Source of the DNA: Mycolicibacterium cosmeticum
GTDB taxonomy: Bacteria; Actinomycetota; Actinomycetes; Mycobacteriales; Mycobacteriaceae
Direction: 5' to 3'
NCBI RefSeq assembly: GCF_000613185.1
Contig: NZ_CCBB010000002.1
Location: 1 to 64,000 of the forward strand
Length of the DNA: 64,000 bases
The notes beneath the pieces were generated by a model that saw nothing but the letters and a program-made list of their open reading frames with translations, searched no databases and had not been told where the DNA came from. Below are positions 1-64,000 of this stretch, piece after piece. Within the stretch, counting starts at the first letter, position 1. Each line of letters begins with the position of its first letter. The position numbers and the translations under genes were made by a program.

Positions 1-2
1 AC

Positions 3-260
3 ACCAACTTCGCCCACGAGTTGCACACCTACGGCATCTACGGGCAAAAGGACTACAACGCCTGGATCGGCAAACTGGTCTGCAAACGGCTCTACAACAA
101 CGTCGACCACGACGCGTTCGCCTCGGCCAAGTTCATCGGCGACAACCTCGACCGGCACAACACCACCCAACAGAACTGGCAGTTCCTCGGCGCCGCCCTG
201 AACTACTACTGCCCGGAAAAACGCGTCATCCTCGACCAGGCCGCCGCCGCCCAGCACTGA
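3..260 (+). CDS. DUF732-like secreted protein, 3' part only
   Basis: The reading frame is already open at the left edge (frame 3, beginning TNFAHELHTYGIYG) and stops at 260, so only the C-terminal 85 residues are present. The pattern FAHEL..YGI, then KLVCKRL, then FLGAALNYYCP fits the small mycobacterial secreted DUF732 family, in which the GI, VC and YCP positions are the most constant. The two cysteines probably form a disulfide. The gene lies 14 bp before another small secreted protein and may share its transcript. Function is unknown; the family call rests on motif pattern only. Confidence 0.7.
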   Translation, partial: TNFAHELHTYGIYGQKDYNAWIGKLVCKRLYNNVDHDAFASAKFIGDNLDRHNTTQQNWQFLGAALNYYCPEKRVILDQAAAAQH

Positions 261-274
261 ACCGGAGAAACACC

Positions 275-724
275 ATGGCATCCACCGCAATCCGCTTCGG
301 CATCGCAGGTCTGGCCCTGGCCGGCGCCCTGACCACCTCGGGTATCGCGTCAGCCGATGCCACCGATGACTACCCCATCCCCAACCGCATCCTCAAAACC
401 CCCTGCACCGCCGAACAGATCATGGCCGCCGCCCGCGACGTCGAACCCGTCTACTACGAGCGCTACATGATCGACTACAACAACAAACCCGCCGCCGACC
501 AACAAGGCGCCCAAGACCGCATCCACTGGTTCTTCTCCCTGGACTACGCCGGCCGACGCCAATACTCCGAAGACACCGCCACCAACGCCTTCTACGAACA
601 AATGTCCTGGCGCTGGCCCAACTGGGCAAAACTGTTCTTCAACAACAAAGGCGTCGCCGCCCACACCACCGACATCTGCCAGAACTACCCGCCCAATGAC
701 ATGTCGGTCTGGGACTGGCACTAG
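275..724 (+). CDS. DUF5078 domain secreted protein
   Basis: 149-residue protein with a clear Sec signal peptide (short basic start, hydrophobic stretch to about residue 25, cleavage near IASA/DA). The mature part is rich in Tyr, Trp and Asn, with two cysteines (near residues 43 and 135) that could pair. It resembles the mycobacteria-restricted DUF5078 family. The ATG follows a GGAGA ribosome site (positions 262-266) and comes 14 bp after the preceding secreted protein. The role is not known; an exported envelope or culture-filtrate protein is the safe reading. Confidence 0.75.
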   Translation: MASTAIRFGIAGLALAGALTTSGIASADATDDYPIPNRILKTPCTAEQIMAAARDVEPVYYERYMIDYNNKPAADQQGAQDRIHWFFSLDYAGRRQYSEDTATNAFYEQMSWRWPNWAKLFFNNKGVAAHTTDICQNYPPNDMSVWDWH

Positions 725-825
725 CCTTACGCCTGTTACCGCAGTCACATCCGGGTGTCGCGGGCGGCGAGTATCACAGCTGTCCGCATGCGCGGAAATT
801 CTTTGGGACATGGTGCAATTGACGG

Positions 826-2073
826 GTGTCAGTACCCGATACCGGCGGTCCCGAGCTCCTCGACGAGGGTCCTTTCAACGACGCGAAGGAACCGCCGTAC
901 CGGATCGCCGGCGCCGTGTTGCTTGCGGTCGTTGTCCTCGTCTTCGGGCTGACCTGGTTCCAGTTCCGCGGGTACTTCGACGAGAAATCGACCGTGGTGG
1001 TGATGGCCGAGCGGGCCGGGTTGTCGATGGATCCCGGGTCGAAGGTGACGTTCAACGGGGTGCCGATCGGGCGGCTGAAGTCCGCCGACGCCGTCACCGA
1101 CGGCACCGGCCCTCGGGCCAGACTGACGCTCAATGTGCAGCCGCAGTATCTGAACATGATCCCGGCGAACGTGGACGCACAGGTCCGCGCGACGACGGTG
1201 TTCGGCAACAAGTACATCTCGTTCCTGTCGCCGGCCGATCCGTCCGCGGACAAGCTCAAGCCGGGCGCGGTGATCGACGCGACCGGTACCACGACCGAGT
1301 TCAACACGTTGTTCGAGACGATCATGGGGATCGCTCAGCAGGTGGATCCGGTGAAGCTGAATCAGACGCTGACCGCGGCGGCGCAGGCGTTGGACGGGTT
1401 GGGTGAGCGGTTCGGTCAGTCGTTGGTCAACGGTAACGACATCCTGGGTGAGCTCAATGCGCGGATGCCGTCGATCCGCCGGGATACGCGGGGGTTGGCG
1501 GATCTGTCGACGGTGTATGCGGATGCGGCGCCGGATCTGTTCGACGGGCTCAAGAGTGCGGTGGTGACGGCGCGCACGCTCAATGCCGAGCGGGGGACCA
1601 TCGATACGGCGTTGATGTCGGCGGTGGGGTTCGGTAACAACGCCGGGGATGTGTTGGAGCGGGGTGGGCCGTATCTGGTGCGGGGTGCCCAGGATCTGTT
1701 GCCGACCACGAAGTTGTTGGACTATTACAGCCCGGCCTTGTTGTGCACGCTGCGCAACTTCCACGACGTCGCGCCGCGCTTCGCCGACATGCTGGGCGGC
1801 AACGGGTACTCGCTGGTGCTCGCCGACGAATTGGTCGGCGCCGGAAACGGTTACGTGTACCCGGACAACCTGCCGAGGGTCAACGCCCGGGGTGGGCCGG
1901 AAGGCCGGCCGGGCTGCTGGCAGCCGATCACCCGGGACCTGTGGCCGGCACCGTATCTGGTGATGGACACCGGGGCCAGCATCGCGCCGTACAACCACTT
2001 CGAGCTCGGGCAGCCGTTGGCCGCCGAGTACGTCTGGGGCCGGCAAGTGGGGGAACGCACCATCAATCCGTGA
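826..2073 (+). CDS. MCE family protein (MceA-like, orphan)
   Basis: 415 residues starting at GTG. One N-terminal membrane segment (about residues 27-48) is followed by an MlaD/MCE domain: STVVVMAERAGLSMDPGSKV, then VPIGRL, and a region ending VFGNKYISFLSP. After that come the long helical Mce section and a C-terminal domain with a Cys pair (LLCTLRNF and GRPGCWQP). Mce proteins line lipid or sterol import channels across the mycobacterial cell wall. Normally six Mce genes follow two yrbE permease genes; none are next to this copy, so it is an orphan or works with distant partners. Domain order and motifs best match the A-type subunit. Confidence 0.85.
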   Translation: MSVPDTGGPELLDEGPFNDAKEPPYRIAGAVLLAVVVLVFGLTWFQFRGYFDEKSTVVVMAERAGLSMDPGSKVTFNGVPIGRLKSADAVTDGTGPRARLTLNVQPQYLNMIPANVDAQVRATTVFGNKYISFLSPADPSADKLKPGAVIDATGTTTEFNTLFETIMGIAQQVDPVKLNQTLTAAAQALDGLGERFGQSLVNGNDILGELNARMPSIRRDTRGLADLSTVYADAAPDLFDGLKSAVVTARTLNAERGTIDTALMSAVGFGNNAGDVLERGGPYLVRGAQDLLPTTKLLDYYSPALLCTLRNFHDVAPRFADMLGGNGYSLVLADELVGAGNGYVYPDNLPRVNARGGPEGRPGCWQPITRDLWPAPYLVMDTGASIAPYNHFELGQPLAAEYVWGRQVGERTINP

Positions 2074-2088
2074 CGCTCGAGCATGGAC

Positions 2089-2094
2089 TAGGTT
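2089..2094 (+). promoter_or_regulatory. Candidate -10 of a leaderless promoter (TAGGTT)
   Basis: TAGGTT ends exactly 6 nt before the GTG at 2101, the spacing of mycobacterial leaderless promoters (TANNNT). No ribosome site precedes that GTG, so this -10 supports both the start choice and a leaderless mRNA. Confidence 0.5.
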
Positions 2095-2100
2095 GACCGG

Positions 2101-2685
2101 GTGGCTCGTCGCAAACGATCGAGCGCCACCACCGTGGCGATCCTGACCCTGATCGGTGCCGTGTTGTGCACCCTGGCGGTGGGCGGATTCCTGCTCTACC
2201 CGTATTACCTGCTGCGCCCGTGGATCTATCATCCGGTGTGGTTCGGCGTGCCGGGTTTCCTACTGCTGGCGCTGGCCTGCTGGCTGGGGCTGGGCCGTGC
2301 CGCGGTGAAATGGGCGGGCGTGACCGTATGCGTGCTCTCCGGCGCGGCACTGGGTTTCATCGGCTGGTTCGCCGCGGCATACGCCAACCCCATGAATGCT
2401 GTGGGAACGTATCGCGCACCCGACGGTGGCGTGGAAGTGGTGGTCTACCAGAGCACGGCCGGCTTGGCGCCCGACCTCACCTGGGAATTGCGCCTGCACA
2501 CCCGCCGTGGCCCGCTCTCGCGGGAGAGCGATCTGGGCTGTGTCAACTCGGATGTCATGGCGCTGAACGTCATTCAGTGGATCGGTCCCCGGACGGTGCG
2601 GGTGGGCCTGTCCCGGGCCGGGGCCGTCGACGTCGTTGTCGACGACCAGGGCAGGCCCAACCGCACCGTGAATGGGGGCTGCTGA
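2101..2685 (+). CDS. Membrane protein of unknown function
   Basis: 194 residues. The N-terminal half has three hydrophobic segments (about residues 10-35, 47-65 and 72-95) after a basic MARRKR start; the C-terminal half, from about residue 100, is a soluble domain with beta-rich character and two cysteines (LGCVN and the terminal NGGC). I recognise no family. The GTG start is set by the leaderless-type -10 directly upstream. It is convergent with the flavin monooxygenase, with 11 bp between the stop codons. Confidence 0.7.
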   Translation: MARRKRSSATTVAILTLIGAVLCTLAVGGFLLYPYYLLRPWIYHPVWFGVPGFLLLALACWLGLGRAAVKWAGVTVCVLSGAALGFIGWFAAAYANPMNAVGTYRAPDGGVEVVVYQSTAGLAPDLTWELRLHTRRGPLSRESDLGCVNSDVMALNVIQWIGPRTVRVGLSRAGAVDVVVDDQGRPNRTVNGGC

Positions 2686-2696
2686 CCGGGCGCGGG

Positions 2697-4526
2697 TCAG
2701 GACAGGTGGTGCACCTCCTGCAGGCCGTACACCGGGGTGGGCAGCCCCGCGTGCCGGGCCTTGAGCTGCAGCGCCAGATACAGGGAGTAGTGCCGGGATT
2801 GATGGAGATTCCCGCCGTGGAACCACAGGTTCTCCTGCTGGGTCGGCTTCCACATGTTGCGCTGTTCACCCTCCCACGGTCCGGGATCCTTGGTGGTGTC
2901 CGAGCCGAGGCCCCAGACCTTGCCGACCTTGTCGGCGACGTCCTGACCGATCAGATCGGCGGCCCAGCCGTTCATCGAACCGAACCCGGTGGCGTACACC
3001 ACCACGTCGGCCGGCAGCTCGGTACCGTCAGACAGCACAACGGAATTCGCGGTCAGGTGTGACACGTCGCCGTGCGCCAGCTTGATACTGCCATCGGCGA
3101 CCAGATCGCACGCGCCGACGTCGATGTAGTAGCCCGAGCCGCGGCGCAGGTACTTCATGAACAGACCGGAGCCGTCGTCGCCCCAATCCAGGTCGAAACC
3201 GGCGGCCTCCAACCGGGCGTAGAAGTCCTTGTCCCGCTCGCGGATCGCGTCGTAGATCGGGATCTGGAACTCGTGCATGATGCGGTACGGCAGCGATGCG
3301 AAGGTCAGATCGGCCTTCTCGGTGGTCATGCCGGCGGCCAGGGCCCGCTCCGAATACAGGTCTCCCAGGCCGAGGTCCATCAGCGAGTCCGATTTCACGA
3401 TGTGGGTCGAGGACCGCTGCACCATGGTCACGTCGACACCGTTCTCGTACAACGCCTTGCAGATATCGTGCGCGGAGTTGTTGGAGCCGATGACCACCGC
3501 CCGCTTGCCGACGTACTGGTCGGGTCCGGGGTGGTGGCTGGAATGGTGCTGGTCGCCCAGGAACTCGTCCTGCCCCGGGAACGACGGCACATTCGGCTTG
3601 CCCGACATCCCGGTCGCCAGCACCAGATGCGCCGGCCGCAGGGTCACCGACTCGCCGTCACGGTCCACTTCGACGGTCCAGCGCTTCTCGTTCTCGTCGT
3701 AGGTGGCGGACAGGCACGTGGTCTTCGACCAGTACGGCACCTCCATGACCTTGGTGTAGAACTCCAGCCAGTCGCCGATCTTGTCCTTGGGTGCGAACAC
3801 CGGCCAGTTCGACGGGAACGGCAGGTACGGCAGGTGGTCGTACCACACCGGGTCGTGCAGGCACAGCGACTTGTACCGCTTGCGCCATTGATCGCCGGGG
3901 CGGTCGTGCTTGTCGACGACGATCGCGGGCACGCCGAGTTGACGCAGCCGCGCCCCGAGCGCGATCCCGCCCTGCCCACCGCCGACGACCAGGACGTAGG
4001 GCTGCTCGGAGTAGCCCAGGGTGCGTTCCTCGTCCTGTCGCTTCTCGGCCCAGGACCGGGTGTCGAGGTCGGATCCGTGCACCGCACCCAGCGGCCGGGT
4101 GGTGCCCTTGCCCTCCTCGTGCCCCTTGAGTTCCTGCAGTGTCGTCAGCAGGGTCCACGCTTGATCACCCTTGAGCCGCAGATGTCCGACCCCGCGGCCC
4201 ACCGCGGTTTCGAACTCGATGAACGCGGTGGTCACCTCCCCATCCTGCGTGGGCGTCTCGCGGGTCCGGAAACCGGACGGATCGGTACCGGCCAGCCGCG
4301 TCGTCAACATGGCGCCGATCGCCTCGCGGCCCTCCAGCGTCTTCAGGTTCCAGGTGAAAGCCACCAGGTCACGCCAGAAGCTGTCGACGGCGAACTTGCC
4401 GACGACGCGGTCGATATCGCGGGTGACCAGTGCGTGCTCGAAATCGGCGAGCCACGCGTCGACCCGCTCCTGCGGCGACGCCTCCTCGGGGGAAGACGGT
4501 GCCGGTGCGTCGATAGTTTGAGTCAT
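2697..4526 (-). CDS. Flavin-containing monooxygenase with N-terminal NTF2-like domain
   Basis: 609 residues. Residues about 15-150 look like a SnoaL/NTF2-like fold; from about residue 180 there is an FMO/Baeyer-Villiger type flavoprotein: FAD site VVGGGQGGIALG, a second Rossmann site AVVIGSNNSAHDI, and the YATGF motif near the C-terminus. Such enzymes use NADPH, FAD and O2 to oxygenate ketones or heteroatoms in the cytosol. The chosen ATG (MTQTID) lies 120 bp inside the longest frame; the upstream part overlaps the shared promoter and is probably untranslated. It is divergent from a butanediol dehydrogenase / acetoin reductase pair, suggesting a role in small ketone or diol use. The substrate is unknown. 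Confidence 0.85.
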   Translation of the reverse strand: MTQTIDAPAPSSPEEASPQERVDAWLADFEHALVTRDIDRVVGKFAVDSFWRDLVAFTWNLKTLEGREAIGAMLTTRLAGTDPSGFRTRETPTQDGEVTTAFIEFETAVGRGVGHLRLKGDQAWTLLTTLQELKGHEEGKGTTRPLGAVHGSDLDTRSWAEKRQDEERTLGYSEQPYVLVVGGGQGGIALGARLRQLGVPAIVVDKHDRPGDQWRKRYKSLCLHDPVWYDHLPYLPFPSNWPVFAPKDKIGDWLEFYTKVMEVPYWSKTTCLSATYDENEKRWTVEVDRDGESVTLRPAHLVLATGMSGKPNVPSFPGQDEFLGDQHHSSHHPGPDQYVGKRAVVIGSNNSAHDICKALYENGVDVTMVQRSSTHIVKSDSLMDLGLGDLYSERALAAGMTTEKADLTFASLPYRIMHEFQIPIYDAIRERDKDFYARLEAAGFDLDWGDDGSGLFMKYLRRGSGYYIDVGACDLVADGSIKLAHGDVSHLTANSVVLSDGTELPADVVVYATGFGSMNGWAADLIGQDVADKVGKVWGLGSDTTKDPGPWEGEQRNMWKPTQQENLWFHGGNLHQSRHYSLYLALQLKARHAGLPTPVYGLQEVHHLS

Positions 4527-4565
4527 GTGAGGCAGCACACACCCGGTGCGGCGCACGTCACAAGG

Positions 4566-4619
4566 GTTGCAGAGGGTTGCACCGTTGCCCACGTCAGGAC
4601 GCGTGCAACCCCCTGCAAC
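4566..4619. promoter_or_regulatory. Inverted-repeat operator with four GTTGCA half-sites
   Basis: Two arms of 17 bp (4566-4582 and 4603-4619) are reverse complements with one mismatch, separated by 20 bp. Each arm holds two GTTGCA hexamers 10 bp apart start to start (GTTGCA-N4-GTTGCA, then TGCAAC-N4-TGCAAC). It sits between the divergent monooxygenase and dehydrogenase starts, so it can control both. The obvious candidate ligand is the GAF-type regulator at the end of the dehydrogenase operon (inference). Confidence 0.7.
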
Positions 4620-4657
4620 TCTTTCCCGCTGTGGTCCAGGCCACATAGAACCGTGGC

Positions 4658-5743
4658 ATGAAAGCAGCTGTGTACTACGGACCGAACAAGCTCGACGTCA
4701 CCGAGGTGGCCAAACCGGAGCCGGGTCCGGGCACCGTCCAGATCAAGGTCGGATTCAACGGCATCTGCGGCACCGACCTGCACGAGTACTTCGCCGGACC
4801 GATCTTCGTCCCCACCGCGCCGCACCCGCTGACCGGCCAGCAGCTGCCGTTGGTCATGGGCCACGAGTTCGCCGGCACCATCACCGCCGTGGGCCCCGGG
4901 GTGGCGGGCTGGGCCGAAGGCGACCGGGTCGCCGTCGAGCCCATCTACCGGTGCGGCAAGTGCAGCCCGTGTCAGGCCGGCAACTACAACATCTGCGCGC
5001 AGATCGGCTTCCACGGCCTGATGTCCGACGGTGGAATGGCCGAATACACCGTGGTGCCCACCAACATGCTGCACAAGCTGCCCGACAACGTCTCCCTGCA
5101 ACTCGGCGCGCTGGTCGAGCCGATGTCGGTGGCCTACCACGCCGCCACCCTGGGCGAGCTTCCCCTCGGGGGCAGGAGCGAAGCGACTCGGGGGAGTGGA
5201 TTGCCGCAGGGCACGGCCATGGTGTTCGGTGCCGGGCCGATCGGTATCGGGTTGTGGTTTGCCCTGCGCGGCAAGGGGATCGAAGACATCTACGTCGTCG
5301 AACCGGCGCCCACCCGCCGCGCGGCCATCGAGGCGCTCGGCGCGCGCACACTGGACCCGACCGCGATGGATGTGCCGGCCTTCATCGCCGAGCACACGTC
5401 CGGGCGCGGCGCCGACGCCGTCTACGATGCGGCCGGCGTGGCCCCCGCGGTGGAGACCGCGCTGGCCTGTGTGGGTGCCCGGCGCCCCATGGTCAGCGTC
5501 GCCATCTACGAAAAGCCCTTGACCACACCGCTTTTGCGGCTGGTGATGAACGAGTCCCGGATCCAGGGATCGCTGTGCTACACCTCCGCGGACTTCGAGG
5601 CCGTCATCAACCTGATGGCACAGGGCACCTACGACACCACCGGTTGGGTGACCTCGATCGGAATCGACGACGTCGTCGACGAAGGCTTCGAGGCGCTGCA
5701 CGCCGGCGCCAAGATGAAGGTCCTCGTCGACCCGTCCAACTGA
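4658..5743 (+). CDS. 2,3-butanediol dehydrogenase (zinc alcohol dehydrogenase)
   Basis: 361 residues. Medium-chain zinc dehydrogenase: catalytic zinc region ICGTDLHEYF and GHEFAGTI, structural zinc cluster CGKCSPCQAGNYNIC, and nucleotide site VFGAGPIGIG. The ICGTDLHEYF plus long loop before GHEF is typical of 2,3-butanediol/acetoin dehydrogenases, which interconvert butanediol and acetoin with NAD(H). Oddity: about 14 extra residues (around PLGGRSEATRGSGL) sit between YHAATLGEL and the Rossmann motif, where relatives have a short PGQTA-like turn; see the separate repeat entry. First gene of an operon with the acetoin reductase 11 bp downstream and the GAF regulator. Confidence 0.85.
   Translation: MKAAVYYGPNKLDVTEVAKPEPGPGTVQIKVGFNGICGTDLHEYFAGPIFVPTAPHPLTGQQLPLVMGHEFAGTITAVGPGVAGWAEGDRVAVEPIYRCGKCSPCQAGNYNICAQIGFHGLMSDGGMAEYTVVPTNMLHKLPDNVSLQLGALVEPMSVAYHAATLGELPLGGRSEATRGSGLPQGTAMVFGAGPIGIGLWFALRGKGIEDIYVVEPAPTRRAAIEALGARTLDPTAMDVPAFIAEHTSGRGADAVYDAAGVAPAVETALACVGARRPMVSVAIYEKPLTTPLLRLVMNESRIQGSLCYTSADFEAVINLMAQGTYDTTGWVTSIGIDDVVDEGFEALHAGAKMKVLVDPSN
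5160..5204 (+). repeat. Short GC-rich in-frame insert in the dehydrogenase gene
   Basis: The stretch holds CCCCTCGGGG (nearly its own reverse complement), a second CTCGGGGG copy about 25 bp later, and GCTTC/GAAGC arms, so it can fold. It adds about 14 residues at a domain boundary just before the Rossmann fold without breaking the frame. It looks like a small mobile or palindromic intergenic element captured in a gene. I found no second copy in this window. Confidence 0.45.
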
Positions 5744-5754
5744 GAGGAAAAGAC

Positions 5755-6552
5755 ATGACACGCACCATCGAAGCCCCGCTGCTGGACAAGGTCGCGCTGG
5801 TCACCGGCGCGGGCCGCGGCATCGGCCGGGGCGTCGCCCTCGAGCTGGCCCGCCAGGGCGCCGATATCGCCCTGGTCGACGTCAACCTGGACGGCATCGC
5901 CGCCGTCGCCGACGAAATCGCCGAAATCGGCTCGAAGACCACCACGTTCGTCGCCGACGTGTCCGACCGCAATGCGGTGTTCGCCGCCGTCGAGCATGCC
6001 GCCACGGCGCTGGGCGGATTCGACGTCATGGTGAACAACGCCGGCATCGCACTGGTGGGCCCGCTGGCCGACGTGACCCCGCAGCAGCTGGCGCGGCTGT
6101 GGTCCATCAACGTCGACGGCGTGTTGTGGGGCACCCAGGCCGCCGTCGCGAAGTTCAAGGAGCTCGGTCGTCGGGGCAAGATCATCAATGCCTCGTCCAT
6201 CGCCGGGCATGAGGGGTTCGCGATGCTGGGCCCGTACAGCGCCACCAAGTTCGCCGTGCGGGCCCTGACCCAGGCCGCCGCCAAGGAGCACGCCGCCGAC
6301 GGCATCACCGTCAACGCCTACTGTCCCGGTGTGGTCGGCACCGACATGTGGGTGGAGATCGACAAGAGGTTCGCCGAGCTCACCGGCGCCGCCGAGGGCG
6401 AGACGTTCGAGAAGTTCGCCAACACCATCGCCCTGGGCCGGCCGGAGACACCCGAAGATGTCGCCGGCTTCGTCGCCTACCTGGCCGGTCCCGGCGCCGA
6501 CTACATGACCGGCCAGGCCGGCCTCATCGACGGGGGCATGGTCTATCGCTGA
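5755..6552 (+). CDS. Acetoin reductase family SDR (diacetyl/acetoin reductase)
   Basis: 265 residues. Classical short-chain dehydrogenase: cofactor motif TGAGRGIGRG (near residue 20), NNAGI, catalytic Ser in INASSIAG and YSATK. The segment AKEHAADGITVNAYCPGVVGTDMW is cut from the same mould as BudC-type (S)-acetoin-forming diacetyl reductases. It would reduce diacetyl and/or acetoin, or run in reverse with the neighbouring dehydrogenase. The ATG at 5755, 11 bp after the upstream stop and behind GAGAGG AAAAG, is clearly the right start; the longer open frame overlaps the dehydrogenase. Confidence 0.85.
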   Translation: MTRTIEAPLLDKVALVTGAGRGIGRGVALELARQGADIALVDVNLDGIAAVADEIAEIGSKTTTFVADVSDRNAVFAAVEHAATALGGFDVMVNNAGIALVGPLADVTPQQLARLWSINVDGVLWGTQAAVAKFKELGRRGKIINASSIAGHEGFAMLGPYSATKFAVRALTQAAAKEHAADGITVNAYCPGVVGTDMWVEIDKRFAELTGAAEGETFEKFANTIALGRPETPEDVAGFVAYLAGPGADYMTGQAGLIDGGMVYR

Positions 6553-6597
6553 GCCCCGCGCGTGACACGAACTGTGATGGGGAGCACAATCGGGGCA

Positions 6598-7878
6598 ATG
6601 CCCGGTTCGTCGGTTCCCGAACCCGCGGTCGCACTCGGCGATGACCCGCGGAGCTACGCGCTGCTGTTGTCCGAGGTGTACGACGCGACCATGGCGGGCG
6701 GACGGGCCCCCGCCAAGCCGCGGCTGGTGATCGAAGAGTCCTGGAACAGGTTGTTGGGGAAGGGGATCGACCCCGAACACCACAGCCCGCCGGATGTCGA
6801 CCGCAGCGGGCTGGATCTGCTGCGGCAGTCGTCGGGGCTGCTGTCGGTGCTCGACGACATTTCCCGCGGGTTGGAGTCCGTGCTGGCCGACGGGAACAAC
6901 ATCCTGGTGGTCGCCGACGCGCGCGGTCGGGTGCTGTGGCGCTCGGGCGCCTCACGCGTGCTCATGCATGCCGACCGGCTCGGCTTCATGGAGGGCGCCA
7001 ACTGGGGGGAGACCGCCGTCGGGACCAACGCCATCGGCACGGCGCTGGTGTCCCGGCGCGCGGTGCAGATCTTCTCCGCCGAGCACTTCCTGCGCAGCCA
7101 CCACTCCTGGACGTGCGCCGGCGCCCCGATCCGCGACCCGCGCACCGGTCAGGTCATCGGGGCGGTCGACGTCTCGGGGCCGGCGTCCACGGTGCACCCC
7201 ACCACCATCGCGCTGGTCGACCTGGTGGCTCGCCTTGCCGAATCCCAATTGCGTGAGGCGCACGACCGTACGCTCAACCAGCTCCGCGCGGTCGCGGCGC
7301 CTATCCTGGCCCGCATCTCCGCGCCTGCGCTGGCCGTCGACGCGGAGGGCTGGGTGGCCGCGGTCGGCGCCTTGCCGCCTCATCATCGGATTCTGTTGCC
7401 GCAGAACGTGGCTCCGGGCCGGGCGTGGGTTCCGGCGCTGGGCCCCTGTGATCTGGAGCCGCTGAGCGGTGGCTGGCTGGTACGCCCGGTCGACGACGAG
7501 GACACCGCGCCGGCGGCGACCCGGGCCGTCCTGGATCTGCGCGACACCAACGCCCCGACGCTGGAGATGACCGGGCAATTCGGGTCGTGGCGGCGGGAAA
7601 TCTCGCCCCGGCACGCCGAGATCCTCTACGTGCTGGCCACCCGTCGGTCGGGGCGCTCCGCGCCGGAGCTGGCCGAGGATCTCTACGGCGACAGGTCCCG
7701 CGTCGTCACCGTACGCGCCGAGATGTCGCGCCTACGAAAGCAACTCGTCGGGGTGATCGCGGCGCAGCCGTACCGGTTCGCCGAATCGGTGGAGCTGCAG
7801 GTGCGGTATCCGGCGGACATGCGCAACTTCCTGACGGCCTCGAACGCACCGGCCATCCGGGCCGTACGGCTCGCCTGA
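6598..7878 (+). CDS. GAF-domain transcriptional regulator of the dehydrogenase cluster
   Basis: About 426 residues. The central part is a GAF sensor domain (VLVVADARGRVLWRSG to GAVDVSGP) in the style of AcoR-like activators, but there is no AAA+ sigma54-interacting domain; instead the C-terminus (from HAEILYVLATRRSGRSAPEL) is a small DNA-binding domain seen in actinobacterial GAF regulators next to alcohol or aldehyde dehydrogenase genes. It follows the acetoin reductase closely and probably activates this cluster via the GTTGCA repeat. The start is uncertain: ATG 6598 is preferred because GGGGAG lies upstream; GTG 6562 is in the same frame. Confidence 0.75.
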   Translation: MPGSSVPEPAVALGDDPRSYALLLSEVYDATMAGGRAPAKPRLVIEESWNRLLGKGIDPEHHSPPDVDRSGLDLLRQSSGLLSVLDDISRGLESVLADGNNILVVADARGRVLWRSGASRVLMHADRLGFMEGANWGETAVGTNAIGTALVSRRAVQIFSAEHFLRSHHSWTCAGAPIRDPRTGQVIGAVDVSGPASTVHPTTIALVDLVARLAESQLREAHDRTLNQLRAVAAPILARISAPALAVDAEGWVAAVGALPPHHRILLPQNVAPGRAWVPALGPCDLEPLSGGWLVRPVDDEDTAPAATRAVLDLRDTNAPTLEMTGQFGSWRREISPRHAEILYVLATRRSGRSAPELAEDLYGDRSRVVTVRAEMSRLRKQLVGVIAAQPYRFAESVELQVRYPADMRNFLTASNAPAIRAVRLA

Positions 7879-7885
7879 TCGGCCC

Positions 7886-8716
7886 TCAGCCGAGCAGGAT
7901 CTGGCTCAGCCTGGTGGTCGTCGCGACGCCGTCGTCGTAGCCGCTCTCGCCGCCGAGCGCGTTCATGATGGCCAGCGTGAACCGCTGACCGGGGCCGGCG
8001 AAGCCGACCGAGTTGATCACCCAGCCGCCCTGCTCCTGGGACCAGCCGTTCTTGTTGCCCGGGCTCATCGCCGGTCCGGCGCCCCACACTCCCCATTGCT
8101 GGTCGGGGGCGACCCGCTGCATCTCGCCGGCGATCGCCGCCGCGTCGGCGGAGTTCATCTGGCCCAGAATGTAGTTCATCAACCGGTCCAGGTCGTTGGC
8201 CGTGGCCTTCTGGAAGCCCCAGTACGGGAAGATGTCCCCGAATCCCGGTTGGGGCGCCAGCGAGGTCATGCCGTAGCGCGGGAAGTCGGCGTTGAACGCC
8301 CGGTGATCGGGTCCGCCGTAACGCGACCACAGCGTGTCGGCGGCGTCGTTGTCGGAGTCGCGCAGCATGGCGACCATCAGCTGCCGGTCGGCCGCGGACA
8401 ACCGCAGGGCGCCGGCACGTTCTCGGGTGAGCAGGTCGACGACCATGGCGAGTTTGATGGTGGAGGCCGTCCAGATCATGCTGTCGGCGGCCGCGTTGGC
8501 ATACCGCAGCCCGGTGGATCGATCGCGCAACACATAGCCGATGACACCGGGCCGCCCGGTCAGATAGCTGTCCGCGGCGGCGATGCGGGCCCGCAGGTCA
8601 CAGGTGGCGTCGGTGCACGCGGCGCGCGCGGACGGCGCGAGCAGACCGGTGAGCGCCACCAGTGTGGCGACCATCAGGACGAGACGGTTCACGCGCACAC
8701 CGTAGCCGCCAGTCAC
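7886..8716 (-). CDS. Exported class A beta-lactamase-like serine hydrolase
   Basis: 276 residues with an N-terminal signal peptide (hydrophobic LVLMVATLVALTGLLAPSARA, cleavage after SARA). The active-site motif is TASTIKLAM (SxxK), followed by SDNDAADTLW (the SDN element), so the fold is the penicillin-binding/class A beta-lactamase type; I see no clear KTG, and NKNGW is the best substitute. Acts outside the cytoplasm, possibly on peptidoglycan or beta-lactams. The GTG at 8716 overlaps the upstream TGA as GTGA, supporting translational coupling; GTG 8692 is an alternative. Two cysteines after the signal (CTDATC) could bridge. Confidence 0.75.
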   Translation of the reverse strand: MTGGYGVRVNRLVLMVATLVALTGLLAPSARAACTDATCDLRARIAAADSYLTGRPGVIGYVLRDRSTGLRYANAAADSMIWTASTIKLAMVVDLLTRERAGALRLSAADRQLMVAMLRDSDNDAADTLWSRYGGPDHRAFNADFPRYGMTSLAPQPGFGDIFPYWGFQKATANDLDRLMNYILGQMNSADAAAIAGEMQRVAPDQQWGVWGAGPAMSPGNKNGWSQEQGGWVINSVGFAGPGQRFTLAIMNALGGESGYDDGVATTTRLSQILLG

Positions 8717-9486
8717 GCCGCGTACGACGACATCGACAGCGAGCCGTAGGTGTAGCCGTCGACCAGGCGGGAAGCGGCGGTGTCCGATGCGGCGAGCAGG
8801 CCGGCGAAGTACAGCCCGGGAATGAAATGGTCCGGGGTGGGGACCGCCGCGGCGTAGTCGGGATGTTCGGACAGCCGCACCAGGTCCGCCGGTGCCGCGG
8901 CGAGCAGGTCGTGTGCCGCGTCGTCGAACCGGCGAGCCCAGTCGAATCCGGCGTCGGGGGTGCCGGGACTCATGGCTCGCAGATTGTGCACGATATTGCC
9001 GCTGCCCACGATGAGCACGCCGCGCTCGCGTAGCGGGGCCAGGCGGGTGCCCAGATCGAGGTGGTAGTCCAGTGGTTTCTCGGCGTTGATGGACAGCTGG
9101 ACGACCGGGATGTCCGCATCCGGGAACGCGTGGGCCAGCACCGACCAGGTGCCGTGGTCGATACCCCAGCTGTCCACGTCGGCACCCACCCAGGTGGGCT
9201 CGACGATATCGGCGATCTCCCCGGCCAGCTCCGGCAAACCCGGTGCGGGATACTCCATTTCGTACAGTTCGTGCGGAAAACCGTAGAAGTCGTGAATGGT
9301 CCGTGGGCGCGGCATGGCCGTCACCGCCGTGGCGTTGATGTACCAGTGCGCGCTGATCACCAGGATGGCGCGCGGGCGCGGCACCGATGTCCCGAACTGC
9401 TGCCAGGAAGTGGTGTATCGGTTGCTCTCCAAGGCGTTCATCGGGCTGCCGTGCCCGAAGAACGCGACGGGCATACTCATGGCCAC
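8713..9486 (-). CDS. ygiD: DODA-type extradiol dioxygenase (LigB family)
   Basis: 257 residues. Matches bacterial 4,5-DOPA dioxygenase (YgiD/LigB) proteins: VAFFGHGSPMNAL at the N-terminus, VISAHWYI near residue 45, GIDHGTWSVLAH near residue 105 and GSGNIVHNLR near 160. The histidines in these motifs are the metal ligands and catalytic residues of the family, which cleaves catechol rings such as L-DOPA with O2. It ends in a 4-bp overlap with the serine hydrolase gene. The physiological substrate in mycobacteria is not known. Confidence 0.85.
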   Translation of the reverse strand: MAMSMPVAFFGHGSPMNALESNRYTTSWQQFGTSVPRPRAILVISAHWYINATAVTAMPRPRTIHDFYGFPHELYEMEYPAPGLPELAGEIADIVEPTWVGADVDSWGIDHGTWSVLAHAFPDADIPVVQLSINAEKPLDYHLDLGTRLAPLRERGVLIVGSGNIVHNLRAMSPGTPDAGFDWARRFDDAAHDLLAAAPADLVRLSEHPDYAAAVPTPDHFIPGLYFAGLLAASDTAASRLVDGYTYGSLSMSSYAA

Positions 9487-9567
9487 CTTCTCATGATGAC
9501 CATTGTCCCCCGGGCCGTCGTGTGACGCGCATCTCCGAGGTAGGCCTTGCGGTGCCGCCGCGCCAAA

Positions 9568-9586
9568 TTAGGCTCGCCTTACTTAC
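9568..9586 (+). promoter_or_regulatory. IdeR/DtxR-type iron box
   Basis: TTAGGCTCGCCTTACTTAC agrees with the mycobacterial iron-box consensus TTAGGTTAGSCTAACCTAA at 14 of 19 positions, including both conserved cores. It lies 17 bp before the reductase start. IdeR with Fe2+ would repress here when iron is plentiful. Identification is by eye against the known consensus. Confidence 0.6.
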
Positions 9587-9602
9587 TGGAGTGAGGTGCT
9601 GA

Positions 9603-10943
9603 GTGCGTGACATCCGTGTGGCAGTGGTCGGGGCCGGTCCGGCCGGGATCTATGCGTCGGACATCCTGACCGGGGAACATCCCGGTGCCCGGGTCGACCT
9701 GTTCGACCGGTTGCCCGCACCGTACGGGCTGGTGCGCTACGGCGTGGCACCGGACCACCCGCGGATCAAAGAGATCATCAAGGCTCTGCGTCGTGTCCTG
9801 TCCCGCAACGAGATCCGGTTCATCGGCAACGTGCACTACGGAACCGATCTGACGCTCGCCGATTTGCGCAGGCACTACGACGCGGTGATCTTCTCGACCG
9901 GAGCCAGGGCCGATCGCCCGCTCGACATTCCAGGTATCGACCTGCCGGGTAGTTACGGCGCCGCCGATTTCGTGTCCTGGTATGACGGCCACCCCGACGT
10001 GCCGCGCACCTGGCCGCTGGAGGCGGAAAGCGTCGCCGTCCTGGGCGCGGGCAATGTCGCACTGGACATCGCCCGGATGCTGGCCAAGCCCGCCGACGAA
10101 CAGCTGACCACCGAGATCTCCGGCAACGTGTATCAAGGTCTGGCCATGAACCGGGCCACCGATGTGCACGTGTTCGCCCGGCGTGGGCCGGCCCAAATCA
10201 AGTTCTCACCCATGGAGTTCCGCGAGCTGTCGCATTCGCCGAGTGTGGACGTGATCGTGCATCCCGAGGGATTCGAGATCGACGAGGCCAGTCAGAAGGC
10301 CATCAACTCCACCAAATCGGTCAAGCTCGTCGTCGACACCATGATGCGGTACATGGACAAGGAACCCACGGGGGCGCCGCACCGCATCCACCTCCACCTG
10401 TGTCAGGCCCCGGTCGCGGTGCTGGGCACCGACCGGGTCGAAGGGCTGCGGACCGAACGAACCGAATTGGTCGGTGACGGAACCGTCCGGACCACTGGGG
10501 AATTCACCGATTGGCCGGTGCAGGCCGTCTATCGCGCGGTGGGGTACCTGTCATCACACCTGGCCGATCTGCCGTTCGATCACCATGCCGGTGTGGTGCC
10601 CAACGACGCCGGCCGGGTGCTCGACGCGGACTGGATGGTGGTCGACGCCGCCTACGTCACCGGTTGGGTCAAGCGCGGTCCGATCGGGTTGATCGGGCAC
10701 ACCAAATCCGATGCGGCCGAGACGATCAGCAGTCTGCTGGCCGACCTGCCCGGGCTCCGCCCGCCGGAGGTCACCGATCCGGACGCCATCCTGGAACACC
10801 TGTCCGCGACCGGTGTCGATTACACCACCTGGGCCGAATGGGAACGCCTGGACGCCCACGAGATCGCGCTCGGCGCGGCACAGGGCCGGGAGCGGGTCAA
10901 AGTGGTTCCCCGGGAGGACATGATCCGCGCGGGGCGCGGCTAG
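9603..10943 (+). CDS. FprA-like NADPH-ferredoxin reductase
   Basis: 446 residues of the adrenodoxin-reductase family. N-terminal FAD site VAVVGAGPAGIYASDIL; the family signature PYGLVRYGVAPDHPRIK (near residue 40); NADP site VAVLGAGNVALDIARML (near residue 140); VFARRGPAQIKF; and the C-terminal GWVKRGPIGLIGHTKSDA motif. It passes electrons from NADPH to ferredoxin-type partners, for example for P450s or iron release. The iron box upstream suggests expression under iron starvation. GTG start; its stop overlaps the stop of the convergent deacetylase gene by 4 bp (CTAG). Confidence 0.85.
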   Translation: MRDIRVAVVGAGPAGIYASDILTGEHPGARVDLFDRLPAPYGLVRYGVAPDHPRIKEIIKALRRVLSRNEIRFIGNVHYGTDLTLADLRRHYDAVIFSTGARADRPLDIPGIDLPGSYGAADFVSWYDGHPDVPRTWPLEAESVAVLGAGNVALDIARMLAKPADEQLTTEISGNVYQGLAMNRATDVHVFARRGPAQIKFSPMEFRELSHSPSVDVIVHPEGFEIDEASQKAINSTKSVKLVVDTMMRYMDKEPTGAPHRIHLHLCQAPVAVLGTDRVEGLRTERTELVGDGTVRTTGEFTDWPVQAVYRAVGYLSSHLADLPFDHHAGVVPNDAGRVLDADWMVVDAAYVTGWVKRGPIGLIGHTKSDAAETISSLLADLPGLRPPEVTDPDAILEHLSATGVDYTTWAEWERLDAHEIALGAAQGRERVKVVPREDMIRAGRG

Positions 10944-11587
10944 TTGTCGCTCGTTGTCAGATGGTCGAGGTTGACGGTTCGGATTCCGTTGCGGATGGGC
11001 GTGCATGACTCGGGGAAGTCCTGGACGATATCGGCCCCGCGTTCGGCAAGTTCGTCGAGCAATCTCGGGAGGTGCTGCATAGCTCCGGTGGGCAGGTCGT
11101 GGATGACCACGACACTCCAATCCTGGCCGGCAATGTCATCGAGACATCGTTGTACCCAGCGGTCGGGCTGGTCCCAGTCGTGCGGCACGCTCGTCCACAG
11201 CACACAGGTGTAGTCCTGCCGTTGCAGGTAGTCGATCGCGGCAGGGCTGAAGACGCGTCGGCCCAGCACGCCGCCACCGGCGTAAGGCCGGAACAATTTC
11301 ACCGGTCGGGCCAATGTGCCGATGATCTTCTCCGCCTCGCCGATCTCACTGGCGACCAGATCCAGGTCTGTTGGGGCATCACCGAACTGGACGCTGTGGG
11401 TCAGGGTGTGATTGCCGATCCAGTGGCCTTCGGAGGCTGCTCGTTCCGACAGGGCACGCGCACTCGGCTCGGTGAGTTGGCCGGCGACCACGAAGAACGT
11501 GGATTTGATGTCCCGCTGACCGAGAATGTCGAGAACCTCGGCCGTCGTTTCGGTAGGGCCGTTATCAAAGGTGATGGTGACTCTCAC
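10940..11587 (-). CDS. Polysaccharide deacetylase family protein (NodB domain)
   Basis: 215 residues, no signal peptide. CE4/NodB fold: motif 1 is TFDNGP near residue 7, where most active enzymes have TFDDGP, and motif 2 is GNHTLTHS. The first Asp (catalytic base) is kept and the second (metal ligand) is Asn. Later regions WTSVPHDW and VVVIHDLP resemble family motifs 4 and 5. It could be a metal-dependent deacetylase or an amide hydrolase on another substrate. It is coupled to the upstream TetR by a GTGA overlap, so the two are co-expressed and its product may relate to the TetR-controlled hydrolase operon. Confidence 0.8.
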   Translation of the reverse strand: MRVTITFDNGPTETTAEVLDILGQRDIKSTFFVVAGQLTEPSARALSERAASEGHWIGNHTLTHSVQFGDAPTDLDLVASEIGEAEKIIGTLARPVKLFRPYAGGGVLGRRVFSPAAIDYLQRQDYTCVLWTSVPHDWDQPDRWVQRCLDDIAGQDWSVVVIHDLPTGAMQHLPRLLDELAERGADIVQDFPESCTPIRNGIRTVNLDHLTTSDN

Positions 11588-12246
11588 GGCGTCCCCCTTG
11601 CCACCACCCGCGCCCGCAGGCCCGCGATGAGCATGTCGGCGACAAACTCGGCGTGGTGCTCGATGGCGGCAGGCTCGGTCGGGTCGTGAGGTTCCAGCAT
11701 GAGGGCAAACGGCACCAGGCTGAACGGCGCGGTGCCCCCGTGGGCAACCAGGAAGTGCAGGCTGCGCACGTCAGCGGCGTTCAATACGCCACAGTCGACG
11801 AGCACCTTCAGGGGCTCGGTAAGGCGAGCGTAGAGCGGCTGAACATGAACCTCGTGGAGGTAGGTGAGCCGGGCGCTGGGGGTCGCGCCTTCGACGGTGA
11901 CCAACCGCAGAAGCTCCGGGTGGTGGGCGTGGCTCACCAGGAACCGCACAATGGCCTGACGTGCCGCCTCCATCAGGTCCCGCTCGGCCAACTCTGTGTC
12001 GACGTTGATCTGCTCGTGCACCTCGCCGAACGCGAAGTCCACCGCGGCGTACCACAGACCCTCCTTGGATCCGAACCTCTGATGAATCAGGTTGTGGCTG
12101 ACCCCTAGTTCGCGGTTGAGCGCAGCGACCGACGTCCCGTCAAAACCGTTCTCGGCGAACATCTTCAGCGCCTTGGACAAGATATCGGGCAATGCCGCCG
12201 GGGCCTCGGCGGCCGGAGGCCGGCCCTGTCGTTTGGCAGTCGTCAT
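11584..12246 (-). CDS. TetR family regulator (operon with deacetylase)
   Basis: 220 residues. The N-terminal HTH (about residues 20-66: ALKMFAENGFDGTSVAALNR, GVSHNLIHQRFGSKEGLW) is TetR type; the C-terminal ligand domain is not assignable to a substrate. The ATG at 12246 lies 7 nt after a TATGCT -10, so it is probably leaderless. Two near-identical palindromes sit between it and the divergent hydrolase operon, the classic layout for a TetR that represses itself and its neighbour. Confidence 0.85.
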   Translation of the reverse strand: MTTAKRQGRPPAAEAPAALPDILSKALKMFAENGFDGTSVAALNRELGVSHNLIHQRFGSKEGLWYAAVDFAFGEVHEQINVDTELAERDLMEAARQAIVRFLVSHAHHPELLRLVTVEGATPSARLTYLHEVHVQPLYARLTEPLKVLVDCGVLNAADVRSLHFLVAHGGTAPFSLVPFALMLEPHDPTEPAAIEHHAEFVADMLIAGLRARVVARGTP

Positions 12247-12253
12247 GTCACCC

Positions 12254-12259
12254 AGCATA
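12254..12259 (-). promoter_or_regulatory. Candidate leaderless -10 (TATGCT) for the TetR gene
   Basis: On the minus strand TATGCT ends 7 nt before the regulator's ATG. The first operator lies just upstream of it, in the spacer/-35 region, so a bound repressor would block RNA polymerase. Confidence 0.5.
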
Positions 12260-12267
12260 ACCGTCGA

Positions 12268-12285
12268 TGTTGACGAACATCAACA
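12268..12285. promoter_or_regulatory. TetR operator 1 (imperfect palindrome)
   Basis: TGTTGACGAACATCAACA matches operator 2 at 16 of 18 positions and keeps the TGTTGA/TCAACA arms. It covers the upstream part of the regulator's own promoter. Confidence 0.7.
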
Positions 12286-12293
12286 TCAGGCGA

Positions 12294-12299
12294 TAGCCT
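12294..12299 (+). promoter_or_regulatory. Candidate -10 (TAGCCT) for the hydrolase operon
   Basis: TAGCCT lies 12 bp before operator 2, so the transcript would begin at about 12306 and operator 2 would cover the first transcribed bases. Placement is by spacing only. Confidence 0.4.
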
Positions 12300-12310
12300 T
12301 CGGTCCATCA

Positions 12311-12328
12311 TGTTGATGATCATCAACA
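12311..12328. promoter_or_regulatory. TetR operator 2 (perfect 18-bp palindrome)
   Basis: TGTTGATGATCATCAACA equals its own reverse complement. Its start is 43 bp from that of operator 1, about four helical turns, so two repressor dimers would sit on the same face of the DNA. Confidence 0.75.
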
Positions 12329-12345
12329 ATTTGCGGGAGGATGCA

Positions 12346-12963
12346 ATGGCGCGGAAACCAGGGACGCGTTCGTCAGTCCAGGTCTTCAATATCCTGGCCA
12401 CGCTGGGCGGCGCAGGCCACAATTGGTTCGAGCGGTGGGCAGGTCTCGGGGTTTTCCTGGAGCCTTGGCTGGGCCGGCGGGTGACCAACGTCTTGTGGGC
12501 GGCCGCGCCACCGCTGCTGTTGCGCAGCGCCGCGCGGGGTCGCTCGCGCGGGGAGGACGCGGCGCTGGCATTCAACGCCGGCATCTCGCTGGCATCGGTG
12601 GTCGTGCACTTCATCGATTGGCCTTGGACACGGCGGCTCGGGCTGTTCCCGTGGCTCGACGAGGCCGAAGGCCTACCGCCGGAGTTGGTAGGCCCCTATA
12701 ACGCGGTGTTGTGGGTCTGGGGCGCGGGGGGTGCCGGCAGCATCCTCTTCGAGACCCGCCGTGCCGACCTGAAATACGCCGTGATCGGACTCGTCGCCGG
12801 TCCGTTGCTGTTGGCATCGGCCCGGCACCATTTCACGTGGGCGCGCGAGCAGGCTGCCGCGGACACAAGCGGCCGGTGGAGTTCGGTGTTTTCCGCCGGT
12901 GAGTCGGCGGCGCCGTCGCGTCGGCAGAGCTCACGCGCCACTCAGAAGGCCGAAACACGTTGA
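12346..12963 (+). CDS. Protein of unknown function, possibly membrane-associated
   Basis: 205 residues. The ATG at 12346 is chosen because GGGAGG (12335-12340) precedes it; an ATG at 12310 in frame would translate the operator. There are Trp-rich amphipathic and hydrophobic stretches (WAAAPPLLLRSAA, ISLASVVVHFIDW, AVIGLVAGPLLLAS) that could be two to three membrane segments, and a basic Ser/Arg tail. I recognise no family. It is the first gene of the operator-controlled operon with the alpha/beta hydrolase 45 bp downstream. Confidence 0.65.
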   Translation: MARKPGTRSSVQVFNILATLGGAGHNWFERWAGLGVFLEPWLGRRVTNVLWAAAPPLLLRSAARGRSRGEDAALAFNAGISLASVVVHFIDWPWTRRLGLFPWLDEAEGLPPELVGPYNAVLWVWGAGGAGSILFETRRADLKYAVIGLVAGPLLLASARHHFTWAREQAAADTSGRWSSVFSAGESAAPSRRQSSRATQKAETR

Positions 12964-13008
12964 CCCACTGATGAATCTGCTGCCAGACACGCGACGAGGA
13001 GCTGCGAA

Positions 13009-13860
13009 ATGCAACGCGAAGAACACATGATCGGCGACACCTTCGCCTACCGGTATGCCGGACCCGGGGCTGACCACGCCCTGTTGGTGCAGCACGGGAT
13101 CGGAGGCCACGGGGGGATCTACGACAAGTTCGGGGCACACTACGCCGAACAAGGTGCCGACGTGTGGTGCATGGACGCTCCCGGCCATGGCCGATCGTGT
13201 GTCGATCGTCGTGCCGGCCAATTCACCTTGCAGGAGTGGGTGGACGCCGCGCTGGACGTGACCGAGCACATCGCCACCCACACCGGCTTGCCGGTGTTCA
13301 TCAAAGGTTCGTCGTTGGGCGCAGCCGCCGCCTACTGTGCCTACGCGGCGTCCGACTCGCACGCCGGCGCCATTTTGATGGGATTCGCCATACCGTCCTC
13401 GCCACTGATTCCCGCCGACAACCCCTTTCGCTCCGAGGCGTTCGAGCAGATGACCGCCTTCTTCGGCACGGCTTTGCGGTTCGACATCGACCAATACATC
13501 AACTTCGACGAGGACTACGGGTTCCGTGGAGCGGGCGTGCAGAAACACGATGACCCCCTCAACACCTGGAGTTATGACCTCGCCGCCTGGGGGTCGATCC
13601 TGCGTTACGACCCGGCCGTCGCGCTGGCCGACAACACCAAACCGATCCTGTTCGCCGTCGGGGAGAAGGACCCCATCTTCACACCCGAGATCGCCAAGAT
13701 GGTCGCCGATGCCACCGGCGGACCGGTCCGGCTACACATCCACCCTGACGCCGTCCATCAGCTGATGCTCTTCCACACCCGCGACTACGCCGACGTGGTG
13801 CGCGGCTGGTGCACCGAGCAGCTCAGCTCATCGCACCAGAACCGGACCCCTGTCGCCTGA
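13009..13860 (+). CDS. Alpha/beta hydrolase (monoacylglycerol-lipase-like)
   Basis: 283 residues. Oxyanion region LVQHGIGGHGGIYDKF, then DAPGHGRS, nucleophile elbow FIKGSSLGAAA (Ser near residue 103), acid in GEKDPIF and His in HPDAVHQLM, so the Ser-Asp-His triad is complete. The layout is like serine aminopeptidase/monoacylglycerol lipase (Hydrolase_4) proteins. GAGGAG precedes the ATG. In an operon with an FAH-family hydrolase 11 bp downstream; together they suggest cleavage of an ester or C-C bond followed by processing of an acyl-pyruvate-like product. The substrate is unknown. Confidence 0.8.
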   Translation: MQREEHMIGDTFAYRYAGPGADHALLVQHGIGGHGGIYDKFGAHYAEQGADVWCMDAPGHGRSCVDRRAGQFTLQEWVDAALDVTEHIATHTGLPVFIKGSSLGAAAAYCAYAASDSHAGAILMGFAIPSSPLIPADNPFRSEAFEQMTAFFGTALRFDIDQYINFDEDYGFRGAGVQKHDDPLNTWSYDLAAWGSILRYDPAVALADNTKPILFAVGEKDPIFTPEIAKMVADATGGPVRLHIHPDAVHQLMLFHTRDYADVVRGWCTEQLSSSHQNRTPVA

Positions 13861-13871
13861 AAAGGAATGCC

Positions 13872-14735
13872 ATGAAACTCGCCAACCTGGCCGGCCGCGC
13901 CGTGTTGATCACCCCGGCCGGGATTGTCGATCTCGCCAAAGCGTCCGGAGGGTCTCTACCCAGTCAACCCGACGCGGCGATCGCCAATCTCGACGACATC
14001 CGGACGTTCTACGCGACCGCGCAGCCGGAACCGGACGTCACCCTCACCGAGGCTGACCTGCTCGAAGATCTCAGGCTGCTCGGGCCACCCGTGACCGCTC
14101 CCCGGCAGATCTTCGCCGTCGGCCTCAACTACGCCGACCACAGCACCGAGACCGGCCTTGCCGTTCCCGACCAACCACTGATCTTCACGAAATTCGCCTC
14201 TTCACTGGCCGGTCCCGGCTCCACCATTCCGCTGCCCGCACACACCTGCGACTGGGAGGTCGAGCTGGTGACGGTCATCGGCCGCGGCGGCCGCAACATC
14301 CCGCCAGAGGCCGCCATGAGTCATGTCGCCGGATACTGTGTTGGCCAGGATATTTCGGAGCGGGCTTCCCAGATGAAAGGCACGCCACCGCAATTCAGTC
14401 TCGCCAAAAGCCATCGGGGGTTCAGTCCAATCGGCCCGTGGATCACCACCATCGATGAACTCTCCGACCCGAGCGACCTGGCCATCATGACCACGCTCGA
14501 CGACGAGGTCGTACAGCAGGCCCGCACCAGCGAGATGATCTTCACCGTCGAAGACCTCGTGAGTCACCTGTCCGGCATCTGTGAACTGATGCCCGGCGAC
14601 CTCATTTTCACCGGCACCCCGTCCGGCGTCGGATACTCGCGCACCCCACCGCGTTACCTCACTCCCGGCAGCATCGTGCATTCGGCCATCGAAGGCCTGG
14701 GCCGACTCCGCAACCCCTGCACGACCGCCGGCTGA
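13872..14735 (+). CDS. Fumarylacetoacetate hydrolase family protein
   Basis: 287 residues. The FAH fold occupies the C-terminal two thirds: FAVGLNYADHSTETG (near residue 84), FTKFASSLAGPG, metal ligands in DWEVELVTVIGRG, and the closing FTGTPSGVGYSR. Members hydrolyse acylpyruvates or isomerise/decarboxylate oxo-dioates using Mg2+ or Mn2+. The start is ATG 13872 behind AAAGGAATG; longer in-frame starts overlap the upstream hydrolase. Position after an alpha/beta hydrolase is usual in aromatic and cyclic-ketone degradation. Confidence 0.85.
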   Translation: MKLANLAGRAVLITPAGIVDLAKASGGSLPSQPDAAIANLDDIRTFYATAQPEPDVTLTEADLLEDLRLLGPPVTAPRQIFAVGLNYADHSTETGLAVPDQPLIFTKFASSLAGPGSTIPLPAHTCDWEVELVTVIGRGGRNIPPEAAMSHVAGYCVGQDISERASQMKGTPPQFSLAKSHRGFSPIGPWITTIDELSDPSDLAIMTTLDDEVVQQARTSEMIFTVEDLVSHLSGICELMPGDLIFTGTPSGVGYSRTPPRYLTPGSIVHSAIEGLGRLRNPCTTAG

Positions 14736-14743
14736 GGACGCAC

Positions 14744-15097
14744 ATGCATCTGACAACGACCATCCTGATGGGGCTGTCGGCGCTCCTGCTGATCACCACG
14801 GGCACGATGAAACTGCTCAACAACGCCACCGCGCGCGGCAACGCGGATCACCTGGGGATCAGTTCCAATCTGAGCCGCGCGATCGGCCTCGCCGAAATCG
14901 CGGCGGCGGCAGGTCTCATCCTCGGCATCATCGTCGTCCCACTCGGCATCATCACCGCGACCGCGGTCCTGATCCTCTTGATCGGCGCCATCGTCTACCA
15001 CGCACGGGTGCAGGACAACTTCACCGCCATGCTGCCGGCGGTACTGACCGCTGCCGCCGCCTTGGCGATCATCGTGCTGAACACTCTCAAGCTCTGA
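14744..15097 (+). CDS. DoxX-like small membrane protein
   Basis: 117 residues with four hydrophobic segments (about 4-22, 43-62, 65-85 and 95-113) and the DoxX-like opening GLSALLLITTGTMKLLN. DoxX-family proteins are integral membrane proteins often found with oxidoreductase or hydrolase operons; their biochemical role is unsettled. It follows the FAH gene by 8 bp and is the last gene of the operator-controlled operon. Confidence 0.75.
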   Translation: MHLTTTILMGLSALLLITTGTMKLLNNATARGNADHLGISSNLSRAIGLAEIAAAAGLILGIIVVPLGIITATAVLILLIGAIVYHARVQDNFTAMLPAVLTAAAALAIIVLNTLKL

Positions 15098-15163
15098 CCG
15101 CCAACGGCACACCGGGCGTTGCGCCACATCAACTCGTAAATGCATCGGACGGCCGGCGGGAAC

Positions 15164-15838
15164 TCACCGCTTCCGGCGTGGCGGTGTCGCCGGAGCGAGG
15201 CCGGTGAGCCCGTCGAGAAGCAGACTGAGCCCGAAGGCGAATTCTTCGGCCAGCGGGATGGGAAGGTGTTCGGCGACCGCGGCGGTGTGCGGGTGAGTGT
15301 CGGGATCGATGGTTGCGGCAGCGGCCGAGGGGTCGTCGTCCGCGTGTGTGCCGCGAGCCTGGATGGCGAAGCCGAGGACGAATCTGCTCAACGTGGTGTA
15401 GGTCTTGGCCGCATCGCGAGGGCTGAAGCCGCCGGCGAGCAAAGCACCGATGATCTGTTCGCGCGCCGCCGCGGCATGGGGCCCGGACGGGATCTGGTCG
15501 ATGAGTAGCGGTGCGACATTGGGGTGCCGGTTGAAGACGGTGAACAGCGTGTGTGCGGCGCCTTCGCACGCGTGGCGCCATGAGGTGTCCGCCCAGGCGG
15601 GGGCCTCGGCAGACACCTCGCCGAGCACGGCGTCGACGACGGCGGCGACCAACTCGGCGCGGGATGCGAAGTGTCGATAGAGCGTGGCGGTGCCCGATCC
15701 CAGGGCGCTGGCCAAAGACCGCATGGACAGCGCATCGGCGCCATGTTCGTCGACGATGGCAATCGCGGTCGTGATCATCCGCTCCAGTGGCATCGGTGGG
15801 CGGCCGCGGCCCCGCGCCGGCGACGAAGTAGTGGTCAC
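15164..15838 (-). CDS. TetR family regulator (monooxygenase cluster)
   Basis: 224 residues from GTG. The HTH lies at about residues 20-65 (VDEHGADALSMRSLASALG, GTATLYRHFASRAELV), and the rest resembles the TetR class with a tetracycline-repressor-like C-terminal domain. It is divergent from the hydrolase/monooxygenase operon; a 19-bp dyad that also occurs before the amidohydrolase gene lies in the 59-bp gap. An upstream in-frame start exists but would run into the operator region; GTG 15838 is preferred. Confidence 0.85.
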   Translation of the reverse strand: MTTTSSPARGRGRPPMPLERMITTAIAIVDEHGADALSMRSLASALGSGTATLYRHFASRAELVAAVVDAVLGEVSAEAPAWADTSWRHACEGAAHTLFTVFNRHPNVAPLLIDQIPSGPHAAAAREQIIGALLAGGFSPRDAAKTYTTLSRFVLGFAIQARGTHADDDPSAAAATIDPDTHPHTAAVAEHLPIPLAEEFAFGLSLLLDGLTGLAPATPPRRKR

Positions 15839-15877
15839 AGCCCCAGTATTACCGACACCTTGACAGCCCACAAATTA

Positions 15878-15896
15878 ATGGTGACACTGTATCCAT
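15878..15896. promoter_or_regulatory. Operator of second TetR, copy 1
   Basis: ATGGTGACACTGTATCCAT is a dyad of form ATGG-N2-ACA-N-TGT-N2-CCAT. Read in reverse it is nearly the same sequence as the site at 20730-20748. It ends 1 bp before the ATG at 15898, between the divergent regulator and hydrolase genes. Confidence 0.7.
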
Positions 15897-15897
15897 T

Positions 15898-16728
15898 ATG
15901 TTGGAAGACGACGACGTGCAGCCCGACTCCCTTTTTGCTTCGGTGGACGGGATGCGGGTGCACTACAAGCGCTCGGGGCAGGGCGCCTCGTTGGTGCTGC
16001 TACACGGCAGTGCGTCCTCGTTGTGGGGCGTAGAGGATGTGGCGCGCCGCCTGGAACCCTTCTTCGATGTCATCCGCCCGGATCTGCCCGGGCATGGGGT
16101 CACCGGCCCCCGCAGCGGTGGGGACTACCGGGTGCGCACCTACGCGGGCACGGTGGACCGATTTCTCGGTGCGATCGGCGTCGACAGCGCGGTGATCGTG
16201 GGTAACTCACTGGGCGGCAACATCGCCTGGAATCTGGCGGTGATCCGGCCGGAGCGGGTCGTGGCATTGGTCTTGATCAATGCCACGGGCTACCCAGAGA
16301 AGGAGCTGCCCGCGTCGATGCGGTTGGCGCGCAATCCGATCGCCGGTTACGTCTTACGACGATTCATGCCCCGGCGGGCAGTCGAACGCAGCCTACGCCA
16401 AGCCGCAGCACCGAACGTCGAGGTGATCACCGAAGCGGTGGTGGACCGAGCGCACCGGCTGTGGAACCGGCCAGGCAACCGGGCGGCGTTTGTGGATCTG
16501 GTGTGCACCGATCAGCCCGACCACAGCGCCGAGATCTGCTCCATCGCGGCGCCGACCCTGATGCTGCGCAGCGCGGGGATGGGCGGGCAATATTTCACCC
16601 GCGATATCCCTGGCGCGATCGAAGAGGTGCACCCCCGCGGCGGACACCTTCTGCCGCAAGAGGATCCGGACTGGGTGGCCGCGGCCATCACCCGGTTCGT
16701 CAGCACTAGGGTCGGCGGCATCCGATGA
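15898..16728 (+). CDS. Alpha/beta hydrolase 1 of the monooxygenase operon
   Basis: 276 residues. LLHGSASSLWG (oxyanion), DLPGHGVTGP, nucleophile GNSLGGNIAW (Ser near residue 103), and His in HPRGGHLLPQE near the C-terminus; it resembles MhpC/haloalkane-dehalogenase-like C-C and ester hydrolases. The start may be ATG 15898, which abuts the operator, or GTG 15916, which has GGAAG 8 bp upstream. It overlaps the next hydrolase by ATGA. Confidence 0.8.
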   Translation: MLEDDDVQPDSLFASVDGMRVHYKRSGQGASLVLLHGSASSLWGVEDVARRLEPFFDVIRPDLPGHGVTGPRSGGDYRVRTYAGTVDRFLGAIGVDSAVIVGNSLGGNIAWNLAVIRPERVVALVLINATGYPEKELPASMRLARNPIAGYVLRRFMPRRAVERSLRQAAAPNVEVITEAVVDRAHRLWNRPGNRAAFVDLVCTDQPDHSAEICSIAAPTLMLRSAGMGGQYFTRDIPGAIEEVHPRGGHLLPQEDPDWVAAAITRFVSTRVGGIR

Positions 16729-17627
16729 AGTACTTCGTCGCATCCGGGGAGGATCGGCGTCTCACCCCGGCCGCACGCGCAGAGCTACGCGGGCAGTTCA
16801 TCGCACTATCGGACGGCGTCACCCACTATGAGCTGTCCGGCCCCGAAGACGGGCAGCTGGTAGTCATGGCCGGCGGGCTGACCGTCCCGTTGTTCTACTG
16901 GGACGAAATGGCGGCTCACCTGCACGGCCGAGGGCTGCAGACGTTGACCTACAGCGCCTACGGCCGCGGCTATTCCGACCGTGTCGACACCGCCTACGAC
17001 CAAGAGCTGTTCGTGCGCCAGCTTGCGGAGGTCATCGACATGGTGGGCGAGGGCCGCCCCCACCACCTGGTGGGCACGTCCATGGGTGCCCTGGTGGCGA
17101 TGGCCTACCTGCAGGCGGTCCCCTCGAACACCGCGTTGACCCTGACCTTGGTGGGGCCGGCAGGGTTGAGCCGACCGCCGTTGACTCAGCGCCTGCTCCT
17201 GGGCAGCGACCTGATGACCACCGTGGTGGCGCGCACGATCGGGAGCCGGGTCCTCGATCAACACCTCGGTCACAATGTGCGCGAACCTGGCCGCGCCGCC
17301 GCGCTGAGCGACATGGTCGGGCAGGCCTTCCGCTACGAGGGCTCGCTGTACGCGTTCTTTTCCACCCTGCGCAACTTCGGACTCTTCGATCGCGGCGAAC
17401 TGTACCGGCGCACAGGACAGTTGGCGGTTCCCGGCCTGCTGGTGTGGGGCGATGACGATGAGGTCACGCCGATCACCGCGCTGGACCGCGTTGTCACCAT
17501 GCTTCGCCCCGAAGACACCTGCATCATCGACAATTGCGGCCACATGGCCCCCTTCGAACAACCACGTGAAGTCGCCACCGTGCTGGCGGATTTCGCGGCC
17601 ACACACACCGAACGGCTCACATCATGA
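16725..17627 (+). CDS. Alpha/beta hydrolase 2 of the monooxygenase operon
   Basis: 300 residues. Similar in design to its neighbour but not a close copy: VMAGGLTVPLFYWDEM, SAYGRGYSDR, nucleophile GTSMGALVAMAY (Ser near residue 120), acid in VWGDDDEVTP and His in NCGHMAPFEQP. ATGA overlaps join it to both neighbours, so the three products are translated as a set. Two hydrolases plus a ring hydroxylase suggests hydroxylation of a ring followed by ester or C-C bond cleavage. Confidence 0.8.
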   Translation: MKYFVASGEDRRLTPAARAELRGQFIALSDGVTHYELSGPEDGQLVVMAGGLTVPLFYWDEMAAHLHGRGLQTLTYSAYGRGYSDRVDTAYDQELFVRQLAEVIDMVGEGRPHHLVGTSMGALVAMAYLQAVPSNTALTLTLVGPAGLSRPPLTQRLLLGSDLMTTVVARTIGSRVLDQHLGHNVREPGRAAALSDMVGQAFRYEGSLYAFFSTLRNFGLFDRGELYRRTGQLAVPGLLVWGDDDEVTPITALDRVVTMLRPEDTCIIDNCGHMAPFEQPREVATVLADFAATHTERLTS

Positions 17628-19237
17628 CCACCACGACTCCTTCCACGTCCTCGACGACCGACGTTCTGATCGTCGGCGCCGGCCCTACCGGCTCCGCACT
17701 GGCCATCGACCTGGCGCGCCGCGGTATTTCGGTGCGCATCATCGACAAAGCGACCCACGGTTTCGCCGGATCGCGGGCCAAGGGCCTGCAGCCGCGCACC
17801 CTGGAGGTGCTCTACGATCTCGGCGCCCTGCCCGACATCACCGCCGGCGGCTCCCTCTACCCGCCCATGGGCCTACACCTGGGCCCGGTGACCGTCCCGC
17901 TGCGCATGATGGCCAAAGGTCAACGCGGGCCGGATGTCCCGTTCCCCGACACCTGGCTCATCCCGCAGTCGCGCACCAACCAGGCCCTGCACGACCTTCT
18001 CGAAAAACACGGGGTACGCGTCGAATTGGGCAGCGAACTGGCCGACTTCAGCGACTCCGGCACCTCGGTGATCGCGCACATCGTGTCACCGCGGGGCCTC
18101 GAGGAGGTCACCGCCCGCTACGTCGTCGGAGCCGACGGGGGTAGCAGCGCCGTACGGAAACAGGCCGGCATCGAATTCACCGGATCCACCGATGACGCCG
18201 ACCGGACCCTCATCATCGACGCCCCGGTAGCCGGCAAGCTGTCGCGCAAGTACTGGCACATCTGGCCGGGCCTGGGCGGACGTTTCATCGGTGCCTGTCC
18301 ACTGCCCCACAGCGATCTGTTCCAGTGGATGATCCGGTTGGCGCCAGACGAAGAGGCGCCGTCGGGTATCGACGCCATCAATGCCCGTATCCAATCGCAC
18401 ACGCGTGACAAGCATCTCAGCATCACGAGCATCTCCTGGGAATCGGTTTTCAGGCCCAACATCCGACTGGCCGCGCGCTATCGCCACGGCCGCGTCCTGC
18501 TGGCCGGAGACGCCGCCCACGTGCATCCACCCGCCGGTGCGCAGGGCTTGAACACCGGCATCGGGGATGCCTACAACCTGGGCTGGAAACTGGCGCAGGT
18601 GTTGGCAGGTGCACCGGAATCGTTGCTGGACACCTACGAACAGGAGCGTCGCCCGATCGCGGCCGGGGTGCTGGGGCTCTCCACCAAGAAGTACGAAGGG
18701 ATCGGCAAGCTCGACCCCAGCAGCTACCGTCGCGGTTCTGATGAAAAGCAACTGACTCTGACCTACCGGGGCGGTCCGCTGGCACCATCGGCTGCCGACC
18801 ACACCGCGACCCTGCGGGTCGGCGACCGGGCACCCGATGCCGATCTGCTCAGCCGTGACGGCGACAGAGTCCGGTTGTTCGATGCTTACCGCGGAACACA
18901 TTTCACCGCCATCGCCTATGGGCCGCACGCCGCCACGTCCTTGGCCGCTCTGCGCTGGCCCGCTACCGGAGCGCCGCTGCAGCGCCTCAACATCGACGCC
19001 GGGACGACCGGAACGTCAGTGGATCCGCGGGAAGAAGGGCCGGCGACCGACGATCTCATCGACGCCTCTGGAGGATTCCGTAAGGCCTACGGCGTCAGCG
19101 GCGACGTGCTGCTCCTGATCCGGCCCGACGGCTATATCGGCCACATCGCCCGACACGACCTCACGCGCAGCACGCAGGCCGTCATCGATACGCTGACCCC
19201 TGCCGCCGAGGGCGCTGCTGCGGCGCCCCCGTATTGA
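17624..19237 (+). CDS. Class A FAD-dependent aromatic monooxygenase
   Basis: 537 residues, like PheA/TfdB and MhpA hydroxylases. FAD-binding VLIVGAGPTGSALAIDLARR (residues about 14-33), the DG motif VVGADGGSSAVRKQAG (near 170), and the second FAD motif VLLAGDAAHVHPPAGAQGLN (near 290). The C-terminal 140 residues look like the thioredoxin-like cap found in phenol hydroxylases. It hydroxylates an aromatic or polyketide-like ring with NAD(P)H and O2. Last gene of the operon, 32 bp from the end of the convergent amidohydrolase. Confidence 0.85.
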   Translation: MTTTTPSTSSTTDVLIVGAGPTGSALAIDLARRGISVRIIDKATHGFAGSRAKGLQPRTLEVLYDLGALPDITAGGSLYPPMGLHLGPVTVPLRMMAKGQRGPDVPFPDTWLIPQSRTNQALHDLLEKHGVRVELGSELADFSDSGTSVIAHIVSPRGLEEVTARYVVGADGGSSAVRKQAGIEFTGSTDDADRTLIIDAPVAGKLSRKYWHIWPGLGGRFIGACPLPHSDLFQWMIRLAPDEEAPSGIDAINARIQSHTRDKHLSITSISWESVFRPNIRLAARYRHGRVLLAGDAAHVHPPAGAQGLNTGIGDAYNLGWKLAQVLAGAPESLLDTYEQERRPIAAGVLGLSTKKYEGIGKLDPSSYRRGSDEKQLTLTYRGGPLAPSAADHTATLRVGDRAPDADLLSRDGDRVRLFDAYRGTHFTAIAYGPHAATSLAALRWPATGAPLQRLNIDAGTTGTSVDPREEGPATDDLIDASGGFRKAYGVSGDVLLLIRPDGYIGHIARHDLTRSTQAVIDTLTPAAEGAAAAPPY

Positions 19238-19269
19238 CCGGGAGCCTGCTTCGCGGTTGCGCTACATCG

Positions 19270-20703
19270 TCACCGAACCTGCTGGCGCAGTTGGCGATCG
19301 ACGACGCACCGTACCACACGCTGACGCACCTTGCCGACCACGGAGGGGAACTTGAGTTGGTGGGCCAGCCGCTGCCCGCTGGTATGGAGTTCGTCTTTGA
19401 CGGCGTCCAACCCGCCGTGCGTGAGCCGGCCGTCGCGCTTGCGCCACACACCGCCGACCATGACCGCTTCGATATTGCCGGGGTGGGCGTACAGCGCGGC
19501 AGCGGCCGCGTCATGCATCGGCCACAGATTGAGGGCTCGGGCATCGATGACCACCAGGTCGGCGTACATCCCGGCCGCAATCTGGCCGATGCGATCAGCC
19601 AGACCCAGCGCCCGCGCCCCTTCGACCGTGGCCCATGACAGCGCCTGCTTGGCCGTGACGGGGATGGTGGTCGCACCGAGACCGGTGGACGCCACCGCCG
19701 CGTCGTGACCGACACCGCGCTGCAACGCCAACAGCATGCGCGCAACGAAGAGGACGTCAGCCGGAGTGGCGGTCTCGGTGTCGGTGCCCAGCGAGGGCGC
19801 GGCCCCCAGGGCCAGCAGCCGATCGGGAAGGGTCGTGGTGTGGCCCTGTCCCAGCTCGTTTTCCGGGGTGGAGGTGAAGGTGACGCCCTGCGCGAGCAGC
19901 GCTTCGACGTGACCGGTGCCCAGCCCCGTGCCGTGCACGATGTTGACCAGCGGGCCCCACAGGCCTGCCTCGGTGATCGCCTGCCATCCCGGCCCGGGTG
20001 AACCTGCGCTCTGGTGCATCGACACGACCAGGTTGCGCTCGGCACTGGTGCGGAAGTCGGCAATGGCGACCTCCGGTTTGGACAGCTGCGGGCCCTTGAT
20101 GGCCAAGCCGAGGGACACCAGGTCGGTGCCGGCGATCGGCCCGGCCAGCAGCCGGTCGATCTGGCGGACGTCCTGGGGACGGTCGCGCAGACCGTAGGGA
20201 GTGCCGTAGAGGAAGACCGCACGGACACCCGTGCCGGTGAGGGCTTCGATCGCCGCGTCGGCATGCTCGGGGGTCAGGCAGTTGTGCGACCAGTCGCCAA
20301 TCGTGGTGACGCCGTGGTCCATCTGATTGAGGGCCCCGGCCAGGGTGCCGCGAAACAGGTCGTCGGGACGATAGTGGTGGCCGACGCCGCCATGGGCGTT
20401 GGCCAGGTACTCCGGCAGCGTCCAGTCCGCGCCGAGAAAGCGCAAGGCGGTCTGCCAGGTGTGCAGATGGGCGTTGATGAGTCCGGGGATGATGATGCGA
20501 CCGGACATGTCCAGCGTGCGGGCGCCTTCGGCCGCGAGGCCCGGGCCGATCTCGGTGATCCGCTGCCCGTCGACCAGCACGTCGAGGGTCTCCCAGTCGG
20601 GGCGGCCCGGGGTCATGGTGACCACATGGGCTCCCCGCAGCAGCAGGGGCCGCTTGTCGTCGGCGACCGCTGCCGCGTTGCTTTCTGGCTGCGAGTGCGC
20701 CAT
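19270..20703 (-). CDS. Amidohydrolase (cytosine deaminase/chlorohydrolase-like)
   Basis: 477 residues. Metal-binding start INAHLHTWQT (HxH near residue 78), IVHGTGLG (third His), a later LGTDTETATPAD region with the conserved Asp, and the typical end NIEAVMVGGVWRKRDGRL. This is the SsnA/TrzN/guanine-deaminase branch, acting on cyclic amidines, aminated rings or halides. The start is ATG 20703, with GTG 20706 just before it. The promoter region carries the same 19-bp dyad as the monooxygenase operon, so it probably belongs to the same TetR regulon and pathway. Confidence 0.85.
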   Translation of the reverse strand: MAHSQPESNAAAVADDKRPLLLRGAHVVTMTPGRPDWETLDVLVDGQRITEIGPGLAAEGARTLDMSGRIIIPGLINAHLHTWQTALRFLGADWTLPEYLANAHGGVGHHYRPDDLFRGTLAGALNQMDHGVTTIGDWSHNCLTPEHADAAIEALTGTGVRAVFLYGTPYGLRDRPQDVRQIDRLLAGPIAGTDLVSLGLAIKGPQLSKPEVAIADFRTSAERNLVVSMHQSAGSPGPGWQAITEAGLWGPLVNIVHGTGLGTGHVEALLAQGVTFTSTPENELGQGHTTTLPDRLLALGAAPSLGTDTETATPADVLFVARMLLALQRGVGHDAAVASTGLGATTIPVTAKQALSWATVEGARALGLADRIGQIAAGMYADLVVIDARALNLWPMHDAAAAALYAHPGNIEAVMVGGVWRKRDGRLTHGGLDAVKDELHTSGQRLAHQLKFPSVVGKVRQRVVRCVVDRQLRQQVR

Positions 20704-20729
20704 CACACCACCTGTCCCGCGGAATTGTT

Positions 20730-20748
20730 ATGGATACAGTGTGACCGT
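20730..20748. promoter_or_regulatory. Operator of second TetR, copy 2
   Basis: ATGGATACAGTGTGACCGT keeps ATGG-N2-ACA-N-TGT-N2-CC and shares ATGGATACAGTGT plus ACC with the reverse complement of the site at 15878-15896. It lies 27 bp before the amidohydrolase start. Confidence 0.65.
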
Positions 20749-20792
20749 AATACGACGGTCCGTCAATGTACCCGCGCGACCAATGGCTTCAC

Positions 20793-20862
20793 GCGTACCG
20801 AGGTACGCCCTGCCTCAGCGCGTACCGAGGTACGCCGTGCCTCAGCGCGTACCCAAGTACGC
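20793..20862. repeat. Three 27-bp tandem repeats, each with a hairpin
   Basis: GCGTACCGAGGTACGC (16 bp; GCGTACC-GA-GGTACGC folds perfectly) begins at 20793 and 20820, and a diverged copy GCGTACCCAAGTACGC at 20847; the period is exactly 27 bp and the linkers (CCTGCCTCA, CGTGCCTCA) also match. The third copy forms the last codons (AYLGTR) of the hydrolase gene on the minus strand. The other two lie beyond its stop and could act as 3' hairpins. Confidence 0.8.
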
Positions 20863-21603
20863 GTCGGCCCACGCGCCGATGATCCGCCCCGCCCGGTGCG
20901 CCTGACCGGGCCCGGTCAGCAGATGCTCGGAACCCTCCAGCGACACGAAACTGCGGGGGTGCCGAGCGGTGCGGAAGATGTCACTGGCGTTCTGGATGCC
21001 GACGGTGTTGTCGGTCGGGGAGTGCAGGATCAGCAGCGGCAGCTTGAGGCCCTTGATCTTGTGGTGCAGCTTCGCCTCCCGGACGTCCTCGACGAAGGCG
21101 CGCTTGAGGGTCAGCGTCTTACCGCCGACCATCCACTGGCCGCTGCCCTCGGCGAACACCTGCTCCAGGCAGGCGTCGTACTGATGCTCGACGTGCGCCG
21201 GATCGATCGGGGCACCCACGGTCACCACGGCACGCACCCCCGGGCACTCACGTGCCGCGGCCAGCACCGCCGCCCCGCCCCACGAATGGCCGGCCAGGAC
21301 ATCGGCGGGGGTACCGCGCTCGGCCATGAACTTGCAGGCCTCGATGATGTCGTTGACCTTGACGGTGAAGGACCCGTCACCCCAGTCGCCCTCGGAACCA
21401 CCCAGCCCCAGCGCGTCGAAACGCAACATGCCGATGCCGTCGGAGGCCAGCTGCTTACAGATCCGTGCCGCGGCCGGCGAGTCCTTGCCGAGGGTGAATC
21501 CGTGCGAGAACACGCCCCAGCCCCGCGCCGGGCCGTCGGGCAGGTCGATCACGCCGGCCAGCATCGGGCCGGTTGCGCTGGGAAATGTCACCCGTTCAGC
21601 CAT
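20842..21603 (-). CDS. Alpha/beta hydrolase
   Basis: 253 residues. VFSHGFTLGKDS (oxyanion), RFDALGLGGSEG, nucleophile LAGHSWGGAAVL (Ser near residue 107), acid in LHSPTDNTV and His in EGSEHLL, so the triad is complete. It resembles the stand-alone hydrolase domain that in some bacteria is fused to OsmC. The 3' end of the gene overlaps the 27-bp repeat array, and two further copies of its terminal sequence follow the stop. It is divergent from the MTHFR gene; the ATG at 21603 leaves a 46-bp gap. Confidence 0.8.
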   Translation of the reverse strand: MAERVTFPSATGPMLAGVIDLPDGPARGWGVFSHGFTLGKDSPAAARICKQLASDGIGMLRFDALGLGGSEGDWGDGSFTVKVNDIIEACKFMAERGTPADVLAGHSWGGAAVLAAARECPGVRAVVTVGAPIDPAHVEHQYDACLEQVFAEGSGQWMVGGKTLTLKRAFVEDVREAKLHHKIKGLKLPLLILHSPTDNTVGIQNASDIFRTARHPRSFVSLEGSEHLLTGPGQAHRAGRIIGAWADAYLGTR

Positions 21604-21637
21604 GGGGGAGGTTTACCACGACCAGGTGCGTGATCCG

Positions 21638-21643
21638 TAGGGT
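21638..21643 (+). promoter_or_regulatory. Candidate leaderless -10 (TAGGGT)
   Basis: TAGGGT ends 6 nt before GTG 21650, which decides for that start over GTG 21644. Confidence 0.45.
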
Positions 21644-21649
21644 GTGGGG

Positions 21650-22537
21650 GTGCCTCTGAACACCATCGCGCTGGAACTGGTGCCGCCGAACGTCGAGCGT
21701 GGCCCGCAGTACGCCGTCGACGAGGCCCACAAGGTGCTCGAGCTGGCGGCGGCGACCGGCCTGACCGGCAGGTTCGGCCACATCATGATCCCCGGCATGA
21801 TCGACGAGGACGACGATCGCCCGGTCGAGATGAAACCCAAGATGGACGTACTCGAATACTGGACGCTCATCCGGCCGGAACTGCCCGGCATGCGCGGCCT
21901 GTGCACCCAGGTGACGTCGTTTTTGGGGCGCGACGCCCTCGGCCGGCGGCTGACCGATCTCAGCGGCGCGGGGTTCGACGGCATCGCCTTCGTGGGCGTG
22001 CCGCGAACCATGAAGGACGGCGAAGGCGAGGGCGTGGCCCCCACCGACGCCCTGTCCATCTATGCCGACCTGGTGCCCAACCGCGGCGCCATCCTCATCC
22101 CCACCCGCGACGGCGAACAGGGCCGGTTCACCTTCAAGTGCGGGCAGGGCGCCACCTACGGCATGACGCAGCTGCTGTACTCCGATGCCATCGTGGGCTT
22201 CCTGACCGAGTTCGCCAAGACCACCGAGCACCGCCCGGAGATCCTGCTGTCCTTCGGCTTCGTCCCGAAGATGGAGTCCAAGGTGGGGCTGATCACCTGG
22301 CTCATCCAGGACCCCGGCAACGCGGCGGTCGCGGCCGAGCAGGAGTTCGTGTCCAGGTTGGCGAGCCTGGAGCCCGCGGACAAGCGCATCCTGATGCTCG
22401 ATCTGTACAAGCGGGTCATCGACGGCGTCGCCGATCTAGGGTTCCCGCTCAGCGTGCACTTCGAGGTCGCCTACGGGGCGTCCAAGCCGGCCTTCGAGAC
22501 GTTCGCCGAGATGCTGGCCTATTGGTCGCCGGCCTGA
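21650..22537 (+). CDS. Mycobacterial-type methylenetetrahydrofolate reductase
   Basis: 295 residues. The opening NTIALELVPPN, the HIMIPGMIDEDDDRP loop and GFDGIAFVGVPRTM match the noncanonical MTHFR of mycobacteria (Rv2172c group), which is far shorter in similarity to MetF but reduces 5,10-methylene-THF to 5-methyl-THF for methionine synthesis. Start is GTG 21650, set by the leaderless -10. The TIM-barrel strands can be followed through LLSFGFVPK and SVHFEVAYG. The call relies on remembered similarity to the Rv2172c family. Confidence 0.75.
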   Translation: MPLNTIALELVPPNVERGPQYAVDEAHKVLELAAATGLTGRFGHIMIPGMIDEDDDRPVEMKPKMDVLEYWTLIRPELPGMRGLCTQVTSFLGRDALGRRLTDLSGAGFDGIAFVGVPRTMKDGEGEGVAPTDALSIYADLVPNRGAILIPTRDGEQGRFTFKCGQGATYGMTQLLYSDAIVGFLTEFAKTTEHRPEILLSFGFVPKMESKVGLITWLIQDPGNAAVAAEQEFVSRLASLEPADKRILMLDLYKRVIDGVADLGFPLSVHFEVAYGASKPAFETFAEMLAYWSPA

Positions 22538-22540
22538 GCG

Positions 22541-23032
22541 TCAGGCCGCGAACGCTGGGGTGAGCTGCACCCGCACCACCGGATCGGTGTCCAACCGCTC
22601 GCGCAGCGCCTTCTCGAACTGCCAGATTGACGCGAGATCATGGTCCAGCCGGCAGTCCACCGCAGCCACCGCTCCCGCCGGTGGCGGGCAGTCGGCGACG
22701 TGGTCGGCGACCGTGTCGAGCAGGCTGCGCGGCGCCGCCAGGTAATACAGCGGCTGGGGTCCCGCCACCGCAGCGCCGAACAGCAACCCGTGCTCGGTGA
22801 TCACCAGATGGGTGGTCACGACCTGGACGGGGCGCTCGTGCGTCTCCTCGACACCCCACTCCGCGGCCGCCAGCCGGCTTTGTAACGCGTGCAGCCGGAC
22901 GTCGTCGGTGAGGAACCGGGTGTAATCGGCGGGACCGATCCGTGGCGACGACCGCGGGTCGCAATCCAGACAGGCGCACAGCGTGGCACCCACGTAGTCG
23001 AACCACCGCTCGTCGAACCACCGATCGCTCAT
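22541..23032 (-). CDS. Protein of unknown function (163 aa)
   Basis: No family recognised. The start MSDRWFDERWFD at 23032 is preferred; the frame runs further upstream but without a better start. Soluble, no signal peptide, with a CACLDCD cluster near residue 18 that could bind metal, and regular beta-strand-like stretches (VQVVTTHLVITEHGLLFGAA). Convergent with the MTHFR gene (3 bp between stops) and divergent from the HrpA helicase gene. Confidence 0.6.
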   Translation of the reverse strand: MSDRWFDERWFDYVGATLCACLDCDPRSSPRIGPADYTRFLTDDVRLHALQSRLAAAEWGVEETHERPVQVVTTHLVITEHGLLFGAAVAGPQPLYYLAAPRSLLDTVADHVADCPPPAGAVAAVDCRLDHDLASIWQFEKALRERLDTDPVVRVQLTPAFAA

Positions 23033-23105
23033 GACGACACTCCCATCGGGTCGATTCCTCGAGCCTGCACCCGGGCGCAGCCGCGGGTCAACGGGTGCGG
23101 GCACC

Positions 23106-23111
23106 TATCCT
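23106..23111 (+). promoter_or_regulatory. Candidate leaderless -10 (TATCCT)
   Basis: TATCCT ends 7 nt before ATG 23119, favouring that start of the helicase over GTG 23095. Confidence 0.45.
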
Positions 23112-23118
23112 TGACCAA

Positions 23119-26100
23119 ATGTCCGGATTGTCTGCAGCGTCCGTCCCCGAGCTGCGCGCGCGCCTCGACGGCCTGACGATCCGGGATGCGTCGCGGTTGG
23201 GCCGGCGGTTGAAGAATCTGCACTCGGCTCCCGACGAGAAACTGCTGGCGCAGTTCGCCGCCGCCGAAGGCCTGATCGCCACCCGGCTGGCGGCGGTCCC
23301 GGAGATCAGCTACCCAGACCTGCCGGTCAGCGCACATCGTGACGAGCTGGCCAAGGCCATCAGCGAGCATCAGGTGGTCGTGGTGGCGGGGGCGACGGGC
23401 TCGGGCAAGACGACCCAGTTGCCCAAGATCTGCCTGGAGTTGGGTCGCGGCATCCGCGGCACCATCGGGCACACCCAGCCGCGCCGGCTGGCGGCCCGCA
23501 CCGTCGCGCAGCGCATCGCCGACGAACTGCATGTGCCGCTCGGCGGGGCCGTCGGCTACACGGTTCGCTTCACCGACCAGGCCGATGACTCCACGCTGGT
23601 CAAGTTGATGACCGACGGCATTCTGCTCGCCGAGATCCAACGCGACCGCCGGCTGCTGCGCTACGACACCATCATCATCGACGAGGCCCACGAACGCAGC
23701 CTCAACATCGACTTCCTGCTCGGCTATCTGCGCGAATTGCTGCCGCGCCGGCCGGATTTGAAGGTCATCGTCACCTCGGCGACGATCGACCCGGGTCGGT
23801 TCGCGCAGCATTTCGGCGGTGCGCCCATCGTCGAGGTGTCGGGGCGCACCTACCCGGTGGAGATCCGGTACCGACCCCTGGAAGTGCCTGTCGGCAAAGA
23901 TGATTCGGACGACCCGGACGATCCCGACCACGAGATCGTCCGCACCCCCGTTGCCGGTCTTCGCGCAAGCGGCTCATCCGAGCTACGCGACCCCACCGAG
24001 GCCATCGTCGACGCGGTGCGCGAACTGGCCGCCGAACCGCCCGGCGACGTGTTGGTGTTCCTGTCCGGGGAGCGCGAGATCCGGGACACCGCCGACGCCC
24101 TGCGCGGCGTGGTCGGCACCAACACCGAGGTGCTTCCGCTGTACGCCCGGCTGCCCACCGCCGACCAGCAGAAGGTGTTCACCCCCAGCCGCACCGCCCG
24201 CCGGATCGTGTTGGCCACCAACGTCGCCGAGACCTCGCTGACGGTGCCCGGGATCCGGTACGTCGTCGACCCCGGCACCGCCCGCATCTCCCGCTACAGC
24301 CGGCGCACCAAGGTGCAGCGGCTGCCCATCGAACCGATCTCGCAGGCGTCGGCGGACCAACGGGCCGGCCGGTCCGGCCGCACCGCGCCCGGCGTGTGCA
24401 TCCGGCTGTACTCCGAAGAGGATTTCCAGGCTCGCCCGCGCTACACCGACCCGGAGATCCTGCGCACCAACCTGGCCGCCGTCATCCTGCAGATGTCGGC
24501 CCTGGGTCTCGGTGCGATCGAACGATTCCCGTTTCTGGACCCGCCGGACGCCCGCAGCATCCGCGACGGTATCGGCCTGCTACAGGAGCTCGGCGCCTTC
24601 GACGGCACCGGCGCGCTGACCGATATCGGGCGCCGGCTGGCACGGCTGCCGCTGGATCCGCGGATCGGCAGGATGATCCTGGCCGCCGACACCGAGGGCT
24701 GCGTCCGCGAGGTACTGGTGCTGGCCGCGGCGCTGTCCATCCCGGACCCGCGGGAGCGCCCCGCCGACCGCGAAGAGGCGGCCAGGGGCAAGCATGCCCG
24801 CTTCGCCGACGAGCACTCCGACTTCGTCTCCTATCTGAACCTCTGGAACTACCTGCGGGAGCAGCGAAAGGACCGCTCCAGCAGTGCCTTTCGCCGGATG
24901 TGCCGCGACGAGTTCCTGCACTATTTGCGGATCAGGGAATGGCAGGATCTGGCCGGGCAGCTGCGTAGCATCGCGCGGGATATCGGTATCCAGGAATCCG
25001 ATCAGCCCGCCGACCCGGCCGGCATCCACGCCGCGCTGGCAGCAGGATTGCTGTCGCACATCGGCCTGCGCGACGAGGCCAAGGCGCGCGATTCCCGGGA
25101 CTACCAGGGCGCCCGGAACACGAAGTTCGTGTTGGCGCCGGGCTCGGTGCTGACCAAGCGGCCACCCCGCTGGGTCGTGGTGGCGGACCTGGTGGAGACC
25201 AGCCGGCTGTTCGGCCGCACCGCCGCTCGCATCGACCCGGAGACATTGGAACGCGTCGGCGCCCACCTGGTGCAGCGCACCTACAGCGAACCGCACTGGG
25301 ATGCCGCGCGGGCGGCGGTGATGGCCTACGAACGTGTCACGCTGTACGGCCTGCCGCTGATACCGCGCCGGCGGGTGGGATACGCCGCCGTCGACCCGGT
25401 GGTGGCGCGCGAGCTGTTCATCCGGCACGCCCTGGTCGACGGCGACTGGCAGACCCGGCACCACTTCTTCCGCGACAACGCCGCCCTGCGCGCCGAACTG
25501 GCCGAGATGGAGGAGCGGTCGCGGCGTCGTGATCTGCTGATCACCGACGACGAGATCTACGCGCTGTACGACGCCCGGATACCCGCGACGGCGGTGTCGG
25601 GCCGGCATTTCGACGCCTGGTGGAAGAAGCAGCGGCACAAGACGCCGGATCTGCTCACCTTCACCCGCGACGAGCTGCTGCGGGTCGACGACTCCGTCGA
25701 CCACCCGGACTCCTGGCGCACCGATGACCTGGAGCTGCCGCTGTCCTACCGGTTCCAGCCCGGCGCCGCCGACGACGGCGTCACCGTGCACGTGCCGGTG
25801 CAGGTGCTGGCGCGGCTGGGCGGTGACGGATTCGCCTGGCAGGTACCGGCTCTGCGCGAAGAACTGGTCACCGCGCTGATCAAGTCGCTGCCCAAGGATC
25901 TGCGCCGCAATTTCGTGCCGGCCCCCGACACCGCCCGCGCCGTCCTGCCCCGGCTGGAGCCGGGCGCCGGCTCGGTGCTGGAGGCGCTGCAACGAGAACT
26001 GCGGCGGATCAGCGGCATCCTGGTGCCGATCGACGCCTTCGACCTGACCAAGGTGCCCCCGCACCTGCGTGTCACCTTCGCGGTGGAGGACAACGACGGA

Positions 26101-27057
26101 ACCGAGGTGGCGCGAGGGAAAGACCTTGGCGCGCTTCAGGAAACACTGGCCGCGCCGATCCAGCGGGCTGTCACCGCGGCGGTGGCCGGCGAATGGGAGC
26201 GGTCCGGTCTGACGGGCTGGCCCGGTGATCTCGACGAGCTGCCCCGCACGGTGGAGCGGATCACCGGTGGCCACCCGGTCCGCGGTTACCCCGCCTTCGT
26301 CGACCGCGGAAGGTCGGTGGACATCCGGGTGTTTGCGTCGGCCGCCGAGCAGCAGGCCGCGATGGGCCCGGGGACCCGGCGGTTGTTGCGGCTGAGCGTG
26401 CCATCGCCGGTGAAGGCGATCGAACGCGGCCTGGACATGCGAACCCGGTTGGCGCTCAATGCGAATCCGGACGGTTCGTTGGCTGCGCTGCTGGACGACT
26501 GCACCGATGCGGCGGTCGATGCGTTGGTACGCGCACCGGTGTGGACAGCGGCCGAGTTCGGCGCGCTGCGGGACCGGGTGGCCCGCGAGCTCGGTGCGAT
26601 GACGCGCGGCATCGTCGGCCGCGCGGAGAAGGTGCTGACCGTGTACCACGAGGTGCAGGTGGCCCTGCCCGACCGTCCCAGCCCGGTGCAGGCGGCCGCG
26701 ATCGCCGACATCCGCGCGCAGCTGGATCGGTTGCTACCCAACGGCTTCGTCGCCCATGCCGGGGCCGGCCGGCTGGCCGACCTGACCAGATACGTCACCG
26801 CCATCGGGCGCAGGCTGGAGCGGCTGCCGCACGCCCCCGCCGCCGACGCCGAGCGGATGACCCGGGTGCATGCCGTCGAGGACGCCTATGACGCCGTGGT
26901 GCAAGCACTTTCGCCGACCCGCGCGCGGGCCGCAGATATCCGCGATATCGCCTGGCAGATCGAGGAACTGCGGGTCAGTCTGTGGGCCCAGCAGCTGGGC
27001 ACGCCCCGCCCGGTGAGCGAACAGCGGATCTACAAGGCCATCGACGCGATCGGCTGA
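23119..27057 (+). CDS. hrpA: ATP-dependent RNA helicase HrpA
   Basis: 1312 residues, the usual length for HrpA. Walker A GATGSGKTTQLPK (near residue 92), DEAH box IIIDEAHERSLN (near 188), SAT motif VTSATID, and the helicase C-terminal motifs ATNVAETSLTVPG and QRAGRSGRTAPG; then HA2 and OB regions and a long DUF3418 C-terminal half. HrpA unwinds RNA in mRNA processing and ribosome rescue. There is an acidic, low-complexity stretch (about residues 259-292, DDSDDPDDPDHE then GLRASGSSELRD) between the two helicase lobes that looks longer than in relatives. Confidence 0.9.
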   Translation: MSGLSAASVPELRARLDGLTIRDASRLGRRLKNLHSAPDEKLLAQFAAAEGLIATRLAAVPEISYPDLPVSAHRDELAKAISEHQVVVVAGATGSGKTTQLPKICLELGRGIRGTIGHTQPRRLAARTVAQRIADELHVPLGGAVGYTVRFTDQADDSTLVKLMTDGILLAEIQRDRRLLRYDTIIIDEAHERSLNIDFLLGYLRELLPRRPDLKVIVTSATIDPGRFAQHFGGAPIVEVSGRTYPVEIRYRPLEVPVGKDDSDDPDDPDHEIVRTPVAGLRASGSSELRDPTEAIVDAVRELAAEPPGDVLVFLSGEREIRDTADALRGVVGTNTEVLPLYARLPTADQQKVFTPSRTARRIVLATNVAETSLTVPGIRYVVDPGTARISRYSRRTKVQRLPIEPISQASADQRAGRSGRTAPGVCIRLYSEEDFQARPRYTDPEILRTNLAAVILQMSALGLGAIERFPFLDPPDARSIRDGIGLLQELGAFDGTGALTDIGRRLARLPLDPRIGRMILAADTEGCVREVLVLAAALSIPDPRERPADREEAARGKHARFADEHSDFVSYLNLWNYLREQRKDRSSSAFRRMCRDEFLHYLRIREWQDLAGQLRSIARDIGIQESDQPADPAGIHAALAAGLLSHIGLRDEAKARDSRDYQGARNTKFVLAPGSVLTKRPPRWVVVADLVETSRLFGRTAARIDPETLERVGAHLVQRTYSEPHWDAARAAVMAYERVTLYGLPLIPRRRVGYAAVDPVVARELFIRHALVDGDWQTRHHFFRDNAALRAELAEMEERSRRRDLLITDDEIYALYDARIPATAVSGRHFDAWWKKQRHKTPDLLTFTRDELLRVDDSVDHPDSWRTDDLELPLSYRFQPGAADDGVTVHVPVQVLARLGGDGFAWQVPALREELVTALIKSLPKDLRRNFVPAPDTARAVLPRLEPGAGSVLEALQRELRRISGILVPIDAFDLTKVPPHLRVTFAVEDNDGTEVARGKDLGALQETLAAPIQRAVTAAVAGEWERSGLTGWPGDLDELPRTVERITGGHPVRGYPAFVDRGRSVDIRVFASAAEQQAAMGPGTRRLLRLSVPSPVKAIERGLDMRTRLALNANPDGSLAALLDDCTDAAVDALVRAPVWTAAEFGALRDRVARELGAMTRGIVGRAEKVLTVYHEVQVALPDRPSPVQAAAIADIRAQLDRLLPNGFVAHAGAGRLADLTRYVTAIGRRLERLPHAPAADAERMTRVHAVEDAYDAVVQALSPTRARAADIRDIAWQIEELRVSLWAQQLGTPRPVSEQRIYKAIDAIG

Positions 27058-27067
27058 CCGGCCCTGC

Positions 27068-27511
27068 TCAACGGTGCAGGTCGGCGAGGCTGGCGCGCAG
27101 GCCACCGTCGCGCCGGATCTGGATGCCGGCGACCGCGGCCATGACCGCGGCGGTGATGAAGTGCACGACGGCGTCGGTGATGTTGTTGGGAAAGGTGAAC
27201 ACGTAGGCCACCTGCTGGGAGAACAGCGCCCAGACGCCGGGCAGGCCGCCGGCGACCGCGGCTGCCAGCAGGTAGAGCACCGCCCAGGAATTGCGCAGGC
27301 AGAACACCAGCCCGGGTCCGAACAGGGCCACGCCGGCCAGCGCGTGCCAGCCGTTGTAGTCCATGCCGAGGATCTGCACCGTCGGTGCGCCGGGGCCGAC
27401 GGCGAAGCTGGGTTCGGCGATGAAGCCGATGACCGCCTGGGCCAGGTGCACGACGCAGATGATCAGCAGGCCCCACTGTGCGAAAGTCCAGCCACGACGG
27501 GGTTCGGTCAT
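27068..27511 (-). CDS. DUF4383 membrane protein
   Basis: 147 residues with four hydrophobic segments (about 12-32, 53-70, 75-95 and 110-130), and the family pattern WHALAGVALFGPGLV in the second segment and PNNITDAVVHFITAAVM near the end. DUF4383 proteins are actinobacterial and cyanobacterial membrane proteins of unknown function. An inverted repeat (27512-27528) touches its start codon. Convergent with hrpA, with 10 bp between the stop codons. Confidence 0.8.
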   Translation of the reverse strand: MTEPRRGWTFAQWGLLIICVVHLAQAVIGFIAEPSFAVGPGAPTVQILGMDYNGWHALAGVALFGPGLVFCLRNSWAVLYLLAAAVAGGLPGVWALFSQQVAYVFTFPNNITDAVVHFITAAVMAAVAGIQIRRDGGLRASLADLHR

Positions 27512-27528
27512 TACTACTCCCTGTAGTA
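27512..27528. promoter_or_regulatory. Perfect inverted repeat at the DUF4383 start
   Basis: TACTAC-TCCCT-GTAGTA, directly before the ATG (minus strand) of the DUF4383 gene. Size and place fit a dimeric repressor site or ribosome-site hairpin; its AGGGAG core (minus strand) is also the ribosome binding site, so either binding or folding would block translation. Form resembles TACTACA-type BlaI/CopY boxes, but the match is loose. Confidence 0.45.
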
Positions 27529-27585
27529 GATCCGTTCTTCGACGGTACGACGACGAATTGGCCGGGTCAAGAGGCCCGCACCGGT

Positions 27586-27591
27586 TAGCGT
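27586..27591 (+). promoter_or_regulatory. Candidate leaderless -10 (TAGCGT)
   Basis: TAGCGT ends 6 nt before GTG 27598. Confidence 0.45.
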
Positions 27592-27597
27592 GTCGGG

Positions 27598-28689
27598 GTG
27601 CAGCGCGTCGTCATCGCCGGTCTCGGGGATACCGGCGTGCTGACCGCGTTGCGGCTGGCGCGGCGTTTCGAGGTGGTGGGCATCTCGGCCAAACCCGGCC
27701 TGCTCAGCGGTCAGGAGCTGGGTGTGCGGGTGGCCCGACCGCAGGAGTGGTCCCGCGACTACTGGACCACCTTCGACCGGTTCCGCGGCCTGGACCGGGT
27801 ACGCACCGTGCACGGCACCATCACCGGTGTCGACCTGGCCGCCCGCTCCGTCGATGTCGACACCGGCCCGGAACCCTATGACGTGCTGGTGATCTCCACC
27901 GGCGTGACGAACGGTTTCTGGCGCCGGCCGGACCGCCAGACCGCCGAGCAGATCGACGCGCAGTTGCTGGCGGTACACGCCCGGCTCGCGGCAGCATCGA
28001 CCATCGCGGTCATCGGCGGCGGGGCGGCAGCGGTCAGCGCCGCGGCCAACCTGGCGTCGGCGCTGCCGAGGGCGGCGGTCGACTTGTACTACCCGCGCGA
28101 ACACGCGCTGCCCCAACATCATCGACGGGTGTGGCGCCGGGTCGAGCGCCGGTTGGCCGCGGCCGGGGTGGGGTTGCACGGCGGCCATCGGGCGGTGGTG
28201 CCCGACCATGCCGACGAGATCACCACCGGCCCGGTCGAATTCAGCACCGGGCAACCCTCCGTGCACGCCGATGCGGTGCTCTGGGCGGTGGGGCGGGTGC
28301 GGCCCAACACCGGCTGGCTGCCCGCCGAGCTGCTGGACGAGCACGGTTTCGTGCGGGTCACCCGGCATCTGCAGGTTCCCGGCCATCCGGAGGTCTTCGC
28401 GATCGGTGATGTCGCGGCCACCGATCCGCTGCGCGCCTCGGCCCGCAGCCGAGCCGACGCCCTACTGGCCCGCAACATCGCAGCATTCGTCGACGGGACA
28501 CCGCTGCGCGAGTACCGTCCGCCGACCCGGCGCTGGGGTTCGGTGCTCGGCGCGCAACGCGACGGCCTGGAGGTGTTCACTCCCGGCGGCCAGGCTTTCC
28601 GATTCCCGGCCTGGGCCGTCCGGAACGTGTTGCAGCCCTTGATCGTCAAGCGGGGGATCTACCGCGGGGTGCGCACACCCGGCGAGTGA
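27598..28689 (+). CDS. NAD(P)/FAD-dependent oxidoreductase
   Basis: 363 residues of the pyridine-nucleotide-disulfide oxidoreductase superfamily. N-terminal site RVVIAGLGDTGVLTALRLA, NAD(P) site IAVIGGGAAAVSAAANLA (near residue 137), and the second FAD motif EVFAIGDVAATDP (near 265). It lacks the CxxxxC redox pair, so it is like NDH-2/FSP1-type or ferredoxin-reductase-like enzymes. The C-terminus (FPAWAVRNVLQPLIVKRGIY) is amphipathic and could bind the membrane, as in NDH-2. Substrate unknown. Convergent with the DeoR regulator. Confidence 0.75.
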   Translation: MQRVVIAGLGDTGVLTALRLARRFEVVGISAKPGLLSGQELGVRVARPQEWSRDYWTTFDRFRGLDRVRTVHGTITGVDLAARSVDVDTGPEPYDVLVISTGVTNGFWRRPDRQTAEQIDAQLLAVHARLAAASTIAVIGGGAAAVSAAANLASALPRAAVDLYYPREHALPQHHRRVWRRVERRLAAAGVGLHGGHRAVVPDHADEITTGPVEFSTGQPSVHADAVLWAVGRVRPNTGWLPAELLDEHGFVRVTRHLQVPGHPEVFAIGDVAATDPLRASARSRADALLARNIAAFVDGTPLREYRPPTRRWGSVLGAQRDGLEVFTPGGQAFRFPAWAVRNVLQPLIVKRGIYRGVRTPGE

Positions 28690-28692
28690 CCG

Positions 28693-29463
28693 TCACGGGG
28701 CGCGCTGGGTGAGCACACCCGCGGCCCGGAAGGGCTTGAGTTGAGACTCGGTGGCCGACTCGTCGGTGACCAGGACGGCGCCGGGCGGGATCGGGGCCCA
28801 GGCATGGAACTGTCGTTGGCCCAGTTTGGCGGCGTGCGCCAGGATGTAGACCGTGCCGGCCCGCTCGATCATCAGCTCCTTGAGCCGGGTCTGTTCCAGC
28901 TCCGCCTCGCAGATGCCCAGCTCGGCATGCACCGAGTCGGCACCGAGGAACGCCCGGTCGAAGGTCAGCCGGGCCAACGTCGCCTCCGCCAGCGGCCCGA
29001 CGAACCCCTGGCTGAGGTGGCGCAGCGTGCCGCCGATGCATTCGACCCGGACATCGTCGGCGTCGGCGAGCTCCTCGAGCGCGCTCAGTCCGGCGGTGAC
29101 CACCGTCAAACCGGGGATATCGCAGAGGAATTCCCCCATCGCACCGACCGTGGTGCCGGCGTCGAGCAGGATGGTCTCGCCGGGGCGCACCTGCGCGGCG
29201 GCCCATTGGGCGATCTGCCGTTTGGCGGCGTAGCCCTCCTGGGCGCGCTGCCGGAACGATGATTCGGGGTGCGGATCCAGCGCGATGGCGCCGCCGTAGG
29301 TGCGCGCGATCAACCCCTGTTCGGTGAGCTGGCCCAGATCGCGGCGGATGGTGGACGCGGTGACGCCGAACTGTGTGGACAGTTCCTCCACGCTGGCCAG
29401 CCCGCTGGACCGCGCGAGCCGCACGATCTCGGCCCGGCGTGCCTGCGACCCGCGTACCGGCAA
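28693..29463 (-). CDS. DeoR/GlpR family regulator of the acid-sugar cluster
   Basis: 256 residues. N-terminal HTH: SVEELSTQFGVTASTIRRDL then LTEQGLIARTYGGA (residues about 24-62), the DeoR signature. The C-terminal sensor is the isomerase-like DeoR domain with ILLDAGTTVGAMGEFL and VVTAGLSALEEL, which in this family binds sugar phosphates. It is the last gene of the minus-strand operon, 4 bp after pdxA2. The phased TGCGCA boxes in the divergent promoter are its likely target, and a phosphorylated intermediate of the pathway its likely inducer (inference). Confidence 0.85.
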   Translation of the reverse strand: MPVRGSQARRAEIVRLARSSGLASVEELSTQFGVTASTIRRDLGQLTEQGLIARTYGGAIALDPHPESSFRQRAQEGYAAKRQIAQWAAAQVRPGETILLDAGTTVGAMGEFLCDIPGLTVVTAGLSALEELADADDVRVECIGGTLRHLSQGFVGPLAEATLARLTFDRAFLGADSVHAELGICEAELEQTRLKELMIERAGTVYILAHAAKLGQRQFHAWAPIPPGAVLVTDESATESQLKPFRAAGVLTQRAP

Positions 29464-29467
29464 ATCC

Positions 29468-30478
29468 CTATCCTTTGACAGTCGTTGTGCTGCTTGCCAA
29501 TTCGGCGGCCTGCCGAAGAGCTTCGACCATACTACCGGCCTCGGCGATACCCTTGCCCGCGATATCGAAAGCCGTGCCGTGATCCACCGAGGTGCGGATC
29601 ACGGGCAGACCAACGGTGATGTTGACCCCGGCCTCGATGCCGAGCACCTTCACGGGGCCGTGCCCCTGGTCGTGGTACATCGCCACGATCAGGTCGTAAT
29701 CGCCACGTCCGGCCAGGAAGAACGCCGTGTCGGCGGGCAGCGGACCGTGCACGTCGATCCCGTCGGCGACCAATTTCTCGACGGCGGGGATGATCTTCTT
29801 CTCCTCCTCGCCGTACCCGAACAGGCCGTTCTCCCCGGCATGCGGGTTGATGCCGCACACCCCGATCTTGGGGTCCGGGTTGCCGGCGCGCACCAGGGCG
29901 TCGTGGCCGCGGCGCACGGTGCGCTCGACCAGTCCCGGCTCGATCCGCCGGACGGCGTCGATCAGGCCGATATGGGTGGTGACATGGATGACCTTGAGCT
30001 TGGGCGTGGACAGCATCATCGACACCTCCTCGGTGCCGGTGAGATGCGCGAGCAGTTCGGTGTGCCCGGGGAACACGTGCCCGGCCGCGTGTAGCGCCTC
30101 CTTGTTCAACGGTGCCGTGCAGATCGCCTGGACCTCGCCACGCACCGCCAATTCGCTGGCCACCCGGATGTACTCATAGGCGGCGTGCCCGGCCGCCGCC
30201 GACAACTGTCCCCAGGGCAGGTCGTCGGGCAGCAGGTCCAGGTCGATGACGTTGATGCGGCCGGGCAGCTGGCGGGCGTCCGCCACGGTGGCGACGGTGA
30301 CGATCTCGGCCGTGCTGCCCAGCAGGGCGGCCGCCTGCGCCAGCCGCTTGGCATCGCCGATCACGACGGGATTGCAGCGGGACTGGGTGGCCGGCTCCAG
30401 CAGCGCGGGCACGATCACCTCCGGGCCGATACCGGCACCGTCGCCCATGGTCACGGCGACAACGGGAAGTCCTGTCAT
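29468..30478 (-). CDS. pdxA2: PdxA-family dehydrogenase (PdxA2, four-carbon acid sugar phosphate)
   Basis: 336 residues. MGDGAGIGPEV at the start; metal-binding histidines in PGHTELLAHLTG, MYHDQGHGP and VDHGTAFDIAG. PdxA makes a vitamin B6 precursor, but copies paired with a DUF1537 kinase are known to oxidise and decarboxylate D-threonate/D-erythronate 4-phosphate to DHAP. The ATGA overlap with the kinase gene, and the absence of other B6 genes, support the PdxA2 role. The real start is ATG 30478; the frame extends upstream inside the kinase gene. Confidence 0.85.
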   Translation of the reverse strand: MTGLPVVAVTMGDGAGIGPEVIVPALLEPATQSRCNPVVIGDAKRLAQAAALLGSTAEIVTVATVADARQLPGRINVIDLDLLPDDLPWGQLSAAAGHAAYEYIRVASELAVRGEVQAICTAPLNKEALHAAGHVFPGHTELLAHLTGTEEVSMMLSTPKLKVIHVTTHIGLIDAVRRIEPGLVERTVRRGHDALVRAGNPDPKIGVCGINPHAGENGLFGYGEEEKKIIPAVEKLVADGIDVHGPLPADTAFFLAGRGDYDLIVAMYHDQGHGPVKVLGIEAGVNITVGLPVIRTSVDHGTAFDIAGKGIAEAGSMVEALRQAAELASSTTTVKG

Positions 30479-31584
30479 GAATTGTCCTTCAATTGGGGGT
30501 GGACATGCTGGGGACTGGCCAGATAGTCGGCGATGGCGACCAGACTGTCGCCGTCGCCGAAACTGCCAGGACGGGTGGCGACGCTGCGCCCGTCGGATGC
30601 GACCGACACCACCGCACCGTGGTGCACCTGGTGGATGGGCCGCAGATCGGTGAGACCGAGGGCGTCGACGACCGCGCGGGCGGTCTCCCCACCGGTCAGA
30701 ATCAGGTCGGGCCGCCGAGCGCCGAGGGCGGGCAGGGCAGAGGCCACCAAACGCCCGATGACGCAGGATAATTCGCTGGCGTGTTCGGGCCGGACTTCGC
30801 CGTCCACCGTGACCACCGCCGGTCCCGCCTCGAGGGCGCGGCACACATCGGCGGGATCGGCGGCACCGCTGAGCAAGTCACCGGCAGCCAGCGGCACGTG
30901 CCGCACACCGGTGCCGACCAGCCGGCGAACCTGTTCGGCCGCGTGCGGATGCGCCGTGCCGATCACGGCGAGCAGGCCGGCCGACGGCGCCCGGCACGCG
31001 AGGGCAGGTGCCTGCTCCGGCAGGGTGCGGGCCAGCGCGGCGGCCAGCGCCGACGTTCCGACCAACTGGGTGCCCGGTGCGACCGAGCGCACGATGGTGT
31101 CGAGGTCGCCGTCACTGGTGGCGTCGCGGACGGTGACATGGGGCCCGAGCAGCTCGGCCAGGGAGTGCGGCGGTGCACCGGATTCGGCCGCCCACGCGTC
31201 GGTGCGGTGCAACGGCACCCCGTCGACGTGTAACACCCCGCCGATCACGCTGCGGCGCAGCGCGGGCAGGGCGGCCGCGACCACCACCGGGCCGCGCTCG
31301 GCCAGCACGTCGACCTCGGCGCGCACATTGCCGCGCAACAACGAGTCGATCTTCTTGACCACCAACACATCCGGTGCCAGCCCAGTCAGGGTCGCGCGGT
31401 GCACCCGCCGGGCGTCCTGTGCCGTCATGGTGCGGGTGTTCAGGTCGAACACGGTGACCCCGGTGGCCGGGACAGCCCCGGCCGCGAGGCACAAGGTGAC
31501 CGGGATGCCGCGGTCGAGGAACGCCGCGGCGGTTTCGGCCGCCCCGGAGAGGTCGTCGGCCAGCACGGCGATGGTGCCGGTCAC
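30475..31584 (-). CDS. Four-carbon acid sugar kinase (DUF1537, DtnK/OtnK-like)
   Basis: 369 residues from GTG. N-terminal sugar-binding domain with VLADDLSGAAETAAAF and KKIDSLLRGNVRAEVD; C-terminal nucleotide domain ending with LTGGETARAVVDALG. DUF1537 kinases phosphorylate threonate, erythronate or related C4 acids with ATP. It is somewhat shorter than the usual 420 or so residues. The start overlaps the SDR stop (GTGA) and the end overlaps pdxA2 (ATGA), so kinase and dehydrogenase are translated together, matching the known threonate pathway order. Confidence 0.85.
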   Translation of the reverse strand: MTGTIAVLADDLSGAAETAAAFLDRGIPVTLCLAAGAVPATGVTVFDLNTRTMTAQDARRVHRATLTGLAPDVLVVKKIDSLLRGNVRAEVDVLAERGPVVVAAALPALRRSVIGGVLHVDGVPLHRTDAWAAESGAPPHSLAELLGPHVTVRDATSDGDLDTIVRSVAPGTQLVGTSALAAALARTLPEQAPALACRAPSAGLLAVIGTAHPHAAEQVRRLVGTGVRHVPLAAGDLLSGAADPADVCRALEAGPAVVTVDGEVRPEHASELSCVIGRLVASALPALGARRPDLILTGGETARAVVDALGLTDLRPIHQVHHGAVVSVASDGRSVATRPGSFGDGDSLVAIADYLASPQHVHPQLKDNS

Positions 31585-32258
31585 AGCGACGCCCCCGCGC
31601 ACTGCACGATGGTCTGGCCGGTGATGCTGCGGGCGTCCGGGCCGAGCAGGAACGCGACCAGTCCGGCCACCTCGGCCGGATCGATGAACCGGCCCAGCGG
31701 CGGCAGTTTCGGTGGGGTGTGCGAGCGGGCCGGGTCGGCCAGCATCGGGGTGTCGGTGGGGCCCGGGGCGACGACGTTGACGGTGATGCCGCGGCCGGCG
31801 AGTTCGGCCGCCCAGGACCGCGCCATCCCCACCAGCGCGGCCTTGGTTGCGGCGTACTGACTCTTGCCGGGATTCCCGGTCATGGTGCGGCTGCCGATCA
31901 GGACCACCCGGGCGCCGTCGGGCAACATCGGCGCCAGCGCGTCGACGAGCGCCTCGGCCGCACCGACGTGGATGCGCCACATCCGCAGCCCGTGGGCGGG
32001 ATCCAGCGCACCGAGCGGCGCCGAGTACTGCAACCCCGCCGCGTGGACGACGGCGTCGACCGCGCCGAGGTCGCGCGCCCACCCGCGCAGCGCATCCAGA
32101 TCACCGAGATCCGTTGTGACGGAGTCGAAGCCGGTGTGCCGGATATCCGGCACCCGACGGCTCAGCCCGATGACGTGCCAGCCGTCGTCGAGTAGGCGGC
32201 GCGCCACGGCGGCGCCGATACCGGAACTGGCGCCGGTGACCACCGCCGTGCCGGTCAT
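31581..32258 (-). CDS. SDR family oxidoreductase of the acid-sugar cluster
   Basis: 225 residues. Cofactor motif VVTGASSGIGAAVARRL at the N-terminus, HAAGL in place of NNAG, VVLIGSRT with catalytic Ser, and QYAATKAALVG with the catalytic Tyr/Lys. NAD(P)-dependent, cytosolic. Overlaps both neighbours (ATGA with the Asp-box gene, GTGA with the kinase). It probably oxidises or epimerises a hydroxyl on the sugar acid before phosphorylation; the substrate cannot be read from sequence. Confidence 0.85.
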   Translation of the reverse strand: MTGTAVVTGASSGIGAAVARRLLDDGWHVIGLSRRVPDIRHTGFDSVTTDLGDLDALRGWARDLGAVDAVVHAAGLQYSAPLGALDPAHGLRMWRIHVGAAEALVDALAPMLPDGARVVLIGSRTMTGNPGKSQYAATKAALVGMARSWAAELAGRGITVNVVAPGPTDTPMLADPARSHTPPKLPPLGRFIDPAEVAGLVAFLLGPDARSITGQTIVQCAGASL

Positions 32259-33439
32259 GTCGGCATCCATGCCGGGCCGACCTCGACGTACTCGATGGCC
32301 TGGCGGAACCGGGTGAACGCGATGTGCAGGGTGTCGCCGGCGGTGGTGATGCTCGGGTAGGAGTACTCCCGGTTCAGGCCGTCCCGGGAATTGTTGGACA
32401 GGCAGTACCCGTCACCGACTTCCAGATTGCGACGCACCGGCCAGGTCAGTCCACCGTCGTCGGACAGCGCCAGCGTCATCGGGGCGCGCGGTGCACCCCA
32501 GAACGCGGTGCGGGAGTCGCCGTCGACAGGTACCTGCGCCGCGGGGGCCGGCCCGTCGGCGGCCAGGCCGTCGTCGTCGATCTCGTCGTAGAGCGATGTG
32601 CGCCGTGCGGTGGCATCGGCGGCGCTGGATTCGTTGCACACCAGGGCCAGCCGGTCATCGGGCAGCACCACGAACTGGATGGACGAATTGTTGTTCGGCA
32701 GTTCGGTGGGCTGCGGTGCCGACCACGTCTGGCCGTCGTCGGTGGAGACGCTGCGGTAGACGAAATCGGCCCAGCGGCTGCGATACAGCGCGACCAGACT
32801 GCCGTCGCAGCGCCGCCCGATGTTCATGTGCACCGCCCCGGTGCTGTCGGGCACCACCACCTCGCGCCAGGTGCCGCCGTCGTCGTCGGAGATCATCACG
32901 CCGCTGTAATCCTGGTCCCCCACCCAGCGCTGTCCCGGGACGCGCACGCAGTGGAAGATCGGCAGCAGCAGCCGTCCGCTGGGCAACCGGACCAGGGGTT
33001 GGCGGACGAACACCCCGCCCTCCTCGGTCTCCGGCAGCAGCACATGCGGTTCGCCCCAGCTGTGCCCGCCGTCGGAGGAGATGCGGCGCAGCACCCGCGC
33101 GGTGTCCTGGTTACCGGCGTGCTGTGAGGTCCACAGCAGCCAAACGTGGTGCGAATCATGCACGTACAGAATCGGATTCTGCTCCGACCGGGTCGGGTCG
33201 TCCGACAGTGCGACGGGTGGTGACCACACCCCGTCGGCGAGCCGGGAGAACCACACCCCGATATCCGGGACACCCTCCTGGGTGCCGGCGAACCACACGC
33301 AACCCAGCGTGCCGTCGGGCAGCACCGCCAGATTGGCGGCATGGTTCTGCACCCGCGGCGCGGGCAGTAGGGCGTCACGGCGGCCGGGCTCGGCGGTCGC
33401 GCGGACGATCCCGTCGGTGCGCAGCGATACGGTGTCCAC
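32255..33439 (-). CDS. Cytoplasmic Asp-box (sialidase-like) protein
   Basis: 394 residues. At least four Asp-box repeats of the sialidase beta-propeller: SSDGGHSW, SDDDGGTW, STDDGQTW and SDDGGLTW, with an early Arg-rich region (APRVQNHAAN) and RQPLVRLPSGRLLLP typical of BNR sialidase-like enzymes. There is no signal peptide, so it acts inside the cell on an imported substrate, unlike secreted sialidases. GTG 33439 is 2 bp after the binding-protein stop and behind GAAGGG. Could be a glycosidase or lyase releasing an acid sugar; true sialic acid activity is unproven, as no Neu5Ac genes are near. Confidence 0.75.
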   Translation of the reverse strand: MDTVSLRTDGIVRATAEPGRRDALLPAPRVQNHAANLAVLPDGTLGCVWFAGTQEGVPDIGVWFSRLADGVWSPPVALSDDPTRSEQNPILYVHDSHHVWLLWTSQHAGNQDTARVLRRISSDGGHSWGEPHVLLPETEEGGVFVRQPLVRLPSGRLLLPIFHCVRVPGQRWVGDQDYSGVMISDDDGGTWREVVVPDSTGAVHMNIGRRCDGSLVALYRSRWADFVYRSVSTDDGQTWSAPQPTELPNNNSSIQFVVLPDDRLALVCNESSAADATARRTSLYDEIDDDGLAADGPAPAAQVPVDGDSRTAFWGAPRAPMTLALSDDGGLTWPVRRNLEVGDGYCLSNNSRDGLNREYSYPSITTAGDTLHIAFTRFRQAIEYVEVGPAWMPT

Positions 33440-33441
33440 GG

Positions 33442-35025
33442 TCAGTCGCCCTTCAGTGACACGGTGGCCAGGTTGTAGGAGTTGGTGGGGCGCAGCGCAA
33501 TCCCGTCGATGCGCGATCGCCTGCCGAGCACCGCCTTCGGCACGAACGACCACAGCATCGGGCAGGTTTTCCAGATGTCGTGCTGCGCCGTGGCCAGCAG
33601 TTCGGCGCGGCGCTCCGCATCCGGTTCCTCCGAAGCTCTGGTGATCTGGGCGGTGATCTCCGGGAACAGGTAACCGTGGTAGGTATCGCGGGTCTTCTCC
33701 TTCTCCTGCGTGCCCGCGTACATGCCCTGCATGATGGTCAGTGCCAACCCGGTCGGGCTGGGGAAGCCGTTTCCGAGGACGTCCCAGTCACCGGCACGGC
33801 CCTGGCGCCACTGGGCGATATCGCCGCCGGGTTCGAACTGGCGCAGGGTGGCGCGCACACCCACGGCCGACAGCATCTGCACCACCGATTCCATGATGTC
33901 GGTGTCGGCCGCGAATTCCCCGCTCTCCCAGATGATCTTGAGCGACAGGTCACGCAGGCCGAGCGCGTCCAGCTCGTGCCGGGCCCGGTCCGGGTCGTAG
34001 GTGTACTCGCCGGTCTCTACGGCGCCGTCCAGGCTCAGCGGGATGACACCCTTGGAGGCGGTGGCCGATTTCTGCAGCACGTTGTCGATCAGTGACGTGC
34101 CGTCGATGGCGTAGGTGAGCGCACGGCGCACCCGGACATCGGCGGTCGGCGCGCCGGGCGGCTTGCGGAAGTTGTAGAACAGCTGATTGAGCCGCACCCC
34201 GTCGGCATGATCCACTGCGACACCGGTCAATCCGGCCAGCTGATCGGTGGAGTCCGGCGTGATGGAGTCGATGACGTCCACCTCGCCACTGCGCAGCGCC
34301 ACCACGCGGCTGGATTCGTCGGGCATGAACCGCACCCGGACCGACTCGACCGACGGGCGCGGACCCCAGTAGTTGACGTTGCGTTCCAGGCTGTAGTTGC
34401 CCAGCCCGCGGTCGGCCGCGGTGACGATGAACGGCCCGGTGCCCACGCCACCCTGCAGATCCTCCGGCCGGTTGGCCGCAGCGGGGGTGACGAGGATGTT
34501 GGACATCAGGTAGTCGAGCACCGGAACCGGGCGTTGGGTGTTCAAGGTGAAACTGGTGGCGTCGATTTTCGCGACGGTCGGCCACTCGGGGAAGAAGCCG
34601 CCGACGAACCCGCCGTGCACCTGGCTGTACATCTGCAGGGCGGTCGCGACGTCTTCGACCTGTACCGGCGATCCGTCGGAGTAGCGGATACCGCGGCGCA
34701 GCCGGACGAACCACTGAGTGGGTGTGGTGAGCCGGAACTCCTCGGCGAGCACCAGCCGCGGGCGCAGGTTCTCGTCGATCTCGGTGAGCGCCTGGCGCAC
34801 GGCGCGCTGCACGGTCAGCGCGGCGTCGTACTGCAGGAGCTTGTTGTCCAGGGTGGTCATGGACCGGTTCATGGCGAGGCTGATCGTGGTGGGACCCGGC
34901 CGGCCGGTGGGGGTGGCGCACCCGGCGGCGGCCGAACCGACGGCCAGGCCCGCACCCAGCAACACCCCGGACCGGAGCAGGTTGCGGCGCGAAAACTGCC
35001 GTTGGAGAACGGGTTTGGTCATCAT
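33442..35025 (-). CDS. ABC importer binding lipoprotein (peptide/opine type)
   Basis: 527 residues. Tat-type signal SRRNLLRSGVLLGAG followed by a lipobox ending AAAGC, so it is an exported lipoprotein. Family SBP_bac_5: LVLAEEFRLTTPTQWFVRLR, the long second domain with RVRRALTYAIDGTSLI, and a C-terminal CPMLWSFVPKAV. It delivers substrate to the permease pair encoded divergently. Although the family is named for peptides, many members bind oligosaccharides or opines. It heads the minus-strand operon. Confidence 0.85.
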   Translation of the reverse strand: MMTKPVLQRQFSRRNLLRSGVLLGAGLAVGSAAAGCATPTGRPGPTTISLAMNRSMTTLDNKLLQYDAALTVQRAVRQALTEIDENLRPRLVLAEEFRLTTPTQWFVRLRRGIRYSDGSPVQVEDVATALQMYSQVHGGFVGGFFPEWPTVAKIDATSFTLNTQRPVPVLDYLMSNILVTPAAANRPEDLQGGVGTGPFIVTAADRGLGNYSLERNVNYWGPRPSVESVRVRFMPDESSRVVALRSGEVDVIDSITPDSTDQLAGLTGVAVDHADGVRLNQLFYNFRKPPGAPTADVRVRRALTYAIDGTSLIDNVLQKSATASKGVIPLSLDGAVETGEYTYDPDRARHELDALGLRDLSLKIIWESGEFAADTDIMESVVQMLSAVGVRATLRQFEPGGDIAQWRQGRAGDWDVLGNGFPSPTGLALTIMQGMYAGTQEKEKTRDTYHGYLFPEITAQITRASEEPDAERRAELLATAQHDIWKTCPMLWSFVPKAVLGRRSRIDGIALRPTNSYNLATVSLKGD

Positions 35026-35083
35026 CGACCCTCCGGGCGAGACTCTGCTGTGACGGCTGACACAACCGAACTCTACGCCCTAA

Positions 35084-35120
35084 TGCGCACAACGCGCAAT
35101 CGACTGCGCATACTTGCGCA
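35084..35120. promoter_or_regulatory. Phased TGCGCA boxes between the divergent operons
   Basis: TGCGCA (itself palindromic) occurs at 35084, 35105 and 35115, with a one-mismatch copy CGCGCA at 35093; steps are 9, 12 and 10 bp, about one helical turn each. A DeoR-family protein often binds such short phased repeats. The site lies midway between the two operons. Confidence 0.6.
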
Positions 35121-35185
35121 AAACACGCAGGCGTGACATTGTGAGCTGAGTAACAGCACCTCCTCGTTCGACGAAGGACGTCTCG

Positions 35186-36181
35186 ATGACCCAACAGCTC
35201 GACGCACCGGCCCGCCGGCCCGCGCGCCGCTGGTTCACCGCCGCCATGCCGAGATACATCATCCGGCGGCTGGGGCAGAGCTTGCTCACCGTGTTCCTCA
35301 CCCTCACCACGGTGTTCGTCCTGATCCGGTTGGCGCCGGGGGACCCGGCCGACGCCATCGCCGGGCCGCTGGCCACCACCGAAGACCTGGCCCGCATCCG
35401 CACCGATCTGGGGCTCGACGAGTCGCTGTTCATCCAGTACCTGCGCTACCTGCAGGGAATGCTGCACCTGGACCTGGGCACCTCGTACTCGTTCCAGGCC
35501 CCGGCCTTGGACGTCGTGCTGGGCCGGCTGCCGTACACGATCACGCTGTCGGTCGCCGCGATCCTGCTGACCACCGCGGTGGCGGTGCCACTGGGGGTGT
35601 GGATGGCCCGCCGGGCCGACACCCGTCGCGAACTGGCCGCCAACGCCGTCACGATCACCGGGCAGTCCATGCCGGACTTCTGGACCGGGCTGATGCTCAT
35701 CACGCTGTTCGCCGTGCTCATCCCGGTGTTCCCGGCCGCCGGTTTCACCACCTGGTCCAGCCTGGTGCTGCCGACGGTCACCATCGCGGTGCTGCAGGTC
35801 GCGCTGATCTCGCGGATGGTGCGCCGTGAGATGGTCGGCGCGTTCAACTCGCCCTACATCATCGTGGGCCGGGCCCGAGGGGTCTCCGAGCGCGAACTGA
35901 TCTGGCGGTACGCCATGCGTAACTCGGCCATCCCGGTGCTCACCGCGCTCGGCACCCGATTCGCGTCGATGCTCAACGGTGTCGTCGTGGTGGAGGTGGT
36001 GTTCGCCTGGCCCGGTGTCGGCTCGCTGGTGGTCCGCGCGCTGGAGACCCGGGACTATCCGCTGATCCAGGCCACCGTGCTGGTGACCGCCGTGCTGGCG
36101 GTGCTGGTGCAGCTGGTGGTCGACCTCTGCTATCCGGTGCTCGATCCGCGGGTACGGCTCGGGAAGGGAACCGCCAAATGA
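35186..36181 (+). CDS. ABC importer permease (DppB type)
   Basis: 331 residues with six membrane segments; the N-terminal YIIRRLGQSLLTVFLTLTTV, then GDPADAIAG and the loop RTDLGLDESLFIQYL are DppB/OppB hallmarks. The EAA-like coupling loop is GRARGVSERELIWRYAMRNS. ATG after GACGAAGGACG. First gene of the plus-strand operon; overlaps the second permease by ATGA. Confidence 0.9.
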   Translation: MTQQLDAPARRPARRWFTAAMPRYIIRRLGQSLLTVFLTLTTVFVLIRLAPGDPADAIAGPLATTEDLARIRTDLGLDESLFIQYLRYLQGMLHLDLGTSYSFQAPALDVVLGRLPYTITLSVAAILLTTAVAVPLGVWMARRADTRRELAANAVTITGQSMPDFWTGLMLITLFAVLIPVFPAAGFTTWSSLVLPTVTIAVLQVALISRMVRREMVGAFNSPYIIVGRARGVSERELIWRYAMRNSAIPVLTALGTRFASMLNGVVVVEVVFAWPGVGSLVVRALETRDYPLIQATVLVTAVLAVLVQLVVDLCYPVLDPRVRLGKGTAK

Positions 36182-37131
36182 CCGCATCGCCGGCCACCAT
36201 CGTCTATCCGACCCCCACCCAGGAGCGCCCGTCGGCCGTCACCGCGCGTGATATCGCGCGCGCCGGTGCCACGCGCCGGGCCAGGGACAGCCGGGTCAAG
36301 ATCTGGATCGGCGGCATCGCCGCCCTGATCGTGATACTGCCGGTGGCGTTTGCCCGCATCCTGCCGGTGCCCTCGCCGGACGCCACCGACCTGGCCGCCC
36401 GCCGGCTGCCGCCCCTGACCGACGGGCACCTGTTCGGCACCGACCAGCTGGGCCGCGACCTGCTGGCCCGGGTGCTCTACGGCGGGCAGGTGTCCCTGGC
36501 CATCGGCATCCTGGCCGTGGTGGTGTCCGGCCTCATCGGCTTGACGCTCGGCGCCCTCGCCGGCTATCGCGGTGGCTGGGTCGACACCGTGGTCAGCCGC
36601 CTGCTGGAAGCCCAGCTGTCGCTGCCACTGCTGATGATGCTGCTCCTGGTGGTGGCCCTGTTCGGGCCGTCCATCCCGGTCATCACCTTCGTCATCGCCA
36701 TTGCGCAGTGGCCCGAGATCGCGCGCCTGACAAGGTCCTTGACGTTGGTGGAGCGGGAGAAACCCTATGTGGCGGCCGCGCACGTACTGGGCCTCGGGCG
36801 CACCGCGATCCTGCTGCGCCACATCATCCCGAACATCGTCAAGCAGGTCTCTCTGGTGGTACTGCTGCTGCTCGCGCAGGCGGTGCTGCTGGAAAGCGCG
36901 CTGAGCTACCTCGGTGCCGGCCCGCAGCGCCCGTTCGCCACCTGGGGCCGCATCATCTCCGACGGCCAGGATTACGTCACCACCTCGTGGTGGCTGGTCA
37001 CCCTCCCCGGGTTGGCCATCGCGCTGTTGGTGGTCGGGGTGAATCTGCTCGGCGACGGCCTGCGAGATCACGCCGGCTTCCCCAAAACCGGTCTGCTGAG
37101 CCGGTTCTCGCTCCGAAAGAAGGCGGCCTGA
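36178..37131 (+). CDS. ABC importer permease (DppC type)
   Basis: 317 residues. One N-terminal membrane segment, the DppC marker HLFGTDQLGRDLLARVLYGG (near residue 84), then five segments with coupling loop AAAHVLGLGRTAILLRHIIPN. Pairs with the upstream DppB-type subunit. The C-terminus NLLGDGLRDHAGFPKTG is usual. 1 bp separates it from the first ATPase gene. Confidence 0.9.
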   Translation: MTASPATIVYPTPTQERPSAVTARDIARAGATRRARDSRVKIWIGGIAALIVILPVAFARILPVPSPDATDLAARRLPPLTDGHLFGTDQLGRDLLARVLYGGQVSLAIGILAVVVSGLIGLTLGALAGYRGGWVDTVVSRLLEAQLSLPLLMMLLLVVALFGPSIPVITFVIAIAQWPEIARLTRSLTLVEREKPYVAAAHVLGLGRTAILLRHIIPNIVKQVSLVVLLLLAQAVLLESALSYLGAGPQRPFATWGRIISDGQDYVTTSWWLVTLPGLAIALLVVGVNLLGDGLRDHAGFPKTGLLSRFSLRKKAA

Positions 37132-37132
37132 G

Positions 37133-37945
37133 ATGGCGAAACTGCTCTGCGTCGAGGAACTCCAGATCGAGCTGATCACCGCGGCGGGCGTGATCCGCGC
37201 CGTGGACGGCGTGTCCTTCGACATCGAGGCCGGTGAAACCGTCACCATCATCGGCGAATCCGGATCGGGGAAGTCCACCACCGCGATGGGCATCCTCGGG
37301 CTGTTGCCGGCGGACCTGGCCGTGTTGTCCGGGTCGGCGACCTTCGGGGGCCGGCCCATCCTGGGGGACGACAGGGCGCTGTGTGCCGTTCGCGGTCGGC
37401 ATATCGCCCTGATTCCGCAGGATCCGATGACGGCGCTGAGCCCCGTGCACACCATCGGCGCACAGCTGCGTGACGCCATCCGGCACAGCGGTGTCAGCGG
37501 CCGGGCCCGGCAGCGCGAGCGCGCGGTGGAACTGCTCGAACAGGTGAAGATCCCGCGCCCCGCCGAACAACTCGGCAAGTACCCGCATCAGCTCTCCGGC
37601 GGTCAGCTGCAGAGGGTGCTGATCTCGGCCGCGCTCGCCGCCGGGCCGGAGTTGATCGTCGCCGACGAACCCACCAGTGCACTCGATGTCACCGTGCAGG
37701 CCAGCATCCTGGACCTGTTACTGGAACTGCAGGAGCGCACGGGTATCGGCATGCTGCTGATCACCCACGACCTCGGGGTGGCGCGGTTGATGTCGGACCG
37801 TATCTTCGTGATGCGCAACGGGCGGTTCGTCGAGGGCGGAGCCGCCGAGGAACTGCTGCGCGCCCCCCAAACCGAGTACACCCAGCGGCTGCTGGCCGCG
37901 GTACCGCGGCTGGACAATGCGGCCACGATCGGAGTTCCGGCATGA
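37133..37945 (+). CDS. ABC importer ATPase (DppD type)
   Basis: 270 residues. Walker A GESGSGKSTTAMG (near residue 38), Q-loop IPQDPMTALSP, signature LSGGQLQRV, Walker B LIVADEPTSALDVT and switch ITHDLGVA. DppD/OppD-type proteins normally continue to about 320 residues with an Fe-S-binding Cys motif; this one ends soon after the switch, so that tail is missing. ATGA overlap with the second ATPase. Confidence 0.9.
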   Translation: MAKLLCVEELQIELITAAGVIRAVDGVSFDIEAGETVTIIGESGSGKSTTAMGILGLLPADLAVLSGSATFGGRPILGDDRALCAVRGRHIALIPQDPMTALSPVHTIGAQLRDAIRHSGVSGRARQRERAVELLEQVKIPRPAEQLGKYPHQLSGGQLQRVLISAALAAGPELIVADEPTSALDVTVQASILDLLLELQERTGIGMLLITHDLGVARLMSDRIFVMRNGRFVEGGAAEELLRAPQTEYTQRLLAAVPRLDNAATIGVPA

Positions 37946-38769
37946 GCGAGCTCTTGACGGTGACGGACCTGGTCGTCGAATACCCCAACGGCAACGGCGT
38001 GTTCCGCGCGCTCGACGCCGTCAGCTTCACCGTGCAGCGCGGCACCACCCTGGCCGTCGTCGGGGAGTCGGGTTGCGGCAAGTCGACCCTGGCAAAGGCC
38101 ATCGTCCGCCTGCTCACCCCGACGTCGGGCCGGATCGTGTTCGACGGCACCGATATAGCGGCGCTGTCCGAGCGCGCCCTGCGGCCGCTGCGGTCGCGCA
38201 TCCAGATGGTGTTCCAGGACCCGTACGGATCGCTGGACCCGCACCTGGATGCCGTCGACATCGTCGCCGAACCGCTACGCCTGCAGGGCATCAGCAGCCG
38301 TGCCGCGCGCCGGCAGCGGGCCGCGGAACTGATCGACCGGGTGGGGTTGCCCTCGACGGCGCTGCACCGCAAGCCCGCCGAGTTCTCCGGCGGACAGCGG
38401 CAACGCATCGGGATCGCCCGCGCCCTGGCCAGTGGACCCGACCTGCTGGTCTGCGACGAGGCGACCAGCGCACTGGACGTGTCGGTTCAGGCGCAGGTGC
38501 TCGGCCTGCTGCGCGAGATCAAACGCGACACCGGCCTGACCTACCTGTTCATCACGCACAATCTCGGGGTGGTGCGCGAAATCAGTGACAGCATCATCGT
38601 GATGCGGGGCGGCGCCATCGTCGAGCAAGGCGCGAGCGCCGAAGTGCTCGCGCATCCGCAGCAGTCCTACACCCGCGCTTTGCGCGCGGCGGCGCTGGAC
38701 CCGACCGCCATGGTCGGCGTCAAACCACGAAACGTATTGCGTATCAACCAGGAACAGGGAGTCGCATAG
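37942..38769 (+). CDS. ABC importer ATPase (DppF type)
   Basis: 275 residues. Walker A GESGCGKSTLAKA, Q-loop MVFQDPYGSLDPHL (the DppF signature), LSGG-equivalent FSGGQRQRIG, Walker B LLVCDEATSALDVS and ITHNLGVV. Forms the motor with the DppD-type ATPase. Its TAG stop shares one base with the GTG of the aldo/keto reductase gene. Confidence 0.9.
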   Translation: MSELLTVTDLVVEYPNGNGVFRALDAVSFTVQRGTTLAVVGESGCGKSTLAKAIVRLLTPTSGRIVFDGTDIAALSERALRPLRSRIQMVFQDPYGSLDPHLDAVDIVAEPLRLQGISSRAARRQRAAELIDRVGLPSTALHRKPAEFSGGQRQRIGIARALASGPDLLVCDEATSALDVSVQAQVLGLLREIKRDTGLTYLFITHNLGVVREISDSIIVMRGGAIVEQGASAEVLAHPQQSYTRALRAAALDPTAMVGVKPRNVLRINQEQGVA

Positions 38770-39725
38770 TGTCCGACCTGCAGTTGTCCCCGCTCGTCCT
38801 GGGCACGATGACCTTCGGCGACACCGTCGATACCGTGGGCGCCCAACGGATGTTCGACGCGGCATTGGATGCGGGTATCACCCACGTCGACACCGCCAAC
38901 GGGTACGCGGGCGGCGAGACCGAACGCATCCTGTCCGGGCTGCTCAAGGAGCGGCGGGACCGGGTCACCCTGGCCACCAAGGCCGGGATGCCGCACCCGG
39001 ATGCGGGCGGGCACGCGCCGCTGTCGGCCGCCGGATTGCGTGCCAGCATCGAAGGCAGCCTGTCCCGTCTGGGCACCGACCACGTCGAGTTGTTCTACCT
39101 GCATCAACCCGACCGCGACACACCGCTGGCCGAAACCCTGTCCACCGTCGCCGAATTGGTGAAGGAAGGCAAGATCGGCGCGTTGGGGGTGTCCAACTAC
39201 GCGGCGTGGCAGATCGGCGAGATCAACCACCTCGCCGACGAGGTGGGGGCGCCGCGGCCGCTGGTCGCCCAACAGCTCTACAACCTGCTGGCGCGCCGGA
39301 TCGAGGACGAGTACGCGGAGTTCGCCGCGGTCACCGGGTTGACCACCATGGTGTACAACCCGCTCGGAGGTGGATTGCTGACCGGGCGGCACACGTTCGA
39401 CGCCGACCCCGCCGACGGACGGTTCGGAACGTCCCGGTTGGCCCAGATGTACAAGCAGCGCTACTGGAACACTGCGATTTTCGAGGCGATCGAGGCACTG
39501 TCGGTGATCTCCGAGAAGGCCGGTGTGCCGCTGACCGAACTGGCGCTGCGCTGGCTGCTGTCCAAGCCGGTGACCGGGCCGATCCTGCTCGGCGGCTCGA
39601 AAGTCGGCCATCTGCAAGCCAATATCGCGGTGCTGGCGAAGGGACCGCTGCCCGCCGACGTGGTGGAAGCCTGTGATGATGTGGGTGCGGCACTGCGCGG
39701 CCCGATGCCGAACTACAACCGATAG
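38769..39725 (+). CDS. Aldo/keto reductase
   Basis: 318 residues. VLGTMTFGDTVD at the start, catalytic Asp/Tyr in HVDTANGYAGGETE (near residues 38-52), Lys in LATKAGM, His in LFYLHQPDRDTP and the NADP site LLGGSKVGHLQANI near the C-terminus. NADPH-dependent sugar or carbonyl reductase, cytosolic. In the catabolic operon it may oxidise or reduce the sugar released by the Asp-box protein. GTG start overlapping the ATPase stop. Confidence 0.85.
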   Translation: MSDLQLSPLVLGTMTFGDTVDTVGAQRMFDAALDAGITHVDTANGYAGGETERILSGLLKERRDRVTLATKAGMPHPDAGGHAPLSAAGLRASIEGSLSRLGTDHVELFYLHQPDRDTPLAETLSTVAELVKEGKIGALGVSNYAAWQIGEINHLADEVGAPRPLVAQQLYNLLARRIEDEYAEFAAVTGLTTMVYNPLGGGLLTGRHTFDADPADGRFGTSRLAQMYKQRYWNTAIFEAIEALSVISEKAGVPLTELALRWLLSKPVTGPILLGGSKVGHLQANIAVLAKGPLPADVVEACDDVGAALRGPMPNYNR

Positions 39726-39732
39726 GTCGACG

Positions 39733-40497
39733 ATGAGCGCACACGAATTCGCCGCCCGGCTGCGCCGCCGGGAACGCATCCTGGGTTACTGGTCGGTGCT
39801 GGACTGTCCCGTCGCGCACGAGTGGCTGGCGCACGTCGGCTGGGACTACCTGGCCCTGGACCTGCAGCACGGGCTGATCGGCTACTCCGGCATGCTGGCC
39901 GGCCTGACGGCCATCGACGCCGCGGGCGGGCCGGTGGGGCTGGTCCGCGTCGAAGCCAACGATCCGACCCCGATCGGGCGGGCGCTGGATGCCGGGGCCG
40001 CCGGGGTGATCGTCCCGCTCGTCAACACCGCCGACGAGGCCGCGGCCGCCGTGGCCGCGGCGACCTACCCGCCCAACGGAATCCGCTCCTACGGTCCGAT
40101 GCGCTCCCAACTGCGGATCGGGCCGCTGCCCGCCGACGCCGACCGGGACACCGTCGTGCTGGCGATGATCGAGACCCCGCGCGGCCTGGCCGAGGTGGCC
40201 GAGATCTGCGCCGTGCCCGGCCTGGACGGCGTCTACGTCGGCCCGTCGGATCTGCGGCTGGCCGTCGGTGGTGCGCACTCCAACGACCCCGCCGTCGCCG
40301 ACGAGTTCGAGGCCGCCCTGCAGAAGGTGCGCGAGGCCGCCGCGGCGGCCGGTATCGCCGCGGGCATCCACACCCCCGACGGGGCGACCGCGGCACGACG
40401 GCTGGCCCAGGGCTTCACCTTCGCCTCGGTCGCCTCGGACGTCACCCACCTCAAGGCGGTCTCGGCCGGGCATCTCAAGGACGCGCTGGGCGGGTAG
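39733..40497 (+). CDS. HpcH/HpaI aldolase family protein
   Basis: 254 residues. Class II pyruvate aldolase fold: GYWSVLDCPVAHEWL, LDLQHG (usually DxEHG, so Glu is replaced by Gln), VEANDPTPIGRALDAGAAGV, YPPNGIRSYGP and metal ligands in MIETPRGL and VGPSDLRL. Such enzymes cleave 2-keto-3-deoxy acids to pyruvate and an aldehyde. The ATG at 39733 follows the AKR stop by 7 bp; the longer frame overlaps it. Last gene of the transporter operon, and probably the C-C bond-breaking step. Confidence 0.85.
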   Translation: MSAHEFAARLRRRERILGYWSVLDCPVAHEWLAHVGWDYLALDLQHGLIGYSGMLAGLTAIDAAGGPVGLVRVEANDPTPIGRALDAGAAGVIVPLVNTADEAAAAVAAATYPPNGIRSYGPMRSQLRIGPLPADADRDTVVLAMIETPRGLAEVAEICAVPGLDGVYVGPSDLRLAVGGAHSNDPAVADEFEAALQKVREAAAAAGIAAGIHTPDGATAARRLAQGFTFASVASDVTHLKAVSAGHLKDALGG

Positions 40498-40543
40498 CCC
40501 CGACCCGGAATACGGGACACGGGCGGCACGGTTGCGCTCCGAT

Positions 40544-40984
40544 GTGACCGCTTCCACACCCGAGACCTTCGATCCGCATGCCCTGCTCGCCGAAGCCCGG
40601 CTCGGCGTGCTGGCCACCATCAAGGCCAACGGCCTCCCACAGCTGTCCCCGGTGACGCCGTTCTACGACCGAGCGGCCGGCGTCATCTACGTCTCGATGA
40701 CCGACGGCCGGGCCAAGACCGCCAACCTGCGCCGGGACCCTCGGGCGGCGCTGGAGGTGACCAGTGCCGACGGCTGGGCCTGGGCCACCGCCGAGGGCGC
40801 GGTGACGCTGACCGGCCCGGGCACCGATCCGGACGGACCGGAGGTGGCCGCGCTGGTCGACTACTACCGTGCCGCGGCCGGGGAACACCCGGACTGGGAC
40901 GAGTACCGGTCGGTGATGGTGTCCGACCGGCGCGTGCTGATGGCGCTGCGGGTGCAGCGCGTGTACGGCGAGAAGCTGCGCTGA
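40544..40984 (+). CDS. PPOX-class F420-dependent oxidoreductase
   Basis: 146 residues of the split-barrel flavin/F420 fold: ARLGVLATIKANGLPQLSPV (residues about 16-35), DGRAKTANLRRDPRAALEV and the C-terminal RRVLMALRVQRVYG. These use deazaflavin F420 or FMN on small substrates. Start GTG 40544; the open frame extends far upstream but overlaps the aldolase gene. The gene is 46 bp after the aldolase and probably not functionally tied to it. Confidence 0.8.
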   Translation: MTASTPETFDPHALLAEARLGVLATIKANGLPQLSPVTPFYDRAAGVIYVSMTDGRAKTANLRRDPRAALEVTSADGWAWATAEGAVTLTGPGTDPDGPEVAALVDYYRAAAGEHPDWDEYRSVMVSDRRVLMALRVQRVYGEKLR

Positions 40985-41001
40985 CCGGCCGCCCGGGGCG
41001 A

Positions 41002-41007
41002 TAGCCT
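41002..41007 (+). promoter_or_regulatory. Candidate leaderless -10 (TAGCCT)
   Basis: TAGCCT ends 6 nt before ATG 41014. Confidence 0.45.
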
Positions 41008-41013
41008 GGGCCC

Positions 41014-41433
41014 ATGCATGTGACATCGCAGGCGACCGTGGCCGCACCGATCGACACGGTGTGGGCCACCCTCACCGATCACGTCGGGATGGCGTCCTGG
41101 GTGCCGGGCCTCAGCGTCAGTTTGGGCCGGCCCGGCTCGCCCGAACCCAACGGGGTCGGCGCCGTCCGGCGGATCAAGACGCCGGGGCCGGGGCCCGATA
41201 TCGTCGAGGAGGTCGTCACCTTCGAGGCGCCGCACGTGTTCGGTTACAAGGCGCTGTCCGGGACGCCGTTTCCCGGCTACACCGGTAAGGTGCGGTTGAC
41301 GCCGGTGGGCACCGGCACCCGCATCGACTACACCGTCGCGTCCACGGCCTCGTTCCCGTTGGTCAAGGCGCCCCTCGCGGTGATCGCGCAGGTGTTGCTG
41401 CGGTTGCTGGTGCGGGCAGCGTCGCGCGCCTGA
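41014..41433 (+). CDS. SRPBCC (polyketide cyclase-like) protein
   Basis: 139 residues. The START/SRPBCC fold is visible: TSQATVAAPIDTVWATLTDH at the N-terminus, then WVPGLSVSLGRPG, and a long C-terminal helix from VKAPLAVIAQVLLRLL. Such proteins bind hydrophobic ligands; many mycobacterial copies have no known function. Leaderless-type start. Confidence 0.8.
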   Translation: MHVTSQATVAAPIDTVWATLTDHVGMASWVPGLSVSLGRPGSPEPNGVGAVRRIKTPGPGPDIVEEVVTFEAPHVFGYKALSGTPFPGYTGKVRLTPVGTGTRIDYTVASTASFPLVKAPLAVIAQVLLRLLVRAASRA

Positions 41434-41580
41434 TCTCAGCCGCTCCACCCGTCCTGCGGGTCGATCCGGCCGGCGCGCCAGGTGCGTTCCCGAGCCTGTG
41501 TTCCGACCGACATGGCGGTCAGCACAAGAGTGTTCGGCAGGACATTGTCGCGTGGGCTGTATCACGGTCATCGTGTACTC

Positions 41581-42648
41581 GTGATCGCCATCACAGGAAC
41601 TCGACTTGTCAGGATCGCCGTTGCGTTCGCATCGGTCATCACCGTCGCCGTGTCCACGGCGTGCTCGGCCGGACTCGGTGGGCCGGCCTCGTCGCGAGCG
41701 GCGCAGGACGGCGTCATCCGGTTCACCTTCGCGCCGGACCCGATCTGGGACTACATGCACGACACCGGCGTGATCGAGCAATGGGAACGCGATACCGGCT
41801 ATTCCATCGAAACCAGCGCCACCTGGGACGAATTCGGGCTGTTCGCCGGCGGGCACGCCGACATCATCTCGTCGGCCTCCTTCGAGGTGCCCGCGCTGGA
41901 GGAACAGACCCGGCGCGAGACCGTCATCATCGGTCGCTACAACGCCGAACGCAGCCGCATCCTGGTTCGTGCCGACGACCCCGCCCGCTCACTGGAGGAT
42001 CTACGGGGCCGCCGGCTCGGTGTGTTCACCACGGTCTCGGGCACGTTGGTGTGGAGCGCGCTGGTCCAGCAGATGCACGGTATGAACCTCGTCGACGCCG
42101 GCGAGCGGCCCAGCGATTTCGACGTGGTGGTCGCCGACATCCAGAACCTGTCGAACCTGGTGGCGCGCGGCGAGATCGACGCCTGTATCTGCTATCCCGA
42201 CCTGTCCGCGCGCGAGCTGCGCAACGGCTCGGTGCGCCCGCTGTACGAGGGCAAGTCGTCAGCCGACCTGTTCGCCGAACTCAAGGCGCCCGGGCACGAC
42301 GGCCCGATGGGCAACGTCTTCGTCGCGCGCAAGGACTGGGTGGACGGGCATCCCGGCGAGGTGTCGGCATTCCTGGACCTGTGGGACCGCGGGCTGGCCG
42401 AATGGCAGGCGCACCGCGACGACATGATCGAGCGGTATCCGCAGCACTTCGCCGTCGCCTCCGAAGAGGACATCGCGTTCATGAAGGACTATGTGGCCCA
42501 ACATGACTGGGTGGTCGACGAAGTCCGCTTCGGTCAGAAGTGGGCCGACGACGAGAGCTCGATCTTCGACCTGATGCGCAGCACCGGCGTCATCGCTGGC
42601 GATACCGCCGATCCGCAGTTCCTGCCCACCGAAGGAGTCCGCCAGTGA
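41581..42648 (+). CDS. ABC importer binding lipoprotein (NMT1/SsuA type)
   Basis: About 355 residues. Hydrophobic signal segment LVRIAVAFASVITVAVSTAC with a lipobox-like STAC, then IRFTFAPDPIWDYMHDTG, the GGHADIISSASFE segment that lines the pocket in this family, and LRGRRLGVFTTVSGT. Substrates are often sulfonates, nitrate or pyrimidine precursors; this one cannot be assigned. Start uncertain: GTG 41581 gives a compact signal peptide; starts at 41482 and 41512 are in frame. GTGA overlap with the permease gene. Confidence 0.8.
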   Translation: MIAITGTRLVRIAVAFASVITVAVSTACSAGLGGPASSRAAQDGVIRFTFAPDPIWDYMHDTGVIEQWERDTGYSIETSATWDEFGLFAGGHADIISSASFEVPALEEQTRRETVIIGRYNAERSRILVRADDPARSLEDLRGRRLGVFTTVSGTLVWSALVQQMHGMNLVDAGERPSDFDVVVADIQNLSNLVARGEIDACICYPDLSARELRNGSVRPLYEGKSSADLFAELKAPGHDGPMGNVFVARKDWVDGHPGEVSAFLDLWDRGLAEWQAHRDDMIERYPQHFAVASEEDIAFMKDYVAQHDWVVDEVRFGQKWADDESSIFDLMRSTGVIAGDTADPQFLPTEGVRQ

Positions 42649-43469
42649 CCCAGACCTTCCCGGACGCACAGGTCCGGCCGGCAGCGCCCGCCGCCCGGCG
42701 TCCCGTCCGCGTGCCGCTGCAACACCGGCGCTGGCTGGTCTCCGGCCTGGCGCTGCTGTCCGCGCTCGCGCTGTGGGAGCTGGCCGCGGTGATCGTCGAC
42801 GACCCGATCCTGCCCGACCCCGCCGATGTGGCCGACCGGGTGATCGGCATCGTCGTCTCGGGCGAGGCGTTCACCAATTTCGCCGCCAGCATCGGCAAGA
42901 TCGCGGCCGGCTTCGCCATCGCGATGGTGACCGGTCTGATCATCGGATTCGCCATGGGGCGTTCACCATTCATGACGGCCTACTTTTCACTGCCGCTGTT
43001 CGTCCTGGGCAACATGCCCGGCCTGACCTACGCGGTGTTCGGCCTGCTCATCTTCGGTGTCGGTGCCGGCGGACCGATCGTGGTGTCGGCTTTGGTGGCC
43101 ACTCCCTTCATCGCGATCAACGTGGCCGAGGGAGTGCGGTCGGTGGACGGCAAGCTGCTCGCCATGTGCGCTGCCTTCCAGCGCAACCGCACCGACATCC
43201 TGCGCCACCTCTACCTGCCGGCGCTGACCACCTTCGTATTCGCCGGTGTCCGTTACGGATTCGCCATGGCCTGGAAGGTCGAGGCCCTCACCGAGGTGTT
43301 CGGTGCCAGCAATGGCGTCGGATTCATGATCCGCAAGGCCTACCAGGAATTCCAGGTGGCCGACATGCTGGCCTGGACCGCGCTGTTCATCGTCACGATG
43401 GTGCTGATCGAACGCGGCCTGGCCCACCTGGAAACCCGGTTCTTCGCATGGCGCAAGGAGATCGCATGA
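42645..43469 (+). CDS. ABC importer permease 1 (NitT/TauT type)
   Basis: 274 residues with six membrane segments and the coupling loop EGVRSVDGKLLAMCAAFQRN. The start GTG 42645 overlaps the binding-protein stop; the ATGA at its end overlaps permease 2. Two different permease genes rather than one homodimeric permease is unusual for this transporter class. Confidence 0.85.
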   Translation: MTQTFPDAQVRPAAPAARRPVRVPLQHRRWLVSGLALLSALALWELAAVIVDDPILPDPADVADRVIGIVVSGEAFTNFAASIGKIAAGFAIAMVTGLIIGFAMGRSPFMTAYFSLPLFVLGNMPGLTYAVFGLLIFGVGAGGPIVVSALVATPFIAINVAEGVRSVDGKLLAMCAAFQRNRTDILRHLYLPALTTFVFAGVRYGFAMAWKVEALTEVFGASNGVGFMIRKAYQEFQVADMLAWTALFIVTMVLIERGLAHLETRFFAWRKEIA

Positions 43470-44239
43470 CCACCGTGACCCTTCGACAGCTGCGGGGCCA
43501 GAGCACCACGGCCGCAGCGGTTCTGGCAGCCGTCGCCACCATCGTCGGAGCCTGGCAACTGGCCGTGCTGGTCGGTAACCGGGTGCCCTCACTGTCTGAG
43601 AGCATCGGCCGGTTGGGGTCCGAAGCCGCCATCGGCGAACTGTGGACCAACCTGGCCATCAGCATGAACCGGTTCCTGCTCGGGTTGGTCGCCGCGCTGG
43701 TCGTGGGCGCCGCGATCGGCGTCCTGATGGGGCTGTCCCGGGTCGCCGATCTCGCGTTCTCCGATCTGAATGCCGCCGCCCTGGCGATCCCCGCCGTGAT
43801 CTGGGCGCTGCTGACCACGATGTGGTTCGGATTCGGCTGGCTGACCCCGGTGGTGACGGTGTTCCTGTCCGGATTGCCGTTCGTCATCGTCAACATCGCC
43901 AAGGCGACCAGGGCGGTGCCCGCCGAACTGGTACTGATGGCGCGGGCATTCGGGGTCCCCCGGACCCGCGTGCTGCGTGAGATCGTCGCCCCCGCCGTCG
44001 CCGGATCCACCGTGGCGGCAGTGCGTTTCGCGATCATGAGCGCCTGGAACGGCCTGCTGCTCGCCGAATGGTTCGGCTCCACCTCCGGGGTCGGCTGGCG
44101 GTCCCGCTACTGGTATGACGCCAACCAGCTCGACGGCTTTCTGGCCTGGGTGCTGGTGTTCATTCTGCTGCTCGTGATCGCCGACCTGCTGATCCTCGGA
44201 CCCATCGAGCGGTACGCCACCCGCTGGCGCACCGCCTGA
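43466..44239 (+). CDS. ABC importer permease 2 (NitT/TauT type)
   Basis: 257 residues, six membrane segments, coupling loop KATRAVPAELVLMARAFGVP. Shares the fold of permease 1 but is clearly different in sequence, so the two probably form a heterodimer with one ATPase. ATG 43466 overlaps the upstream stop; the longer open frame is an artefact of GC bias. Confidence 0.85.
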   Translation: MTTVTLRQLRGQSTTAAAVLAAVATIVGAWQLAVLVGNRVPSLSESIGRLGSEAAIGELWTNLAISMNRFLLGLVAALVVGAAIGVLMGLSRVADLAFSDLNAAALAIPAVIWALLTTMWFGFGWLTPVVTVFLSGLPFVIVNIAKATRAVPAELVLMARAFGVPRTRVLREIVAPAVAGSTVAAVRFAIMSAWNGLLLAEWFGSTSGVGWRSRYWYDANQLDGFLAWVLVFILLLVIADLLILGPIERYATRWRTA

Positions 44240-44255
44240 ACGTAAAGGAAACACC

Positions 44256-45008
44256 ATGGCCACCATCGAAATCCGGGACCTCGTCAAGGAATACACCGAC
44301 CGGGGCGGGAACGTCACGCGCGTCATCGACAAGGTCGACCTGACCATCTCCGGCGAGACCTTCGTCTCAGTCGTCGGACCTTCCGGCAGCGGTAAGACCA
44401 CATTGCTCAACATCGTCTCCGGCATCGAGACGCTGACCTCGGGCAGCGTGGGGTTGCGCTCCGGGGCCGATGAGGCCCGGGTCGGCTACGTGTTCCAGGA
44501 TCCGCGGCTCCTGCCGTGGCGCACCGTGATGGCCAACCTCGGCTTCGTCCAGCACGAACGCGACGGCTGGCAGCAGCGTGCCGAGCACTACCTGAACCTG
44601 GTCGGATTGGGCCACTGCGCCAACCGGTTTCCCGGCCAGCTCTCGGGCGGCCAGCAGCAGCGCATCGGCATCGCCCGGGCCTTCGCCGTCGAACCCGACG
44701 TCCTGCTGATGGACGAACCGTTCAGCCACCTCGACGCCATGACCTCGCGCACGTTGCGGGAGCACCTGGAGCGGATCTGGCTGGAATCGCGGCGCACCGT
44801 CATGTTCGTCACCCATGACGTCACCGAGGCGGTGCAGCTATCGGACCGGATCGTGGTGCTGGCCCCCGGCGGACGGATCCACGAGATCATCGACGTCGAC
44901 CTGCCCCGGCCGCGTAAGGCATCCGACCCCGCGGTGGCGGTGCTGCAGGCGGAGGTGCTGGCCCGATTCGAGACACTCGAGGCGATGGCCTCCGCCCACT
45001 ACGTCTAG
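44256..45008 (+). CDS. ABC importer ATPase (TauB/SsuB type)
   Basis: 250 residues. Walker A VGPSGSGKTTLLN (near residue 40), Q-loop YVFQDPRLLPWRTV, signature LSGGQQQRIG, Walker B VLLMDEPFSHLD and FVTHDVTEAVQ, matching the NitT/TauT branch. Preceded by AAAGGA (44246). Its stop overlaps the convergent serine hydrolase by 4 bp. Confidence 0.9.
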   Translation: MATIEIRDLVKEYTDRGGNVTRVIDKVDLTISGETFVSVVGPSGSGKTTLLNIVSGIETLTSGSVGLRSGADEARVGYVFQDPRLLPWRTVMANLGFVQHERDGWQQRAEHYLNLVGLGHCANRFPGQLSGGQQQRIGIARAFAVEPDVLLMDEPFSHLDAMTSRTLREHLERIWLESRRTVMFVTHDVTEAVQLSDRIVVLAPGGRIHEIIDVDLPRPRKASDPAVAVLQAEVLARFETLEAMASAHYV

Positions 45009-46252
45009 ACCCGCGGGATCTCGGCGTTGATGGTGTCCAGCAGCGCGGGGTAACGCTTGGCCTCGGGGTGACCACTGGGCTTTCCGCTGCTGACCACGGC
45101 CACCGACAGGGCCCGCTCGGGATCGGCCCACACGGCGATATCGGTCAGCCCGGTGTGCCCGAACGCGCTCGCCGCGTCCCGCCCGAAGGGCCCGAACCGC
45201 TTGGACCCGAGCATGTACCCGGTGCCCCACCGCATCGGCGCCAGGCCGGTCGCCAGGTCGGGTCGCAGGCGGCGCGCCTGCCGGGTCGCGGCGCGCAGGG
45301 TTTCCGGCCGCATGATCCGTACGCCGTCGAGTTCGCCGCCGCGGCAGAGCATCTCGGCGAACCGGGACAACTCGTCGGCGGTGGAGACGGTGTTCGACGA
45401 CGGGACGACACCGGTCAGGAACTCGGGTGTGTTCGACAGCGGGATGATCTGCTGCGGTGTCCCGCCGACGGCGAGCTTGAATGCCCTGGCGATCGGCGGG
45501 GGCAGCGGCTTGCCGGTCACGTGGCTGGGTGCCACCAGCGGAACGTCCTCGGGCGCAACGCCATAGTTGGTCCACCGGAATTGCAGCGGGGCGAGGATCT
45601 CGTCGCGCAGGATGTCGCGGACGCTGCGACCGGTGGCCGCCGAGATGATCTCGCGCATCAGCGGGCCCCAGGTCAGCCCGTGGTAGATGTGCACCAAACC
45701 CGGCCGGTAGACCGGTTTCATCCTGCCCAGCATCTCGCGGGCGTACTCGCTGTCGTCCATGCGCCGCAGGTCGGGCTTCGGGCCGGTGGCGAACGGGATA
45801 CCCGCGCTGTGGGTGAGCACATGCCGGATGGTGGTGCGGTCCTTGCCGTGGCTGGTGTAACTGGGCAGGTACTCGCAGACGCGGTCGTCCAGCGCGAACG
45901 TGCCACGCTCCACCAGCATGTGGGCCACGGTGGTGGTGATCGCCTTGGCGGCCGAGTACACGCAGAACGGGGTGTCGGTGCGGACCGGGATCTTCTCGGC
46001 GTCAACGGGATCGGCGGGACCGTTGCCCCAGCCGTGCCCGATGGCGCGGTTGAGCACCACCTTGCCGCGATGACGCAGGCAGACCTGGATCGCGGGCTGC
46101 ATCCCGGCCTGATACCAGTGCCGGGCCTTGTCCCAGATCCGTTCCACCGCACGGGGATCGATATCGGAGTGGTCTTCGGGCGCGCGGTCGGTCACCTCGT
46201 CGAGATCGGCGGGTACCCGGATCCGGCCGTCGAGTGGGGTGGTGGTCGTCAT
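45005..46252 (-). CDS. Serine hydrolase (beta-lactamase/EstB type)
   Basis: 415 residues, no signal peptide. SxxK motif YSAAKAITT (near residue 105), Tyr motif YHGLTWG (near 198) and the third-box equivalent GHTGLTDIAVW, so this is the class C beta-lactamase fold as in esterase EstB or LACTB-like proteins. A soluble esterase or amidase role is likely. Coupled by ATGA overlap to the nitrobindin gene. Confidence 0.8.
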   Translation of the reverse strand: MTTTTPLDGRIRVPADLDEVTDRAPEDHSDIDPRAVERIWDKARHWYQAGMQPAIQVCLRHRGKVVLNRAIGHGWGNGPADPVDAEKIPVRTDTPFCVYSAAKAITTTVAHMLVERGTFALDDRVCEYLPSYTSHGKDRTTIRHVLTHSAGIPFATGPKPDLRRMDDSEYAREMLGRMKPVYRPGLVHIYHGLTWGPLMREIISAATGRSVRDILRDEILAPLQFRWTNYGVAPEDVPLVAPSHVTGKPLPPPIARAFKLAVGGTPQQIIPLSNTPEFLTGVVPSSNTVSTADELSRFAEMLCRGGELDGVRIMRPETLRAATRQARRLRPDLATGLAPMRWGTGYMLGSKRFGPFGRDAASAFGHTGLTDIAVWADPERALSVAVVSSGKPSGHPEAKRYPALLDTINAEIPRV

Positions 46253-46725
46253 GACTGCCTCCGCAGGGTCGCCGACAGGTGGTGCTGCAGCGGTTGCCCC
46301 ACGGCACCCATCTGCACGGTGTAGCTCAGCTCGTCATCGGTCAGTGCGAACGAACGGGCCAGTGCCGTCACCTCTTTGGCGGAGGCCGACCGGCCGATGG
46401 TGGTGGCGGTGACGTCGATCCGCAGTGGCTCGGCGTCGAGGGAACCCTCCAGCACCTCCACGATGCCGGTCGGATGCGCGAGCAGGAACTCCACCCGGCC
46501 CGGTGCCGGCACCCGGACGTACCCGGTCTCGGCGTGCAGCGGCCGGCCGTCGTCGGCGGCCTTGGTGCGCTGGGAGTACGTCAGGAAGGGCTTGCCGACG
46601 TGGCCGAACGTGACGGTCTCCAGATAGCCGAACGGCTCGATGGTCGGGTATTCACCCGCGCCGGGTCCGGCCCAGGTGCCGAGCAGGGGAGCCAGGACGG
46701 CGACTGCGGGATGAAGATCGGGCAC
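46249..46725 (-). CDS. Nitrobindin (heme-binding peroxynitrite isomerase)
   Basis: 158 residues. Begins LLGTWAGPGAGEYPTIEPF, the hallmark of the THAP4/nitrobindin beta-barrel, with VGKPFLTYSQRTKA and C-terminal QPLQHHLSATLRR carrying the proximal heme His. It is very like the M. tuberculosis nitrobindin (Rv2717c group), which binds ferric heme and isomerises peroxynitrite to nitrate. GTG start, preceded by a leaderless-type -10 (TAGGCT). Confidence 0.85.
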   Translation of the reverse strand: MPDLHPAVAVLAPLLGTWAGPGAGEYPTIEPFGYLETVTFGHVGKPFLTYSQRTKAADDGRPLHAETGYVRVPAPGRVEFLLAHPTGIVEVLEGSLDAEPLRIDVTATTIGRSASAKEVTALARSFALTDDELSYTVQMGAVGQPLQHHLSATLRRQS

Positions 46726-46732
46726 GCCCGCC

Positions 46733-46738
46733 AGCCTA
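46733..46738 (-). promoter_or_regulatory. Candidate leaderless -10 (TAGGCT)
   Basis: On the minus strand, TAGGCT ends 7 nt before GTG 46725. Confidence 0.45.
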
Positions 46739-46865
46739 CGGCGTGGCGACTCACAGGTTGACTTGGCGCTGAGGGCGGGGTCTTCTCGAACTTCTGCGCC
46801 ATGGGTTCCATGTCAACGGGTAGCCGGCGCCCAACACGCTCGCCGAACACTGTCGCCGAACACCG

Positions 46866-46897
46866 GAGGCCCGCCCCGACGGGTCGGAGCGGGCCTC
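46866..46897 (-). terminator. GC-rich hairpin after the aminotransferase gene
   Basis: GAGGCCCGC (46866-46874) pairs with GCGGGCCTC (46889-46897) over 9 perfect bp, with an inner CCGA/TCGG. It begins 15 bp beyond the aminotransferase stop. There is no U tract, as usual for mycobacterial terminators. Confidence 0.7.
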
Positions 46898-46911
46898 AGG
46901 CGGAATGCGAA

Positions 46912-48294
46912 CTACAGCGCGGCGTCCGCCACGTCCAGCGCGGAATCCAGGATCGCCAGACCCTCGCGCACCTCGTCCGCGGACACGTTGCACGGCGGCA
47001 CGACGTGGATGCGGTTGAAGTTCGCGAACGGCAGCAGGCCGCCGGCCTTGCAGGCGGCGATGACGGAGTTCATCGCCGGGCTGGACCCGCCGTACGGTGC
47101 CAGCGGCTCGCGGGTCTGCTGGTCCTTGACCAACTCCACGGCCCAGAACACCCCGGCGCCGCGGACCTCGCCGACGCTGCGGTGCTTGGCCGCCAGTTCG
47201 GCCAGGCCGGGACCGATGACCTCGGTGCCGATCCGGGCGGCGTTGTCCACCATGCCCTCGTCGGCCATCGCGTTGATGGTGGCGACGGCGGCCGCGGTGG
47301 CCAGCGGATGCCCGGAGTAGGTCAACCCGCCCGGGTAGGCCCGGTGCGCGAACGTCTCGTAGATGGCGGGGCTGATCGCCACGCCACCGAGCGGCACGTA
47401 GCCGGAGTTGACGCCCTTGGCGAACGTCATCAGGTCGGGGACCACGTCGAAGTGGTTGATGGAGAACCACTTTCCGCTACGTCCGAAGCCCGCCATCACC
47501 TCGTCGGCGATGAACACGATGCCGTAGCGGTCGCAGATCTCCCGCACCCCGGCGATGTAGCCGGGCGGCGGCACCATGATGCCCGCGGTGCCCGGGATGG
47601 ACTCCAGGATGATCGCGGCGATGGTGGACGGACCCTCCAGCTGGATCAGCTGGTCCAGATACTCCAGCGCGCGCTGCGACTCCTCGGCCTCGGTGGTGGC
47701 GTGGAACTGCGAGCGGTATAGGAACGGCCCGAAGAAGTGCACCACCCCGGCGTTGCCGTGGTCGTTGGGCCAGCGCCGCGGGTCACCGGTCAGGTTGATC
47801 GCCGTCTCGGTGCCGCCGTGGTAGGCCCGGTACCGGGACAGCACCTTGTATCGGCCGGTGTGCAGCCGGGCCATCCGCACCGCGTGCTCGACGGCGTCGG
47901 CGCCACCGTTGGTGAAGAAGATCTTGTCCAGTTCACCGGGGGTGCGCTCGGCGATCAGCCGAGCGGCCTCCGAGCGCGCCGCGTTGGCGTGCTGCGGCGC
48001 GACGGTACAGAGCTTGGCGGCCTGTTCGGCAATGGCGGCAACCACTTTGGGGTGCTGATGCCCGATGTTGGTGTTCACCAGCTGTGAGGAGAAGTCGAGC
48101 AGGCGGTTGCCGTCGCCGTCCCACACGTAGGACCCCTGTGACGCGGTGATCGTCATCGGAGCGATCTCGGCCTGGGCGGACCAGGAGTGGAACACATGCT
48201 TGCGATCCAGTTCGAAGGCGCGGGCGGCCTCGGCGCGCGCGGCCTCGACGGTCAGACCGTTGGGCAGCAGGGTCGACTCTTCGGTGACAGTCAT
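46912..48294 (-). CDS. Class III aminotransferase (omega-amino acid / beta-alanine)
   Basis: 460 residues. FTNGGADAVEHAVRMAR (PLP phosphate loop), IADEVMAGFGRSGKWF (Asp for PLP nitrogen) and MTFAKGVNSGYVPLGG with the catalytic Lys near residue 298. Members move amino groups from beta-alanine, GABA or taurine to pyruvate or 2-oxoglutarate. The next gene upstream (13 bp) is a malonate/methylmalonate-semialdehyde dehydrogenase, which fits beta-alanine or 3-aminoisobutyrate as donor: semialdehyde formed here, acyl-CoA formed there. Confidence 0.85.
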   Translation of the reverse strand: MTVTEESTLLPNGLTVEAARAEAARAFELDRKHVFHSWSAQAEIAPMTITASQGSYVWDGDGNRLLDFSSQLVNTNIGHQHPKVVAAIAEQAAKLCTVAPQHANAARSEAARLIAERTPGELDKIFFTNGGADAVEHAVRMARLHTGRYKVLSRYRAYHGGTETAINLTGDPRRWPNDHGNAGVVHFFGPFLYRSQFHATTEAEESQRALEYLDQLIQLEGPSTIAAIILESIPGTAGIMVPPPGYIAGVREICDRYGIVFIADEVMAGFGRSGKWFSINHFDVVPDLMTFAKGVNSGYVPLGGVAISPAIYETFAHRAYPGGLTYSGHPLATAAAVATINAMADEGMVDNAARIGTEVIGPGLAELAAKHRSVGEVRGAGVFWAVELVKDQQTREPLAPYGGSSPAMNSVIAACKAGGLLPFANFNRIHVVPPCNVSADEVREGLAILDSALDVADAAL

Positions 48295-48307
48295 ATCGTG
48301 CAGTCTC

Positions 48308-49801
48308 TCACTTGTTCTCGGGGAAGCCGAGGTTGATGCCGCCGTGGGAGGGGTCGAGCCAGCGGCTGGTGATGGCTTTGGCGCGGGTGAAGAAGTTGAC
48401 GCCTTCGGTGCCGTGGGCGTGGCTGTCGCCGAACAGGGAGGCTTTCCAGCCGCCGAAGCTGTAGTAGGCCATGGGGACGGGGATGGGGACGTTGATGCCG
48501 ACCATGCCGACCTCGACCTCGTTTTGGAAGCGTCGGGCCGCGCCGCCGTCGTTGGTGAAGATGGCGGTGCCGTTGCCGTAGGGGTTGGTGTTGATCAGCT
48601 CCAGGGCTTGGTCGTAGGTGTCCACCCGCAGCACCGAGAGGACGGGGCCGAAGATCTCGTCGGTGTAGACGCTCATGTCGGGGGTGACGTTGTCCAGCAG
48701 GGTGGGGCCCAGCCAGAAGCCTTCAGCACCACCGTCGGGGTGGACGGTGCGGCCGTCGACGACGACCTTGGCGCCGTCGTTTTCGCCGGCGTCGATGTAG
48801 GAGGCGACCTTGTCGCGGTGGGCTTTGGTGACCAGGGGGCCCATGTCGGAGTCTTTGGTGCCGTCCCCGATCTTCAATCCGGTGGTGCGCTCGGCGATCT
48901 TGGCGACCAGGTCGTCGGCGATGGGGCCGACGGCCACGGCGGCCGAGATGGCCATGCAGCGTTCCCCGGCGGAGCCGAAACCGGCGTTGACCATGGCGTC
49001 GGCGGCCAGGTCCAGGTCGGCGTCGGGCAGGATGACGGCGTGGTTTTTGGCCCCGCCCAGGGCCTGGACGCGTTTGCCGGCGGCGGTACCGGTGGCGTAG
49101 ACGTACTGGGCGATCGGGGTGGACCCGACGAAGGACACGGATTTGATCTTGGGGTTGGTGAGCAGTTCGTCGACGGCGGTCTTGTCGCCTTGGAGGACGT
49201 TGAACACGCCGTCGGGCAGTCCGGCTTCGGCCCATAGTTGGGCCAGCCACAGGGAGGCCGAGGGGTCTTTTTCCGAGGGCTTGAGTACGACGGTGTTGCC
49301 GGTGGCGATCGCGATGGGGAAGAACCACATCGGGACCATGGCGGGGAAGTTGAACGGGGAGATGATGGCGACCGGGCCCAGGGGCTGACGGATGGAGTAG
49401 ACGTCGACCTTGGTGGAGGCGTTTTCGGTGAACCCGCCTTTAAGTAGGTGGGGGATGCCGCAGGCGAATTCGACGACCTCCAGGCCGCGGGACACTTCGC
49501 CGAGGGCGTCGGAGACGACTTTGCCGTGTTCGCTGGTGATGATCTCGGCGAGTTCGCCCTTGCGGGCGTTGAGCAGTTCGCGGAAGTTGAAGAGCACCTG
49601 GGTGCGTTTGGCCAGGGAGGTGTCGCGCCAGGCGGGGAAGGCGGTGGCGGCGGCGTCGATGACGGCGCGGGCGTCTTCGACGCTGGCCAGGGCCACCTGC
49701 CCGGTGACCTGACCGGTCGCCGGATTCGTCACCGGCGCCGTCGCACCCGAGGTGCCTTCGAAGAACTTGCCGTCACGCCAGTGCTGAACGGTGGCTTGCA
49801 T
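48308..49801 (-). CDS. mmsA: CoA-acylating methylmalonate-semialdehyde dehydrogenase
   Basis: 497 residues. ALDH superfamily with the MMSDH features: PFNFPAMVPMWFFPIAIA, ALGGAKNHAVILPDA (no catalytic Glu, typical for CoA-acylating members), and nucleophile Cys in SAGERCMAISAAV near residue 283. Converts malonate or methylmalonate semialdehyde plus CoA and NAD+ to acetyl- or propionyl-CoA. It is the first gene of the operon with the aminotransferase, divergent from a PucR regulator across 107 bp. Confidence 0.9.
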   Translation of the reverse strand: MQATVQHWRDGKFFEGTSGATAPVTNPATGQVTGQVALASVEDARAVIDAAATAFPAWRDTSLAKRTQVLFNFRELLNARKGELAEIITSEHGKVVSDALGEVSRGLEVVEFACGIPHLLKGGFTENASTKVDVYSIRQPLGPVAIISPFNFPAMVPMWFFPIAIATGNTVVLKPSEKDPSASLWLAQLWAEAGLPDGVFNVLQGDKTAVDELLTNPKIKSVSFVGSTPIAQYVYATGTAAGKRVQALGGAKNHAVILPDADLDLAADAMVNAGFGSAGERCMAISAAVAVGPIADDLVAKIAERTTGLKIGDGTKDSDMGPLVTKAHRDKVASYIDAGENDGAKVVVDGRTVHPDGGAEGFWLGPTLLDNVTPDMSVYTDEIFGPVLSVLRVDTYDQALELINTNPYGNGTAIFTNDGGAARRFQNEVEVGMVGINVPIPVPMAYYSFGGWKASLFGDSHAHGTEGVNFFTRAKAITSRWLDPSHGGINLGFPENK

Positions 49802-49896
49802 CGCGATCTGCTCTCTTTCTGTCGGAGTGCTCTCAGTGTGTGGCCACCGACACCCGACCGACCGTTACAAATCGTCTCCGAAATGCGCGTGCTCGT

Positions 49897-49902
49897 TACG
49901 AT
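49897..49902 (+). promoter_or_regulatory. Candidate leaderless -10 (TACGAT)
   Basis: TACGAT ends 6 nt before ATG 49909 of the PucR gene. CGTTAC occurs both here and about 32 bp upstream (CGTTACAAATCG), which may be half-sites. Confidence 0.5.
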
Positions 49903-49908
49903 GTGTAA

Positions 49909-51528
49909 ATGATCATCACGGTGGCCGATATCGTCCGGCTGCCGGTGCTGCAGGCAGGCGAGCCCGAGATCCTCAGCTCGCGGCGATTCGACGAGCCGAT
50001 CCGCTGGGTGCACGTCAGCGATATGGCCGACCTGTCCACCCTGGTCCAGGGCGGGGAACTGGTGCTCACCACCGGAGCGGCTCTGCGCGCCGACCCGGCC
50101 CGGTACTTGCGCGGCATGGCCCAGGCGGGGGTGCTGGGCGTGGTCGTCGAACTCGGCGGGCATCAGCTACCGGCCGGCACCGGCGCGATCGCCGAGCAAT
50201 TCGACCTGGCCCTGGTGGCGCTGCACCGGCAGGTCCGCTTCGTCGAGGTGACCGAGGCGGTGCACCGGATGATCGTCACCGATCAGTTCGACCGGGTGGA
50301 CTTCGACCGCCGCGTGCACGAGACGTTCACCGATCTCAGCATGAAGCGCGCCTCGGTGGGCGGCATCGTCGACGCCGCCGCGGCCATGCTGGACGAGCCC
50401 GTGGTGCTGGAGGACCTGGCGCACCGGGTGTTGGCGGTGTCGGCGCGTGGGCACACCGCCGACCTGCTGCACGACTGGGAGCGCCGATCCCGGCGCAGCG
50501 CGGACACCGAGCACTGGGCCGTGACCGCGGTGGGGCCGCGCACCGAGGAATGGGGCCGGCTCATCGTGCCGCGGCCGCCCGCCGACGCGGCCCGCACGCA
50601 GATGGTGCTGGAACGGGCCGGGGTGGCGCTGGCCCTGCACCGGATGATCGAGCGAGACCGCTCCGGGCTGGCGCACCAGGCCCAGACCGGGTTGTTCGAC
50701 GATGTGCTGCGCAGCCGGATCACCGACGAACGCGAGGCTGCCGCCCGCGCGCACGCGCTGGGGCTGCGCTCGTCGGCGCGGTACGTGCCGGCCACCGTCC
50801 GGGTGGAGCGGCCGGCCGCCACCGATCCCGTTGCGGGGCAACGTCGCAACGTGTCGTTGCTGGACACCGTCACCCACACCGTCAACGCGTCCGGGCATAC
50901 CGGACTGTTCTCGGTGCGGCGCGACGGTGAGATCGGTCTGGTGTTGTCGCTGGGCGTCGCCCGCTCGGCGGACACCGCGCTGGCGGCGCTCGGCACCGAT
51001 CTGCGCCGCGAAATCCGGCGCGTGGAGGGCATTTCCGACGCGGCGCTGGCGGTCGCCGAGCCCGTCGAGCGGGTGATCGACGCCATCCACGGCCTGGCCG
51101 AGGCATCGCACATCGCCGAGGTGGCGCTCTCGATGGCCGAGCCGGCGCGCCCGTACTACCGCGCGGCCGATGTGCGGTTGCGCGGACTGATCTCCTTGCT
51201 GCGCAGCGATCACCGCGTGCAGGCCTTCGCCGAGACCGAACTCGGGGCACTGTTGTCCGGTGACCCCGCGAATATGGAGGTGCTGCGGGAGTATCTGCGC
51301 TCGGCCGGCAACAAAGCGGCGGTGGCCCACCGGCTGCACATGAGCCGGCCGGCGCTCTACAAGCGGCTGGCCACGATCGGAGGCGCCCTGGGGGTGGAAC
51401 TCGACGACGGTGAATCGCGGACGTCGCTGCACGTGGCGCTGATGGTGCTGGACGCGCAGAAGCTCAGGCGCCCGGCCGGTTCCGCCGTCGAACCGATGCG
51501 GGCCGAGATCATCGATCCGTACACATGA
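49909..51528 (+). CDS. PucR family transcriptional regulator
   Basis: 539 residues. N-terminal PucR domain (residues about 5-125: VADIVRLPVLQAGEPEIL then MADLSTLVQGGELVLTTG), central GGDEF-like sensor region, and C-terminal HTH_30 (LREYLRSAGNKAAVAHRLHM then SRPALYKRLATI). PucR proteins respond to amino acid, GABA or purine breakdown; divergent placement suggests it activates the aminotransferase/dehydrogenase operon. Confidence 0.85.
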   Translation: MIITVADIVRLPVLQAGEPEILSSRRFDEPIRWVHVSDMADLSTLVQGGELVLTTGAALRADPARYLRGMAQAGVLGVVVELGGHQLPAGTGAIAEQFDLALVALHRQVRFVEVTEAVHRMIVTDQFDRVDFDRRVHETFTDLSMKRASVGGIVDAAAAMLDEPVVLEDLAHRVLAVSARGHTADLLHDWERRSRRSADTEHWAVTAVGPRTEEWGRLIVPRPPADAARTQMVLERAGVALALHRMIERDRSGLAHQAQTGLFDDVLRSRITDEREAAARAHALGLRSSARYVPATVRVERPAATDPVAGQRRNVSLLDTVTHTVNASGHTGLFSVRRDGEIGLVLSLGVARSADTALAALGTDLRREIRRVEGISDAALAVAEPVERVIDAIHGLAEASHIAEVALSMAEPARPYYRAADVRLRGLISLLRSDHRVQAFAETELGALLSGDPANMEVLREYLRSAGNKAAVAHRLHMSRPALYKRLATIGGALGVELDDGESRTSLHVALMVLDAQKLRRPAGSAVEPMRAEIIDPYT

Positions 51529-51606
51529 GCCGCGACGCCCGATGCGTCGAGACGACGGTATGGTGACCGCTATTGCCGGTGTCTGGTACGGGAGAGGACC
51601 ACTGCG

Positions 51607-52416
51607 GTGCCCAATGACGATCTCGCCGATTTCGAGCACACCGAGTTCACCCACGAGGGCACCACGCGGTCGATCTTCCGGAAGGGCAGTGGGCCCGCGG
51701 TCATCGTGATCGCCGAGATCCCCGGGATCACCCCGAAGGTGCTGGACTTCGCCAGGAAGGTCGCCGACATGGGATGCACGGCGGTGCTTCCGCATCTGTT
51801 CGGTGAACCCGGCTTCGACCCGAATCGCAGCACGCTGGCAGCACTCGGCAGTTTCGCCAGGACCATGGTGCCGGCATGTGTCAGTAAGGAATTCGTCACG
51901 CTCGCCACCGGGCGGACGTCCCCCGTCATCAGCTGGTTGCGGGCGCTGGCCCGGGCCGAGCACGCACGGTGCGGCGGCCCGGGCGTGGGTGCGGTCGGGA
52001 TGTGCTTCACCGGGGGATACGCCCTGGCGATGGCCGCCGACGACGTGTTGCTGGCGCCTGTGCTGTCGCAACCGTCGATGCCGATGGCGCTCACCGCGCG
52101 GCAGAAGCGCTCGATCGACATCTCGCCGGCAGACCTGGCGGTGGTGAAACAGCGTTGCGCCGCGGGGCTCACCGTGCTGGGTCTGCGGTTCAAATCCGAC
52201 CGCATGGTCCCCGCCGAACGGTTCGACTTCCTGCGCGAGCAGCTCGGTGACGCGTTCATCGCCGTCGAGCTCGAGGATGCCGACGCCAATCCCGATGCGC
52301 TGCTGACCCCGCACTCGGTGTTGACCGAACACCTCATCGACGAGCCCGGCCAGGCCACCAGGGCCGCGCTCGATCAGGTTCTCGACCTGTTCCGCAGCCG
52401 GCTGCTGACCGCCTGA
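51607..52416 (+). CDS. Dienelactone hydrolase family protein
   Basis: 269 residues. The nucleophile is Cys, in VGMCFTGGYALAMA (near residue 138), the mark of true dienelactone-hydrolase folds; IVIAEIPGITPKVLDFAR and the late HSVLTEHLID complete the pattern. Family members open lactone rings of aromatic breakdown products, but mycobacterial copies are broad. GTG start behind GGGAGAGG. Followed by a strong hairpin at 52439. Confidence 0.8.
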   Translation: MPNDDLADFEHTEFTHEGTTRSIFRKGSGPAVIVIAEIPGITPKVLDFARKVADMGCTAVLPHLFGEPGFDPNRSTLAALGSFARTMVPACVSKEFVTLATGRTSPVISWLRALARAEHARCGGPGVGAVGMCFTGGYALAMAADDVLLAPVLSQPSMPMALTARQKRSIDISPADLAVVKQRCAAGLTVLGLRFKSDRMVPAERFDFLREQLGDAFIAVELEDADANPDALLTPHSVLTEHLIDEPGQATRAALDQVLDLFRSRLLTA

Positions 52417-52438
52417 GCGCGCCGTCCCCCTCGAGGGC

Positions 52439-52461
52439 GGGCCGGCAGGAATGACCGGCCC
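52439..52461 (+). terminator. GC hairpin after the dienelactone hydrolase gene
   Basis: GGGCCGG (52439-52445) and CCGGCCC (52455-52461) pair perfectly around a 9-nt loop, 22 bp after the stop. Confidence 0.65.
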
Positions 52462-52587
52462 GGCGCCTGGCGTTGGCAGGTGTATGAATCACCGCGCCGG
52501 TGTGACAAGGACCCGGAGATCGGGCGACGGAGTGTCCTCACTCACAAACGCCTTGTCAGGCGCGTTGCTTAGGAGGACTATCTAGTC

Positions 52588-52740
52588 ATGCTAACCATAA
52601 AGCGCTACGTGGAAGCGGCGTTGCTGTCCGTGGTCGCGCTGGTGGCGATCGCCACTCCGACCGTGATGTTGCTGCAGGACGGGCCACACGTTCCCGTGCA
52701 GATCGTCGTCAACGAACCGCTGCCCGGTTCCACTCGCTGA
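52588..52740 (+). CDS. Small membrane protein, 50 aa
   Basis: ATG 52588 follows a consensus AGGAGG (52571-52576). The product has a basic start MLTIKRYVEA, one hydrophobic segment (ALLSVVALVAIATPTVMLL) and a short polar tail ending PGSTR. No family recognised. It is followed 18 bp later by the Gly/Cys-rich secreted protein and is probably co-transcribed with it. Confidence 0.65.
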   Translation: MLTIKRYVEAALLSVVALVAIATPTVMLLQDGPHVPVQIVVNEPLPGSTR

Positions 52741-52758
52741 GTCGAGAGAGGGTGCGAT

Positions 52759-53049
52759 ATGTTGCGCTCACCTAGATGGCTGACGGTATCCCTTTGCGCC
52801 GCAGCGGCATTCGCCATGCCGGCGGCGGCCGTGAGTGCCGCCGCGATCGCGCCGGCGCCGGTCACCTCGGTGGTGGCCCAGCCCACCGGTAGCGGTGGCC
52901 CGGACGGTCACGGCGGTGGCGGCGGCTGCGGCAGCGGTCCCGGCTGGCACGGCTGCGGTGGCTGGAATCCACAGCAGGGTGGATTCGGCAGTGGGTGCTT
53001 CAACGGCATCTGCGGCGGCTGGGACGGCGCCCGCGGCTGGGGCAGCTGA
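52759..53049 (+). CDS. Glycine- and cysteine-rich secreted protein
   Basis: 96 residues: signal peptide to about residue 30 (AAAAFAMPAAAVSAAA), then a low-complexity Gly-rich tail with four Cys and several Trp/His (GGGCGSGPGWHGCGGWNPQQ, FGSGCFNGICGGW). The spacing of Cys is regular enough for disulfides or metal binding. No known family. GAGAGGG precedes the ATG (52745-52751). Exported; function unknown. Confidence 0.65.
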   Translation: MLRSPRWLTVSLCAAAAFAMPAAAVSAAAIAPAPVTSVVAQPTGSGGPDGHGGGGGCGSGPGWHGCGGWNPQQGGFGSGCFNGICGGWDGARGWGS

Positions 53050-53056
53050 TCCCGGC

Positions 53057-54190
53057 TTACGCCGTGCGGCCGATATCGGGGTGATCTTCCGGATCGTCGT
53101 GCACGGTGGCCAATTTCGGCGACTCCAGCAGACAGGACTGATTGCCACCGGCCTTACGCGCTTCGTACATGGCGTTGGTCGCGATGGTCACCAACTCGTC
53201 GAGCACGTCGTGCGACGTATGCCGGGCCAGCGGTTGCAACGGTGTGCTGACCACGCCCAGGCTCGCCGTCAACTGGAACGGCGCCGATTTGATGGTGCTC
53301 AGGATGCGGTCGGCCAGTGGCGACGGATCGGCATGGGTGAACACATCGGCGATCAGGTACTCACAGTCGCCGAGGTGACCGATCACCGCGTCGCCGCGCA
53401 CGGTCTCGCGCAGGCGCTGCCCGATGGCCACGCGGGCACGGTTGCCACCGGTCTTTCCCGTCATGGCCGTCAGGAGCGAGAAGCTGTCCAGATTCGCGAC
53501 GATGAGGACGAAATACCGGTCGTCCCGCCGGCTCCGCGAACCGATCAGGGTGGCGACCTCGTCGTAGAACGTCTGCCGGTTCAGCAATCCGGTGAGCGGT
53601 TCGATGCCGCCGTGGCTCATCTCCGACCCGGCGATCTTGAGCGCGAGCTCGCAGGCGAAGGCCACCGTCGCGTTGATGGTCAGCACCAGCGCGACCGACG
53701 ACAATGCCATCACGGGGTCGGCGACGAACAGCCGCCACGCCAGGCTGGCCAGCGTCGCCGCTTGGATGCCGCCGATGATCAGCAGCAGTTGGCGGGAATG
53801 AAAGAAGACCGTGTACGCGGTCGTGACGACGAACGCCGTCGAACCCACCAGCGCCAGGATCGGATTGGGCAGCAGCACGCATGACGCCGCAATCAGCAGG
53901 GTGCCGAGCACGACGCAGAACACCGACTGCCGCCACGTCGGCCACTCCGAGCGAAGCCAGACACCGGCCATCGCGCCGGTGCACAGGATGACGATCGCGA
54001 TGCCGACCGGTGCGGACATCGCCGTGTACTGGGACGTGGACACCGCGACGGGCAAGGCGATGACGCCCAGCCCGATGATGCTCCACGCCACCACGCGGCA
54101 GGTCAGGGTCTGCAGATCGCGCGCCGCCAGGAATGACGTCAGCCACTGGTAGTGATCGCCGCGGTGCCGCCAGCGTCCCGGGGTAAGCAT
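53057..54190 (-). CDS. GGDEF-domain membrane protein with degenerate motif
   Basis: About 377 residues. Six hydrophobic segments (a MASE-like membrane sensor) occupy residues about 30-195, then a GGDEF domain beginning DPLTGLLNR-like (EPLTGLLNRQTFYDEV). The signature GGDEF reads GDCEY (GHLGDCEYLIAD), which removes catalytic residues of diguanylate cyclases, so it is likely an inactive sensor or a c-di-GMP/GTP-binding relay. The ATG 54190 gives a start like other mycobacterial members; GTG 54220 is in frame. Confidence 0.75.
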   Translation of the reverse strand: MLTPGRWRHRGDHYQWLTSFLAARDLQTLTCRVVAWSIIGLGVIALPVAVSTSQYTAMSAPVGIAIVILCTGAMAGVWLRSEWPTWRQSVFCVVLGTLLIAASCVLLPNPILALVGSTAFVVTTAYTVFFHSRQLLLIIGGIQAATLASLAWRLFVADPVMALSSVALVLTINATVAFACELALKIAGSEMSHGGIEPLTGLLNRQTFYDEVATLIGSRSRRDDRYFVLIVANLDSFSLLTAMTGKTGGNRARVAIGQRLRETVRGDAVIGHLGDCEYLIADVFTHADPSPLADRILSTIKSAPFQLTASLGVVSTPLQPLARHTSHDVLDELVTIATNAMYEARKAGGNQSCLLESPKLATVHDDPEDHPDIGRTA

Positions 54191-54278
54191 CAGATGCCCG
54201 ATCGCGCCGGGCCGCAACACTGGGGCATACCGAACGGTACCAGTTACAGCCGCCTCGGCGAGGGGCGAAATGGCCGGT

Positions 54279-54284
54279 TAGCCT
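54279..54284 (+). promoter_or_regulatory. Candidate leaderless -10 (TAGCCT)
   Basis: TAGCCT ends 6 nt before ATG 54291. Confidence 0.5.
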
Positions 54285-54290
54285 CGGCCT

Positions 54291-55208
54291 ATGACATCGC
54301 AGTGGACGCCCGGACGGCTGGGCGACCTGACCGGAAAACGGGTCGTTGTGACGGGTGCGACGAATGGGGTGGGATTGGCCACGGCGACGGCACTCGCCGG
54401 TGCCGGCGCCCGGGTGATCCTGGCGGTCCGCAACACCGAGTTGGGTGCGCAGCGGGCGACCGAGATGGGGGGTGACACCGCTGTCGCCCGGCTCGATCTC
54501 GCCGACCTGTCCTCGGTCCGGGCCTTCCCCGGCCGACTCGACGACCTCGGCGTCGCGGAGATCGACATCCTGATCAACAACGCCGGCGCCCTGACCCGGC
54601 AGCGGACCGAGACCGTCGACGGTTTCGAGACCACCATCGCGACCAACCTGCTCGGGCCGTTCGCCCTGACCAACCTGCTGCTCGATCGGGTGCGGGAACG
54701 GATCATCACCGTGGGGTCCGAAGCGCACAAGTCGGCCACCCTGTACCTGGACGACCTGCATCTGCGCCACCACAGGTGGACCGTGATGGGTTCGTACGCG
54801 GCGTCGAAACTCGCGGTGATGCTGTGGGGGCTGGAATTGGACCGCCGGCTGCGGGCCGCGGGCTCGCCCGTCGTCTCCCAGTTGACCCACCCGGGATGGG
54901 TCGATTCGAACCTGCCGCAGGTCAGCGGTGGCCCGCTGCTGGGGGTCGTGCAGCGCGGGGTGAAGCTGGTTGCCGGAGTGCTGGCCAACGACGCCGACGC
55001 CGGTGCCGCCACCACGTTGTACTGCATCACCGAGCCGATCCCGCCGGGCAGTTATGTCGGCGTGCAGGGCCGTTTCGGTCTGCGGGGCGGACCGGTGCTG
55101 ATCGGCCGCTCGGCGCAGGCCTGCGATTACGCGACCGCGGCGCGTATCGTCCAATTCGCCGAACACGAAACGGGCACAGAACTTTCGGTGACCGAGCCCG
55201 CGCGCTGA
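54291..55208 (+). CDS. SDR family oxidoreductase (retinol-dehydrogenase-like)
   Basis: 305 residues. VVVTGATNGVGLATATALAG, DLADLSSVRAF, INNAGAL and YAASKLAVMLWGLEL with the Tyr/Lys pair; the layout resembles the RDH/WWOX-like SDR group common in mycobacteria, acting on lipophilic alcohols or ketones. Leaderless-type start; not obviously linked to its neighbours. Confidence 0.8.
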   Translation: MTSQWTPGRLGDLTGKRVVVTGATNGVGLATATALAGAGARVILAVRNTELGAQRATEMGGDTAVARLDLADLSSVRAFPGRLDDLGVAEIDILINNAGALTRQRTETVDGFETTIATNLLGPFALTNLLLDRVRERIITVGSEAHKSATLYLDDLHLRHHRWTVMGSYAASKLAVMLWGLELDRRLRAAGSPVVSQLTHPGWVDSNLPQVSGGPLLGVVQRGVKLVAGVLANDADAGAATTLYCITEPIPPGSYVGVQGRFGLRGGPVLIGRSAQACDYATAARIVQFAEHETGTELSVTEPAR

Positions 55209-55260
55209 TTGTTTGCCGACACATAACGGGACGGACATCTGACGATGTCATGGTGGCGCG

Positions 55261-55740
55261 GTGACCGTCGAATCGGCGCCAGCAACGGTCCCGGGCCGAC
55301 TCGCCGACCGGTTTCACCGCTGCTGTGAACGCATCGCCGCGCGCCTGCCGCTGCGCCTCGACCGCGTCGTGGCGCCCACCCTTCTGGGTTTCGCGCTGAT
55401 CAACAGCTTCACCTTCGGGGTGGACCTGGCGATACTGACCTTGCTGCACAGCGGGTTTGGTGCACCCCTGCCGGTCGCCCTGACGGTGGGCTACGTGTGC
55501 GCGTTCGCGCTGAGCTATGTGCTGAACCGGACGCTGAACTTCCGCTCGCACGCGGTGGTCGGACCGCAACTAACGATCTATGTCGTGGTCGTGGCCGCCA
55601 ACTACCTGGCCTTCATCGTTGCCCTGCCCACCGCGCTGGCCTCGTTCGGGCTGGAGTACCACCTGGCGCGCCTCATCGCCGGCGGCGGTGAGGCCGTCTT
55701 CATGTACAGCGCCATGCGCTGGGTGGTGTTCCGGCGCTGA
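55261..55740 (+). CDS. GtrA family membrane protein
   Basis: 159 residues, four membrane segments (about 40-60, 67-90, 103-125 and 130-150). LLGFALINSFTFGVDLAILT and SYVLNRTLNFRS match GtrA/DPMS-flippase family proteins, which move polyprenyl-linked sugars or assist cell-wall polysaccharide synthesis. GTG start, 52 bp after the SDR gene. Confidence 0.8.
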   Translation: MTVESAPATVPGRLADRFHRCCERIAARLPLRLDRVVAPTLLGFALINSFTFGVDLAILTLLHSGFGAPLPVALTVGYVCAFALSYVLNRTLNFRSHAVVGPQLTIYVVVVAANYLAFIVALPTALASFGLEYHLARLIAGGGEAVFMYSAMRWVVFRR

Positions 55741-55819
55741 GCGCGGCCGCCGTGAATCTCCTGCCGATCTCCACCTGATCTCCACGCAACCGGGCCGGCC
55801 GATCGCCATGCTCGAATGC

Positions 55820-56311
55820 ATGAAAAGCAAAGGCCCATTGGTGACATTGGCCGCGGTGGTGGCCCTCGGCGGGGGGTTGTGGGCGGTGAACGTGCAGCAC
55901 ACACCCCCGGAACCTGCATCAGCAGCAGCAGCAGCCCGGCCGGCGGCCACGGCCGCGGTGAGCCCAACGCCGAAGCCGGCACCACCGCCACCCGCGGCGC
56001 CGGACCCGTTCGCCGCCAAGGCCAACTTCGCCGGCAAGATCCCCACGGCGACCGGCACGATCACCTTGGAGATCACCGTGCGCGGTACCGAGGCCGTGGC
56101 CTACGCCTGCGACGGCCGGGCGATCGAGGCGTGGCTGCGGGGCAGCGCCCGGGGCGGTGCGCTGGCCCTGAGCAGCAAGGGCGCCACCAGCAGCCTCACC
56201 GGCGAACATCATGGGAACACGGTCACCGGCACCTTGAAGATCGGCGAAAAGAGCTGGAAATTCACCACTTCCGAAGTGGACCGGGTGCAGGGAACGTCCA
56301 ATGCCCCGTGA
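55820..56311 (+). CDS. Exported or anchored protein of unknown function
   Basis: 163 residues: basic start MKSKG, one hydrophobic segment (PLVTLAAVVALGGGLWAV), an Ala/Pro-rich linker to about residue 70, and a compact beta-rich domain (ATGTITLEITVRGTEAVAYA, SLTGEHHGNTVTGTL). Probably periplasmic, tethered by an uncleaved signal anchor. No known family. Overlaps the DUF6529 gene by 11 bp, so it likely belongs to the same redox module. ATG 55808 is in frame. Confidence 0.6.
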   Translation: MKSKGPLVTLAAVVALGGGLWAVNVQHTPPEPASAAAAARPAATAAVSPTPKPAPPPPAAPDPFAAKANFAGKIPTATGTITLEITVRGTEAVAYACDGRAIEAWLRGSARGGALALSSKGATSSLTGEHHGNTVTGTLKIGEKSWKFTTSEVDRVQGTSNAP

Positions 56312-56882
56312 CTACGCCGAGGCGGATACCCGCCTGCTGGCCGCACCGCAGAAGGCCGATGCGGCGCTGCTCGGCGCGGTCGGGATCGGCGCCGCGGTGG
56401 CCGTCGCGCTCGGTGCGTACGGGCGCCTGCACACCCCACAGTTCTTCGCCGTCAACATCGCCGGTTTCTCCGGGCCCGGCTCGGTGAAGTCGTGGTTGGC
56501 GACCCTGGCGATCGCGCTGGCCGTCTTCCAGTTCGTCTCCGCCCTGGTGATGTACCGGGTGCTGCCGGGCGGCCGGGCCCCGGCCTGGATCGGTGTCGCA
56601 CACGTCTGGTCCGGCCGGTTGGCGGTACTGGCCAGCGTGCCCGTCGCGGTGCACTGCCTGTACGCGCTCGGGTTCCAGGCCACCGACAGCCGGGTGCTGT
56701 GGCATTCGTTGTTCGGCTGCTTCTTCTACGGCGCCTTCGTCGCCAAGATGATCCTGCTGACCCGGAAAAACCTGCGAGCGTGGGTGATTCCGGTGCTCGG
56801 CGGGCTGGTGTTCTTTACTCTCGTCAACATCTGGCTGACCTCAGCCCTGTGGTTCTTCCAGATCAACGGACTTACCAACTGA
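56301..56882 (+). CDS. DUF6529-like membrane protein, possible heme site
   Basis: 193 residues with about five membrane segments. Conserved-looking histidines lie in membrane positions: HVWSGRLAVLASVPVAVHCL (two His 17 apart, about residues 97 and 114) and LWHSLFGCFFYGAF, a spacing like b-type heme proteins such as cytochrome b561 or ferric reductase. I believe it is the DUF6529 family often next to Rieske genes. Heme binding is an inference. Confidence 0.65.
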   Translation: MPRDYAEADTRLLAAPQKADAALLGAVGIGAAVAVALGAYGRLHTPQFFAVNIAGFSGPGSVKSWLATLAIALAVFQFVSALVMYRVLPGGRAPAWIGVAHVWSGRLAVLASVPVAVHCLYALGFQATDSRVLWHSLFGCFFYGAFVAKMILLTRKNLRAWVIPVLGGLVFFTLVNIWLTSALWFFQINGLTN

Positions 56883-56899
56883 AGCCGAGGAGATCAGCC

Positions 56900-57358
56900 A
56901 TGACCACCCACGAGAACACCGTCGGACGCCGTCAGGTGCTGGCCGGCGCCGGAATCGGACTGGGAGCCACCGCAATTGCGGCCTGCTCCGGCTACGGGGG
57001 CGGCCGCGGGGACGCGGAATCGACAGGCAAGACGGACGCCGCGACCGCGACGTCGGCGCCGGGGGAAACCCCGGCTTCAGCGGGCGTGCTGGCCACCACG
57101 TCGCAGGTGCCCGTCGGCTCGGGTGTCATCGTCGACGACGTGGTGCTCACCCAACCCACCGCCGGCGTCTTCAAGGGGCTCTCGACGGTGTGCACGCACG
57201 CCGGATGCGCGGTGTCCTCCGTTGCCGACGGGAAGATCATCTGCCCCTGCCATGGCAGCACCTTCGGCCTGGACGGGGCCGTCCTCAAGGGCCCGGCCAC
57301 CAAACCATTGGCCGCCGTTCCGGTGAGCGTGCACGGCCAGGACATCGTGAAGGGCTAG
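56900..57358 (+). CDS. Rieske [2Fe-2S] lipoprotein
   Basis: 152 residues. Tat signal RRQVLAGAGIGLGA with lipobox-like IAAC, then the cluster motif CTHAGC (near residue 101) and CPCHGSTFG (near 119), with the extra Cys pair that forms a disulfide in bc1-type Rieske proteins. An exported one-electron carrier. It sits 17 bp after DUF6529; together they could form a small membrane electron-transfer unit. ATG behind GAGGAGA; longer frames overlap upstream genes. Confidence 0.85.
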   Translation: MTTHENTVGRRQVLAGAGIGLGATAIAACSGYGGGRGDAESTGKTDAATATSAPGETPASAGVLATTSQVPVGSGVIVDDVVLTQPTAGVFKGLSTVCTHAGCAVSSVADGKIICPCHGSTFGLDGAVLKGPATKPLAAVPVSVHGQDIVKG

Positions 57359-57402
57359 ACACCGGGAGGGACGGCGCCGGCCGGTGGCTACGATCACCGC
57401 CT

Positions 57403-57804
57403 GTGGGAGACGACGAGGCTGACAACCCGCCACCGTGGTACGAGGAGACCTGGGCGGTCTACGCGGCCGGCGCCGGCGTGATCGTCGTGCTCGTCGTCCT
57501 GGTGTTCGCCGTGGTGCAAACCTCCCGCAGCTCGATGGAGCCCGGCCGCCAGCCCGTCCCGGAGACCGTCGACGCATCGACCACGTCGCCGAGCACCACT
57601 ACCACCACGACGACGACCACCCGCACCACCACGACCACACCGTCCACCGCCGATATCGACCCGTCGGGGTCTGGCACCACGACCACGACCACCGACGACT
57701 GGGTGCCCGGCTTCCCGGAACTGACCGGCGGCACCACCACCACGACGACCACCACCGACCCGTACGCGACGAGCACGTCGGCCCCCAGGGCCGGAGCGAT
57801 CTGA
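57403..57804 (+). CDS. Thr-rich, mucin-like single-pass membrane protein
   Basis: 133 residues from GTG. A short cytoplasmic tail (GDDEADNPPPWYEETW), one membrane segment (AAGAGVIVVLVVLVFAVV), then an outward tail with runs of Thr (up to nine) alternating with Ser, Pro and Asp: a likely target of protein O-mannosylation. No known family. Convergent with the L,D-transpeptidase gene, 22 bp away. TACGAT lies 8 nt before the GTG. Confidence 0.65.
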   Translation: MGDDEADNPPPWYEETWAVYAAGAGVIVVLVVLVFAVVQTSRSSMEPGRQPVPETVDASTTSPSTTTTTTTTTRTTTTTPSTADIDPSGSGTTTTTTDDWVPGFPELTGGTTTTTTTTDPYATSTSAPRAGAI

Positions 57805-57826
57805 GGCCCCCGAGGGCCGGTGCGGC

Positions 57827-59113
57827 CTAAGCGGCCAGCGCGCTGCCCTTGCGCCACTGGTTCCACGGCACGCTCCAGTCGCCGTTCTGCGACAGCAGTT
57901 CCTGCGGCGGGCCACCGGTGTGGCGGACTTCGACGACGTCGCCGGGCACCGAGAAATTGAAGAACCACTCGGCGTTCTCGGAGTTCAGGTTCAGGCACCC
58001 GTGCGAGGTGTTGGTGTTGCCCTGCGCCCACACCGTCGCGTTGAGCTGATGAAGGTAGATGCCGTCACCGCTGATCCGGGTGGCCCACGGGATGGTCTCG
58101 CGGTAGCCGAGCCGGGAGTTGACCGGCAACCCGTAGGACGACGAGTCCATGATCACCGGGTTCGCCTTGTCCAGCACGGTGTACACCCCCGGCGGGGTCC
58201 AGAAGCTCAGCGTGGTGCCCCCGATGGTCTCGGTGCCGCCGCGGCCCATCGAGGTGGGCATGGTGCGCACCAGCTTCCCGTTCTCGAACACGCTGACCTG
58301 TTTGGTGTTGTCGTCGGCGATCGACACGTGCGCATCGCCGATCTTGAACGAGACCTTCTCGTCGTCCTCGCCGTACACGCCGTTGCCGAGCGGCACCCCG
58401 TAGATGTTCGCCGCCACCGTCACCGTGGTACCGGGCGCGTAGTAGCGCTCGGGGCGCCAGTGCGCGGTTTGATCGTCGACCCAATACCAGGAGCCCTGCA
58501 CCGGCGGCGAGGTGGTCACCACCAGCTGCCGCTCGGCACGCGCCCGGTCGGCGATCGGTTCGTCGAACCGGGCCACGACGACGGTGCCGACACCGTAGGT
58601 GCCGCCGTCTTTCAGCAGCGCGTAGCCGGTGGTGGTCAGGGACACCGAGGCCTGATAGGTGGGGGACACCGTGGTGAAACTCGACGTCTCGGCGGCCGGC
58701 ATGCCGCCCGGGCCCTGCGACCGCACGGTGAGCGTGTATTCGCGGCCGTACCCGAGCGGGACGGCGGGCTTCCACACCGTGCGGTCCGGCGTCAGCACGC
58801 CGGGCACCACCGTGCCGTTCTCGTTGACCATCGTCACGTCGGTGATGGTCCCGGTGAACGCGGTCACCCGGACCGGCCCGCGAGGCAGCACCCCCTGGGC
58901 GCCGGGCTGCGGCAGCACCCGGATGGTCGCGGGCGTCGGCGCCGGCGGGTCGACCTCGGCCGCGGCCAGGTCGGCGCTCGCGGCCAGCGTGCGGCAGCCG
59001 TCCTGGCACTGGGCGATACGCGAACTCTGGGTCACCCCGAAGCCGGTGGTGACGAGGAGCAACGCTGCCAGGCACGCGACGCGCACGCGGTAACGATCAG
59101 GACGCACGGGCAC
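57827..59113 (-). CDS. L,D-transpeptidase (YkuD) with Ig-like domains
   Basis: 428 residues. N-terminal hydrophobic export signal, two Ig-like domains (about residues 60-150 and 155-250), and a C-terminal YkuD domain with the catalytic pattern IYLHQLNATV (His) followed by NTSHGCLNLN (nucleophile Cys near residue 371). It makes the 3-3 cross-links of mycobacterial peptidoglycan and is a target of carbapenems. Domain order matches the mycobacterial Ldt group with two Ig modules. Confidence 0.85.
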   Translation of the reverse strand: MPVRPDRYRVRVACLAALLLVTTGFGVTQSSRIAQCQDGCRTLAASADLAAAEVDPPAPTPATIRVLPQPGAQGVLPRGPVRVTAFTGTITDVTMVNENGTVVPGVLTPDRTVWKPAVPLGYGREYTLTVRSQGPGGMPAAETSSFTTVSPTYQASVSLTTTGYALLKDGGTYGVGTVVVARFDEPIADRARAERQLVVTTSPPVQGSWYWVDDQTAHWRPERYYAPGTTVTVAANIYGVPLGNGVYGEDDEKVSFKIGDAHVSIADDNTKQVSVFENGKLVRTMPTSMGRGGTETIGGTTLSFWTPPGVYTVLDKANPVIMDSSSYGLPVNSRLGYRETIPWATRISGDGIYLHQLNATVWAQGNTNTSHGCLNLNSENAEWFFNFSVPGDVVEVRHTGGPPQELLSQNGDWSVPWNQWRKGSALAA

Positions 59114-59198
59114 TCCGGGGCAGAAGGTGGGGTCGACCGGAGTGCGTCACTGCACTGGCCGGACAGAAGCTCTCATAGTAGAGGGCCCCGGGCCCGGT

Positions 59199-59858
59199 TC
59201 ACACGCGACCGCTGATCTCCATGCTGTCCGTGTCGCGGGCCGCGAAGTTGACGCTCGTGTAGCCGTTCGCCGGATCGCGTACGTAGTCCAGATATGGCTT
59301 GGTATCGGACATTTCGGTGTTGTCGGCGATCACCAGCGCGCCGGATGACAGCTTCGGTTCCAGCACCCGCAGCACCGGGAGATACAGCTCTTTCCAGCCG
59401 TCGAGCAGGACGAGGTCGACCGGAGCCGGTACCTCCGCCAGGGTGGTGACCGCATCGCCTTCCACGACGGTGATGAGATCGGCCAGGCCGGTCTCGGCGA
59501 AGGTCTGCGACGCGGCGGCGATCTTGGCCTTGCTGAGCTCGGTGGTGATCACGCGGCCGGTCCCGTTGTCCCGCACCCCGGCGGCCAGGTGCACCGCCGA
59601 CAGGCCGAACGACATCCCGAACTCGACGATCGTGGCGGGCCGGGTGGCCCGCACCAACATGTAGAGCAGTCGGCCCGCGGCCGGGGTGACCGGCATGTAG
59701 ATGTCGCTGAGCGCGTCCGCACGTTCCTGCGCCGTCGCCTGCTGCAGGCGGGCACGGTCGGCGGGCCCACGCTCGCGCAGTTGGGCCATCTGTCGGTCGG
59801 ATTCGGCGTACATGCGTGTCAGCGCCGCCGCGACGCGGGCATCGTTGAGTGTCGTCAT
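59199..59858 (-). CDS. SAM-dependent O-methyltransferase
   Basis: 219 residues. Motif I VEFGMSFGLSAVHLAAGV (near residue 70), motif II TTELSKAKI, and VDLVLLDGWKELYLPVL, the catechol-OMT-like (Methyltransf_24) class I fold. The ATG at 59858 is set by a TAGCTT -10 7 nt before. It is divergent from TerC and its riboswitch. Substrate unknown. Confidence 0.8.
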   Translation of the reverse strand: MTTLNDARVAAALTRMYAESDRQMAQLRERGPADRARLQQATAQERADALSDIYMPVTPAAGRLLYMLVRATRPATIVEFGMSFGLSAVHLAAGVRDNGTGRVITTELSKAKIAAASQTFAETGLADLITVVEGDAVTTLAEVPAPVDLVLLDGWKELYLPVLRVLEPKLSSGALVIADNTEMSDTKPYLDYVRDPANGYTSVNFAARDTDSMEISGRV

Positions 59859-59865
59859 GCCCGCG

Positions 59866-59871
59866 AAGCTA
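59866..59871 (-). promoter_or_regulatory. Candidate leaderless -10 (TAGCTT)
   Basis: On the minus strand TAGCTT ends 7 nt before ATG 59858. Confidence 0.45.
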
Positions 59872-59925
59872 CGCCGCCGGGCTGTGCGCCCGATTAGACC
59901 GATTCCGGCATCTTCTGCCACAATT

Positions 59926-60038
59926 GCCGGTGAGGGGAGTACTCCTACCGCTGCGGTGTCGTCATCACGTGGTCCAACGTCGGACTACCGGTGCCGCGGG
60001 CCGCGCTCGTCATCGGCGCGGCGGAAGAGACCTCGGCC
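59926..60038 (+). ncRNA. yybP-ykoY (manganese) riboswitch
   Basis: The 5' leader of the TerC gene has the conserved landmarks in order: GGGGAGTA (59934-59941), GTCGTCA (59958-59964), an ACCGG segment after GTCGGACT (59980s), and GAGACCTC (60027-60034) closing a helix with the GTGAGG at 59930-59935. These match the known yybP-ykoY motif (for example L. lactis GGGGAGUAGC...GUCGUCA...CACCGGC...AGACCUUU). The motif senses Mn2+ and commonly sits before TerC/Alx genes. It ends about 30 nt before the ATG. Confidence 0.8.
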
Positions 60039-60068
60039 GTTGAACGACGACCGGAGGCTCCTGATTTC

Positions 60069-61076
60069 ATGAACGTGTCTGCACTCGAGTGGGGGATCAC
60101 CCTCAGCGTCACGATCGCAATTCTGCTGTTCGACGTGATCGTGATCGGGCGGCGCCCGCACGAACCGTCCCGGCGCGAGACCGCGACCTACCTGACGATC
60201 TACGTCAGCCTGGCCGTCGCGTTCGGGCTGTGGACCTGGTTCTTCCACGGCAGCCAGTACGGCGTGGAGTTCTTCGCCGGCTGGCTCACCGAATACAGCC
60301 TGTCGGTGGACAACCTGTTCATCTTCTTGATCATCATGGCCAGCTTCAAGGTGCCGAGGATCTACCAGCAGCAGGCGTTGCTGGTCGGCATCATCCTGGC
60401 GCTGATCTTCCGCGGCATCTTCATCGCGCTGGGCGCGGTGGCCATCGAGCAGTTCTCCTGGGTGTTCTACCTGTTCGGCGCGTTCCTGGTGTACACCGCG
60501 ATCAAGCTGGTCCGTGACACCGAGCATGACGACGACGCCGACAACGGCGTGGTGCGCTTCGCGCAGAAGCACCTGAAGTTCACCGACAAGTGGGACGGCC
60601 TGCGGCTGTGGGTGAAAGACCACGCCTCCGGTGGCAAGCGGCTGATGACGCCGATGTTCTTGGTGATCGTCGCGCTGGGCACCACCGACCTGTTGTTCGC
60701 GCTGGACTCCATCCCGGCCATCTACGGCCTCACCCGCGAGCCCTACCTGGTGTTCACCGCGAACGTGTTCGCGCTGATGGGTCTGCGGCAGCTGTACTTC
60801 CTGCTGGGTGACCTGCTCAAGCGGCTGGTGTACCTGTCCCAGGGGCTGGCGTTCATCCTCGGTTTCATCGGCGTGAAACTGCTGCTGCATGCGCTGCACG
60901 AGAACGAGGTGCCGTTCATCAACGGCGGGGAGTCGGTGCACGTGCCCGAGATCCCGACCCTGGCCAGCCTCGGCGTCATCGTGGTGACCCTGGTGATCAC
61001 CACGGCGGCCAGCCTGTACAAGACCCGGTCGGACGCGAAGAAGGCGGTGCCGGCGGCCGCCGACGCCGTCGAGTAG
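60069..61076 (+). CDS. TerC family Mn exporter (Alx-like)
   Basis: 335 residues with about seven to nine membrane segments and the TerC motifs SLSVDNLFIFLIIMASF and GTTDLLFALDSIPAIYG, whose Asp residues probably coordinate the metal. TerC/Alx proteins export Mn2+ or help metallate secreted proteins. ATG 60069 is chosen; the frame extends to 59991 but inside the riboswitch. Regulation by Mn through the leader is expected. Confidence 0.9.
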   Translation: MNVSALEWGITLSVTIAILLFDVIVIGRRPHEPSRRETATYLTIYVSLAVAFGLWTWFFHGSQYGVEFFAGWLTEYSLSVDNLFIFLIIMASFKVPRIYQQQALLVGIILALIFRGIFIALGAVAIEQFSWVFYLFGAFLVYTAIKLVRDTEHDDDADNGVVRFAQKHLKFTDKWDGLRLWVKDHASGGKRLMTPMFLVIVALGTTDLLFALDSIPAIYGLTREPYLVFTANVFALMGLRQLYFLLGDLLKRLVYLSQGLAFILGFIGVKLLLHALHENEVPFINGGESVHVPEIPTLASLGVIVVTLVITTAASLYKTRSDAKKAVPAAADAVE

Positions 61077-61167
61077 TCCGGGCGCCGTCTGCCCGATCGG
61101 CCTCGCCAGCAAACTCGATGAGTTAACATCTCGCCGGGGGTCTGGTGGTCGGGCCGGGACGGGGTTG

Positions 61168-62499
61168 GTGGTGGCGAACTCACGGGGGCGACATCGCGTT
61201 CGATCGGCGCAACAGCTCACCGGGGTGGTCGGGACCACGGGCATTGCCCTGGCCACCGTCGGGCTGATGGGTGCGACCCCGGTGACGACGACCGGCGTGA
61301 CCCTGTTGGCAAACTCGGCCGTGTACTACCTCCAGGGCACCAAGATCGGCGACACCACCAGCCACCCGGCGCCGTTCGCGTTCACCACCGCCATGATGAC
61401 GGGCGCCGGCCGGCCGGCACCGGAGGCCGACGACTTCACCTTCGTCGACTACCCCGCCACGATCGGGCCGTTCTCCAACGGCGGATTCGGTGACCCGTCC
61501 TGGGGCGCGTCGGTGGCACGCGGCATCGCCGCCCTCGGCGAGCAACCGCAACCCGGCGACACCGTGTTCGGGTTCTCCCAGGGCGCGGTGGTGGCCACCG
61601 CGTACAAGCGGGACCATCCGGGTAACGGCGTCAACTACGTGCTGGTGGAGAATCCGGGCCGGCCCAACGGCGGCGTCTTCGAGCGGTTCCGCGGGCTCTA
61701 CATCCCGCTGCTGAACGTGAAGTTCGACGGCGCCACCCCGGTGGTGCGTGACCCGCAGGCCGGTGGCGGCAGCACGGTGGACATCGCACGCCAGTACGAC
61801 GGGTGGGCCGACTTCCCGAAGTACCCGCTGAACCTGCTGGCCACCGCCAACGCGGTGCTGGGGATCGTCTACCTGCACGGCGACACCCAGGACCTCGACG
61901 AGAACGCCCTGGCGGACATCGACAAGACCGACCCGCGCTACTACCAGCAGCACGGCGACACCACCTACTACCTGATCCCGACCACACGGCTGCCGCTGTT
62001 GATGCCGCTGGGCGGCCTGGTGCCGAAGACGGTGCTCGACAAGCTGGATGCACCACTGCGGGCACTGATCGAAACGGGTTACGACCGAAGCGATTACAGC
62101 AAGAACACGCCGGCCCAACTGGTGCCGCCGATCGGTGCGCCGGCGGCAGCCGCGGCGCCCGCCGAGAACCCGGACTCACCCGCGATGCCGACGGCCGCGC
62201 CCGCGGTCACCGCGAAGACCGCGCCTGCGGACACGCTCGCTGCGAAGGACTCCGGCACCACACAGCCCGGTGCCGCCGCGACGGCGAAGGCGCCCAAGCC
62301 GGCGCGCACGTCGCTCACGTCGCAGCTGCGGCGGTCGGCCGCGGCGATCTCGTCGGCACTGCGCACGCCCGCGACCGACAAGACCGCGTCGACGGCGCCG
62401 GACTCCGAGCCCACGCCGTCCCGGCCGAAGACCCCGGATGTGGGGAAGTCGGCGGCCAGCGCCGCCGACGCGGGTGCGCATGAGGCGGATGCCGCCTGA
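61168..62499 (+). CDS. PE-PPE domain exported hydrolase-like protein
   Basis: About 443 residues. A signal-like hydrophobic start (VVGTTGIALATVGLMGATPV), then the PE-PPE domain (PF08237) with the serine-hydrolase elbow FGFSQGAVVATAY (near residue 130) and VENPGRPNGGVFERF. The C-terminal 110 residues are Ala/Thr/Pro-rich. PE-PPE domain proteins are cutinase-like esterases or acyltransferases. It lacks the PE or PPE leader itself. Start could be TTG 61165, GTG 61168 or GTG 61171. Confidence 0.8.
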   Translation: MVANSRGRHRVRSAQQLTGVVGTTGIALATVGLMGATPVTTTGVTLLANSAVYYLQGTKIGDTTSHPAPFAFTTAMMTGAGRPAPEADDFTFVDYPATIGPFSNGGFGDPSWGASVARGIAALGEQPQPGDTVFGFSQGAVVATAYKRDHPGNGVNYVLVENPGRPNGGVFERFRGLYIPLLNVKFDGATPVVRDPQAGGGSTVDIARQYDGWADFPKYPLNLLATANAVLGIVYLHGDTQDLDENALADIDKTDPRYYQQHGDTTYYLIPTTRLPLLMPLGGLVPKTVLDKLDAPLRALIETGYDRSDYSKNTPAQLVPPIGAPAAAAAPAENPDSPAMPTAAPAVTAKTAPADTLAAKDSGTTQPGAAATAKAPKPARTSLTSQLRRSAAAISSALRTPATDKTASTAPDSEPTPSRPKTPDVGKSAASAADAGAHEADAA

Positions 62500-62599
62500 A
62501 CTGTGCAGTGCCGCAGCAGGATTGATGATCGCGGTTAAGCGGATCGCCTAATCGGTAAACGCCGCGCGGGTACCTCTGGCCTGGTTACCCTGTGTCGCC

Positions 62600-63874
62600 A
62601 TGTCCACCGCTGTACGCAAGGCCGTCATCGGCGCGTCGATCGGCAATGCGGTCGAATGGTTCGACTTCGCCATCTACGGATTCCTGGCCACCTTCATCGC
62701 CGCGCAGTTCTTCCCGGCGGGTGACGAGACGGCGGCATTGCTCAACACGTTCGCGATCTTCGCGGCCGCGTTCTTCATGCGCCCGCTGGGTGGGCTGGTG
62801 TTCGGTCCGCTGGGAGATCGCATCGGCAGGCAGCGGGTCCTCGCCCTGGTCATCCTGCTGATGTCGGCCGCGACGCTGCTGATCGGCCTGCTGCCGACGT
62901 ACCGCGTGATCGGGGTGGCGGCCCCGTTGCTGCTGCTTGCACTGCGCTGTCTGCAGGGATTCTCGGCCGGTGGCGAATATGGCGGCGGCGCCGTCTATCT
63001 CGCCGAGTACGCCGAACCCGCGCGGCGTGGATTCACCGTGACGTTCATGGCGTGGTCCGGGGTGCTGGGATTCCTGCTCGGGTCCGTCACCGTCACCGTG
63101 CTGCAGGTCGCCCTGCCCGCCGGCGCCATGGACAGCTACGGCTGGCGGATCCCGTTCCTGTTGGCGGCGCCGCTGGGGTTGGTCGGCCTGTACATCCGGC
63201 TGCGCCTGGACGACACCCCCGAATTCACCGAGCTGAGCACCCGCGACGAAATCGCCGGCCGCCCACTGCGGGAGGCGCTCACCACGTCATGGCGGCCCAT
63301 CCTGCAAGTCATCGGTCTGTTCCTGATTTTCAATGTCGGCTACTACGTCGTCTTCACGTTCCTGCCCAGTTATCTGATCAAGACGCTGCACCACAGCAAG
63401 ACCGCGTCGTTCGTGTCGATCACCCTGGCCGGCCTGGTGGCGCTGGTGCTGATCCTGCCGCTGGCCGCGCTGTCGGACCGGGTGGGCCGGCGCCCGCTGC
63501 TGATCGCGGGGTCGACGGCGTTCCTCGTACTCGCGTATCCGCTTTTCCTGCTGCTGAACTCGGGGTCGTTGGCGGCCGCGATCGGGGCACACTGCGCGTT
63601 GGCGGCGATCGAGTCGGTGTACGTGTCGACGGCGGTCACCGCCGGCGTGGAACTGTTCGCCACCCGAGTGCGCTACAGCGGGTTCTCGGTCGGCTACAAC
63701 GTGTGCGTCGCGGCCTTCGGAGGCACCACGCCCTACGCCGTGACATGGCTGACCGCCAATGCCGGGAGCGTCATCGCCCCGGCCGCCTACCTGATGGTCG
63801 CCGCCGCGCTCTCACTGGGCACGGTGCTGACGCTGCGCCAGGAGCCGGATCGAGCGCGGCGCGGCCTGCCATGA
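62600..63874 (+). CDS. MFS transporter, metabolite:H+ symporter (MHS) family
   Basis: 424 residues, 12 membrane segments. [17 protein letters not shown] at the N-terminus and [20 protein letters not shown] mark the MHS branch (ProP, KgtP, ShiA), which imports dicarboxylates, osmolytes or aromatic acids with protons. The loop GDRIGRQR is the standard MFS A-motif. TACCCT lies 8 nt before the ATG. The next gene is a LacI regulator that may control it. Confidence 0.85.
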
Positions 63875-63881
63875 TGGGCGG

Positions 63882-64000
63882 ATGACAGCGCAGCCGAAGT
63901 CGGCTCGGCCGGCTGAAGCCAACAAGTCGGCTCGGCCGACGGAAGCCAGCAAGTCGGCTCGGCCGACGAAAGCCGACGTCGCGCGCCTCGCCAACGTCTC
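63882..64000 (+). CDS. LacI family regulator with repeat N-terminus (3' truncated)
   Basis: Only 39 residues are present; the gene runs off the right edge. After MTAQP there are three tandem 9-residue repeats (KSARPAEAN, KSARPTEAS, KSARPTKAD) and then TKADVARLANVS, the opening of a LacI helix-turn-helix (usually T..DVARLAGVS within the first 10 residues). So a basic, Ala/Pro tail of about 28 residues has been added in front of the DNA-binding domain. It starts 7 bp after the transporter stop. Confidence 0.75.
   Translation, partial: MTAQPKSARPAEANKSARPTEASKSARPTKADVARLANV
63897..63977 (+). repeat. Three 27-bp tandem repeats in a LacI gene
   Basis: AAGTCGGCTCGGCCG begins each unit at 63897, 63924 and 63951; the remaining 12 bases differ at one to three positions. 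The period is 27 bp (nine codons), so gain or loss of units keeps the frame. Confidence 0.85.

Follow-up and report, generated by a model that had tools for sequence, protein, structure and literature searches.

DUF1537 kinase and PdxA2 form a pathway for D-threonate and D-erythronate that was reportedly described by Zhang et al. in 2016 (PNAS); to our knowledge, D-threonate can be catabolised but no obvious abundant source of it is known. The nan (sialic acid) operons comprise a sialidase, an SSF or other transporter, a YhcH anomerase and an NAL aldolase. When an aldolase splits Kdo or Neu5Ac, the sugar released is arabinose or ManNAc, respectively. In homoprotocatechuate catabolism, HpaI splits 4-hydroxy-2-oxoheptane-1,7-dioate into pyruvate and succinate semialdehyde. 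An aldolase-DUF1537 cluster for L-threonate/D-erythronate, ltnD-otnK-otnI-denD-otnC, is described in the available portion of PMC10580937.

The window analysed here is a stretch of 64,000 nucleotides from Mycolicibacterium cosmeticum (NZ_CCBB010000002.1, positions 1 to 64,000), and the region studied is 28693..40497. A first-pass annotation had placed twelve genes there, in two divergent operons read from a 160-bp promoter region, with start/stop overlaps through the middle genes of the minus operon. All 12 ORFs were found at the positions below, and the named families matched above Pfam cut-offs:

28693..29463, minus strand: DeoR/GlpR-type regulator, TTG start (PF00455, 137 bits; PF08220, 60 bits)
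29468..30478, minus strand: PdxA2, predicted 4-phospho-D-threonate dehydrogenase (decarboxylating) giving DHAP (PF04166, 359 bits)
30475..31584, minus strand: DUF1537 four-carbon acid sugar kinase, predicted D-threonate 4-kinase (PF07005, 93 bits; PF17042, 58 bits)
31581..32270, minus strand: SDR oxidoreductase (PF13561, 122 bits)
32255..33439, minus strand: Asp-box (BNR_2) protein, GH33 sialidase fold, GTG start
33442..35025, minus strand: SBP_bac_5 lipoprotein of an Opp/Dpp-type importer (PF00496, 187 bits)
35026..35185, no strand: divergent promoter region, 160 bp, with TGCGCA at 35084, 35105 and 35115; candidate DeoR operator
35186..36181, plus strand: Opp/Nik-type permease (PF00528, 130 bits; NF045470, 302 bits, below its cut-off of 350)
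36178..37131, plus strand: second Opp-type permease (PF00528, 79.5 bits)
37133..37945, plus strand: ABC ATPase, OppD position (PF00005, 89 bits)
37942..38769, plus strand: ABC ATPase, OppF position (PF00005, 122 bits; NF008453, 277 bits, below its cut-off of 408)
38769..39725, plus strand: aldo/keto reductase (AKR), predicted to convert tetruronate to D-threonate (PF00248, 219 bits)
39733..40497, plus strand: HpcH/HpaI pyruvate aldolase, predicted 3-deoxy-hept-2-ulosarate aldolase (PF03328, 108 bits)

The overlaps of the minus operon were confirmed (BNR/SDR, 16 bp; SDR/kinase, GTGA; kinase/PdxA, ATGA), and its gaps were of 2 bp (SBP to BNR) and 4 bp (PdxA to DeoR). On the plus strand, the genes overlapped at B/C, D/F and F/AKR, with gaps of 1 bp (C to D) and 7 bp (AKR to HpaI). 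The N-terminus of the binding protein carries a twin-arginine stretch and a lipobox-like Cys, and Opp/Nik-type models were the best in profile searches for one permease and one ATPase.

Eighty GTDB loci were retrieved with the Asp-box protein as query, and 67 of them held the complete twelve-gene set with the genes together; scattering among relatives, named by the first-pass annotation as refuting its proposal, is not the case, and the twelve-gene divergent regulon is real. Median identity was 79% for PdxA (75 loci), 78% for the second Opp-type permease (70 loci), 71% among loci for the OppF-position ATPase and 68% for the OppD-position one (70 loci); the fastest evolving gene was the DUF1537 kinase (39% among loci). 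A DeoR match was obtained in 76 of 81 loci (the window included), HpaI was absent from three Streptomyces loci (L038, L041 and L073), and L034 was the single locus lacking four enzymes. The divergent regions share the hexamer TGCGCA: 70 of them, compared with whole loci, showed an approximately nine- to twelvefold enrichment (4.1 and 5.3 per kb vs. 0.44 per kb in whole loci, which are mostly coding). These repeats are a candidate operator, to which DeoR may bind.

Among 396 Actinomycetota genomes, BNR (E<=1e-60) and a close PdxA (at least 75%) occurred in the same three, 2 to 10 kb apart; in the Bacillota survey, 1 of 398 genomes was positive at E <= 1e-40, namely the query genome itself. The Asp-box protein was matched at E <= 1e-30 by 4293 of the 7999 candidates scored, some of them probably from other subfamilies.

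A single chemistry accommodates the pyruvate aldolase, the aldehyde reductase, the DUF1537 kinase and PdxA2: a C7 2-keto-3-deoxy-diacid would be split and the C4 aldehyde acid reduced. The fitting natural compound known to us is Dha of plant rhamnogalacturonan II (RG-II). When the stereochemistry was worked out, cleavage and reduction of D-lyxo Dha (3-deoxy-D-lyxo-hept-2-ulosaric acid) predicted D-threonate. We read the regulon as serving the uptake and complete breakdown of a C7 3-deoxy-2-keto-diacid, most likely Dha, free or as a small ketoside, and we hold this reading with belief and doubt in equal measure. The fuller proposal, an undescribed and widely shared Dha pathway composed of a sialidase-fold enzyme with a new active site, an aldolase, a reductase, a DUF1537 kinase and PdxA2, running via D-threonate to DHAP, is tentative, and we lean slightly to the doubtful side.

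Gene content, conservation, replacements, fold and the enrichment of operator sites are observations; all substrates and reactions of this proposed Dha pathway are predictions. The Opp-type importer (an acid symporter in relatives) would take up Dha; the Asp-box protein would free or open the 2-keto group, assisted by the SDR; HpaI (a DHDPS-family aldolase elsewhere) would cleave C3-C4 to give pyruvate and the tetruronate OHC-CHOH-CHOH-COO-; the aldo/keto reductase (Fe-ADH elsewhere) would convert the tetruronate aldehyde to D-threonate; the DUF1537 kinase would form 4-phospho-D-threonate; and PdxA2 would oxidise and decarboxylate it to DHAP and CO2. DeoR may control both operons via the TGCGCA repeats. 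A single regulon with an acid-sugar catabolic role and a predicted DUF1537 and PdxA2 core leading to DHAP, as put forward in the first-pass annotation, is supported.

The window kinase is a short form (369 aa) with SBD_N and NBD_C both above cut-off, and scored 91 bits with the best NCBIfam D-threonate kinase model (cut-off 450). The window PdxA scored 346 bits with NF002891 (D-threonate-4-phosphate dehydrogenase; cut-off 583), and the window HpaI 147.5-148.5 bits with the GarL-type model (cut-off 407) and 138 bits with the HpaI model (cut-off 369). All three thus stand under the curated specific cut-offs, which counts against the Dha reading. Of the four other modules scored, PdxA passed in two (Pantoea ananatis, with BNR, 666.7; P. 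vagans, BNR-free, 656.8) and the kinase in one (P. vagans BNR-free module, 520.4), all passes being in Pantoea; this narrow set of passes, and the loci lacking HpaI or four enzymes, also weigh against Dha. A role of PdxA in vitamin B6 was considered and rejected: PdxA had a single match in the genome and pdxS was present twice, so PdxA need not serve B6. The SDR was found in 8 of 15 BNR loci outside Actinomycetota and in none of five BNR-free loci; it seems to travel with the Asp-box gene and may be accessory.

The Asp-box protein contains four S-x-D-x-G-x-[ST]-W repeats and folds as a sialidase propeller (the fold-search rows among the matches listed were sialidases); no signal-like N-terminus was seen by eye, and the protein is presumably cytoplasmic. 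A Glu of the NanB/NanC segment, which in NanB we take to be the partner of the catalytic Tyr in the sialidase Tyr/Glu pair, aligned with H205 (numbered on the reading 32258-33442); this His belongs to a VHM motif kept in 52/52 and 13/13 alignment rows. The RIP motif near the sialidase N-terminus, presumably the carrier of the first Arg of the triad, was found near the N-terminus in 0 of 52 A2 rows and 0 of 13 A3 rows; RIP strings occurred just twice, at residue 172 of P0103 and residue 399 of L085, and Q[NS]HA occupied the RIP position in 51/52 and 13/13 rows (equivalence judged by eye). By these alignments the protein departs from canonical GH33 sialidases: the fold is kept and the catalytic residues are altered. 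The first-pass hint of a sialidase-like protein is extended here: Dha, a 2-ulosonic acid resembling sialic acid, is the probable substrate, and the protein is proposed to release it from a small or an internal ketoside. It matched weakly (E = 0.0037) the solved chain 5mqr, which we take to be the GH143 Dha hydrolase of Bacteroides thetaiotaomicron. GH143 did not occur in the VIA rows of the fold search, to which no weight is given. A distant Streptomyces relative lies in a run with a DHDPS aldolase, an Opp importer and an apiosidase-like protein, with an annotated GH28 nearby, and a Bacteroides one is a GH78-BNR fusion adjoining GH140. Near a Pandoraea relative (L100), module genes were not found. 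The portion of PMC6811678 consulted describes Dha as an analogue of sialic acid with seven carbons.

The module, carried by bacteria of soil and plants, was found in Actinomycetota, Alpha-, Beta- and Gammaproteobacteria and Paenibacillus. In 13 of the 15 BNR loci outside Actinomycetota a DHDPS-family aldolase stood in place of HpaI, and 13 of 15 had an Fe-ADH and no AKR match: two aldolase superfamilies with pyruvate as common nucleophile, and likewise two unrelated aldehyde reductases, substitute for each other next to BNR, PdxA and the kinase. In Caballeronia, kinase and PdxA are fused. The Pantoea module includes an SSF, and two Pantoea loci add YhcH/DUF386, a family that opens Neu5Ac for its aldolase according to part of PMC8141875. 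No kinase match was seen within the 19 kb read of P. ananatis L082, a further point against the Dha reading; a search of whole plasmids with the window kinase as query did not even recover the Caballeronia fusion and is too insensitive to prove absence. The Sinorhizobium meliloti module read here lies on pSymA, in contrast to the DUF1537 kinases named on pSymB in the sections available of PMC12904279.

In proteobacteria and Paenibacillus, SSF, MHS-like MFS, CitMHS or TTT carriers (TTT seen as binding protein) stand in for the ABC importer, which speaks for a small acid and against the larger substrate first suggested. In five BNR-free loci, moreover, a D-2-hydroxyacid dehydrogenase adjoins the same aldolase and reductase (kinase and PdxA too in four of the five); Roseomonas mucosa also has an SMP-30 lactonase there, and Chelatococcus an Ldh-family enzyme. 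The core would therefore also serve another entry compound, and some other 3-deoxy-heptarate may be what it acts on in nature. These modules favour an alternative with the same core chemistry and a D-threonate or D-erythronate intermediate, in which another C7 3-deoxy-2-ketoaldarate or lactone would be the substrate and the Asp-box protein a lactonase or mutarotase. It would also accommodate import of the free acid, which may occur because acid symporters replace the importer; free entry of Dha would leave BNR with no evident hydrolysis target, a point against the Dha reading. We consider this alternative unlikely, though it deserves attention: the BNR fold is of glycosidase (sialidase) type, two distant BNR relatives lie among RG-II/pectin-type genes, and no second natural C7 compound of this type is known to us. 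Flanking genes, as a clue to a polysaccharide, were negative and are counted against Dha: from 31 chosen loci, 86 ORFs were picked automatically, 11 were dropped (known genes or overlapping calls) and 75 were scanned, and none of the 25 families listed of 89 (75 ORFs, 28 loci) was pectin-degrading.

The first-pass annotation had suggested a larger substrate, perhaps a glycoside containing a C4 acid; spelled out, an acidic glycoside with a preformed C4 acid would be imported and hydrolysed by the Asp-box protein, and its C4 acid would go to the kinase and PdxA2 while HpaI handled a separate sugar acid. Peptide-type importers may take larger ligands, and DUF1537 and PdxA2 alone are reportedly enough for D-threonate/D-erythronate; this is nevertheless improbable, as monomer-type acid carriers take the importer's place in relatives and loci without BNR still keep aldolase, reductase, kinase and PdxA side by side (four of the five BNR-free loci), so that one linear chain fits and the C4 acid is explained as the aldol product of a C7 diacid. 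A sialic-acid or Kdo cluster with a true sialidase, suggested by the GH33 fold, the NAL/DHDPS-family aldolase in relatives and the YhcH and SSF of Pantoea, is very improbable, given that arabinose or ManNAc requires neither DUF1537 kinase nor PdxA2, that the annotations next to the modules read (plasmid gene tables incomplete) include no NanE/NanK/NagA-type product and that the catalytic Glu aligns with an invariant His. Kdo, Neu5Ac and hexuronate were rejected as substrates, none needing DUF1537 and PdxA2 after aldol cleavage.

RG-II is present across all plants, according to the portion of PMC12168206 consulted. The RG-II/Dha literature, in the parts consulted, treats Dha release, and Dha catabolism was not found there. 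In line with the first-pass annotation, no description of this gene set was recognised, nor one of Dha catabolism, in the open-licence literature searched, most subscription journals lying outside that scope. If the Dha pathway is true, the D-threonate pathway gains a natural source. Because the module spans so many phyla and classes, a single substrate test could set right a large number of annotations that now read “exo-alpha-sialidase”, “PdxA” or “dihydrodipicolinate synthase family protein”.

Compared with known systems, the window HpaI resembles that of homoprotocatechuate catabolism as a putative pyruvate aldolase for a C7 2-keto diacid giving an aldehyde-acid, but differs in score (138 bits vs. 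a cut-off of 369) and in its sugar-acid enzyme neighbours. The ltnD-otnK-otnI-denD-otnC cluster likewise has a DeoR-type regulator and a DUF1537 kinase for C4 acids, but its growth substrate is the C4 acid itself, and a sialidase-fold protein and PdxA2 are not named in the available portion of PMC10580937. GH143 shares the Dha release proposed for BNR but, in the portion consulted of PMC6811678, has two modules with two active centres and acts on the polysaccharide, whereas BNR is a single domain. The nan operons have the same order of jobs (a 2-ulosonic acid freed, opened and relieved of pyruvate), with the same families in the Pantoea modules. In the regulon, the aldehyde would be reduced and passed to an acid-sugar kinase and PdxA2 instead of a ManNAc kinase/epimerase, the sialidase-fold protein has no signal-like N-terminus and its active-site residues are changed, the window aldolase is HpaI-type, and NanE/NanK are not among the twelve genes. 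With the DUF1537 and PdxA2 pathway the regulon shares the kinase/PdxA2 core leading to DHAP, the kinase and PdxA of the P. vagans BNR-free module scoring over the D-threonate cut-offs; it adds a pyruvate aldolase, an aldehyde reductase, a sialidase-fold protein, an SDR and its own importer, so that D-threonate would be an intermediate and not the imported substrate.

All twelve genes proposed by the first-pass annotation were found at the positions and in the families it had named, gene ends, starts and overlaps being verified on the DNA, and the divergent promoter region measured 160 bp, as claimed. The start/stop overlaps described for the minus operon held for its middle genes (BNR/SDR, SDR/kinase and kinase/PdxA overlap), and at the outer junctions the genes were 2 and 4 bp apart. 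The features of the window were:

28693-40497, both strands: the twelve-gene regulon, with the Asp-box (BNR_2) sialidase-fold protein (BNR)
30475-31584, minus strand: DUF1537 kinase, about 50 residues shorter than the D-threonate kinase profile (422 positions)
35026-35185: divergent promoter region
35084-35120: three TGCGCA sites inside 37 bp
40525-40984: PNPOx-like flavin protein directly past HpaI and probably outside the regulon; the nearest relative, L002, was the one fetched locus that had a match
41482-44239: immediately downstream, apparent SBP and permease genes of a further ABC importer (ORF list)

The genome of the window also carried two pdxS (SOR_SNZ) copies with equal scores (G000:C1:368087-368704 and G000:C3:2138031-2138648), perhaps a duplicated segment.

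The catabolic module is real and conserved. The co-occurrence across actinobacteria anticipated by the first-pass annotation was borne out: GTDB contigs were scanned with the Asp-box protein, and the complete twelve-gene set was present in 67 of the best 80 of 114 loci, the window's own locus excluded. As for the incomplete loci, three were at contig ends (L019, L046, L069), five lacked the ABC importer (L062, L067, L068, L071, L080), three from Streptomyces lacked HpaI (L038, L041, L073; the DeoR position in L038 was beyond the flank), L034 was without PdxA, kinase, AKR and HpaI, and in Paenibacillus L081 only PdxA and BNR were matched by the window proteins. In M. canariasense, gene order was the same and the Asp-box protein was 98% identical to that of the window. 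Median identities to the window, calculated without the near-identical L002 and L029, were 79% for PdxA, 75-78% for the permeases, 69% for HpaI, 65% for BNR and 39% for the kinase. The DUF1537 kinase (median 39%) changes much faster than the neighbouring genes.

Spread was patchy: BNR (E <= 1e-60) was detected in 3 of 396 Actinomycetota genomes and in 8 of 198 genomes within the genus, the window's genome included in both counts. Close PdxA homologues (at least 75% identity) were confined to the same three of the 396 genomes, where 2 to 10 kb separated them from BNR; the remaining 23 of the 26 PdxA matches (E <= 1e-80) were 49-54% identical and formed one distant family. In one genome with a member of this family (f18; G439, locus L137), a DUF1537 kinase adjoined PdxA, and the 14 kb read there contained nothing that matched BNR. 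A description of the module was not found in the open-licence literature searched.

Seventy divergent regions were compared, 32 with the Mycobacterium/Rhodococcus arrangement (window included) and 38 with that of Arthrobacter/Streptomyces; two of 71 loci with the arrangement were dropped, their divergent region being outside 50-600 bp. TGCGCA occurred 5.3 and 4.1 times per kb in the two groups, vs. 0.3 in mononucleotide shuffles and 0.44 in whole loci (an imperfect control, being mostly coding), and at least once in 56 of the 70 regions. This enrichment supports a single DeoR regulon, with the sites as candidate DeoR operators.

A tblastn search of plasmids (biased collections) detected the Asp-box protein in 309 records, chiefly Rhizobium, Sinorhizobium, Pantoea and Agrobacterium. 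Haloarchaeal plasmids (Haladaptatus, Halomontanus) carried remote BNR relatives, 24% identical in the one listed (NZ_CP119793.1 49397-50425). PdxA, a DHDPS-family aldolase and Fe-ADH were found together in 13 of 15 BNR loci beyond the main set (14 plasmid loci and L081), a detectable kinase in 12 and SDR in 8; these loci were hand-picked for taxonomic spread, and several search queries originate from them. Of the parts sought, L099 was limited to BNR, SDR, YhcH and an SSF carrier, and in L100 a remote BNR was the sole match. Three further loci agree by annotation, the third with an unnamed ORF at the kinase position. In Caballeronia (L083 5100-7406), kinase and PdxA were fused in one 768-aa protein.

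Carriers varied: Opp-type ABC in Rhizobiaceae loci, SSF in Pantoea, Caballeronia, Azospirillum, Methylobacterium and Roseomonas, CitMHS in Paenibacillus, and, in a leaf isolate of the Comamonadaceae, a TTT binding protein. For MFS proteins tested from two of the five ABC-less actinobacterial loci, the best model was TIGR00883 (metabolite:H+ symporter), which they matched at 372 and 373 bits, short of its cut-off of 443; the shikimate, ProP and tricarballylate models came next. Most replacement carriers point to a small acid as substrate.

The Azospirillum aldolase query matched 154 plasmid records. Six were read: A. fabrum C58 had BNR, and the other five (L128, L129, L130, L131, L132) had none in the stretch read. 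All five combined aldolase, Fe-ADH and a D-2-hydroxyacid dehydrogenase, and four of them also kinase and PdxA. Extra genes encoded an SMP-30 lactonase (Roseomonas mucosa) and an Ldh-family enzyme (Chelatococcus); full TTT carriers were annotated in three of the five. Since four of the five keep aldolase, reductase, kinase and PdxA together, the core would act as one unit with an exchangeable entry step: BNR where a ring or ketoside needs freeing, and 2-hydroxyacid dehydrogenase for a substrate whose 2-keto group has yet to be formed. The latter is the apparent entry enzyme of the BNR-free modules and would bring a second substrate into the same core.

HpaI is a metal-dependent class II aldolase and DHDPS/NAL enzymes are Schiff base class I aldolases, barrels of different superfamilies and mechanisms. 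Pyruvate is their common nucleophile and therefore the likely common product; the second product of the cleavage is an aldehyde, and AKR and Fe-ADH are unrelated aldehyde reducers. DUF1537 kinase and PdxA2 reportedly convert D-threonate or D-erythronate to DHAP (Zhang et al., 2016). PMC9997740 describes PdxA2 as an organic-acid catabolic paralogue. Formation of a tetronate by reduction would require a tetruronate as the aldehyde and a 3-deoxy-hept-2-ulosarate as substrate of the aldolase. Cleavage would yield pyruvate and tetruronate, AKR or Fe-ADH would reduce the latter to tetronate, and DUF1537 kinase and PdxA2 would convert the tetronate to DHAP. This core chemistry is fairly probable.

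Dha is, to our knowledge, the natural 3-deoxy-hept-2-ulosarate. PMC12168206 restricts Dha in plants to RG-II and PMC6811678 terms it a seven-carbon sialic acid analogue. Stereochemically, D-lyxo Dha predicts D-threonate among the four possible tetronates. Independently of this, the curated D-threonate cut-offs were passed by P. ananatis PdxA (BNR module) and by P. vagans PdxA and kinase (BNR-free module), and missed by PdxA of Comamonadaceae and Caballeronia, by kinases of Comamonadaceae, Caballeronia and Azospirillum, and by the window's own PdxA and kinase. That the regulon imports Dha and degrades it fully via pyruvate and D-threonate has about an even chance of being correct; the exact role proposed for the Asp-box protein and SDR is more tentative still.

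No pectin family was among those listed (25 of 89) for the actinobacterial flanks, which speaks against a link to RG-II. Paenibacillus L134 (G001, contig C60, 5905-10220) encoded two BNR_2 paralogues (29% and 44% identical to Pantoea BNR) beside GH95, an MGH1-like GH, a sugar ABC importer and a 904-aa protein that matched no Pfam family, suggesting a polysaccharide locus. Apiose is a sugar of RG-II. On a Streptomyces plasmid (L150 1644-12424), a BNR relative (39% identical) was in a run with an Opp importer, a DUF5605 protein, a DHDPS-family aldolase (34% identical to that of Azospirillum over 222 residues) and an apiosidase-like protein, which scored 65.8 bits against PF13204 (cut-off 26.5); GH28 was annotated about 8 kb away. 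Kinase or PdxA was not annotated near this relative or that of Bacteroides finegoldii plasmid L151, so both may act on Kdo instead. L151 itself (2226-6092) encoded a 1288-aa GH78 rhamnosidase-BNR_2 fusion (24% identical to the S. meliloti protein) adjoining a GH140 apiosidase (397 bits to PF13204). Annotation of the stretch also gives GH28, GH78 and a polysaccharide lyase, and the locus would be of the RG-II type.
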